The translations under genes were made by a program, and so were the position numbers. 42,146 bases of DNA from Acidobacteriota bacterium (lineage in GTDB: Bacteria; Acidobacteriota; Vicinamibacteria; Vicinamibacterales; UBA8438). Below, in pieces: positions 1 through 42,146 of this stretch (position 1 is the first letter of the stretch; every line of letters starts with the position of its first letter). The notes beneath the pieces are model-generated. The model searched no databases. It saw nothing but the letters and a program-made list of their open reading frames with translations, and was not told the DNA's origin. Location: the NCBI GenBank assembly GCA_009861545.1, contig VXME01000006.1, positions 38,264 to 80,409 of the forward strand, in the 5' to 3' direction.

Positions 1-638
1 CCGGAGGCGGCGCGAACTGGCAGGGCGCGGCGGTGGACGTGGAGACGGGGCAGCTGTTCGTCTCGTCGTCGAGCACGCTGATCGTGGTGGAGGTGGTGCC
101 CTACGATCCGCCGGCCACGGTCGGGTACTTCACCGATCCCTGGGGTGTCGGGCTGTCCGGACCGCAGGGACTGCCGCTGTTCAAGCCGCCCTACAAGCGC
201 GTTACCGCGATAGACCTCAACAGCGGCGAGCAGGCCTGGATGCAACCCCACGGGGACGGCCCGCGCTACCACCCGGCGTTGCGCGACCTGGACCTGCCGC
301 CCCTCGGCGGCGGGGGCGGTCTCAGCTCCGGCCCGCTCGTGACACCGACTCTGCTGATCATGAACCACGGCGGGCGCGGCTTCGCGTCGGCGGCCGATGC
401 TGCGCTCGTCGAGGCCACGGGCGATCCGACCGCGGACGCCGCCCTGCTGATGGCGGCCAGCACGCGCACCATCAGCGCCTACGACAAGCAGACCGGCGAG
501 CACCTCGGATCGGTACCCCTGCCAGCGACGCCGGGCGGCAACCCGATGACGTACCTCCACGAGGGGAAGCAGTACATCGTGGTCGCGGTCGGGCGCGGCG
601 GTGCCGACGCGGAGTTGATTGCGCTGGCGCTGCCGTGA
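1..638 (+). CDS. PQQ-dependent quinoprotein dehydrogenase, C-terminal part (5' end outside window)
   Basis: The frame is open from base 3 and ends in TGA at 636-638, so only about the last 212 residues are present. The protein would be a periplasmic quinoprotein oxidising an alcohol or sugar with PQQ. The visible part holds the final beta-propeller blades with tryptophan-docking-type repeats (AIDLNSGEQAW, AYDKQTGEHLG) and the family C-terminus ([18 protein letters not shown]). Over 201 aligned residues I count 13 differences from the C-terminus of the next gene (about 93% identity), so the two are a recent tandem duplication or have undergone gene conversion. No CxxCH heme motif is present in this part. 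The substrate cannot be told from the sequence. Confidence 0.9.
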   Translation, partial: GGGANWQGAAVDVETGQLFVSSSSTLIVVEVVPYDPPATVGYFTDPWGVGLSGPQGLPLFKPPYKRVTAIDLNSGEQAWMQPHGDGPRYHPALRDLDLPPLGGGGGLSSGPLVTPTLLIMNHGGRGFASAADAALVEATGDPTADAALLMAASTRTISAYDKQTGEHLGSVPLPATPGGNPMTYLHEGKQYIVVAVGRGGADAELIALALP

Positions 639-761
639 GCGGGCCGGGGAGCGGTCGCCGACACCTTGCCGGGGCGCCGTTCCCGATTCCCGCCGCGCGA
701 TGATCGACGCCTGTTCTGATACTTGCGGAAAGCCGGCGAACGGTCGGGAGGGGATATTCCG

Positions 762-2780
762 ATGACCCAGGGACTGCATCGTCGTCTGGTTCCACTCGCG
801 GCGGCGGCCGTTCTGGCGAGTGGCGGTTCCGCCGGGGCGCAGCCCTCGCTGCCCGACGGCGAGTGGCACGCCATCGGCCGGGACGCGGCCAACACCAAGT
901 ACTCGCCGCTCGACCAGATCGACGCGGACAACTTCACGGACCTGGCGATCGCGTGGCGCTGGACGTCGCTCTCCACCGCTGTGGCCGAGGCCAACGAGCG
1001 CATCCGTCCCAGTCAGTTCAAGTCGGTGCCATTGATGGCGGGCGGGCTGGTCTACGTCAGCACCGCGCTCGGGCAGGTGGCGGCGCTCGACGCCGGCAGC
1101 GGCGAGCCGGTCTGGACCTATGACCCGCAGATCTACGCGTATCTCGACCGGCCGCCCAACATGGGCTGGCACCACCGCGGGGTCTCGTATTGGAAGGACT
1201 CGCAGAGCGACGACGCGCGCATCTTCATCGCCAGCCACGACAAGCGGCTGGTTGCGCTGAACGCGCGCACCGGCCGGCGCTATCCCGACTTCGGCACTGG
1301 CGGCTACGTCGACCTCACGGCCGGCTTCGAGCGCGAGATCGACGCCTCGCGGATGACCTGGTCGTCCCCGGTCGCCATCGCCGGCGACACGGTGATCGTC
1401 GGCAGCATCGTGCAGGACGGGCGGATTACGCTGCGCGAGGCATCTCCGGGCCACGTGCGGGCCTACGCCGCGCGCACCGGCGAGATGAGGTGGATCTTCC
1501 GGACCATCCCGCGGGGCGACGACTTCGGCGCCGACACGTGGGGCAACGAGTCGTGGCGCTACAGCGGGCATTCCAACGTCTGGTCCTACATGGCGGTCGA
1601 CGAGGAGGCGGGCTACGTTTATCTGCCGACCGGCACGCCGTCGAACGACTGGTACGGCGGCATGCGGCCGGGCGACAACCTGTTCGCCGAGAGTATCGTC
1701 GCGGTCGACGTCGAGACGGGCGAGCGGGTCTGGCACTTCCAGGCCATCCACCACGGGCTCTGGGACTGGGACTTCCCGACCGGGCCGAACCTGCTGGACA
1801 TCACCGTCGACGGCCGCCCGGTCAAGGCCATCGCGCAGGTGAGCAAGCAGGGCTTCACCTACGTCTTCGATCGGATCACCGGCGAGCCGGTGTGGCCGAT
1901 CGAGGAGCGGCCGGTGCCGCAAGGCAACGTGCCCGGCGAGTGGTACTCGCCCACGCAGCCGTTTCCGACGAAGCCGCCGCCGTTCGACCGGCAGGGCTTC
2001 GCGATCGAGGACGTGATCGACTTCACGCCGGAGCTGCGCGCCGAGGCGCTCCGGATCATCAACAGCCGGGCGCGGTTCGGGCCGCTCTTCTCGCCGCCGG
2101 TGGTGCGCGGGGCCGAGGTGCCGTTCATCCAGGTGCCGGGGGCCGGAGGCGGCGCGAACTGGCAGGGCGCGGCGGTGGACGTGGAGACGGGGCAGCTATT
2201 CGTCTCGTCGTCCAGCACGCTGATCGTCGTGGAGGTGGTGCCGTACGACCCGCCGGCCACGGTGGGGTACTTCACCGATCCTTGGGGCGTCGGCCTGTCG
2301 GGCCCGCGAGGGCTGCCGCTGTTCAAGCCGCCCTACAAGCGGGTGACCGCGATGGATCTGAACACCGGCGAGCAGAGCTGGATGGCGCCGCATGGGGACG
2401 GCCCGCGCTACCACCCGGCGTTGCGCGACCTGGATCTGCCGCCCCTCGGTGGCGGGGGCGGGATCGGCTCCGGCCCGCTGGTGACGCCGACGTTGCTGAT
2501 CATGAACCACGGCGGGCGCGGCTACGAGTCGGCGGCAGACATGGCGCTGGGTGAGGCGACCGGTGACCCGACGGCGGACGCCGCGCTGCTGATGGCGGCC
2601 AGCACGCGCACTATCAGCGCCTACGACAAGGAGACCGGCGAGCACCTCGGTTCGGTGCCGCTGCCGGCGATCCCGGGTGGCAACCCGATGACGTACCTCC
2701 ACGAGGGGAAGCAGTACATCGTCGTCGCGGTCGGCCGCGGCGGAGCGGATGCGGAGCTCATCGCGCTGGCTCTGCCTTGA
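762..2780 (+). CDS. Secreted PQQ-dependent glucose-dehydrogenase-like quinoprotein
   Basis: This 672-residue protein has a signal peptide (hydrophobic run at residues 10-22, likely cut after AGA) followed by a full eight-bladed quinoprotein propeller. Repeated blade motifs include ALDAGSGEPVW, AYAARTGEMRW, AVDVETGERVW and VFDRITGEPVW. The HH-x2-WDWDFP segment at H330/H331 resembles the equivalent region of membrane glucose dehydrogenase. There are no transmembrane helices after the signal and no CxxCH, so electrons must pass to a separate acceptor. I chose the ATG at 762 because GGGAGGGG lies just upstream and the signal peptide starts there. A TTG at 723 would add 13 unlikely residues. It is the downstream copy of a tandem pair. 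Family assignment is firm; the substrate is unknown. Confidence 0.92.
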   Translation: MTQGLHRRLVPLAAAAVLASGGSAGAQPSLPDGEWHAIGRDAANTKYSPLDQIDADNFTDLAIAWRWTSLSTAVAEANERIRPSQFKSVPLMAGGLVYVSTALGQVAALDAGSGEPVWTYDPQIYAYLDRPPNMGWHHRGVSYWKDSQSDDARIFIASHDKRLVALNARTGRRYPDFGTGGYVDLTAGFEREIDASRMTWSSPVAIAGDTVIVGSIVQDGRITLREASPGHVRAYAARTGEMRWIFRTIPRGDDFGADTWGNESWRYSGHSNVWSYMAVDEEAGYVYLPTGTPSNDWYGGMRPGDNLFAESIVAVDVETGERVWHFQAIHHGLWDWDFPTGPNLLDITVDGRPVKAIAQVSKQGFTYVFDRITGEPVWPIEERPVPQGNVPGEWYSPTQPFPTKPPPFDRQGFAIEDVIDFTPELRAEALRIINSRARFGPLFSPPVVRGAEVPFIQVPGAGGGANWQGAAVDVETGQLFVSSSSTLIVVEVVPYDPPATVGYFTDPWGVGLSGPRGLPLFKPPYKRVTAMDLNTGEQSWMAPHGDGPRYHPALRDLDLPPLGGGGGIGSGPLVTPTLLIMNHGGRGYESAADMALGEATGDPTADAALLMAASTRTISAYDKETGEHLGSVPLPAIPGGNPMTYLHEGKQYIVVAVGRGGADAELIALALP

Positions 2781-2820
2781 TGCATCTCGATCCGCGACTC
2801 GCCCGCGAGGTGTTGGGAAG

Positions 2821-3693
2821 TCATGCGAGTAGCCGGTCCGACAAGCGTCCCGCCTCTTCGTAACACGCCCTCGCATTGGCTCGGTCTTCCTGGTAGAGAG
2901 ACCTGAAGCACCGTGCGCAGTTGGCATGCTGGGATCTGGGCTTGGTCAGCCCATCAATCTCACGCTCGGCGGCGTCGCGTTCCGTCGGATTCCCCGTACG
3001 GTTGAGCTCGAGATACGGCCACATCGCCCTGATCAGGTTGCACCGTTCGAGCCTCAGCTCGTCGCGCAGGTTGAGGCCGAAGAGATCGATGATGACTTGG
3101 CCGCGCCTGCGTTCATGCCCTTGTGCGTTACAGGGCACTGCAACGAAGCCGCGGAAGCAGACCAGTTCCTCGGGTGGCACGTCGTCCGTGCCGACTGGAT
3201 TGACCAGGAAGGGTCGTTCTGACTGATTGAGTTGGCGGACGTTTTCGCCCTCCGTCCCACGCGGCCCACTGACTGGGAAACAGGTCTTCTTGTTGTCCTG
3301 GTTGCACGTCTTGCACGAGACGAGATAGTTGAGGCAGTCGTGAGCAAGCCACGGATAGCCGTCCTCCATGTCTTCGCCCGTCTCGAATTCATACTGAAGT
3401 CCGGAAATCGCCGTCGGCCAACGCGTGACTTCGCGCTTTGGTCGGAAGTGCTCAAGATCGTACTCGCGCCGTCCGCCCCACGTTCGGCCGGCTGCGCTTC
3501 CGCCTGGGCGCTGCTGCGGGCGAGGCATAGGTCGTTCGCAGTACCCGCACTTGAAGTGCTGAATGCTGACGAAGACATCCTTGATGCGGCTCCACGCAGG
3601 TTCTTCGCCATTCTCAGCTTGGGCAAGCCAGTTGGGATCGTGTTCCCGTATCCGGCGTCGTAGCTCTGTCGGACCAATCCGATAACCGATCAT
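2821..3693 (-). CDS. ptuB: PtuB-like HNH endonuclease of a Septu-type defence module
   Basis: This 290-residue protein looks like the HNH nuclease partner of Septu systems. Visible motifs are a zinc-type CxxC at C49/C52 (FKCGYCERPM), the HNH core D79-L-E-H82 followed by FRPK, and C127-K-T-C130-N with a following NKK. A further CxxC (NCARC) lies near the C-terminus. It starts 24 bases after the ATPase gene on the same strand, which is the ptuA-ptuB order expected for Septu. In that family PtuB is thought to cut nucleic acid when released or activated by the PtuA complex during phage infection. Base composition is lower in G+C than the flanking genes (sampled lines 58-60%, against 80% in a sampled line of the quinoprotein next door), which suggests horizontal acquisition. 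A lone HNH protein of other function is the alternative. Confidence 0.8.
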   Translation of the reverse strand: MIGYRIGPTELRRRIREHDPNWLAQAENGEEPAWSRIKDVFVSIQHFKCGYCERPMPRPQQRPGGSAAGRTWGGRREYDLEHFRPKREVTRWPTAISGLQYEFETGEDMEDGYPWLAHDCLNYLVSCKTCNQDNKKTCFPVSGPRGTEGENVRQLNQSERPFLVNPVGTDDVPPEELVCFRGFVAVPCNAQGHERRRGQVIIDLFGLNLRDELRLERCNLIRAMWPYLELNRTGNPTERDAAEREIDGLTKPRSQHANCARCFRSLYQEDRANARACYEEAGRLSDRLLA

Positions 3694-3717
3694 GGCCGCT
3701 GGCTCCGCTCGCCGCGT

Positions 3718-4956
3718 CTACTCGCCGTCGACTTGTGCCGCTGAGCCCAAGGACGTCATTTCCATGAACCGGACGGCTGCGCCCGGCTTTCCGCGCGACA
3801 CGTCGCCCGACACTTTGCGGAGCTCCTCGTAGAAGTCCGGGGCCCGTGTCGACACGAGACCGAAATGAGAGCTGGTGAGGATCTGGTCGGCTGTCAATCC
3901 GTGGACTTCCCGATCAGGCGTTGCCAGAAAGGATGCGGTCTCGCCCTCCGCCAAGAGCAGGAACAGATTGGCCGACTCTACAGTTCCCGCCACGATGGGG
4001 CTGTGCGTCGTGCACAGGAACTGGAGTTGGGGAAAGGCTCGGGAAACGGTTGGTAGTACTTCGAGCTGCCACTGCGGATGCAGGTGTAGATCGACCTCGT
4101 CAATCATCACGATCCCGCGGTGGTCCACGAGAGCCGTTCCGTTCGGGCAACACTGACACATGTGGTAGAGGAGATCTCCAATCCACCCGATGTAGGCGCG
4201 GAATCCGTCTGACAGCGCGGAAAACGAAACCTCGAGGTCACGGTGGCTGAAGGTGTAGTCTCCGTTCAGCATCTTACCGTGAAAGTCGGTGCCGTCGGGC
4301 AGCAGCTCGTTCAGCAGCACTTCGACTTCTTGGTACCGCTGGAGGTTGGTCGCCTGGAGGGTCGGCAACCATCCCGCGAGTGGCATTAGCGTGGCCTGTT
4401 CCTCGAATAGGCTGGCCACCCTTTCGTAACGAACGTGCCGCAAGCGGCGGCGGAGGCTCGAATCCACCTTCGCGGAACTCTCAACGGTGCGGGAGACTCC
4501 GTAACCGACGAAGAAGAAGGCCGCCGAATCCTCGCTGTACATCGGATCCCAAACACGAGTTGCCAAAGCGGGATCGAACACGCATCTCTCCGTGGTACGC
4601 ACACGCGAGATTCGTGCGATCAGCATTGGTTTGTCTGGTGGGGGGCCGCTGTCTCCTTCGCGATCCTGGTCGCTGAGTGCAACGTGTGCCTGGACTGCGG
4701 CGTCCCTGGGAGACTTGTCCACTTCCCGTCGCACAAGCGAATACGGTCGGTAGCCGGTCGATGCCAGGACGGGACTCATGAGTGCGAGCGCGGCCGCCTT
4801 GAGCGCCGCTGACTTGCCCATCCCGTTGTTGCCCAGGAGCAGGTTGATGTTGGGGTACTTCAGCTTCACGGACGCGACCGCCCCCGGGTAGCGGAAGGAG
4901 ACGTCCGTGCGCCTGAAGGCCCGGAATCGCTCGATCTGCAGTGACTTCAGGTACAT
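3718..4956 (-). CDS. ptuA: PtuA-like AAA/ABC-type ATPase of a Septu-type defence module
   Basis: This 412-residue ATPase has an SMC/ABC-like nucleotide-binding fold. It starts with the typical YLKSLQIERFRAF opening. The Walker A is GNNGMGKS at 42-49, a signature-like ALSDGFR lies at 247-253, the Walker B is GIVMIDEVDLH at 281-291, and a TTHSP switch sits at 316-320. The insertion between Walker A and the signature is the family's variable sensor region. It is the first gene of a two-gene minus-strand unit with the HNH nuclease. In known Septu systems PtuA forms an ATP-binding scaffold that holds PtuB. OLD-family or RecF-like ATPases share the motifs, but the following HNH gene favours PtuA. 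A possible -10 box lies at 5014-5019. Confidence 0.8.
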   Translation of the reverse strand: MYLKSLQIERFRAFRRTDVSFRYPGAVASVKLKYPNINLLLGNNGMGKSAALKAAALALMSPVLASTGYRPYSLVRREVDKSPRDAAVQAHVALSDQDREGDSGPPPDKPMLIARISRVRTTERCVFDPALATRVWDPMYSEDSAAFFFVGYGVSRTVESSAKVDSSLRRRLRHVRYERVASLFEEQATLMPLAGWLPTLQATNLQRYQEVEVLLNELLPDGTDFHGKMLNGDYTFSHRDLEVSFSALSDGFRAYIGWIGDLLYHMCQCCPNGTALVDHRGIVMIDEVDLHLHPQWQLEVLPTVSRAFPQLQFLCTTHSPIVAGTVESANLFLLLAEGETASFLATPDREVHGLTADQILTSSHFGLVSTRAPDFYEELRKVSGDVSRGKPGAAVRFMEMTSLGSAAQVDGE

Positions 4957-5013
4957 CGCATCAGCCCCACCCGCTCAGGACTTCGTCCACGCCCAAGCGG
5001 ACGTCCACGGGAC

Positions 5014-5019
5014 ATTGTA
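5014..5019 (-). promoter_or_regulatory. Possible -10 box for the ptuAB unit
   Basis: On the minus strand this reads TACAAT, about 60 bases before the ptuA start. I see no convincing -35 at 16-18 bases. The surrounding gap, 4957-5110, holds no gene. Confidence 0.25.
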
Positions 5020-5110
5020 GTAGCCGCCATTCAACGCTGACTCGTGCCCGACCCGAGTGCTATTGAACTCGAGCACGACGTCCTGGCTGGTTCAGGGCGG
5101 GCCGCAGGAC

Positions 5111-8026
5111 TCACCGTGAGTCCGGCTTCACGAGCTCCGTCCCCAGGGTCCGGCCCTTGTCGACGGCCGGGACGCCCTTCTCCATCCACACCGGGGCGGG
5201 CGCGTCCTGCAGGTAGTAGTCGAAGAACTGCTGCATGCGGACCGCCCAGTCCTTGCGGTTGGCGTCGCGGCGCAGGCCATGGCCCTCGCCGTTGTAGTTG
5301 AGCAGCCACGCCGGTTTCTGCAGCCGGCGCAGGGCGACGAACAGCTCGATACCCTGGTACCACGGCACCGCCCCGTCCTCGTCGTTGTGCATCATCAGCA
5401 CCGGGGTGCGGATCTTGTCGGCGAAGAACAGCGGCGAGTTGTGCAGGTACTCGGCGGTGGCTTCCCAGAGCGAGCCGCCGATGCGACTCTGCGTCCGTTC
5501 GTACTGGAACATCCGGCTCATGCCGGTCTGCCAGCGGATGCCGCCGTAGGCGCTCGTCATGTTGCTGACCGGGGCGCCCGCCTCGGCCGCGGCGAAGAGG
5601 TCGGTCTTGGTGATCATGTACGCGATCTGGTATCCGCCCCAGGAATGGCCCTGGACGCCGATCCGATCCCGGTCGACGAAGCCTTCGTCGAGGAGGTCGA
5701 GCACGCCGGGGACGACCGCGTCGAGGGCGCTCTCGCCCGGGTAACCGATCTCGTAGGGAATGTCGGGGATGAACATCACGTAGCCGCGACTGACGTAGAA
5801 GGGAACCGACACTGATGAGCTGCCCGGCCGGGGCGTTCGCCACGTATGGAGGCCGTCCGACATCCGCTCGTAGAAGTACACGAGCAGGGGGTACTTCTCC
5901 GCGGGATCGAAGCCATCGGGCTTGAACAGCATGCCCTGCAGCTCGACGCCGTCGTTGGATGTCCACTCGACGAGCTCGGCCGAACCCCACCGGTAGTCGG
6001 CCTGCTGTGGATTGGCGTCCGACACGCGCTGCATGTCGGTGATCCCACGGTCAGTCACCCACAGGTCCGGGAACTCCCGGAAGTCCTCGCGGGTGAGCAG
6101 CCAGCGGTCCGCGTCCTTCGCCTTGCCGCGCAGCCGGAAGCTCTTGTCCGCCATGACCACCTCGGCCGGTGAGGCCTCGCGGTCCGTGCGGCCCTGGTAG
6201 AGTCCGCCCTGCTTGCTCTGGTCGTGGAACGCCTGCCAGAGCGCTTCTCCCTCCGGGATGTGGTCCAGCTCGGGCTCGGTCCGCGCGTAGCGGAAGCGAG
6301 TCTGCGACTCCCTGCCCGCGCCCGCCGTGAGGTTGATGGTCCGGCCCGACTCGGGCTCGAAGCGCCAGACGTCGAAGCGGTCGTAGAACAGGAACGCGCC
6401 GTCGTCCGCGGTCCAGCCGGCCGAGCCGTAGGGGGGCGGATCGTGCGGGTGGTCGTCCAGCTCGTTCCAGACCGGGTGCGGAACGTCGGCGCTCGCGGTC
6501 AGCGGCTCACCGCGCTCCAGTCGCACCACCTTCCACTGCCGTTCTGCGCCGTTCCACCACGCCGCGTACTTCCCGGCCGGCGAGATGGCGGCGCGGGCGA
6601 AGCGCCCGACCTTGTTCGCAACGGGACGACGCGTTCCCCTGGCCAGATCGATGGCGTAGAGGTCGTTGTAGCGCCCGTCCCAGGACAGGAGCTGCCGGTA
6701 CGGCATGTCGGTGACGCCGAGCGCGTGCCCGGCGTCCGACTCCGCGGCGAACCGGACCGTCGGGACGTCGGCCGTGCCCAGTTGCACGACAGCGCCGCCG
6801 TCCCGGTGGAACGCCGCAGCGTACGTGCGCTTCCGTTCGTCATCGGCCTGCACGAGCTGCATCGGCTGCAGGTAGGGGTCTTTCCAGTTCCAGATGTCGA
6901 GGGTGACCTCGTCCTCCTCCAGCGTCTCGTCCTCGGCTTCCGCCGCCGGCCGAGGCGCCGTCCCGAAGTGGAGAAGGGCGCCGCCCTCCGAGAAGCGGAC
7001 CTCACCGTGCTCGCTGACCCACCAGCCGTCGGGAACCCCGTCCGTGCCGGAAGCGGCGAGGGGTTCTGCCCGCCAGTCCGGCGCCCCGGCCCGGTACAGC
7101 GTGAACTCGGGCTGGTCCGAGGTTGAATCGTCCCGGTCCGTCAGGAAGGCGACCTGCGCGCCGTCCTTCGACAACGCCAGTTGCTCATAGCGTCCGTCGC
7201 CCTCGAGCAGCGCGCGCTGCGTGACGTCGTCCAACGCCACCACGTGGGCCCCGTTTCCGGACCCGTCCTTCGTCGAGGTGGTGAACGCCAGGACGGCGGC
7301 TTCCTCGGCGAATTCGTAGTCGGCGACGAGGTCGTAGCGTGTCTCGTCACCGGTAGCCAGGTGCAGAAGGACCAGCGTGGAGCCTTCGTCCTTCTCGTCG
7401 TCGACATCTCCTTCCGCGGCCGTGCCGCTCTCGCTCGCTTCGCCTTGCCGAGCCCGTTCCCCGGTGGCGTTCTCCGCCTCCGATTCCCGGGAGCCGTCCG
7501 CGCCGTCTTCCTCCACCGGCATGTACGCGATCCAGCTTCCCTCTCGCGCGACCTCGTAGCTCTCCACCGGTCCGAGGTCGCGGATCCCGCTCGGCCCGGC
7601 GTCTCCGTCGACGATTACGGCGCCGATATCCGCCACCGCGAGGGCGTCCTTCGGGAGCTCCTCGCCCTCCTTTCCCTCGCGCTCGAGGGCGTCGACTTCC
7701 GATTCCAGCGCCGGGACCGCGTAGACGAGGTGGCGGGAGTCCGACGTGAAGGTCGGCCTTTTGCCCCGGACCGTCAGCGCGCGACCGCCTCCGGCGGCCG
7801 CTTTCAGGGTGAGCGCCGGGTCCCCCTCCATGGGCGTGAGGACGAAGGCAAGCCACTCTCCGTCAGGCGACAGGGTCGGGTCGTCGACGGTGTTCCAGTG
7901 CAGCACGTCGTCGTGGTCGAGGAATTCCCGCTGCGCGACAACGGGAACGGCGGCGCCGACGAGCAGGACGAAGCCGGTTGCGAGGGCCACCGGGGAGACT
8001 GTGGCGCGTGGGCACGAGTATCTCAT
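5111..8026 (-). CDS. Secreted S9 family (prolyl oligopeptidase-type) serine peptidase
   Basis: This 971-residue exported peptidase has a signal peptide (hydrophobic residues about 10-28, ending VVAQ), an N-terminal WD40-like propeller (SPDGEWLAF opening) and a C-terminal alpha/beta-hydrolase domain. The triad is visible: nucleophile S795 in GHSWGG, D884 in HNDEDGAV and H916 in GEGHG. It probably trims oligopeptides in the periplasm. An acidic low-complexity stretch rich in Glu, Asp and Gly lies between the first propeller blades and is unlikely to be structured. The frame stays open far upstream, but that part is antisense to the next gene. The ATG at 8026 has GGAG 10 bases before it and begins the signal peptide. 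It is divergent from the membrane-protein gene at 8180. Confidence 0.9.
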   Translation of the reverse strand: MRYSCPRATVSPVALATGFVLLVGAAVPVVAQREFLDHDDVLHWNTVDDPTLSPDGEWLAFVLTPMEGDPALTLKAAAGGGRALTVRGKRPTFTSDSRHLVYAVPALESEVDALEREGKEGEELPKDALAVADIGAVIVDGDAGPSGIRDLGPVESYEVAREGSWIAYMPVEEDGADGSRESEAENATGERARQGEASESGTAAEGDVDDEKDEGSTLVLLHLATGDETRYDLVADYEFAEEAAVLAFTTSTKDGSGNGAHVVALDDVTQRALLEGDGRYEQLALSKDGAQVAFLTDRDDSTSDQPEFTLYRAGAPDWRAEPLAASGTDGVPDGWWVSEHGEVRFSEGGALLHFGTAPRPAAEAEDETLEEDEVTLDIWNWKDPYLQPMQLVQADDERKRTYAAAFHRDGGAVVQLGTADVPTVRFAAESDAGHALGVTDMPYRQLLSWDGRYNDLYAIDLARGTRRPVANKVGRFARAAISPAGKYAAWWNGAERQWKVVRLERGEPLTASADVPHPVWNELDDHPHDPPPYGSAGWTADDGAFLFYDRFDVWRFEPESGRTINLTAGAGRESQTRFRYARTEPELDHIPEGEALWQAFHDQSKQGGLYQGRTDREASPAEVVMADKSFRLRGKAKDADRWLLTREDFREFPDLWVTDRGITDMQRVSDANPQQADYRWGSAELVEWTSNDGVELQGMLFKPDGFDPAEKYPLLVYFYERMSDGLHTWRTPRPGSSSVSVPFYVSRGYVMFIPDIPYEIGYPGESALDAVVPGVLDLLDEGFVDRDRIGVQGHSWGGYQIAYMITKTDLFAAAEAGAPVSNMTSAYGGIRWQTGMSRMFQYERTQSRIGGSLWEATAEYLHNSPLFFADKIRTPVLMMHNDEDGAVPWYQGIELFVALRRLQKPAWLLNYNGEGHGLRRDANRKDWAVRMQQFFDYYLQDAPAPVWMEKGVPAVDKGRTLGTELVKPDSR

Positions 8027-8179
8027 CTTCTCATCTCCGGGTCGGGCTCCATCGGCGAGGAGCCGCCGCCGTTTCCATGCCTGTGGATAGTAACGGGTAC
8101 AGGAACGGGGAAGATCCGGCGCCGGTCGGCCCGGTTCCCAGTCCGAGCAATCCTGCGAGCCGTTAAGATCCCCGAGTCC

Positions 8180-8821
8180 ATGCGCAACGTCGGCCTGCTG
8201 CTCGTCCTCACCGCGCTCGCCACGGTCCTGGCCGTGCTGGGCCGCGTCTCCGCCGATGCCGATCACGAGACGCTGGCGGATTCGCTCGCGGCGATTGCCG
8301 ACAGCCGGGGGCTCTACGGCCTGGGCGGCGGCGGGCGGTTGGTGTCGGGGCTGACGCTGATCGCCGCCGGGTGGTTTCTGTTCGGCGCCGCTGGTGATGG
8401 CGGGCGAGGGCGCGCGGCGGTCGTCCCGCTCCTGTTCGCGGTATCGGGGGCGCTCACCGCGTGTTCGGGGGCGCTTGCGGTCAGCCTGGCCGCGGCGCCG
8501 CGGGAATGGATGGATGTCGCGGGCCTCGAGCGGGTTGCGCTGAGCCACCAGGAGGCGACGGTGTGGCTGCGGCGGTTCACCGGGGCGGCCGGCTTTGCCG
8601 TTGCCGGCTTGGCGTTGATCGTCGTGGCAGGGCGGCAACGGCGCGCCGGCGGGACGCTCGAGCGGATCGCGCCGGCATCGGCCTTGCTCGGCCTGGCGAT
8701 CCAGTTCGTCTGGCTCGATGCCGCGACGACCGTACACATGGTCACCGGAACCCTTTTCGTGGCGTGGCTCGTCGTTGGCGGCGGCATGCTGCTGAAAGGC
8801 CGGGCCTGGATTCCGGATTGA
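8180..8821 (+). CDS. Hypothetical six-segment integral membrane protein
   Basis: This 213-residue protein is not recognised. It has about six hydrophobic segments (roughly 4-21, 52-72, 80-107, 132-150 and two between 160 and 207), small hydrophilic loops and a short C-terminus (LLKGRAWIPD). The ATG at 8180 is the only reasonable start because upstream sequence in frame is antisense to the S9 peptidase. There is no Shine-Dalgarno sequence, and a TAAGAT element at 8164-8169 would place transcription start almost at the ATG, so a leaderless message is possible. No function should be assigned. Confidence 0.7.
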   Translation: MRNVGLLLVLTALATVLAVLGRVSADADHETLADSLAAIADSRGLYGLGGGGRLVSGLTLIAAGWFLFGAAGDGGRGRAAVVPLLFAVSGALTACSGALAVSLAAAPREWMDVAGLERVALSHQEATVWLRRFTGAAGFAVAGLALIVVAGRQRRAGGTLERIAPASALLGLAIQFVWLDAATTVHMVTGTLFVAWLVVGGGMLLKGRAWIPD

Positions 8822-8849
8822 CGACGCGCTTCTCGAATCCCTGTAGAAT
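8818..8849 (+). promoter_or_regulatory. Possible promoter of the aldolase-like gene
   Basis: TTGACG (8818-8823, overlapping the upstream stop codon) and TAGAAT (8844-8849) lie 20 bases apart. That is wider than usual, so the -10 match is better supported than the -35. Confidence 0.3.
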
Positions 8850-8863
8850 CAACCGGATCGGGT

Positions 8864-8896
8864 GATGGAGGGGGCCGGCGGCTGGCCGCCTCCATC
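8864..8896 (+). other. Strong inverted repeat in the leader of the aldolase-like gene
   Basis: GATGGAGG at 8864-8871 pairs perfectly with CCTCCATC at 8889-8896, and the enclosed bases can pair further (GGCC with GGCC around a short loop). No T-run follows, so it is not a classical intrinsic terminator. It lies about 130 bases before the start codon, in what would be the 5' leader. It matches no riboswitch I recognise. Confidence 0.45.
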
Positions 8897-9027
8897 GAGT
8901 CGGTGTTCCCGGAAGCGACCGATTCATCGCCGATGCAGTAGCTGGAAGTCCGGGCCGCAAGAATCCGATGCCGGAGCAGGCGACGCCGAGTTGAACGATG
9001 CCACGACGCGACAAAGGAGACCGTGCG

Positions 9028-10023
9028 ATGAGTGAGCGAGCGCCGCAGGACACCCCTGCGGGCCACTGGATTTCGTACCGCCCCGAGATCAAGGTGATGG
9101 ACTGCACCATTCGGGACGGCGGCCTGATGAACGACCACCAGTTCCCGGACGAGACCGTCAAGGCGGTCTACCAGGCCTGCGTCGAGAGCGGCATCGACTA
9201 CATGGAGATCGGCTACATCAACTCGCGGAAGCAGTTCCCGCCCGGCCAGTTCGGTCCCTGGAAGCACAGCGTGGAGAGCGACATCCGCCGCATCGTCGGC
9301 GACAACGACACGCCGCTGAAGCTGTCGGCGATGGCCGACGCCGAGAAGAGCGACTACGCCGAGGACATTCTGCCCAAGTCGGAGAGCGTGCTCGACCTGA
9401 TCCGGGTGGCCACCTACATCCACCAGATTCCGCTGGCCCTGGACATGATCAAGGACGCCCACGACAAGGGCTACGAGACCAGCCTCAACCTGATGGCCCT
9501 GTCGACGGTCCCCGAGCGGGAGCTGAACGAGGCGCTGGCGCTGGTCGCCCAGTCCGAGGCGGACGTCATCTGCATAGTGGACAGCTTCGGCGCGCTCTAC
9601 TGCGAGCAGATCGACGACTACATGACCACCTTCCGGAGTTACGCCGCGCCGGCCGGCAAGGAAGTCGGCATGCACGCCCACAACAACCGGCAGCTCGCCT
9701 TCGCCAACACCGTGCAGGCGACGATCAAGGGCGCCAACCGGCTGGACGCCAGCATGGCGGGTCTCGGGCGCGGGGCGGGCAACTGCGCGATGGAGCTGCT
9801 GCTCAGCTTTCTGCACAACCCCAAGTTCCGGCTGCGGCCGGTCCTGCACTGCATCCAGCACCACATCGAGCCGATGCGCGAGGCCCTGAAGTGGGGCTTC
9901 GACTACCCCTACATGATGACCGGGGTGCTCAACCAGCATCCGCGGGCGGGGATGGCGTTCAACGAGTCCGACGACCGCGGCGACATCATCAAGTTCTACG
10001 ACTCTCTGGAAGACCCGGACTGA
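9028..10023 (+). CDS. DRE-TIM metallolyase-like aldolase (HMG-CoA lyase / 4-hydroxy-2-oxovalerate aldolase type)
   Basis: This 331-residue cytosolic enzyme carries the hallmark T27-I-R-D-G-G motif and the metal-ligand pair H216-x-H218 (GMHAHNN) of the pyruvate/HMG-CoA-lyase TIM-barrel superfamily. Members cleave or form C-C bonds next to a 2-oxo acid or acyl-CoA with a divalent metal. The length fits a single barrel without a DmpG-type C-terminal extension. The ATG at 9028 is preceded by AAAGGAGACC. An in-frame ATG at 8998 has no ribosome-binding site. No dehydrogenase partner such as DmpF is adjacent, so the 4-hydroxy-2-oxovalerate pathway is not supported by context and the substrate remains open. 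Confidence 0.85.
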
Positions 10024-10047
10024 CGGCTCGGGCGGCCGCGGAAGATC

Positions 10048-10106
10048 ATGCGAAGAGCAGTACTGGGAGCGGTGACGTTCGCCGTGGCGGGGACGGTGGT
10101 GCCGTC

Positions 10107-10110
<4 letters not shown>
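10048..10110 (+). CDS. Possible 20-residue leader peptide overlapping the glyQ start
   Basis: An ATG at 10048 preceded by GGAAG opens a 20-codon frame. Its TGA (10108-10110) overlaps the glyQ ATG as ATGA. GlyQ has no clear Shine-Dalgarno sequence of its own, so the short frame may deliver ribosomes to glyQ by termination-reinitiation. The peptide is hydrophobic (Val, Ala, Gly) with two Arg at the N-terminus and has no run of Gly codons. It may be chance. Confidence 0.25.
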
Positions 10111-11069
<959 letters not shown>

Positions 11070-11071
11070 GC

Positions 11072-13495
11072 ATGGAATACCGGGAGCTGCTCCTGGAGAT
11101 CGGTTGCGAGGAGATGCCCGCAAGCTGGATTCCGGGCATCGAGGCGCAACTCGCCGACCGGCTGGCCGCGCAACTGGACGCGGCGCGTATCGAGCGCCGC
11201 ACGCCGGTGCGGGCGTTCGTGGCTCCCCGGCGGCTCGTGGCCACGGTTGCGGAGCTGGCCGATCGGCAGTCGGATCTGGAGGAGACGGTGACCGGGCCGC
11301 CCGTCCGGGCCGCCTTCGACGCGAACGGCGAGCCGACGCGGGCCGCCCTTGGCTTCGCCCGCAAGCAGGGGGTGGACGTCGCCGACCTGGCGCGTGTGCA
11401 GACGCCGAAGGGCGAATACCTCGCCTGTCACCGCCGTCAGGACGGGGAGGACACGCGGTCCCTGCTGGGGGGCGTTCTCGCCGCCACGCTGCGCGGTCTG
11501 GCCTTTCCCAAGGCGATGCGCTGGGACGCCACCCTGGGCGACGGGCGCGGCGAGTTCCTCTTCGGCCGTCCCGTCCGGTGGCTCGTCTTCCTGTACGCCT
11601 CTCGGGTGGTGCCGTTCGAGATCGGCCGGACTCCGGGCGCGGAGGCTGCCGGGGTGGCGCCGGTCCGGGCCGGCAGCGTCACCTACGGGCACCGGTTCTT
11701 CGGTGGCGACGGCACGCCGGGAGCGCCGATCGAGGTGACGTCGTTCGCCGACTACCGCGACCGTCTCGAGAAAGCATGCGTGCTGATCGATCGGGAAGAC
11801 CGCAGCGTTCGCGTCACTCGCGAGTTGGAGGACCGCGCCAATGAGGTCGGCGGCCGGCTGGCGACGCTCGACCGGCAGTCGGCGCTCCACGCCGAGGTGC
11901 CGGATCTGGTCGAGCATCCCGCGGTGGTGACCGGGGCCTTTCCCGAGGAGTTCCTCGCGTTGCCCGACGAGGTGCTCTCGACCACCATGGTGCACCACCA
12001 GCACTACTTCCCGGTCGTCGACGAGCGGGACCGACTCTCGGCGCACTTTCTCGCGGTGACCAACACGCCGGGCGACGATCCGGCCGCGAGTGCCGCCGAG
12101 CGCCGACACGCGCAGGCCCGCAATGCGCGTATCGCCCGCAACTCGGAGCGGGTGCTCGTGGCCCGCCTGCGCGACGCGCGCTTCTTCTGGGATGCGGATC
12201 GGACGCAGCGGCTCGAGGACCGGCTGGACCGGCTCGACACCCTCCTGTTTCACAAGCGGCTCGGCAGCTACCGCGACAAGTCGAAGCGGGTGGAGGAGCT
12301 GGCGGAACGGATCGCCGGCGGCGTACTGGGCCAATCCGTCGAGGTCGCCCGAGCAGCGCGGCGCGCGGCAACGCTCTGCAAGGCCGATCTGGCCACCGAC
12401 ATGGTGGGCGAGTTCCCGGAGCTGCAGGGCGCCATGGGCGGCGTCTACGCGCGCGAGCAGGGCGAGCCGGAGGCCGTCTGGAAGGCCATCTACCACCATT
12501 ACCTGCCGATTGGCGTCGCCGCCGACGATCCGCCGTCGCGCGACGACCTGGGCAAGGCGGCGGCTGCCTGGGCAGCGGTGGCGCTGGCCGACAAGGTGGA
12601 CACCGTGGTGGGTCTGTTCGGCGCCGGCGAGAAGCCGACCGGGTCGCGTGACCCCCTCGGGATTCGCCGCCAGGCGCAGGGGATGCTGCGGATCCTGATC
12701 GATCTTCCCGAGCTGACCGGGCTGGACGTTCGCGTTCCTGTCGGAGCGCTTCTCGGACCCGCCCGCAACATGCACACGAAGGATGACTGGTCCAGGGTGT
12801 ATTGGGCGCTGGATCGCAAGTGGAAGGACGGCCGGTCCGGGAAGGGTGTCGAAGAGGACACCGGACTCGGTCGAGAACGCGTGAAGGAACTGCTTGAGGA
12901 GCATCGATCCGAGGTGCGCCAGTTCACGGCGCAAGCAGGGTGGCCAGGCTATGCCCTGAAGTCCAGGCCCGTAGATTTTCTCCTCGAACGACTTCGCTAC
13001 ATTCTCGAGGAGCGCGGATTCGACCGTCGCAACGTGCGCGCGGTGACGCACCAGCCGCTCGACGAGATTCGGCCCCTGGATGCCCGCCGCAAGCTGGAGG
13101 TGCTTCCGGAATTCACCGACACGGCCGACTTCCGGACCCTGGCGACGCTGTTCAAGCGCGTCAAGAACATCGCGCGGGAGCGCAAGGACGGCAGCTCATC
13201 GGACGAGCAGTTCGAACCGGCGCTCACCGAACCGGCCGAGCGGGCGCTGCTCGATGAACTGAAGTCACGTCGCTCCATCATCGACGCTGCCGTCAGCACG
13301 GGCGCCGGGTTCCGCGAGGCTTTCGCCGAGGCCGCGAGGATAGGCCCGGCCGTCGACCGCTTCTTCAACGAAGTGTTCGTCATGGTCGAGGACCCGACAC
13401 TGCAAAATGTCCGTCTGGGCCTCATGCAGCGGGTCGAGCAGGTCATCCTGCAACTCGCGGACGTCTCCGAGATCGTTCCGGAAACGTCGTCCTGA
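11072..13495 (+). CDS. glyS: Glycine--tRNA ligase beta subunit, with an internal insertion
   Basis: GlyS is the tRNA-binding beta subunit that partners GlyQ. The N-terminus (LLLEIGCEEMPASW), the central SVTYGHRF and KADLATDMVGEFPELQGAMG segments, the DPLGIRRQAQG segment and the C-terminal anticodon-binding domain (FNEVFVMVEDP) are all typical. The protein is 807 residues against about 690 in most bacteria. Part of the excess is a segment at about residues 558-630 (bases about 12745-12965), between GVLRI-like and DFLLERLRYIL-like blocks that are nearly contiguous in E. coli. Its DNA looks less G+C-rich than the rest. The frame is continuous, so the protein is expected to be functional. Confidence 0.96.
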   Translation: MEYRELLLEIGCEEMPASWIPGIEAQLADRLAAQLDAARIERRTPVRAFVAPRRLVATVAELADRQSDLEETVTGPPVRAAFDANGEPTRAALGFARKQGVDVADLARVQTPKGEYLACHRRQDGEDTRSLLGGVLAATLRGLAFPKAMRWDATLGDGRGEFLFGRPVRWLVFLYASRVVPFEIGRTPGAEAAGVAPVRAGSVTYGHRFFGGDGTPGAPIEVTSFADYRDRLEKACVLIDREDRSVRVTRELEDRANEVGGRLATLDRQSALHAEVPDLVEHPAVVTGAFPEEFLALPDEVLSTTMVHHQHYFPVVDERDRLSAHFLAVTNTPGDDPAASAAERRHAQARNARIARNSERVLVARLRDARFFWDADRTQRLEDRLDRLDTLLFHKRLGSYRDKSKRVEELAERIAGGVLGQSVEVARAARRAATLCKADLATDMVGEFPELQGAMGGVYAREQGEPEAVWKAIYHHYLPIGVAADDPPSRDDLGKAAAAWAAVALADKVDTVVGLFGAGEKPTGSRDPLGIRRQAQGMLRILIDLPELTGLDVRVPVGALLGPARNMHTKDDWSRVYWALDRKWKDGRSGKGVEEDTGLGRERVKELLEEHRSEVRQFTAQAGWPGYALKSRPVDFLLERLRYILEERGFDRRNVRAVTHQPLDEIRPLDARRKLEVLPEFTDTADFRTLATLFKRVKNIARERKDGSSSDEQFEPALTEPAERALLDELKSRRSIIDAAVSTGAGFREAFAEAARIGPAVDRFFNEVFVMVEDPTLQNVRLGLMQRVEQVILQLADVSEIVPETSS

Positions 13496-13512
13496 CGATC
13501 CGGCCTCGTATA

Positions 13513-13524
13513 TCCGCATGCGGA
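13513..13524. other. Perfect 12-base palindrome downstream of glyS
   Basis: TCCGCATGCGGA lies 18 bases after the glyS stop and about 100 before the next start. It lacks a T-run. It could be an operator or a weak hairpin. Confidence 0.25.
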
Positions 13525-13625
13525 GCGGATTCGGTCCGGGGGAACCGCAGGCGTCGGCTGGACCTCCGGGCAGGGAACCACACCGGTCCGCGCACCGTCC
13601 AAGCCGGTAGACGGAGGGCCGAGGG

Positions 13626-14597
13626 ATGGCACAGCAGACTGGCTGGGACTGGAAGAAGATTCTCCTCGTAGTCATGGGCGCCGCGGGCGTGCTGGTCTTC
13701 GCGCTTGTCGGGTTGACCGCAGTCGGCTTCGTCTGGGCGACGTCTACCGTCGAGCAGTTGGGCGACCCGGTCCTCGAGCCGGTTGACTCCAGCGTCGCGA
13801 GCCGGCACGCGGGCGAGCAGGCCGCCGGCGAGGGAAGTCCCGGGCAGCCGTTGCGGGTGGAGATCGAGCTGGAGGAAGGCGAGTTCGAAGTGCGTCCAGG
13901 CCCGCCGGGCGCCGGGGTCCAGGTGGACGGTTCGTATGCGAAGGGGTACTACGAGCTGATCGAGGATCACACGCCAGCGGGCGAGCCGGGCGGCCCGGCT
14001 ACGACGATTCGTCTGCGTCCCGCCCACCCGTTCCTCGTGCGGCTGTTTGCCGGCGCGATCGGCGGGCACGACAACGTGCACAACGCGCTCACGGTCACCA
14101 TACCGCCGGACGTTCCGATCGCGCTGACCTTGAGGCTGCGCGCCGGAGAGTCGCGTACCGATCTGGGCGGCCTGACCCTCACCGAGCTGGATGCCGAGCT
14201 CGTCATGGGGGAGCACCGGCTCGACTTCAGCGAACCGCTCGAGGGCGTTCCGAGCCGGGTGCACGTGGAAGGCGGCATGGGCGAGATCCGGGTCGAGCGT
14301 CTCGGCAACGCGAGAGCACGGGAAATCGAGATGTCTGGGCGGATGGGCAGCATGATTGCCGATCTCGGCGGCGACTGGCCCCGCGGCCAGGCCGCCGACC
14401 TGACGATCGAGAACACCATGGGCGAGTTCAGGCTGAATGTTCCGAACACGGTTCGGATCGCGCCCGACTCGAACGCGGCCAACGTCCTCGGCGCGGTCAG
14501 CCGCCTTCCGACGGAGGCCGAAGCGAGCGCCGAGACGCTGCTGCTGCGATTGCACATGTCGAACTCGATGGGCGAGACGCGGGTCAGGCGCTATTGA
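13626..14597 (+). CDS. Hypothetical membrane-anchored beta-rich protein with repeated MGE motifs
   Basis: This 323-residue protein has a basic N-terminus, one transmembrane helix at about 12-38 and a long extracytoplasmic part. The C-terminal 150 residues show a recurring pattern in which Met-Gly, usually with Glu, opens a beta-strand-like stretch: positions about 194, 218, 240, 265 and 315 (VMGEHRLDF, GMGEIRVERL, RMGSMIADL, TMGEFRLNV, SMGETRVRRY). This resembles the right-handed beta-fold domains of DUF4097/LiaF-like envelope proteins, but I cannot assign a named family with certainty. The ATG follows GGAGGGCCGAGGG. It is 130 bases after glyS and convergent with the next gene, four bases away. 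Confidence 0.75.
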   Translation: MAQQTGWDWKKILLVVMGAAGVLVFALVGLTAVGFVWATSTVEQLGDPVLEPVDSSVASRHAGEQAAGEGSPGQPLRVEIELEEGEFEVRPGPPGAGVQVDGSYAKGYYELIEDHTPAGEPGGPATTIRLRPAHPFLVRLFAGAIGGHDNVHNALTVTIPPDVPIALTLRLRAGESRTDLGGLTLTELDAELVMGEHRLDFSEPLEGVPSRVHVEGGMGEIRVERLGNARAREIEMSGRMGSMIADLGGDWPRGQAADLTIENTMGEFRLNVPNTVRIAPDSNAANVLGAVSRLPTEAEASAETLLLRLHMSNSMGETRVRRY

Positions 14598-14601
14598 GGC
14601 T

Positions 14602-15984
14602 TCACAGGAAGCCGAACAGCGGCGGAAAGGCGACGACGACGAAGCCGGCCCAGACCGCGTAGACCGGCAGGTAGTCCGTCTGCCAGCGTTCGAGGGCGGA
14701 GAAGGGACCGCGGCCGCCTAGGAAGCGCGCGTAGAGCCAGGCCGACCAAGCCAGGTTCACCAGCAGGATCAGATTCTCGCCCAGCGCCGCCACCCGGTTC
14801 GGGCTGAAGCCGAATTCGGAAATGCGCCCGGCAATGGCCGCCAGCGCCACGCCGTCGAGGACGAGGGCGCTGACGACAAGCAGCAGCTGCAGCGCGTCGA
14901 ACGCGTCGGGAGGAGCGTGCGGGTCGCGCGCCGAGACGGCATACAGCAGCAGGCCGAGGACGACCGCCAGGAGCAGGTCGAAGCCAATCAGCACCTCCCG
15001 TTCCACGTCGATGCCGCTGCCGGTCCAGACCATGGTAGCCAGAACGGCGAGCAGCACCGCAGCGAACAGCGGCGTGAACAGGCGGGTCAGCACGGGCGCC
15101 ATGTTCTCGACGACGCTCTGCTTCGCCTCCACCAGCCACGCACCGACGATGACCGCGCCCAGCGCGCCGCACGGCAGCAGCCATTGTTGCGCGAACCACT
15201 CGACGTTTGCGCCGATGGCGGAGAAGGTGGCGAGGGTGAAACCGGTGAGCACGCCGCCGCCCAGCGCCATCAGCACGTAGTAGATGAACAGCTCGCCGGA
15301 GAAGCGCACGAAGTCCATGCGCCCGCCGCCGTCGCGCCAGCGTCCGCCGGCGTAGGCGACGCCCACCACCAGCCACAGCGCGATCGGCAAGTGCAGCGCC
15401 GCGAGCAGTATCGTGTGACCGCCGTGTGCGAACGGAAAGACATTGATGACGAGGGCGGCCACGGCGAACAGCACCGCCAGGCGCACGCATCCCGCCCGGT
15501 CCAGCCGACGCTTCCAGGCGAAGTAGCCGGCGAGGATCGGGAGCACGAAGAAACTCATGTTGCGGAAGTAGAACGGCCGGAGCTCTTCGTCGACATCGAC
15601 CAGCGGCGGGTAGCCGAACAGCTCCGGAAGCTTCACCGCCAGCCCCGCGGCCGCCGCCAGGCCGACGACGACACGGGTCTCGACGGACGACGCCCGTCGT
15701 TCCGCTTCGGTCGCACCCGCGGGCGCCACCACGAGCTGTTTCCACAGCCGCTCGGAGTGCTCGCGCGCGAACTCCCGCGACACGGCGTCGAGGTTGCCCA
15801 TCCGCTTGACCGCCACGAGGAAGGCCTCGTCGGCGGCGAGACCGGCGGCAACGAGCGCCGCCACCTGGTCGCGCAGATGCCCTTCGAGCTCCTCCACGTC
15901 GGCGGGGCGGATCGCCGGGCGCCGGCGCAGCCAGGACCGCCACTGCGCTATCTGCGCTTCGAGCGTCTCGTCGTGTCTTGCCAT
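14602..15984 (-). CDS. Permease-prefix-domain multi-pass membrane protein (DUF4153-like)
   Basis: This 460-residue protein starts with a soluble helical region (about 1-90: SWLRRRPAIRPADVEELEGH, then AVKRMGNLDAVSREFAREH) that matches the permease prefix domain found on PadR-linked proteins in acidobacteria. It is followed by about ten to twelve hydrophobic segments. The HLPIALWLVVGVAYAGG stretch resembles DUF4153 proteins. No ABC permease (MacB/FtsX) domain is visible. It lies 25 bases downstream of padR on the same strand, so it is probably the regulator's target. Its molecular activity is unknown. Confidence 0.75.
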   Translation of the reverse strand: MARHDETLEAQIAQWRSWLRRRPAIRPADVEELEGHLRDQVAALVAAGLAADEAFLVAVKRMGNLDAVSREFAREHSERLWKQLVVAPAGATEAERRASSVETRVVVGLAAAAGLAVKLPELFGYPPLVDVDEELRPFYFRNMSFFVLPILAGYFAWKRRLDRAGCVRLAVLFAVAALVINVFPFAHGGHTILLAALHLPIALWLVVGVAYAGGRWRDGGGRMDFVRFSGELFIYYVLMALGGGVLTGFTLATFSAIGANVEWFAQQWLLPCGALGAVIVGAWLVEAKQSVVENMAPVLTRLFTPLFAAVLLAVLATMVWTGSGIDVEREVLIGFDLLLAVVLGLLLYAVSARDPHAPPDAFDALQLLLVVSALVLDGVALAAIAGRISEFGFSPNRVAALGENLILLVNLAWSAWLYARFLGGRGPFSALERWQTDYLPVYAVWAGFVVVAFPPLFGFL

Positions 15985-16008
15985 GGGTCGTCCTGTCCTT
16001 GGTCGTCG

Positions 16009-16425
16009 TCATCCGAGAGCCGGGAGTCTCCGCCGCAGAAGTCTCGCGCCGGCGATACTTCCAACGCGACCGTGAGGAGGTCGCGCGATGGCCGGGGTGA
16101 GCGTGCGCCAGATCCCGCGCAGGGCCTTGTCCACCACCTGCCATTGCTCGCGCTGCGCCGCCAGGTGCGCCCGCCCCGTCGCCGTGATGCGGTAGTAGCG
16201 TCGCCGCCGGCCGCTCTCCGCGGTGGCCCAGCGGGCCTGCACGTGGCCGAGACGCTCGAGGCGGTGCAGCACGGGGTAGAGCATCCCGTCCGTCCACCGG
16301 AGCTGCCCGCCAGACAGCTCGCCCACGCGCTTGATGATGGCGTAGCCGTAACTGTCGCCCTCGGCCAGGATGGCGAGAACGAGCGGTGCGGCCGAAGCGG
16401 CTACCAAGTCCTTGCTGATGTTCAT
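16009..16425 (-). CDS. PadR-family transcriptional regulator
   Basis: This 138-residue repressor-type regulator has a winged-helix domain. Typical elements are PLVLAILAEGDSYGYAIIKRV, GQLRWTDGMLYPVLHRLERLGHV and RRRYYRITATGRAHL, followed by a short dimerisation helix. I chose the ATG at 16425 (MNISKDLV) because PadR proteins begin there. The frame also opens upstream through the promoter region. The last 20 or so residues (GSIAGARLLRRRLPALG) are basic and look like read-through into non-family sequence. The promoter region carries two direct repeats (16463-16488) that suit autoregulation. It is likely co-transcribed with the membrane-protein gene downstream. Confidence 0.9.
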   Translation of the reverse strand: MNISKDLVAASAAPLVLAILAEGDSYGYAIIKRVGELSGGQLRWTDGMLYPVLHRLERLGHVQARWATAESGRRRRYYRITATGRAHLAAQREQWQVVDKALRGIWRTLTPAIARPPHGRVGSIAGARLLRRRLPALG

Positions 16426-16462
16426 CGTCCGGCACTCACGAGTGGATTCCCGCGCGACCTCA

Positions 16463-16494
16463 TATACATAGCACAACTATACATAGCAATTCAA
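16463..16494 (-). promoter_or_regulatory. padR promoter with two direct-repeat operator candidates
   Basis: On the plus strand TATACATAGCA occurs twice, at 16463-16473 and 16478-16488, a period of 15 bases. On the minus strand TTGAAT (16494-16489) and TATGTA are spaced 18 bases, a plausible promoter overlapping both repeats. Transcription would start about 35 bases before the padR ATG. Repression by PadR is inferred. Confidence 0.5.
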
Positions 16495-16534
16495 TGTAGT
16501 TAGCCGTTCTTTGAGCGTGGGGCGGTCCGAGTCC

Positions 16535-16573
16535 TTTTTTCCCCCCCGGGCGCGGGGGGCCGATTTGGGGGGC
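16535..16573. other. Homopolymer-rich hairpin between padR and mazEF
   Basis: T6 (16535-16540) is followed by C7 (16541-16547), a six-base spacer, G6 (16554-16559) and a second G6 (16567-16572). C6/G6 would form a very stable stem. The T-run is on the wrong side for a plus-strand terminator, and the minus strand would end in A6, so it is not a classical terminator. Confidence 0.4.
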
Positions 16574-16592
16574 ACCTCGACGGATTGCTGGT

Positions 16593-16624
16593 GTGGATAT
16601 CCACTATTGATATCCTCATAGAAT
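16593..16624 (+). promoter_or_regulatory. mazEF operator and -10 box
   Basis: The perfect palindrome GTGGATATCCAC (16593-16604) is followed 13 bases on by a half-copy, TGATATCC (16608-16615), then TAGAAT at 16619-16624. TAGAAT suits a -10 about 10 bases before the likely start of a short leader. The palindrome would cover the -35 region, as expected for antitoxin autorepression. Confidence 0.45.
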
Positions 16625-16640
16625 TCCAGTACAGATATTC

Positions 16641-16877
16641 ATGCCTGCAATCTCACTGAAGCTTCCCGAGCACTTGCTCGCGGCGTCCGGCGAGTGCGCC
16701 GCAGCGCTGCAATTGTCTCGTGCCGAGTACGTCCGGAGGGCGCTGGAGCGCATGAATCGCGACACGCACGCGCGGTTGCGCGCTGACCGGCTGCGGGGCG
16801 CCTCCCACCGAGTGAGACGGGAGAGCATGCGGGTCAACGCCGAGTTCGATGCCATCGAACGGGACTTCGATGCTTGA
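16641..16877 (+). CDS. Ribbon-helix-helix antitoxin of a MazEF-type pair
   Basis: This 78-residue DNA-binding antitoxin has an N-terminal ribbon-helix-helix pattern (AISLKLPEHLLAAS, then LSRAEYVRRALERM) and a charged C-terminal tail that would wrap the toxin. Its stop overlaps the toxin start by eight bases, the standard antitoxin-first arrangement. The ATG at 16641 has no Shine-Dalgarno sequence. The GATATCC palindrome upstream is a likely binding site. Chromosomal MazEF/PemIK pairs act in stress response or stabilise the locus; which applies here is not visible. Confidence 0.85.
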   Translation: MPAISLKLPEHLLAASGECAAALQLSRAEYVRRALERMNRDTHARLRADRLRGASHRVRRESMRVNAEFDAIERDFDA

Positions 16878-17220
16878 GCGGGGCGAGATCTGGGTCGCAG
16901 ATCTCAATCCGCGCCGGGGAACCGAGCCCGGGAAGACCCGGCCTGTCCTGATCGTGCAGGCGCAGGCGCTGCTCGACGCCGGGCATCCCTCGACGCTCGT
17001 CGCGCCGCTTACCACAAGCCTGGTCGAGAACGCCTATCCGCTCCGCATCCGGATTGCCGCGACGGGCGGCCTGCAGCGCGATTCGGATGCTCTGATCGAT
17101 CAGCTCCGGGCCATCGACAACCGCCGGCTGATTCGGGGTCCCCTCGCGCGGCTGGGGCCGCGGGTGATGCGACAGGTGGGGCAGGCGCTACTGGACGTCC
17201 TCGATCTGGCCGACGAATGA
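16870..17220 (+). CDS. MazF/PemK-family mRNA interferase toxin
   Basis: This 116-residue toxin would cleave single-stranded mRNA at short motifs. Family marks are MLERGEIWVADLNPRRGTE, the KTRPVLIVQ strand with the conserved Arg, VAPLTTSL, and the C-terminal LIDQLRAID and LIRGPLARL segments. The ATG at 16870 overlaps the antitoxin stop. An upstream ATG at 16849 would add seven non-family residues. The active-site Arg and Thr positions appear intact, so it should be functional. It ends 18 bases before the convergent ABC permease gene. Confidence 0.92.
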   Translation: MLERGEIWVADLNPRRGTEPGKTRPVLIVQAQALLDAGHPSTLVAPLTTSLVENAYPLRIRIAATGGLQRDSDALIDQLRAIDNRRLIRGPLARLGPRVMRQVGQALLDVLDLADE

Positions 17221-17238
17221 GCCGTCGGCCCGCCGCTC

Positions 17239-18609
17239 CTACGCCGCCCGGACCCAGCGGAGCAGCGTTCTGAAGTTCGGCGGCTTGCCGTACATCAGCA
17301 GACCGATGCGGAACACCTTGGCGGCGACCCACACGGCGGCGACGACAGACACGAGGCCGGTCCCTATCGACAGCCACACCTCCCACCACGGCGGGGGCTG
17401 GGTCGACGCCAGCCGCAGGACCATCCCGAACGTGTTGACGGGCGGCAGGTGGCTGACGGTGACGGCGAGCGCCGAGTCGGGGTTGCGCGAGACGGCCGGC
17501 CAGATGAACCCGGGGAGCATGACGATCAGCATCAGCGGCATCTGCAGCGACTGCGCCTCGGTCATGTCGTTGACCGCCGCGCCCACCGCCAGCATCAGCG
17601 AGCCGATCACGAAGAAGCCGATCAGGAAGAAGATCAGCAGGTAGAGAATCAGCCAGGGATCGAGCAGGCCGAACATCGAGAAGGACGACAGGGCCACGAG
17701 GCCGATCCCCAGGTAGAGGCCGATCATCAGCAGGCTGATCGCGACCGCGCCGAGCAGCTTGCCGGCCATCAGCTCCATCGGCGACACCGCCGACAGGAGT
17801 ACCTCCACCACGCGAGTCGATTTCTCCTCGATGGTAGAAGTCAGCATGGTCTGGCCGCCGGCCATGATGCCCATGATCAGCAGGCCCATGAACGCTACCG
17901 GCAGGATGAAGTTGAATCCGCGAACCGTCTCGCGCTCGCTGTCGGGGCTGACCGTGGTCGAGGCCTGGCGCCGCACCCGGAGCAGAGCGTCGATCTCGGC
18001 GCGGTCGAGGGAGCGGGCCGCGATGCGCGCATCGACGATCGCATCCCGGACGTTGCGGTGGATGAACGAGAGGTCGCGGTCGTCGAGACCGGGAGCCACG
18101 TAGAGGTCGTAGGCGCCGAGCTCCCCGCCGGAATCCGCAGCCTGCACCGCGTGCTCGTGAATCACGATGAGAGCCGCGTGGCGCGGCCCGTCCGTTTCCT
18201 CGTTGAGCCAGCCTTTCGCCGCCTCGACGTCCGTGTCGGCCGCCAGTGCCAGCACGCGGACGTCGGGGGCGGGGCCGAGCGCCTCGTCGATCGACTCTGC
18301 GCTCGCCGTCTCGGCCATGCTGCGCACCGTTTCCGGGGCCTCGCCGAGGCTCCGGCGGAATGCCTCCAGCCGCCGGCGGGCGACCGGCTCCGGATCGAGT
18401 GCGGCCCGCATTTCCGGGAGCACGACGCCGGTCGGGTCGATGACGGCGTACTCACCCGCGATCCGGTAGGCGTCGTCGTCGAAGATGCGCGGCCCGACGA
18501 TCACGAACGCGCCCAGAATGGCCGGCATGACGAGCAGGCCGAAGATGAAGCCCTTGGTGGCCACGGTGGCGACGAAGTCGCGGAGGGCGACGTGAAGGAT
18601 GCGGGTCAT
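17239..18609 (-). CDS. ABC-2 type transporter permease (NatB-like)
   Basis: This 456-residue permease has one N-terminal transmembrane helix (about 21-43), a large extracytoplasmic domain (about 45-245) and about five C-terminal helices, starting at FILPVAFMGLLIMGI and including LILYLLIFFLIGFFVIGSL. This is the ABC2_membrane_3/NatB topology. The EKSTRVVEVLLSAVSP stretch is characteristic of this family. Its ATG overlaps the stop of the ATPase gene as ATGA, so the two are translationally coupled. NatAB exports sodium and relatives export other small molecules; the substrate here is unknown. Confidence 0.92.
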   Translation of the reverse strand: MTRILHVALRDFVATVATKGFIFGLLVMPAILGAFVIVGPRIFDDDAYRIAGEYAVIDPTGVVLPEMRAALDPEPVARRRLEAFRRSLGEAPETVRSMAETASAESIDEALGPAPDVRVLALAADTDVEAAKGWLNEETDGPRHAALIVIHEHAVQAADSGGELGAYDLYVAPGLDDRDLSFIHRNVRDAIVDARIAARSLDRAEIDALLRVRRQASTTVSPDSERETVRGFNFILPVAFMGLLIMGIMAGGQTMLTSTIEEKSTRVVEVLLSAVSPMELMAGKLLGAVAISLLMIGLYLGIGLVALSSFSMFGLLDPWLILYLLIFFLIGFFVIGSLMLAVGAAVNDMTEAQSLQMPLMLIVMLPGFIWPAVSRNPDSALAVTVSHLPPVNTFGMVLRLASTQPPPWWEVWLSIGTGLVSVVAAVWVAAKVFRIGLLMYGKPPNFRTLLRWVRAA

Positions 18610-19580
18610 GCCGGCGCCTCTTCCACCGTTTCCCGGAGCGTGGCGCGCAGCCGGTCCGCCTCGGTCGCGGCGGCGCCGCCGGCGACCAGCTCGACGAACA
18701 CGTCTTCCAGACGCGGGCGCGAGAGCTCGATGCGGGCAGCCGGCGTCGTGTCCAGGATCCGCCGCATCGTCGCGGCCGGATCCGTCCCGGCCAGCAGCAG
18801 GATCTCCAGTCCCCGGTCGTCCGTCCGCACGCGCTCTATGCCGGCGATCGAGGCCAGCGCCGTCGTATCGGCTCCGGGATCGAGCGGCTCGAACCGGATC
18901 GAGCGCGGATCGTACCGGCTGCGGATGTCGCCGAGGTCGGCGTCCAGCACCTTGCGGCCCTCGTGCACCATGATGACGTGCTCGCAGATTTCCTCGGCCT
19001 GCGGCATCACGTGCGTGGAGAAGAGGACGGTCGCGCCCCGGCGGTGCTCCTCGATGACGAGGTCGCGCAGCATCCGCATGCTGACCGGATCGAGCCCGCT
19101 GAACGGCTCGTCGAGGATCAGCAGGTCCGGTCGGTGAATCGTCGCCGCAACGAACTGCACCTTCTGCGACATGCCCTTCGAGAGCTCGTCGCAGCGTTTC
19201 GATTCGACCCCGTCGAGGCCGACCCGCTCGAGCGCCCCCGCAATCCGCCGATCGAGATCGGGGCCGTCGGCACCCTTCAGGCGCGCCAGGTAGCGCAGGA
19301 ACGGCTGTACCTTCATCCGCTTGTACATTCCCCGCTCCTCGGGCAGGTACCCGATGCGGTCCTTCGCTTCCAGAGCCGACGGGTGACCGAGGATGGAGAT
19401 GGCGCCGGCATCCGGAAAGAGGATCGACATGATCATCCGGATCGTCGTCGTCTTGCCGGCGCCGTTCGGTCCGATGAAGCCGTAGAGCCCGCCCCGCGGC
19501 ACCTCCAGGTCGAGCTCGGCGACGGCGGTCATCCGCCCGAACGTCTTCGTGACACCGGTCATCCGGATGGCGGGGTCCAT
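18606..19580 (-). CDS. ABC transporter ATP-binding protein (NatA-like)
   Basis: This 324-residue ATPase drives the permease encoded next. The Walker A GPNGAGKT is at 37-44, the signature LSKGM at 133-137, the Walker B LLILDEPF at 153-160 and the switch His at 190 (FSTH). A C-terminal regulatory extension (about 215-324) ends with LSRPRLEDVFVELVAG, usual for this subfamily. The ATG at 19580 is preceded by AGGAGGAGC. The same ribosome-binding site and ATG occur again 72 bases upstream at 19652, in frame, which could give a 348-residue form with a Pro/Gly-rich N-terminus. I prefer 19580 because family similarity begins there. Confidence 0.93.
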   Translation of the reverse strand: MDPAIRMTGVTKTFGRMTAVAELDLEVPRGGLYGFIGPNGAGKTTTIRMIMSILFPDAGAISILGHPSALEAKDRIGYLPEERGMYKRMKVQPFLRYLARLKGADGPDLDRRIAGALERVGLDGVESKRCDELSKGMSQKVQFVAATIHRPDLLILDEPFSGLDPVSMRMLRDLVIEEHRRGATVLFSTHVMPQAEEICEHVIMVHEGRKVLDADLGDIRSRYDPRSIRFEPLDPGADTTALASIAGIERVRTDDRGLEILLLAGTDPAATMRRILDTTPAARIELSRPRLEDVFVELVAGGAAATEADRLRATLRETVEEAPA

Positions 19581-19594
19581 GCTCCTCCTGTTTC
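19578..19594 (-). repeat. 17-base direct repeat containing RBS and start codon, copy 1
   Basis: On the minus strand this reads GAAACAGGAGGAGCATG, ending in the ATG chosen for the ABC ATPase. An identical copy lies at 19650-19666, and both are followed outward by similar GTCCGTCC-rich sequence, which indicates a small tandem duplication. Confidence 0.85.
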
Positions 19595-19649
19595 CACTGT
19601 CGGTCCGTCCAGGCGGCGGCGCGCATTCACTCGTCTTCCCCCCGGGGGG

Positions 19650-19666
19650 CATGCTCCTCCTGTTTC
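19650..19666 (-). repeat. 17-base direct repeat containing RBS and start codon, copy 2
   Basis: It is identical to 19578-19594 and in the same reading frame. The codons after this ATG (CCC CCC GGG GGG) form a perfect C6G6 palindrome at 19638-19649 that could hide or stall initiation here. Confidence 0.8.
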
Positions 19667-19753
19667 GACGTCCGTCCGTCCCCCGCGGTTCCGGACACCG
19701 ACGACGGCCCTGTCGTCCGGTCTCGGGCTGGCGCGTCGTCCGGGTGTTCACGC

Positions 19754-19759
19754 TAGAAT
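19754..19759 (+). promoter_or_regulatory. Possible -10 box for ppdK
   Basis: TAGAAT, with a leader of about 55 bases to the ppdK ATG. No clear -35. The gap 19667-19753 holds nothing else that I can recognise. Confidence 0.35.
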
Positions 19760-19820
19760 AGCCGCGCGGTCGCACCGTCCACCATCGGAGACGCTCCAAC
19801 AGAAAGCCGGATCCATACGC

Positions 19821-22607
<2,787 letters not shown>

Positions 22608-22617
22608 CCGGAGGGGC

Positions 22618-24429
22618 ATGGGCAGGATCAACCGGCTCCCGGCCGGGCTCGCCAACCAGATTGCGGCCGGCGAGGTGGTGGAGCGTCCTGCCTCGGCCGT
22701 CAAGGAGCTCGTCGAGAACGCGCTCGATGCGGGCGCCCGGCGCGTGGCGGTGACGCTGGAGCTGGGCGGCAAGCGGTTGATTCGCGTCGAGGACGACGGC
22801 GAGGGGATGACTCCCGGCGACGCGAAGCTGTCCGTCGAGCGCCACGCGACCAGCAAGATCGGCAGCCTCGGGGACCTCGCCGCCATCGCCACGCTCGGCT
22901 TCCGGGGCGAGGCGCTGCCGAGCATCGCGTCGGTGTCGCACCTGCGGCTGCGCACCCGCGCCCGCGGCGCGTCGAGCGGCGTGGAGGTCGGCGTCGACGG
23001 CGGCGAGCAGGCGCGGGTGGCGGAGGCCGGACTGCCGGAGGGCACCGCCGTCGAGGTCCGCGATCTCTTCTACAACGTTCCGGCCCGGCGCAAGTTCCTG
23101 AAGTCGGACGGGGCCGAGACCGGGCACATTTCGCGCTCCCTGACGCAGCTCGCCCTCGCGCGCCCCGAGGTGGGCTTCCGGCTGCGAAGCGGTCCGCGCA
23201 ACCTCTTCGACTACCCGCCGGTGGCGAGCTTCGCCGACCGGTTCTTCCAGATCTACGGAGACCGGCCGGGGCTGGTCGAGTTGCGCAAGGAGGCGGCGGG
23301 GATCCGGCTGTCCGGGCTGGCCGCCGCGCTGGCCGCCGACGGCCCGTCCCGCGGCCCGCAGCACCTGTTCGTCAATCGCCGCGCGGTGAAGGACCGCACC
23401 ATCCTGCACGCGGTGAACGACGCCTACAGCCGCGCCAGCGTCAAGCCGCGCAGCCCGGAGGTGCACCTGTTCCTGGAGCTTCCGCACGAGCGCGTCGACG
23501 TCAACGTCCACCCGGCCAAGGCCGAGGTGCGGTTCCTGGAGCAGTCGCTGGTGCACGAGGTGGTGCGGCGCGGTCTGGCCGACGCGCTGGGGCAGGAGGC
23601 GGTTCCGCAGGTATCGCTCGCTCCACCACGGGGGGGGCGGGATGAGCCGCGGGCCCCCGCGATCCCGGGCATCGTCGCCGGGATGGGCGCGGCGAGCCGC
23701 TGGGGGCCGGTGACCGAGGTCTTTCGCCGCAGGGATGGCGAGGGCGGTCGGACGGCCGTGGTTCGTGAGGGGCCGGGGGCCCCGGACGGCCCCCCCGCGT
23801 CCGCCGGCACTCCCGAGGCACTCCCCGGCGCCGTCCCGTCCGGTGTCGGCGCGGGGCCGCTGATGCCCCTGGGCCAGTTCCGCGACACGTTCATCATTGC
23901 GGTCGACAACGACGGGGTGGTCATCATCGACCAGCACGTCGCCCACGAGCGCATCCTCTACGAGCAGGTCACCGAGCGGTTGACTCATGGCTCGCTCGAG
24001 TCGCAGCGACTGCTCGAGCCCCTGCTGATTGCACTGCCGGTGGGCGCCCGCGATGCCCTGGCCGCCCACGCCGACGATCTCGCCAGGCTGGGATTCGAGA
24101 TTGATCCCTTCGGGGGAGACAGCGTCCGGGTCGCGGCGGTCCCGGCCCTGCTCAGCCACGGCGCTTGCGAGACCGCGGTGCGCGCCCTGGCCGAGGATCT
24201 GGAGGGGCTCGATCGCGGAGCGAGCGTCGCGGACGCCATCGGCCGGATCGCGGCCAGCACGGCCTGCCACGCCGCCGTCAAGGCGAACGACCGCCTGACG
24301 ATGGAGAAGATGACCTGGATTCTCCAGGAGCTGCGGCGCACCGCCTATTCGACGGTGTGCCCGCACGGACGGCCGGTGCTGCTGCGGCTGACGCGGCAGG
24401 AGCTGGAAAAGCGCTTCGAACGTACCTGA
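22618..24429 (+). CDS. mutL: DNA mismatch repair protein MutL with endonuclease motif
   Basis: This 603-residue MutL has an N-terminal GHKL ATPase domain (IAAGEVVERPASAVKELVEN, DDGEGM, ATSKI, LGFRGEAL) and the transducer domain (FVNRRAVKD, VDVNVHPAKAEVRF). A Pro/Gly-rich linker at about 340-420 leads to the C-terminal dimerisation domain. That domain carries the metal-dependent endonuclease motif starting at D438 (DQHVAHERILYE) plus STACHAAVKAND and CPHGRPV, so strand nicking is expected without MutH. The ATG at 22618 follows GGAGGGG and lies 11 bases after ppdK. No mutS is in the window. Confidence 0.97.
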   Translation: MGRINRLPAGLANQIAAGEVVERPASAVKELVENALDAGARRVAVTLELGGKRLIRVEDDGEGMTPGDAKLSVERHATSKIGSLGDLAAIATLGFRGEALPSIASVSHLRLRTRARGASSGVEVGVDGGEQARVAEAGLPEGTAVEVRDLFYNVPARRKFLKSDGAETGHISRSLTQLALARPEVGFRLRSGPRNLFDYPPVASFADRFFQIYGDRPGLVELRKEAAGIRLSGLAAALAADGPSRGPQHLFVNRRAVKDRTILHAVNDAYSRASVKPRSPEVHLFLELPHERVDVNVHPAKAEVRFLEQSLVHEVVRRGLADALGQEAVPQVSLAPPRGGRDEPRAPAIPGIVAGMGAASRWGPVTEVFRRRDGEGGRTAVVREGPGAPDGPPASAGTPEALPGAVPSGVGAGPLMPLGQFRDTFIIAVDNDGVVIIDQHVAHERILYEQVTERLTHGSLESQRLLEPLLIALPVGARDALAAHADDLARLGFEIDPFGGDSVRVAAVPALLSHGACETAVRALAEDLEGLDRGASVADAIGRIAASTACHAAVKANDRLTMEKMTWILQELRRTAYSTVCPHGRPVLLRLTRQELEKRFERT

Positions 24430-24510
24430 CTCGCCGCCCCGACGGGCGCGGTCGGAGGCCACGCGGCAGCGGCGACTCGGAACGGCACGCGCCTTGCTTG
24501 TGGAACAGAG

Positions 24511-25056
24511 ATGCAAGAATCCGAGACACTCCTGGTTGCCGTGGATGCGCACGACCGCGAAACGGGGCTGGTGGACAAGATAACCGCTCATCGGGAGGGG
24601 ATCCTGCACCGTGCCTTTTCGATCCTCGTCTTCGACGAGGGCGGCCGGTTGCTGCTGCAGCGACGCGCGACCGGCAAGTACCACTCTGGTGGTCTCTGGT
24701 CCAACACCTGCTGCAGCCACCCGCGGGCCGGAGAGAGTCTGCTGGACGCCGCCCACCGCCGGCTGCGCGAGGAGATGGGCTTCGACTGCCCCCTGGAGGC
24801 CGTGTTCGGCTTCGTCTACCGGGCGGCGCTGGACGGCGGGTTGGTGGAGCACGAATTCGATCACGTTATCGTCGGACGGTTCCAGGGCGCTCCCGCTCCC
24901 GACGCTCGGGAGGTGGAAGAGTGGCAGTGGCAGCGCGTTCCGGCGGTCCAGTCACGCCTCGCCGAAGAGCCGGAGGCGTTCACCGCCTGGTTCAAGCTCG
25001 CTCTCGACGGACTCGTGGCTCGCGGGCTTCCCGGGCAGCGTGCCGACAGCATCTGA
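24511..25056 (+). CDS. idi: Isopentenyl-diphosphate delta-isomerase, type I
   Basis: This 181-residue Nudix-fold enzyme interconverts isopentenyl and dimethylallyl diphosphate, the first units of isoprenoid synthesis. The catalytic Cys lies in NTCCSHP (C67/C68), the Nudix-type helix is AAHRRLREEMGFD, and the acid cluster EHEFDH (about 113-118) holds the catalytic Glu and metal ligands. The length matches bacterial type I enzymes. It is 81 bases after mutL, so a separate promoter or co-transcription are both possible. A squalene/phytoene synthase gene 3.2 kb downstream would use its products. Confidence 0.95.
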   Translation: MQESETLLVAVDAHDRETGLVDKITAHREGILHRAFSILVFDEGGRLLLQRRATGKYHSGGLWSNTCCSHPRAGESLLDAAHRRLREEMGFDCPLEAVFGFVYRAALDGGLVEHEFDHVIVGRFQGAPAPDAREVEEWQWQRVPAVQSRLAEEPEAFTAWFKLALDGLVARGLPGQRADSI

Positions 25057-25116
25057 GTCCGGTCGGCGTTCCCGGTCCTGGTGAGGTTCCAGCAGGTCGT
25101 GAGTCGGCCGAGGCGA

Positions 25117-25122
25117 TACAAT
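25117..25122 (+). promoter_or_regulatory. Possible -10 box for the alpha/beta hydrolase gene
   Basis: TACAAT, about 20 bases before the start codon. A GGAGGGG ribosome-binding site at 25133-25139 follows. No clear -35. Confidence 0.3.
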
Positions 25123-25141
25123 AGGCCCCGCCGGAGGGGCC

Positions 25142-26065
25142 ATGGAGCGATGCGACTCATCGTCGGCGGTGAGGGCTCGGCAGCAGGGATTGGGACGCCG
25201 GCGTTTTCTCGGCCGGATGATCGCCGCCGGAGCGTCGCTGGCGGCGGCGGGGGCGGTTCCGCGACTCGCCGCCCAGAGCCGGTTCCTGACCGCTGCGACG
25301 CTCGATGATGGATTCGAGCTGTACTACGAGGTGCACGGCGAGGGACCGGTCGTGGTGTTCGCGCACGGCGCCGGCGGGACGCATCTGAGCTGGTGGCAAC
25401 AGATCCCGGCGATGTCCGAGCACTTCGAGTGCGTTACCTTCGATCATCGGGGCTTCGGCTACTCTCGCGACGTGCCGTCCGGACCGGGCCGGGCCGCGTT
25501 CGTCGACGATCTCCACGGACTCCTCGAGCACCTGGGCATCGGCCGGGTGGCGCTCGTCGGACAGTCCATGGGCGGTTGGACCACGCTCGGGTTCGCCTCC
25601 GCCTGGCCGGAGCGGGTCAGTGCGCTCGTGTTGTGCGACACCCCCGGCGGGTACACGGACCCGGAGGTCGCCCGTCTGATGCAGCGGCGGCCGGCCGAGC
25701 GCGGGGCGTTCGCCCCGTCGTTCGGCGAGCGCGAACCGGAGCTCGCGTTCCTGTACCGCGAGATCCAGCGGTCGACGCTCGATCGCACGCCGGGCGGCGG
25801 CCCGCGGGCCGCGTCGGGACTGCTCTCGGCGTCGACCGACATCGGCCCGATCGTCGCACACCAGATCCCGACGTTGTTCGTCGTCGGCGAAGAGGACTCG
25901 ATCTTTCCGCCGGCGGCGCTCGAGGCGATGCACCGCAAGATGCCGGGCTCCGAGTTCGCGCTCGTGCCGGGGGCCGGGCATTCGGTCTACTACGAGAAGC
26001 CGGCGCTGTTCAACCGCCTCGTGATCGAGTTTCTGAGACGACACGCGTCCGCCGCCCGCGGCTAG
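25142..26065 (+). CDS. Tat-exported alpha/beta hydrolase
   Basis: This 307-residue alpha/beta-fold hydrolase has a twin-arginine signal (GRRRFLGRMIAAGASLAAAGA at about 18-38). The HGAGG oxyanion-hole segment is at about 75-79, nucleophile S142 is in GQSMGG, D252 is in GEEDSIFP and H280 is in GAGHS, so the triad is complete. It resembles the haloperoxidase/esterase group of HGxG hydrolases, but the substrate is not deducible. Export folded through Tat places it in the periplasm with the quinoproteins. The ATG at 25142 follows GGAGGGGCC. The stop codon lies inside the palindrome at 26062-26098. Confidence 0.9.
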   Translation: MERCDSSSAVRARQQGLGRRRFLGRMIAAGASLAAAGAVPRLAAQSRFLTAATLDDGFELYYEVHGEGPVVVFAHGAGGTHLSWWQQIPAMSEHFECVTFDHRGFGYSRDVPSGPGRAAFVDDLHGLLEHLGIGRVALVGQSMGGWTTLGFASAWPERVSALVLCDTPGGYTDPEVARLMQRRPAERGAFAPSFGEREPELAFLYREIQRSTLDRTPGGGPRAASGLLSASTDIGPIVAHQIPTLFVVGEEDSIFPPAALEAMHRKMPGSEFALVPGAGHSVYYEKPALFNRLVIEFLRRHASAARG

Positions 26066-26098
26066 GAGTCTGCGCCGTAGAACGGCGTAGACTTCTAG
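26062..26098. repeat. Palindromic repeat element, copy 1
   Basis: The arms are CTAGGAGTCTGCGCCGT (26062-26078) and ACGGCGTAGACTTCTAG (26082-26098) around AGA. Fifteen of 17 positions pair canonically and the other two are G-U on the plus-strand RNA. It overlaps the hydrolase stop codon and lies 146 bases before a quinoprotein start. No T-run follows. Its core GTCTGCGCCG...CGGCGYAGAC recurs at 29420-29445. Confidence 0.75.
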
Positions 26099-26243
26099 TC
26101 AGGCCCGGCTGGGCGGCAATCGGAGGCCGCAGCGCGACCGCAGCGGTCGCGTTCGGCGACGATTGTCGGGCTAGGGCCCTCCGCGTGCGGTCGGAGCAAG
26201 GAGTCGACATGTCCAGGTTGGCAATGACGATGAGGAGGCAGAC

Positions 26244-28208
26244 ATGTCTGCACGCAGGATGAAGGTCGCGGCGGTCGTCGTTCTCGGCGGGCTGCTGGCG
26301 GCCGGTGCGCCGCCGGTTGCGGCGCAGACCGACAACGGCGAGTGGCGGAGCTACGGCGGCGACATCGCGAACACGCGCTATTCGCCGCTGGATCAGATCG
26401 ACGCCGGGAACTTCGATGATCTGGAGGTCGCCTGGCGGCTCCGGACCGCCAACTTCGGGTCGGAGCCCGAGTTCAACTTCCAGGCGACGCCGCTGATGGT
26501 GGACGGCGTGATCTACACCACGGCGGGCCTGCGCCGGGCGGCGATCGCGGCGGACGCGGCGACCGGCGAGTTGCTCTGGATGCACCGCCTCGACGAGGGC
26601 GAGCGGGCCGCGGTGGCGCCGCGGCGCCGGTCCGGCCGCGGGCTGGCGTACCGCGACGACGGGGGCGACGGGCAGATCTTCTACGTGACGCCCGGCTACC
26701 GGCTCGTCGGCCTGCACGCGAAGACCGGCGAGCGCCTGGCCGACTTCGGCGAGAACGGGATCATCGACCTGATGCAGAACATGGATCAGGAGATCGACCC
26801 GCTGGCCGGCGAGATCGGCCTGCACGCGACGCCGCTCGTGGCCGGCGACACCATCGTGGTCGGGGCCGCCCACGTTCCCGGCAGCGCGCCGCGCTCGATG
26901 CGCAACACGAAGGGTTACATCCGGGGCTTCGACGCGAATACCGGCGTCCGCAAGTGGATCTTCCACACGATCCCGGGCGCCGACGAGTTCGGCAACGACA
27001 GTTGGCTGAACGACTCGTGGCGCTACACCGGCAACACCGGGGTGTGGGGGCAGATCAGCGCCGACCTCGAGCTGGGCATCGTCTATCTGCCGACCGAGAT
27101 GCCGACCAACGACTACTACGGCGGCCACCGCCACGGCGACAACCTGTTCTCGGACAGCATCGTCGCGGTGGACATCGACACCGGCGAACGGTTGTGGCAT
27201 CTGCAGGTGATTCAGCACGACGTCTGGGACTGGGACTTTCCCTGCGCGCCGGTGCTGGTCGACGTGGAGATCGACGGCGTCATGCGGAAACTCATCGCGC
27301 AGCCGAGCAAGCAGTCGTGGCTGTACGTCCTCGACCGCGTGACCGGCGAGCCGATCTGGCCGATCGAGGAGCGCGAGATGCCGCCGTCCGACGTGCCGGG
27401 CGAGCTGCTGTCGCCGACCCAGCCGTTCCCGACCCATCCGCCCCCCTACGACCGGCAGGGGGTTGGCATCGAGGACCTGATCGACTTCACGCCGGAGTTG
27501 CGCGCCGCGGCGGAGGAGCTCGTTTCGAACTTCCGCATCGGGCCGATCTTCACGCCCCCGGTGGTGGCCGAGACGGACGGGCCGTGGGGCACGCTGATGC
27601 TGCCGTCGGCCGGCGGCGGCGCCAACTGGCCGGGCGGCTCGGTCGATCCCGAGACCGGCATCTTCTACCAGTACTCCTTCACCCAGGTCACCTCGCTCGG
27701 CCTGGTGAACGACCCGGAGCGCTCGGACATGGACTTCATCCGGGGGAATCCTCCGGGGGTGCCCGCGCGTCTGCGCGCGTTGAACATTCGCGGGCTACCG
27801 CTCATCAAGCCGCCGTGGGGCCGCATCACCGCCATCGATCTGTCGACGGGCGACTTTCTCTGGCAGATTCCGCACGGCGAGACGCCCGACAACGTCCGTA
27901 ACCACCCCGCGTTGCAGGGCGTCGACATCCCGCGCACCGGCCGCATCGGCCGCGTCGGCACCCTGATCACCAAGACGCTGGTGATTGCGGGCGAGCCGGG
28001 CACGTTCACCACGCCGTCGGGCGAGGTGGGAGCGATGCTGCGCGCCTACGACAAGGCGTCGGGCGAGGAGATGGGCGCGGTCTACATGCCGGCGTCGGTG
28101 TCGGGCTCGCCGATGACGTACCTGCACGAGGGGCGGCAGTACATCGTGACCGCCATCGGTGGAGCCGGATTCCCCGGGGAGTTGATCGCCTACCGCTTGC
28201 CGGAATAG
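26244..28208 (+). CDS. Secreted PQQ-dependent quinoprotein dehydrogenase
   Basis: This 654-residue quinoprotein has a signal peptide (MKVAAVVVLGGLLAAGA, cut near VAAQ) followed by the [21 protein letters not shown] opening of the family. Blade motifs include [35 protein letters not shown] and AIDLSTGDFLW. The QH-x2-WDWDFPC segment sits at H325. There is no CxxCH and no membrane domain. AGGAGG precedes the ATG at 26244. It is closely similar throughout to the gene at 29522 and more distant from the pair at the left end. An identical mature N-terminal motif in the two suggests a second, older duplication. Electrons probably go to a separate periplasmic cytochrome or quinone reductase. The substrate is unknown. 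Confidence 0.92.
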   Translation: MSARRMKVAAVVVLGGLLAAGAPPVAAQTDNGEWRSYGGDIANTRYSPLDQIDAGNFDDLEVAWRLRTANFGSEPEFNFQATPLMVDGVIYTTAGLRRAAIAADAATGELLWMHRLDEGERAAVAPRRRSGRGLAYRDDGGDGQIFYVTPGYRLVGLHAKTGERLADFGENGIIDLMQNMDQEIDPLAGEIGLHATPLVAGDTIVVGAAHVPGSAPRSMRNTKGYIRGFDANTGVRKWIFHTIPGADEFGNDSWLNDSWRYTGNTGVWGQISADLELGIVYLPTEMPTNDYYGGHRHGDNLFSDSIVAVDIDTGERLWHLQVIQHDVWDWDFPCAPVLVDVEIDGVMRKLIAQPSKQSWLYVLDRVTGEPIWPIEEREMPPSDVPGELLSPTQPFPTHPPPYDRQGVGIEDLIDFTPELRAAAEELVSNFRIGPIFTPPVVAETDGPWGTLMLPSAGGGANWPGGSVDPETGIFYQYSFTQVTSLGLVNDPERSDMDFIRGNPPGVPARLRALNIRGLPLIKPPWGRITAIDLSTGDFLWQIPHGETPDNVRNHPALQGVDIPRTGRIGRVGTLITKTLVIAGEPGTFTTPSGEVGAMLRAYDKASGEEMGAVYMPASVSGSPMTYLHEGRQYIVTAIGGAGFPGELIAYRLPE

Positions 28209-28251
28209 CGCCGGGGGGCGTCATCCGGCCGGCTCGGCTCCGAACCGGTCG

Positions 28252-28263
28252 GGGGGCGCCCCC
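28252..28263. other. Perfect 12-base palindrome between convergent genes
   Basis: GGGGGCGCCCCC lies in the 92-base gap where the quinoprotein and the squalene/phytoene synthase genes converge. It may contribute to termination in both directions, but there is no T-run. Confidence 0.3.
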
Positions 28264-28300
28264 GCGCATGCGCCACCGGCACCGCGGCGGGCTGCGCGCA

Positions 28301-29350
28301 TCAGACGGTCCTCGGGGGCGCCGGCAGCCCCCGGGTCAGTCCCTCGAAGAGCAGCCTCAAGCCCACGTTCGAACGCACCAGCGCGCTGGTCACCGCGGTC
28401 ACCGCCCGCACGCTGAGACGCGAGATCTTCACCTCGTCGCCGCTCCTGAACGCCGGCGTGGCGTGGATGCGCCGTAGCGTGAGCACGGCCATGCCCAGCG
28501 GCCAGAGGCAGAAGCGGCGAATGCCGGTTTCCCCGGGGGGGAGCATCAGGACGAAGCGCAGCGCGTCGGTGAGGTGGCGGCGGGTGATTGCGACCAGCTC
28601 CGACAAACCGTCGGCGAAGCCGGGGGCGGGCTGTCCGGCGGACAGCGAGCACAGCTCGAAGCCGGTCGTCCGAAAGACGTCGCGCGGCAGCCAGCACGCG
28701 CCCCGGCGCCGGTCCTCCCAGATGTCCTTCAGGATGTTGACCATCTGCAGCCCCTGGCCGAACGAGACCGACAGCGCGAACAGTTCGTCGCGTCGCCGGC
28801 GGATATCGGGGGAGTAGTCACAGAAGAGGTCGGTGAGCGTTTCGCCGACGACGCCCGCGACGTGGTAGCAATAGCGGTTCAGGTGCGGGAGGTCCTCGAG
28901 TCCTTCCGGCGTCGCCCTCTGCTGGAACTCCGCCATTCCGCGCGACATCACGCGCACGCAGCGTTCGATGGCGCGGCGCTGGACGGTGCGGAACCCCCTG
29001 GTGACGCGAACCACCCGGGCGGTGTTGGCGACCAGATCCTGCTCGCGCTCCGTGCTCGATGACGACAACAGCGCGCCGAGCTCGCGGGAGAACGGCGCCA
29101 CCTCGGCGCGGCCGGCGACCACGTCGATGAAGCGCTCCGAGAACGCCTGCTTCTGGGCGGGGGACAGCGCCGGCTCGTCCTCTATGGTGTCCGCGATCCG
29201 GCACAGCGCGTACACGTTGCCGACGACGTCGCGCAGCGGGTTCGGGAGCTGCGGAATGTTGAGGGCGAAGGTCCGCGAGACGCCCTGCAGGATCTCCGAC
29301 TGGTAGGCGAGGTCGCTCTGCGCCGGTCCTGTCGGCGAGGAAGCCGTCAT
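28301..29350 (-). CDS. Squalene/phytoene synthase family protein
   Basis: This 349-residue prenyl-diphosphate head-to-head condensing enzyme has both Asp-rich metal sites: D54-T-I-E-D58 and N205-I-L-K-D209-I-W-E-D213. [12 protein letters not shown] and [11 protein letters not shown] are also typical. It would join two farnesyl or geranylgeranyl diphosphates into squalene or phytoene. The eukaryote-like squalene synthase branch is favoured by the length and the [12 protein letters not shown] tail, but I cannot decide the product. The frame is open far upstream, antisense to the quinoprotein at 29522. The ATG at 29350 ([16 protein letters not shown]) fits family N-termini. No desaturase, cyclase or other hopanoid gene is adjacent. 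Confidence 0.9.
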
Positions 29351-29380
29351 CGGCCGCCATCCTAGCCCGAAAACCGTCGC

Positions 29381-29398
29381 CTGTGGCTCCGCTTTCCT
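29381..29398 (+). repeat. 18-base direct repeat, copy 1
   Basis: CTGTGGCTCCGCTTTCCT recurs exactly at 29468-29485. Flanking similarity (GAAA..GTCGC) extends the match to about 29 bases imperfectly. Both copies lie between the squalene/phytoene synthase start and the quinoprotein start. Confidence 0.8.
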
Positions 29399-29419
29399 CC
29401 CAGCCGTGCCTGACCAGCC

Positions 29420-29445
29420 GTCTGCACCGCCTCCGCGGCGCAGAC
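29420..29445. repeat. Palindromic repeat element, copy 2
   Basis: The arms are GTCTGCACCGC (29420-29430) and GCGGCGCAGAC (29435-29445) around CTCC, with one mismatch. It shares the core of the element at 26062-26098. It also lies shortly upstream of a quinoprotein gene, 76 bases from the GTG at 29522. Confidence 0.65.
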
Positions 29446-29467
29446 TCCCGGCCCTGAAATGGTCGCT

Positions 29468-29485
29468 CTGTGGCTCCGCTTTCCT
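29468..29485 (+). repeat. 18-base direct repeat, copy 2
   Basis: Exact copy of 29381-29398. It runs into a TGCTATCCT extended -10-like element. Confidence 0.8.
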
Positions 29486-29493
29486 GCTATCCT
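29485..29493 (+). promoter_or_regulatory. Possible extended -10 promoter element of the quinoprotein gene
   Basis: TGCTATCCT has the TGn extension. It would give a leader of about 22 bases containing AAGGAG before the GTG start. Confidence 0.3.
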
Positions 29494-29521
29494 TCGCGAC
29501 GCGACGAAGAAGGAGCCGAAC

Positions 29522-31489
29522 GTGCCAATACAGCGCATGCACATCGCGTCGATCATCGTGCTCGCCGGATTGCTGGCGGCCGGCACGGCACCGGCGGCGG
29601 CGCAGACCGACAACGGCGAGTGGCGCAGCTACGGCGGCGACATCGCCAACACGCGCTACTCGGCGCTCGACCGGATCACCGCCGACAACTTCGACGACCT
29701 GGAGGTCGCCTGGCGGCTGAACACGGCCAACTTCGGGCCGGAGCCGGAGTTCAACTTCCAGGCGACGCCGCTGATGGTCGACGGCGTGCTGTACTCGACG
29801 GCCGGCCTGCGGCGGGCGGCAATCGCGGCGGACGCGGGCACCGGCGAGCTGCTCTGGATGCACCGCCTCGACGAGGGCGAGCGCGCCGAGGTGGCGCCGC
29901 GGCGGCGCTCGGGTCGCGGGCTGGCCTACCGCGACAACGGCGGCGACGGGGAGATCTTCTACGTCACCCCCGGGTACCGGCTGGTCGGACTCGACGCGAA
30001 GACGGGCGAGCGGCTGTCCCACTTCGGCGAGGACGGCATCGTCGACCTGATGCGGAACATGGATCAGGATATCGATCCGCTGTCGGGCGAGATCGGCCTG
30101 CACGCCACGCCGCTCGTGGCCGGCGACACCATCGTCGTGGGCGCGGCGCCCGTGCCCGGCGGCCGGCCCCGCTCGATGCGCAACACGAAGGGCTACATCC
30201 GCGGCTTCGACGCCGATACCGGCGAACGGAAGTGGATCTTCCACACGATTCCGGGGGCGGACGAGTTCGGCAACGACACGTGGCTGAACGAATCGTGGCG
30301 CTACACCGGCAACACCGGGGTGTGGGGGCAGATCAGCGTCGACCTGGAAGAAGGCATCGTCTACCTGCCCACCGAGATGCCGACCAACGACTACTACGGC
30401 GGTCACCGCCACGGCGACAACCTTTACTCGGACAGCCTCGTGGCGGTGGACATCGAGACGGGCGACCGGCTGTGGCACTTCCAGTTCATCCATCACGACG
30501 TGTGGGACTGGGACCTGCCCTGCGCGCCGATCCTGGCCGACGTCATGATCGACGGCGAGCTGCGCAAGATCGTGGCGCAGCCGAGCAAGCAGTCGTGGCT
30601 GTACGTCTTCGACCGGGTGACCGGCGAGCCGATCTGGCCGATCGAGGAGCGGGAGGTCGAGCCGTCGGATGTGCCGGGCGAGCTGCTGGCGCCGACCCAG
30701 CCCTACGTGACGAAGCCCCCGGCGTACGATCGGCAGGGGGTCGATGTTGACGACCTGATCGACCTGACGCCCGAGCTGCGGCGGCGCGCCGAGGAGATCG
30801 CGTCGCGGCACCTGATGGGGCCGATCTTCACCCCGCCCACCGTCTCGGAGGCGGACGGCGTCTACGGCACCCTGATGCTGCCGTCGCAGGCCGGCGGGAC
30901 GAACTGGCCCGGCGGGTCGCTGGATCCGGAAACCGGCATCATCTACCTGTACACGTTCACGCAGATGGTGTCGCTCGGTCTGGTCAACGATCCCGAGCTC
31001 TCGGACATGAACTTCATCCGCGGGCGCGGGGAGGGCATCTCGGCTCGCGAGGCGTCGCTGACCATCGAAGGGATCCCGATCGTCAAGCCGCCGTGGGGCC
31101 GCATCACCGCGATCGACCTCAAGGCGGGGGAGATTCTCTGGCAGGTGCCGCACGGCGAGACGCCGGACAACATCCGCAACCACCGGCTGCTCGAGGGTGT
31201 CGACGTGCCGCGGACCGGCCGCATCGGGCGGGTGGGAACGCTGAACACGCCGACCATGGTCATCGCGGGCGAGGCGGGCACTTTCACCACGCCGTCGGGC
31301 GAGGTAGGCGCGATGCTCCGCGCCTACGACAAGATGTCGGGCGAGGAGCTCGGCGCCGTCTACATGCCGGCCGGGGTGACCGGGTCGCCGATGACCTACC
31401 TGCACGAAGGGCGGCAGTACATCGTCACGGCGATCGGCGGCGCCGGGTTCCCGGGCGAGCTGATCGCCTACCGGCTGCCGGAGGAGTAG
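29522..31489 (+). CDS. Secreted PQQ-dependent quinoprotein dehydrogenase
   Basis: This 655-residue protein is the closest relative of the product at 26244. It has the same signal-peptide pattern ([23 protein letters not shown]) and the same [19 protein letters not shown] start. Blade motifs include [35 protein letters not shown] and [11 protein letters not shown], with H324-H325-x2-WDWDLPC in the active-site region. There is no CxxCH and no transmembrane domain. I chose GTG at 29522 because AAGGAG lies six bases before it and it aligns with the paralogue. An ATG at 29459 would add 21 residues without a signal character. The last 65 bases overlap the convergent VapC gene. Confidence 0.92.
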
Positions 31490-31877
31490 ACGCTCCGGCG
31501 GCGGTTTCTTCGTCGCCGGTCCCCGGGCCTGGGCTGGGATCCCGCACCCGTAGCTGCTTCACCGGCTCGAAGTGCCTGCGGTTGCGGGTGACGAGGGTCA
31601 GGTCGTACTCGATCGCCGTCGCCGCGATGAGGGCGTCGGGCGTGGCGATGCCGGTCTCGCGGCGAATCCGGCCGGCCCGCTCGGCTACGCTGCGGCCCAC
31701 CGCCAGTTCCCGGAAGGGATCGAGAAGCCGCTGGACGAGCGCCGATCCGACCGCGCCGGAGAGCAGCTCGCACCGGGTGATGACCGAGTAGTGGACCCGG
31801 TTCCGACCTGGTTTCAGTGCTCTGGCGCCGCGCAGATGGTCGATGAAGACGTCCGTGTCGACCAGCAGGTCAGCCAC
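31425..31877 (-). CDS. vapC: PIN-domain ribonuclease toxin (VapC family)
   Basis: This 150-residue PIN-domain toxin would cleave RNA when freed from its antitoxin. The acidic site residues are D7 and D9 ([10 protein letters not shown]), E37 (TRCELLSG) and D81 ([10 protein letters not shown]). The last acidic position is replaced in TRNRRHF, where Asp is common. It starts with GTG, overlapping the antitoxin stop by eight bases. Family similarity ends near residue 112. The remaining 38 or so residues are Pro/Arg/Gly-rich and come from sequence antisense to the 3' end of the quinoprotein gene, so the original stop may have been lost. Activity is likely but unproven. Confidence 0.85.
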
Positions 31878-32127
31878 CGGATCGTCCGGGAACTCTAAGC
31901 CGGTCGGATCGGGCCTCCCAGTCGTCGCGCGCCGGGGCGCGTGCCTCCGGTGCGGCGCCGAACGTGCTCTCGAGGGCGTTCGTCGGATCGACCGGTGCCT
32001 GTTCGATGTACATCTCTACCGCCTCGCGAACGACAGATGCGAGGCTCGTGCCCCGTGCGCCTGCAATCTCGTCGAGGCGCTGGCGCTGCGACGACCGCAG
32101 GTAGATCTGCGTGCGGGTGGCAGGCAT
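31870..32127 (-). CDS. vapB: Ribbon-helix-helix antitoxin (VapB type)
   Basis: This 85-residue antitoxin has an N-terminal ribbon-helix-helix domain (RTQIYLRSSQRQRLDEIAGA, then SLASVVREAVEMYIEQ) and an Arg/Asp-rich tail. It is encoded immediately before and overlapping the PIN toxin. No ribosome-binding site precedes the ATG. Two copies of a CATACAGC/TATACAGC motif overlap the start codon and the TATACT -10-like element, so the message may be leaderless and autorepressed. Confidence 0.85.
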   Translation of the reverse strand: MPATRTQIYLRSSQRQRLDEIAGARGTSLASVVREAVEMYIEQAPVDPTNALESTFGAAPEARAPARDDWEARSDRLRVPGRSGG

Positions 32128-32144
32128 ACAGCGCAGTATACAGC
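32124..32144 (-). promoter_or_regulatory. vapBC operator repeats and -10 element over the start codon
   Basis: GCATACAGC (32124-32132) and GTATACAGC (32136-32144) repeat with a 12-base period. TATACT on the minus strand (32140-32135) is a good -10 and would place transcription start at or near the vapB ATG (32127). No strong -35 is visible. Confidence 0.45.
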
Positions 32145-32196
32145 AACCGGACGTGTCTCGCGCCTCCGTCCATCACGAGGGTCGGGCGCGTTGCCG

Positions 32197-33465
32197 TTAC
32201 CGTCGCTCTTCGATGCGGTAGAGGTGGTTGTCGCTGCGGATGAACAGTGCGCCGTCCGCGACCGCCATCGAGGCCAGCGTCAGTCCATCGAGCTGGTTCC
32301 GGGCCAGCACACGGAACTCGGGGCCGGGAGCGAGCACCGTCGTCACGCCCTCTTCGTTCTGGAAGTAGATCCGCCCGTCGACGAACACCGGCGAGGCGGC
32401 GTGGTTGCCGCCCAGTCGTTGCTGCCAGTGGATGTCGCCGGTCAGTGCGTCGACGCAGGTCGCGATGCCGAAGTCGGTGACGACGTACAGCTCGTCGCCG
32501 ACCAGGATCGGCGAGGGCGTGAGCGGCGCCCCGCGGCGGAGCCGCCAGGCGACGTGCGAGCGCGTGACGTCGCCCTCTCCGTCGGCGCGCACCGCGAGCA
32601 GGGTCGGGGCCTGGAAGCCGGTCGACAGGTAGACGAGCCCGTGGCCGTAGATGGGCCGCGGGACGTTCGAAAAGCCGTTCGGATAGCGGACCCGCCAAAT
32701 CTCGCGCCCGGTCTCCGGGTCATGCCCGCTGGCGCGGAACGCGCTGACGTTGAAAATCTGGTCGCGGTCCCCCACGCGAATGAGGAGCGGCGTCGAGTAG
32801 GCCTGCGACACGGGATCGGGACGGGTCGACCGCCAGCGTTCCTCGCCGGTGCGCGCGTCCACCGCGACGAGATAGGCCGTGTCGTAGCCGTCGATGCTGA
32901 TCACGAGCCGGCCGTCGTGCAGGATGGGCGAGCCGCCGTTCCCGTGCTGCGAGATGTAGGGGAAGCGTGTGCGCCACAGGACGTCGCCCGACGTGCTGAC
33001 TGCCGCCGTACCGGTCGCGCCGAAGTGCACGTACACCCGCTCGCCGTCCGGGTCGAGGACCGGGGTCGGCGAGGCGAAGCTGTTCTTCGGATTGAGCAGG
33101 TAGGTCTCGTCGCTGCCGAACACCTCCACGTCGAGGGTGTTGGCCCCGGTTTCGACGTCGTAGGCCAGTAGCCGGAGCGAGCTGCCGTCGGCCGGATCGG
33201 TGACGGCCGTGGTCAGCCAGATACGGCCGTCGGCGATGACGGGTGACGACCAGCCGCGGCCTTCTACCGGCGCCTTCCACGTGACGTTCTCCGTCTCGCT
33301 CCACTCCAGCGGTACCGCTGCATCGGGAGCGTGCCCCTGGCCGGTCGGTCCACGGAACTGCGGCCAGTCGGCGGCGCGGGCGATGGCGCCGGCGCACCAG
33401 AGGATGGAGACGACCGCGACGGTCGAGACGGCCAGCCGCGGGACGGTCGAGGCGCCCTTGTGCAT
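32197..33465 (-). CDS. Secreted PQQ-like beta-propeller repeat protein
   Basis: This 422-residue exported protein has a signal peptide (hydrophobic about 12-30, ending IARA) and the WPQFRGPTGQGHA opening typical of PQQ-like propeller proteins. It is followed by about seven blades (LLAYDVETGANTLDV, LVAVDARTGEERW, ASGHDPETGREIW, ATCVDALTGDIHW). It is shorter than true quinoprotein dehydrogenases and lacks their WDWDFP region, so cofactor binding and catalysis are doubtful. BamB-like scaffolding or sugar-linked roles are possible. GGGAGAAAGCG precedes the ATG at 33465. It follows the same direction as vapBC but lies upstream of it. Confidence 0.88.
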   Translation of the reverse strand: MHKGASTVPRLAVSTVAVVSILWCAGAIARAADWPQFRGPTGQGHAPDAAVPLEWSETENVTWKAPVEGRGWSSPVIADGRIWLTTAVTDPADGSSLRLLAYDVETGANTLDVEVFGSDETYLLNPKNSFASPTPVLDPDGERVYVHFGATGTAAVSTSGDVLWRTRFPYISQHGNGGSPILHDGRLVISIDGYDTAYLVAVDARTGEERWRSTRPDPVSQAYSTPLLIRVGDRDQIFNVSAFRASGHDPETGREIWRVRYPNGFSNVPRPIYGHGLVYLSTGFQAPTLLAVRADGEGDVTRSHVAWRLRRGAPLTPSPILVGDELYVVTDFGIATCVDALTGDIHWQQRLGGNHAASPVFVDGRIYFQNEEGVTTVLAPGPEFRVLARNQLDGLTLASMAVADGALFIRSDNHLYRIEERR

Positions 33466-33484
33466 CGCTTTCTCCCTTGCCGGC

Positions 33485-33490
33485 ATTGTA
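33485..33490 (-). promoter_or_regulatory. Possible -10 box of the PQQ-like propeller gene
   Basis: TACAAT on the minus strand, inside GTATACAATG, 20 bases before the start codon. No clear -35. Confidence 0.3.
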
Positions 33491-33603
33491 TACGGCGGTC
33501 GGATTGCAGGACGGCCGGGCAATTGCGAAGCCGGATTCCAGCGAGTCCGCATCGCCGGTCCGGTGTGGCATGATGGGAGGCGGGATCGGCGAGGAGGACG
33601 GGA

Positions 33604-34605
33604 ATGGCGACGGAGCACACGGGCGAATACGGCGGCGTCGCGCAGGTCGAGGGCGATGCCGCCCCGGATAGCGCCGAAGCAGCGCCGGCGATGGAGTTTC
33701 CCGGCTGCGACTCCATCCCCATGACGTGGGAGGATGTCTGGGCCTACGACGGACGTATCGAGTACTGGGATCGCGCGTCGTCGACGGCGCAGGTCCTGCG
33801 CGACGCCGGTCCGGTCCACGAGAGCCCGCCCAACGTCCTGAGCGAGATCCTGACCCGGATCTCCCAGGAGCGCGGATCGCGCATCCGCTGCTACGGCGCG
33901 GTCTACCTGATGGAGCGGGACGGGGCGGGCCGACCCCGGCGGGTGATGGTCGCGGACCAGACCATCTACCTGCGTCCGGGGCGCTGGAAGCCGAGCGACC
34001 CGGCCATCATCCGGGACGAAGACCCGTTGCCGAACGTGATCCTGGAGGTGGATCACACCACCGACGTCCGCCGCAACAAGCTCGGGTTGTACGAATCCTG
34101 GGGGTTTCCGGAAGTGTGGGTGGGGACGCCGGACACCCCGTCGCCGAACCGCCCGCGGGGGCTCCGGCCGGGCCTGACGATCTACCGGCTCGACGGGGGG
34201 CGTTTCCGGGTGTCCGCGGAGAGCCGCGCGTTTCCGGGATGGCCGGCGGCCAGGATCCATGTTTCGCTGAACGAGTCGCACATGAGCCCCCGAACCCTGA
34301 CCGACCTGACCCGCGTGGGCCGCAGGCTGGGCGGGCAGGAAGGCACGACCCCGGACGACGATCCGCAGATCGGCCGCCACCGCCGGCAGGCCCACGGAAC
34401 CGGTCTGCGGGCAGGGCGCGCCGAGGGGGTCGCCGCACAACGGGTGCTCCTGGGCCGCTTGGCATCACGCAAGTTCGACCCCGCGACCGCGGAGCGGTTG
34501 GCAGCGGTCCTGGCCGGGGTCGACGATCCCGGGCGCCTCGCCGCGATCGGCGGCCGGATCATCGACTGCGACGACGGCGCCGCGCTGTTGGCTGAACTCT
34601 CCTGA
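33604..34605 (+). CDS. Uma2-family putative restriction-endonuclease-fold protein
   Basis: This 333-residue protein has a central Uma2/DUF820-type PD-(D/E)xK domain. Candidate active-site residues are D118 (VADQTIYL), E148 (VILEVDHTT) and K159 (RRNKLGLYESWGFPEVWV), an arrangement typical of the family. The C-terminal part (about 275-333) is helical, with an Arg/Ala/Glu-rich start and a LAAVLAGVDDPGRL repeat-like region as seen in PD-(D/E)xK proteins with C-terminal helical domains. The first 30 residues are low complexity. GAGGAGGAC precedes the ATG. Most Uma2 proteins have no established function, so nuclease activity is only inferred. Confidence 0.85.
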   Translation: MATEHTGEYGGVAQVEGDAAPDSAEAAPAMEFPGCDSIPMTWEDVWAYDGRIEYWDRASSTAQVLRDAGPVHESPPNVLSEILTRISQERGSRIRCYGAVYLMERDGAGRPRRVMVADQTIYLRPGRWKPSDPAIIRDEDPLPNVILEVDHTTDVRRNKLGLYESWGFPEVWVGTPDTPSPNRPRGLRPGLTIYRLDGGRFRVSAESRAFPGWPAARIHVSLNESHMSPRTLTDLTRVGRRLGGQEGTTPDDDPQIGRHRRQAHGTGLRAGRAEGVAAQRVLLGRLASRKFDPATAERLAAVLAGVDDPGRLAAIGGRIIDCDDGAALLAELS

Positions 34606-34679
34606 AGCGAGCCCGGCGCTGGAGTTGCGCGAACAGTTGAGTCCGGAAGAAGAGGACGACCCGTCGAATCGCAATCACC

Positions 34680-34904
34680 GTGGCGGAGAGGGTGCTGTTG
34701 GCGGAGAAGACCGACGAGCGGGCGTTTGCCAACGAACTTCGCATGCTGGCCGCCGTCAAGCTCTACGAGCTCGGTCGACTGTCGTCCGGGCGGGCCGCCG
34801 AACTCGCTGGAATGCCCCGCGTGGAGTTCCTCCTGTCACTTCGTCGCTACCGCGTCTTCCCGCTGGATACGGAGCTGGATGAGCTGGAACAGCGGGATGG
34901 CTGA
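34680..34904 (+). CDS. UPF0175-family antitoxin, apparently without partner
   Basis: The 74-residue frame contains the UPF0175 core: ANELRMLAAVKLYELGRLSSGRAAELAGMPRVEFLLSLRRY. These are small antitoxin-like proteins with a helix-turn-helix-like segment, normally encoded next to a PIN/DUF3368 toxin. No toxin gene lies on either side. The only standard start in frame is GTG at 34680. The preceding codons (RRIAIT) look like the missing family N-terminus, but a TGA at 34638-34640 and the lack of ATG/GTG/TTG before 34680 exclude a normal longer start. There is no ribosome-binding site at the right distance. It could be a decayed remnant. Confidence 0.7.
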   Translation: MAERVLLAEKTDERAFANELRMLAAVKLYELGRLSSGRAAELAGMPRVEFLLSLRRYRVFPLDTELDELEQRDG

Positions 34905-34999
34905 GACTCTCAGCACCTGATTGCTCCGGAGCTCGCCTGCGCTCCTGCTGCCGCACGACGGAGAGGGGCGGACCATCCCCGGTGAGGTGGCCCAGGGCC

Positions 35000-35005
35000 T
35001 ATAAT
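35000..35005 (+). promoter_or_regulatory. -10 box of the metallo-hydrolase gene
   Basis: A perfect TATAAT about 80 bases before the start codon. No recognisable -35 at 16-18 bases. The remaining gap, 34905-35084, shows no gene. Confidence 0.45.
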
Positions 35006-35084
35006 CGGGCCGACGCGGCAAGGCTGCGGGTGTGGATGCTGGCGCCCGGGCCTTTGTCGGGTGATTGCCAAGGGGGGAAACGAC

Positions 35085-35939
35085 ATGCGGGGGATTTCCA
35101 GATCGGGCATCCTGGCGGCGTTCGCCGTTGCGGCCGCGGCCGTCATCGTCGTGACCGGCCAGCAGCCGGAGTCGTTGAGCGTGACGCCGGTCAAGGACGG
35201 CCTTTTCTACATCAACGGCGTGGGCGGGAACGTCGGCGTGCGCGTGACGTCCGAGGGCGTCATCCTGATCGACGACAAGTTCCCGCGCAACGTGGACGCG
35301 ATCAAGGCGCGGGTGGCCGAGGTGACCGACCAGCCGATCCGCTACGTCATCAACACGCACCACCACGGCGACCACGCCGGCGGCAACGTCGGGTTCATCG
35401 ACTCGGCGGACGTCATCGCGCACGAGAACGCGCGCAAAAACATGATCCGCAACGAGCAGGACGCGCCGCCGCGCATCGTCTACAGCGACCAGACCGCCGT
35501 GCACCTGGGCGGGGTCGAGGTGCGGGCGCACCACCTGGGCCGCGGCCACACCAACGGCGACTCGGTCATCTACTTCCCGGACCTGGGCACGGTCCACGGC
35601 GGCGACCTCCTGCACGGCACGGCGCCGTTCATCGACTATGCCAACGGCGGCAGCAGCAAGGAGTGGCTCGGTGTGCTCGACGGCATCCTTGCGCTCGACT
35701 TCGACACCGCCATCCCCGGCCACGGCGGCCTGATGACGCGGGCCGACGTCCAGGCCTTCCGCGATCAGTTCGTCGCCGTCCGCACCCGCATGCGGGAGCT
35801 GATCGACGGCGGCCTCGCCAAGGAGGACGCGTCGGCGGAGATCGTGACGGCGGCGCTGAGCTGGACGACGGCCGAGAACGGCCTGTTCATGCGCCGCAGC
35901 ATTCCGGGTTTCTACGACGAGATCGCGGCGGAACGCTGA
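35085..35939 (+). CDS. Secreted metallo-beta-lactamase-fold hydrolase
   Basis: This 284-residue protein has a signal peptide or N-terminal anchor (hydrophobic about 8-24) and a metallo-beta-lactamase fold. The zinc site H92-x-H94-x-D96-H97 sits in THHHGDHAGG, with H155 in GRGHTNGD, an Asp in GGDLLHG and a His in IPGHGG. It belongs to the cyclase/hydrolase-like group of the superfamily and is not a recognisable antibiotic lactamase. Some members assist quinoprotein systems, but nothing here proves that. GGGGGGAAACGAC precedes the ATG at 35085. A GTG at 35061 would add eight residues and lacks support. It is followed 104 bases on by a quinoprotein gene in the same direction. Confidence 0.88.
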   Translation: MRGISRSGILAAFAVAAAAVIVVTGQQPESLSVTPVKDGLFYINGVGGNVGVRVTSEGVILIDDKFPRNVDAIKARVAEVTDQPIRYVINTHHHGDHAGGNVGFIDSADVIAHENARKNMIRNEQDAPPRIVYSDQTAVHLGGVEVRAHHLGRGHTNGDSVIYFPDLGTVHGGDLLHGTAPFIDYANGGSSKEWLGVLDGILALDFDTAIPGHGGLMTRADVQAFRDQFVAVRTRMRELIDGGLAKEDASAEIVTAALSWTTAENGLFMRRSIPGFYDEIAAER

Positions 35940-36043
35940 CGCGCTGTCGCAACGCGGTCTTGCCGGGTTCCTGGGCAGCCACGAGGATGCTCAGGCGCCA
36001 GTCATGGGGTGCCGCCGCCGGGCGGCAGTCGGGGAGGGTGTAG

Positions 36044-38041
36044 ATGCATCGCGCGCAGAGTCGGTTCGTCGTGGCGTTCGCCGGTCTCGGACTCGTTGCC
36101 GTCGCCTCGGCGACCCACGCCCAGGACGTGGAGTGGCGCTCCTACGGGTCGGACGCGGCCGGCACCAAGTACTCGCCGCTGGACCAGATCGACCGGGACA
36201 CGATCGGTGACCTGCAGATCGTCTGGCGGCAGTCGGTGCTGCCGGAGGCCATGCGGGAAGGACGCGAGGACTTCACTCCCTCCGTCGCCGCGCAGAACAC
36301 GCCGCTGATGGCGGACGGTCGCCTCTACATCAGCTCGGCCCTCGGTACGGTCGCGGCGCTCGACGCGACGACCGGCGAAGTGCTCTGGTTCGACACGCCG
36401 CCCGACCGCGACGGCGAGCCGTTCACCCGCGTACGCCAGACGCGCGGCGTGGCCTGGTGGGACGACCCGCAGAGCGACGACGCGCGGGTGCTCGCCGTGG
36501 TCGGTTCCTACCTGGTGGCGCTGAACGCCCGCACCGGCGAGCGGTACCCGGACTTCGGCGACGGCGGGGAGGTGGACCTGACGCAGGGGTTCGACCGCCC
36601 GTGGGAGACCTTCAGTTGGGGCTCGCCGCCGCTCGTCGTCGGCGACATCGTCGTGATCGGCTCGGCCATGACCGACGTCACCAACCCGAACATGCCGGCG
36701 ATGAAGGAGATGCCGCCGGGCGACGTGCGCGGCTTCGACGTGCGGACCGGCGAGTAGGTCTGGATCTTCCACGTCGTCCCGCGGGAGGGAGAGCCGGGCC
36801 ACGAGACCTGGCTGACCGCGCTCACCGAGGACCGGGCGTCGTGGGAGTACAGCGGCAACACCAACATGTGGGCCTGGCCGAGCGCGGACGAAGAGCTCGG
36901 CCTGGTATACGTGCCGCTGTCGACGCCGACCAACGACTACTACGGCGGCTACCGCCCCGGCGACAACCTGTTCGCCGAGAGCCTCGTCTGCCTCGACGCC
37001 CGCACCGGCGAGCGGGTCTGGCACTTCCAGGCCGTGCACCACGGCATCTGGGACTACGACTTCCCGGCCGCCCCGAACGTCATCGACCTGCAGGTCGATG
37101 GGCGCGCCGAACCGGTCAAGGCGGTGGCGGCGGTGAGCAAGCAGGCGTTCACCTACGTCTTCGACCGCGTGACGGGCGAGCCGGTGTGGCCGATCGAGGA
37201 GCGGCCGGTGCCGCCGGGCGACGTGCCGGGCGAGTGGTACGCGTCGACCCAGCCTTTCCCGACGCGCCCGCCGGCATTCGACCAGCAGGGTACGAGCCTA
37301 GACGACCTGATCGACTTCACGCCGGAGCTGCGCCGCGACGCGCTCGAGGTCTTCGAGCAGTACGTGACCGGCCCGCTCTTCACCGCGCCGTCGCTGGTCG
37401 ACGACTCGCCGGGCGGCACGAAGGGGACCCTGCAGATGCCGGGGGTGGTCGGTGGCGCCGACTGGGGCGGCTCGGCCGTCGATCCGGAGACCGGGATCCT
37501 GTACGTGCCGTCGGTCCACGCCGAGTCGGTCATCGGGATCGTGCCGTCCGAGCATCCCCGCTCGGACATGCGCCTGGTCGTGCAGACGCTGGCGCTGCTG
37601 GAAGGCCCCAACGAGCTGCCGATCTTCAAGCCGCCGTACGGCCGGCTGGTCGCCATCGACCTGAAGAAGGGCGAGATCCTCTGGTCGAAGGCCAACGGCA
37701 ACGGACCGCGGGACCATCCGCTGCTCCAGGACCTGGACCTGCCGCCGCTGGGCCAGCCGGGGCGCGTCTCGCCCCTGGTCACGAAGTCGTTCGTGTTCCT
37801 CGGCGAGGGCGGCAACGCCGGCGTGGTCGTTCTGCAGCCGATCTGGGGCGGGGCGGGCGGCAAGATGTTCCGCGCCTACGACAAGCTGACCGGCGACGTG
37901 GTGTGGGAGATGGAGCTGCCCGGCGGCACGACGTCGGCGCCGATGACCTACCTGGTCGACGGCCGGCAGTACATCGTCGTCACCGTCGGCTGGGAGGACA
38001 TGCCGAGCGAGTACATCGCGCTCGCACTGCCGGAGGCGTGA
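36044..38041 (+). pseudogene. PQQ quinoprotein dehydrogenase interrupted by one in-frame TAG
   Basis: The frame encodes a full-length family member of 665 positions: signal peptide (ending THAQ), DVEWRSYGSDAAGTKYSPLDQI, ALDATTGEVLW, HH-x2-[17 protein letters not shown] and AIDLKKGEILW. TAG at 36755-36757 interrupts position 238, within the blade motif DVRTGE-stop-VWIF. Paralogues have Met-Arg or Arg-Lys around this point. Translation resumes in the same frame with intact motifs to the normal C-terminus, so a single base change explains it. A fragment ending there would be 237 residues and probably inactive. Alternatives are sequencing or assembly error, or readthrough. GGGGAGGGTG precedes the ATG. 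Confidence 0.8.
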
Positions 38042-38084
38042 GCAGCCCGGTCCGGAGGATTGGATCGGGTCGGGCGGGCCGTTG

Positions 38085-38100
38085 ACCTGGTCCGCCAGGT
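38085..38100. terminator. Weak hairpin between convergent genes
   Basis: ACCTGG (38085-38090) and CCAGGT (38095-38100) form a six-pair stem around TCCG, followed by TCTCGGG rather than a T-run. It sits 44 bases after the quinoprotein stop, in the convergent gap with the receptor gene. Confidence 0.3.
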
Positions 38101-38157
38101 TCTCGGGTTACCTATCCCGACGACCGAAGCCTTCAGCCGGCTCCGCTGACCGGCGAC

Positions 38158-40968
38158 TCAGAAGTCGACATGCATCGACAGACGCACGGTCCGGCCGCGC
38201 AGAAACCCGGTAGGCTGACCGAACAGCGGTGAGGACAGCACCCCGCTGTAGCCGCGCACGTTCGTGAGGTTGAACACGTTGTAGAAGCGCGCCTGGAAGC
38301 GGACCCGCCGTTCCGAGCTCCGGGCCCCGCCCGTCCGGGCGAGGTCCGTCGCCCGCGGCCGGAACTCCTTCGTGAACGTCATGTCCAGATTGATGCGTCC
38401 GGGACCGGTCTCGGTGTTGCGTGCGACGCCGGGAGGCCGATCGCGCGTCGACTGATCGCCGTTCAGATCGCGTCCGCTGCGGATGCTGTACGGCCGGCCC
38501 GAGTTGGCGCGCAGATTGAAGTTGAAAGCCGTCCCCTCGTAGGTGGCGCGGGCAATGGCCCTCAGGAAGGGGTGTCGCAGTCCAGCATCGCGCGGGAGTC
38601 GGACACGCAACTGCGACTGCACCCTGTGCTGCAGGCGTGCCAGCCCCCAGGCCGGCAGGTACGGATTGTTGAAGTCGTCGTCGTCCTCGCCGGAGCGGTA
38701 GCTGTAGTTCAGGCTCCCCGACAGGCCGAGCCCCGCCACCTGCAGACTGCGGCGCCGCTCGAGCCGGACCCGCAGGCGCCGGCCCACCGATGTCCCCGTC
38801 GATTCGATCCGGTAGATGTTGCCGACGTTGGGGTAGAAGGGCCGCATCCGATCCACCGCCTCCCGCCGGACGTCGCGCGGCAGCAGCAGGATCTCCGGCG
38901 GCAGGGGCGTGCCCGGAAACGGCGCATTGATGTTGCGGACGCGCTGCTGGCGGCGCCCGTGGCTCAAGCGATAGGACACCGACAGGCGCAGCCCGCCGGG
39001 CAGTTGCTGCGTCACGTTGAACTGCGGATTGATGCTGTAGGGGGACTGGTAGCCGGGGTCGAGCCGGTACAGGGACGTGCGCCGTTCGTCGATGATGGCC
39101 CGGCCCCCCTGAAACGGATCCGGGAACGACGGCGACGAGATGGAGAGCTGCTTCTGATACGTCGACCCGTCGTTGCGGATCAGCCGCACGTGATCCCGAA
39201 AGTCCCGGAACCGCACCTGCCCCCCGACGCTGACGATGGTGTCGTCGAAGAGCCGGTACTGGAAATTGACGGTCGGATCGAATCGCAGGTAGTCGACCGA
39301 GTAGTTGGTCGCCTCGTAGCGCAGCCCCAGACGCAGGCTCGCCCGCTCGCCGAACTCCCGGTCGGCCTGCACGTAGCTCTCGACGCCCAGCTCGGTGATG
39401 TCGAGCTCGCCATTGCCCGACGTGAGCGTGAAGGTGGTCGGCAGCCCGGTGATCGCGACCGTCTCGCCGCGCCCGTTCAGATAGGTGGGGGCGACGCCGC
39501 GGCCGAGCGCGTCGTCCACGAGGCGCCGGGTCGGATCGCAGTTGACGCCGGCGAAGCCGGTCGCGCCGCAGTAGTCGTGCAGGCTGGCGAAGTCGAACGT
39601 GCCGTTGTAGTTGTCCTCCGACAGGCTGTAGTTCCGGTCGTAGCTCGCCTCGAAACCGGCCTGGAAGCTCCAGCCCCGCCGCTGCCAGCGCAGCCGGTCC
39701 TCTACCTGTAGGCGGGTTTCCTCGTCCAGGTTCCGCCTGGTTCCCCCGCCGCGGTTGAAGGCGTCGGCGACGTCGATCGCCACCCCTTCGGACACCGGGG
39801 CCGCGCTCGAGCCTCGTCGTCTCATCCGGACCCGCAGATCGTTGACGAACGCTTCTCCCAGCCTGCGTTCGCTGACCTGAAACGACCAGTCGCGCCGCGT
39901 GTCGTTCGTGCCCCGCTCGGCCAGCGTGAAGCCGCCCACGCCGCTGTTCTCGGTGCGGCGTGTCTCGTAGTCGAACCGGACCCCCATGCTGCGATTGGAG
40001 GCGACCTCGATGTCGGCATCGAGCTCCAGCTCGTGCTCGCGCCGCGGGCGGACGACGCCGTCGAAGACGTTGCCGGCCGGCGTGATGGCCCGCAGCGAGT
40101 CGGCCGCGCGCTGCTGCCGGTCGGTCGACGCTTCGACGTCCAGGTCGAGGCGTCCGGGAAGGACAGGGCCGCTCACGTCGAGGTCGACGTTCCGCGTCTG
40201 CCGTGCCGGCTTCGTCCGCTCTCCCGGCGTCGTCGCGTCGAGCGCCTCGTCGGAGAAGTCGAAGCTCGCCGAGCGCTGCCAGCGGCCCGTTCCCGGGCGT
40301 GTGATGATTTCGATGCGCGGTCCCTCGCCGCCGCCGTCGGCCCTGAGGGGCGTGGGATCGATGATGATCTGCGCGATCTCCTCCGGTCGCGGCAGCCGGC
40401 CCTCGTCGAAGCCGTCGATGATGAAGCCGGATACGTCGCCCTCCAGGTCGCCGGTGGAATCCTCGCCGGCCAGCAGCAGCAGGTAGAGCGCCAAGTCTTC
40501 CTCGTCGGCGGGCAGCCCCAGCAGCTCGTCGCCGGACAGGGTCGTGGCCGTCAGGCTCGACAGCGCGTCGACGGCGAACTCCCCCGCCGTGTCGACGACG
40601 TCGACGCTCTCTTCCAACCCCTCCAGGGTCAGGGTCAGGGCCAGCGGCTCCAGGCCGGCGACGGCGTCGACCGGGCGGTCGACGGTCCGAAACGCCGGCG
40701 CCGATACCCGTATCCGATACGGGCCGGGGGGCACTTCCACGCTGAAGCGACCGTTCCGATCCGTCGTGGTCTCCCGCACCGCCTCACCGGAGGGGTCGGC
40801 GAAGACGCGCACCGTGACCGCCCACATCACGCCGCCGGTCTCGTCGGAAACGGTGCCGGCTATGCGGACCGGCGGCTCCCTGGGTCCCAGCGCGGTCTGC
40901 AGGGCGGCCGCCGGCTGGCTGCTCGCGAGCAGGAGGCCGAGCGCCGCCGCGGACCGCCAGGCTGTCAT
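38158..40968 (-). CDS. TonB-dependent receptor with carboxypeptidase-regulatory-like domain
   Basis: This 936-residue outer-membrane protein has a signal peptide (about 1-22), a carboxypeptidase-regulatory-like beta-sandwich (about 34-120: VSDETGGVMWAVTVRVF, DRNGRFSVEVPPGPYRIRV) and a plug-like region (about 125-235, ending EGPRIEIITRPGTG). A 22-strand-type barrel follows, ending in an aromatic C-terminus (RLSMHVDF) as needed for outer-membrane insertion. The plug lacks a typical canonical plug start and is acidic, as in the large Oar-like receptor group. The substrate is unknown. It is divergent from a second receptor at 41221, with a 252-base shared upstream region. Confidence 0.88.
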   Translation of the reverse strand: MTAWRSAAALGLLLASSQPAAALQTALGPREPPVRIAGTVSDETGGVMWAVTVRVFADPSGEAVRETTTDRNGRFSVEVPPGPYRIRVSAPAFRTVDRPVDAVAGLEPLALTLTLEGLEESVDVVDTAGEFAVDALSSLTATTLSGDELLGLPADEEDLALYLLLLAGEDSTGDLEGDVSGFIIDGFDEGRLPRPEEIAQIIIDPTPLRADGGGEGPRIEIITRPGTGRWQRSASFDFSDEALDATTPGERTKPARQTRNVDLDVSGPVLPGRLDLDVEASTDRQQRAADSLRAITPAGNVFDGVVRPRREHELELDADIEVASNRSMGVRFDYETRRTENSGVGGFTLAERGTNDTRRDWSFQVSERRLGEAFVNDLRVRMRRRGSSAAPVSEGVAIDVADAFNRGGGTRRNLDEETRLQVEDRLRWQRRGWSFQAGFEASYDRNYSLSEDNYNGTFDFASLHDYCGATGFAGVNCDPTRRLVDDALGRGVAPTYLNGRGETVAITGLPTTFTLTSGNGELDITELGVESYVQADREFGERASLRLGLRYEATNYSVDYLRFDPTVNFQYRLFDDTIVSVGGQVRFRDFRDHVRLIRNDGSTYQKQLSISSPSFPDPFQGGRAIIDERRTSLYRLDPGYQSPYSINPQFNVTQQLPGGLRLSVSYRLSHGRRQQRVRNINAPFPGTPLPPEILLLPRDVRREAVDRMRPFYPNVGNIYRIESTGTSVGRRLRVRLERRRSLQVAGLGLSGSLNYSYRSGEDDDDFNNPYLPAWGLARLQHRVQSQLRVRLPRDAGLRHPFLRAIARATYEGTAFNFNLRANSGRPYSIRSGRDLNGDQSTRDRPPGVARNTETGPGRINLDMTFTKEFRPRATDLARTGGARSSERRVRFQARFYNVFNLTNVRGYSGVLSSPLFGQPTGFLRGRTVRLSMHVDF

Positions 40969-41220
40969 CGCTGCTGCCTGTGTTGACGACGCCGACGCCC
41001 CGGCTGCTTACGCGTCGACCGCCGCCGGGCGGGTGGATCTCAGCGTGCGGAGCAGGGATTCGGGTGCCGAGCCGTCCGGGGAATAAACCCGGCCTCCGGC
41101 GGGTCCATCCCTTCGTAACCGTGAGAGGCGGTTGCATGCCAGCGCCTGCCGCTTGTCGGCTGCCCGCTCCGGTGCAAGACGAGCCGGAGCGATCGGCCTC
41201 TCCCCGGAGGAAACGGACCG
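40969..41220. promoter_or_regulatory. Shared upstream region of two divergent TonB-receptor genes
   Basis: This 252-base gap must hold both promoters. A five-pair stem, CCGGG (41076-41080)/CCCGG (41088-41092), encloses GAATAAA. GGAAT at 41080-41084 followed 17 bases on by GGTC resembles an extracytoplasmic-sigma promoter, but weakly. GGAGG ten bases before 41221 is the ribosome-binding site of the plus-strand gene. I recognise no riboswitch. Confidence 0.35.
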
Positions 41221-42146
41221 ATGCCCCGAACCGTATGCAACCTCTTCGCGCTCGCACTGTGCGCGGCGACCGCCTCCGTCGACGCTCTCGCACAGAACGC
41301 GTCGGACGAAGCGACGTACGGCGTGCGAATCACCGGAACCGTGCAAACCCCCGACGGATCCCGTCTCCCCGGCGCGACCGTGCGGGTCTTCGGAACGCCG
41401 CTGATCACCACCACGGACGGTGACGGGGCCTACGCGCTCGAGGCGCCGCGCCCGCCGGGCCGGCTCATCCTGTTCGCCGAGCTGCCCAACTTCACCAGCG
41501 ACGATGCCACCCTTCAGGTCACGGGGCCGCTCAGCACCCGCATCGATTTCACGCTGACGCCGACGTTCGCGTCCGACGTGACGGTGATCGCCGAGGTGCC
41601 GATGCTGGACACCACCGACGACGTCAGCCGCATCGAGCTCGCGCCGGAACAGGTGTCCGCGCTGCCCAGCCTGGGTGAGCGCGATCTGTTCCGCGCGTTT
41701 CAGCTCCTGCCCGGCGTCTCCGGCAGCAACGAGGCCTCCTCGGGCCTCTACGTCCGCGGGGGCACGCCGGACCAGAACCGCGTCGAGTACGACGGGTTCC
41801 GGGTCTACCACGTAGACCACCTGTTCGGGTATTTCAGCGCCTTCAACATGGACGCGGTCGACACGGTCGAGCTCAGCAAGGGCGGGTTCGAAGCCCGGCA
41901 CGGGGGCGTTCTCTCCAGCGTGATGCAGATCAGCGGCAAGAGCGGCCGGCTCGACCGCGCGGCCGGCAGCTTCGGCGCGGGACTGCTGAGCTTCAATGGG
42001 GTCTACGAGCAGCCGCTCTTCGACAACCGGGGCTCCGGCCTGCTGGCCGTGCGGCGTTCGTTCCAGGGACCGCTCTACGACAAGATCCTCAACCTCTACG
42101 ACAACGGCCCGGCCCCCGGGCCGGGGGGAGGCGGGGGGTTCCGGCC
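41221..42146 (+). CDS. TonB-dependent receptor, N-terminal part (continues beyond window)
   Basis: The frame is open from ATG 41221 to the window end (308 codons) with no stop. It has a signal peptide (about 1-24, ending ALAQ) and a carboxypeptidase-regulatory-like domain (about 38-120: TVQTPDGSRLPGATVRVFG, TDGDGAYALEAP). A clear plug domain follows: LPSLGERDLFRAFQLLPGV, YVRGGTPDQNRVEYDGFRVY and VELSKGGFEARHGGVLSSVM. Barrel strands begin near residue 245. The plug is of the FecA/SusC-like kind, more canonical than the neighbour's. The last 30 bases are very Gly/Pro-rich. It would import an unidentified ligand using TonB energy. Confidence 0.9.
   Translation, partial: MPRTVCNLFALALCAATASVDALAQNASDEATYGVRITGTVQTPDGSRLPGATVRVFGTPLITTTDGDGAYALEAPRPPGRLILFAELPNFTSDDATLQVTGPLSTRIDFTLTPTFASDVTVIAEVPMLDTTDDVSRIELAPEQVSALPSLGERDLFRAFQLLPGVSGSNEASSGLYVRGGTPDQNRVEYDGFRVYHVDHLFGYFSAFNMDAVDTVELSKGGFEARHGGVLSSVMQISGKSGRLDRAAGSFGAGLLSFNGVYEQPLFDNRGSGLLAVRRSFQGPLYDKILNLYDNGPAPGPGGGGGFR

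Follow-up and report, generated by a model that had tools for sequence, protein, structure and literature searches.

Organization of the locus

The window analysed here is a stretch of 42,146 nucleotides of acidobacterial DNA, spanning positions 38264-80409 of contig C6 in a genome of 6.35 Mb and 174 contigs. The closest relatives that bear a name are acidobacterial metagenome-assembled genomes, one of them classified under Vicinamibacterales. Two adjacent open reading frames on its minus strand, both intact, are the subject of this work. The ptuA gene (3718..4956, 412 aa) encodes an ABC/SMC-type ATPase. It is followed on the same strand, after a gap of 24 bases, by ptuB (2821..3693, 290 aa), which encodes an HNH-type nuclease subunit of a long PtuB subfamily. 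On one side, a PQQ-type quinoprotein gene (723-2780, plus strand) ends 40 bases from the PtuB stop. On the other, an S9-family peptidase gene on the minus strand has its C-terminal end at 5111, with the PtuA start about 154 bases beyond. The mapped gene ends bear out the initial annotation in the strand and spacing of the pair, in the 40-base gap to the quinoprotein gene and in the peptidase on the far side. Genes for PQQ-type quinoproteins are numerous in the window (33-638, 723-2780, 26244-28208, 29459-31489 and 36866-38041), and the first two form a tandem that is nearly identical over the gene ends.

About 57 bases before ptuA, a TACAAT sequence (5014-5019, minus strand) is a candidate -10 box of a ptuAB operon. 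It is kept in all four aligned upstream regions, one of them from another genus. No other defence genes were recognised in the part of the window's genes that was scanned.

The pair also stands out by base composition. The GC fraction of the 2136-base ptuAB stretch is 0.613, compared with 0.695 (sd 0.013) for segments of the same size away from it, and no other 2.1-kb stretch of the window is as low. GC3 is 0.753 for PtuA and 0.698 for PtuB, against 0.921 for the quinoprotein and 0.882 for the peptidase. The lower G+C content relative to the flanks, which the initial annotation had pointed out, is thus confirmed by the scan of the whole window.

The PtuA and PtuB subunits

The best PADLOC model for PtuA is PtuA PDLC00301 (E=1.3e-141, 470.5 bits, residues 1-407), and the only Pfam models above cut-off are AAA_21, AAA_15 and AAA_23. 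Its solved relatives by sequence are the Ec78, Ec83 and other PtuA chains. Foldseek matches the predicted model (pLDDT 76.5) to the PtuA proteins of Eco7/Ec78 (E=1.7e-21) and of E. coli Septu (E=2.2e-20), with approximately 20% identity to solved PtuA over the aligned stretches. The ATPase motifs are all intact: Walker A GNNGMGKS at residue 42 (4810..4833), the ABC signature-like LSDGF (4201..4215), Walker B VMIDEVDLHLHP at residue 283 (4075..4110) and the H-loop TTHSP at residue 316 (3997..4011), all encoded on the minus strand. K48 of Walker A, S249 and G251 of the signature, D286 and E287 of Walker B, and H318 of the H-loop are invariant in 31 PtuA proteins.

PtuB is best matched by the PADLOC model PtuB PDLC00318 (E=4.4e-75, 251 bits, residues 10-283). 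It has no Pfam match above cut-off, and no solved relatives were found by sequence. The predicted model is weak (mean pLDDT 64.6). In Foldseek, its nine best PDB matches all come from solved complexes of Septu or type I-A retrons and are the PtuB/HNH chains. Among them is Ec78 PtuB, which this low-confidence model matches with E=1.9e-5. The HNH histidine and asparagine and both cysteine pairs are intact. The first pair, CGYC at residue 49 (3538..3549, minus strand), is a probable metal site, with C49 in 38 and C52 in 31 of 39 PtuB proteins. The HNH core DLEHFRPK follows at residue 79 (3436..3459, minus strand; E81 in 36 and H82 in 38 of the 39), then N122 (3328..3330, minus strand; Asn in 38) and the second pair CKTC, within CKTCN at residue 127 (3304..3315, minus strand; C127 in 32, C130 in 29). 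Three of the ATPase motifs (GNNGMGKS, Walker B and TTHSP) and three of these nuclease motifs (CGYC, DLEHFRPK and CKTCN) had been read from the DNA earlier, and all six are found at the residues given here. We infer that H82 occupies the same position as the HNH-motif histidine H75 of the E. coli Septu system EcB88.

With about 290-300 residues, members of the long subfamily exceed most other PtuB proteins fetched, which have about 200-260. Whole long PtuB proteins are encoded on plasmids of Sphingobium, Rhizobium and Agrobacterium and in two acidobacterial genomes, G011 from the host's own family and G201 from a different one. The subfamily carries a C-terminal motif, HANCARC at residue 256 of the present protein (2908..2928, minus strand), and its first cysteine is found in all members with a C-terminus. 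The initial annotation had noted a C-terminal CxxC (NCARC) in PtuB. The motif is present, but it is not conserved as a CxxC, since the first cysteine alone is kept. The second is serine or alanine in the relatives from Rhizobium, Sphingobium and Agrobacterium, and serine in G201. Outside the host's bacterial family, the general part of the motif consists of the first cysteine and usually a histidine three positions before it. The CxxC is clade-specific. A second conserved zinc finger was considered for NCARC and rejected, because the second cysteine is replaced outside the host's family.

Assignment to Septu

The profiles, the gene order, the catalytic residues and the predicted fold agree, and we therefore assign the pair to Septu without a reverse transcriptase. 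It is very probably a two-gene, type I system, as PADLOC defines this class (PMC8565338), in which PtuA is paired with a PtuB of the long form, and it most likely works like the Septu systems that have been tested. The two genes probably share a transcript. The Septu arrangement proposed in the initial annotation is upheld by the two PADLOC matches (1.3e-141 and 4.4e-75), both well beyond chance, together with order, residues and fold. Of the 59 relatives fetched, most have a PtuB-like gene after PtuA. Between the intact pairs of this genome and G011, dN/dS is 0.23 for PtuA and 0.22 for PtuB, which indicates purifying selection on both genes.

PtuAB pairs also occur in retrons (type I-A, or Septu type II), and a reverse transcriptase and msr-msd could have been overlooked or could lie elsewhere in the genome. 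The matching NCBIfam models are indeed those of the Ec78 retron PtuA (1e-36) and PtuB (1.9e-5), both far below cut-off, and the genome encodes three reverse transcriptase domains. However, all three (RVT_1) are on contigs C30, C76 and C170 and none on the ptuAB contig, and no Rfam family was matched in positions 1-14000 of the window, although Rfam may miss some retron RNAs. Moreover, the canonical PADLOC models for PtuA and PtuB score 470.5 and 251 bits, compared with 138.7 and 23.9 bits for the retron I-A models. We give almost no credence to a retron-linked pair, in line with the initial annotation, which had seen no reverse transcriptase beside the genes and had regarded a retron link as unsupported.

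The same genome contains a second Septu pair of another subfamily, on contig C132 (L115:5556-7807), in which the PtuA (PDLC00295, 1.2e-108) overlaps a 360-aa PtuB-like frame.

Age of the pair at its site

The low GC content of the pair raises the question of its origin. Recent horizontal transfer of an island into this strain, between its peptidase and quinoprotein genes, would account for the lowest GC of the window and the low GC3. It would also fit the homologues on alphaproteobacterial plasmids, which are mostly conjugative, the patchy occurrence among genomes of the phylum (12 of 396), and a dS for PtuA of 0.45-0.56 compared with 0.20-0.28 for the neighbours. The comparison with relatives makes this scenario unlikely. 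In G001 and G003, from the same genus, PtuA is approximately 86% and 82% identical and lies between matching peptidase and quinoprotein genes. G011, from another genus of the same family, has the whole pair (69% identity for PtuA, 64% for PtuB) next to the same quinoprotein neighbour, without the peptidase. The low GC is common to these relatives as well, with 0.61-0.63 in the genus and 0.666 in G011, where the quinoprotein gene has 0.72. Given the shared site and low GC, the acquisition must be older than the genus, unless the relatives swap the segment by homologous recombination, which is conceivable.

Because the relatives share the position and the low GC, the ptuAB pair appears to be an old resident of a site with varying content. 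Of the composition island in the initial annotation, the GC contrast stands, but a recent insertion is not borne out. No clean empty site was found among the relatives examined. In G005 the peptidase is kept and the next genes differ, and in G002 another cassette is found there.

Carriage of the pair by phages was also considered and rejected, as no relatives of this PtuB were found in phage records or viral contigs. The PtuA relatives in viral contigs are distant ones only.

Breakage of ptuB and alternative content of the site

The two same-genus relatives with ptuA at the site both have a broken ptuB. The G003 gene has lost about 81 codons in frame, and with them CGYC, the EHF core and N122. 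In the intact ptuB of the window, the stretch deleted in G003 carries a 5-base repeat, TCGTC, at either end. Only 68 homologous residues are left of ptuB in G001, and behind this stump lie genes for an SMC-like ATPase and for a NucS-like nuclease that matches the PADLOC candidate PDC-S11 (2.3e-62). This cassette (L004:9561-14129) is duplicated internally, perhaps through an assembly error, and its junction has a possible faint remnant of the peptidase end (BLAST E=0.004). G002 lacks ptuAB at this place, and the SMC-like ATPase (824 aa) and NucS-like PDC-S11 nuclease (L108:100-3869) come directly after a partly deleted peptidase gene. The genomes compared are metagenome-assembled or of unstated origin, so that assembly error is possible, but at face value one site appears to carry alternative candidate defence content.

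The repeated loss of the nuclease while PtuA stays open fits a costly effector, although the PtuA-seeded search is biased and the events are few. Between G001 and G003, the pairwise dN/dS of PtuA is 0.21, a value that pools the time before and after PtuB loss. Since the sisters keep PtuA after loss of the PtuB core, and since a new cassette follows the PtuB stump in one of them, there is a slim chance that PtuA acts without active PtuB or has joined the new cassette as a regulator.

Further genes are damaged, too. A second copy of the long-PtuB subfamily in G001 (L114:8372-10232, contig C4) has its PtuA divided between two frames and a PtuB shortened to 209 aa. In a gammaproteobacterial metagenome-assembled genome (L007:9221-11129), PtuA is open and PtuB is truncated near a transposase-like gene. 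The S9 peptidase gene beside PtuA in G003 (L005:7144-7855) has a large internal deletion, and the G002 copy is deleted differently.

Possible function

To our knowledge, no member of this Septu subfamily has been tested. The gene arrangement is that of Septu, the active sites are intact, and the predicted folds resemble those of solved chains from Septu and type I-A retrons. By analogy, oligomers of PtuA would bind ATP and keep PtuB under control, and infection would activate PtuB. Its HNH site may then cut nucleic acid, with phage DNA, single-stranded DNA and tRNA as candidates, which would halt phage replication and harm the cell.

In the EcB88 system, defence is lost when the Walker motifs, the HNH histidine or the HNH asparagine are mutated, H75 is the HNH-motif histidine needed for it, and tRNA-Tyr is cut during T6 infection (PMC13096335). 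With the PtuAB of retron Eco7, tRNA-Tyr is depleted and toxicity requires expression of both proteins, whereas the Eco4 pair shows no tRNA target (PMC11555353). A review describes a 6:2 PtuA-PtuB complex in solved Septu, with degradation of the phage genome as its action, and degradation of single-stranded DNA by the Ec83 pair (PMC12948488). As the tested relatives differ in their targets, the substrate of the present pair cannot be deduced from them.

Long residence at one site, with no other recognised defence gene nearby, might instead be expected of a housekeeping ATPase-nuclease for DNA repair. We consider this reading very improbable. Among the 193 genomes of the class, only 5 have a match to the PtuB profile, ptuB is broken in sister genomes, and a different candidate defence cassette sits next to the peptidase in G002. 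The plasmid relatives also have CBASS and methylase genes as neighbours. In Rhizobium brockwellii, a plasmid pair matching PDLC00301 and PDLC00318 adjoins genes for a CBASS cyclase and a WYL protein, and on an Agrobacterium plasmid the pair is found near an N-6 DNA methylase.

Comparison with known systems

As a defence system, the pair is an ordinary addition to Septu, to which it contributes an acidobacterial chromosomal member. It also provides a small natural series at one site, which runs from the intact pair through an in-frame PtuB core deletion and a PtuB stump with another cassette to that cassette alone. The series suggests that, of the two halves of Septu, the nuclease is the costly one.

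The window pair resembles type I Septu (PDLC00301 and PDLC00318) in gene order, protein length, near end-to-end coverage by the models, catalytic residues and the absence of a reverse transcriptase. The same subfamily is also found whole on Rhizobium, Sphingobium and Agrobacterium plasmids. Compared with these plasmid members, the identity is 35-39%, more residues separate CGYC from the HNH core, and NCARC takes the place of C-x-R-[SA]. The folds of both subunits are predicted to be similar to those of E. coli Septu (8eea), despite only about 20% identity to the 8eea PtuA. Walker and HNH residues of the kinds essential in EcB88 are present as well, but the HNH histidine and asparagine are 40 residues apart in the window PtuB and 16 in EcB88 (H75 and N91). 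The closest solved folds are those of the type I-A retron PtuAB proteins (Ec78/Eco7 and Ec83/Eco4). Unlike these retrons, the window pair has no gene for a reverse transcriptase or msDNA, and its PtuA is shorter, with 412 residues compared with about 542-550.
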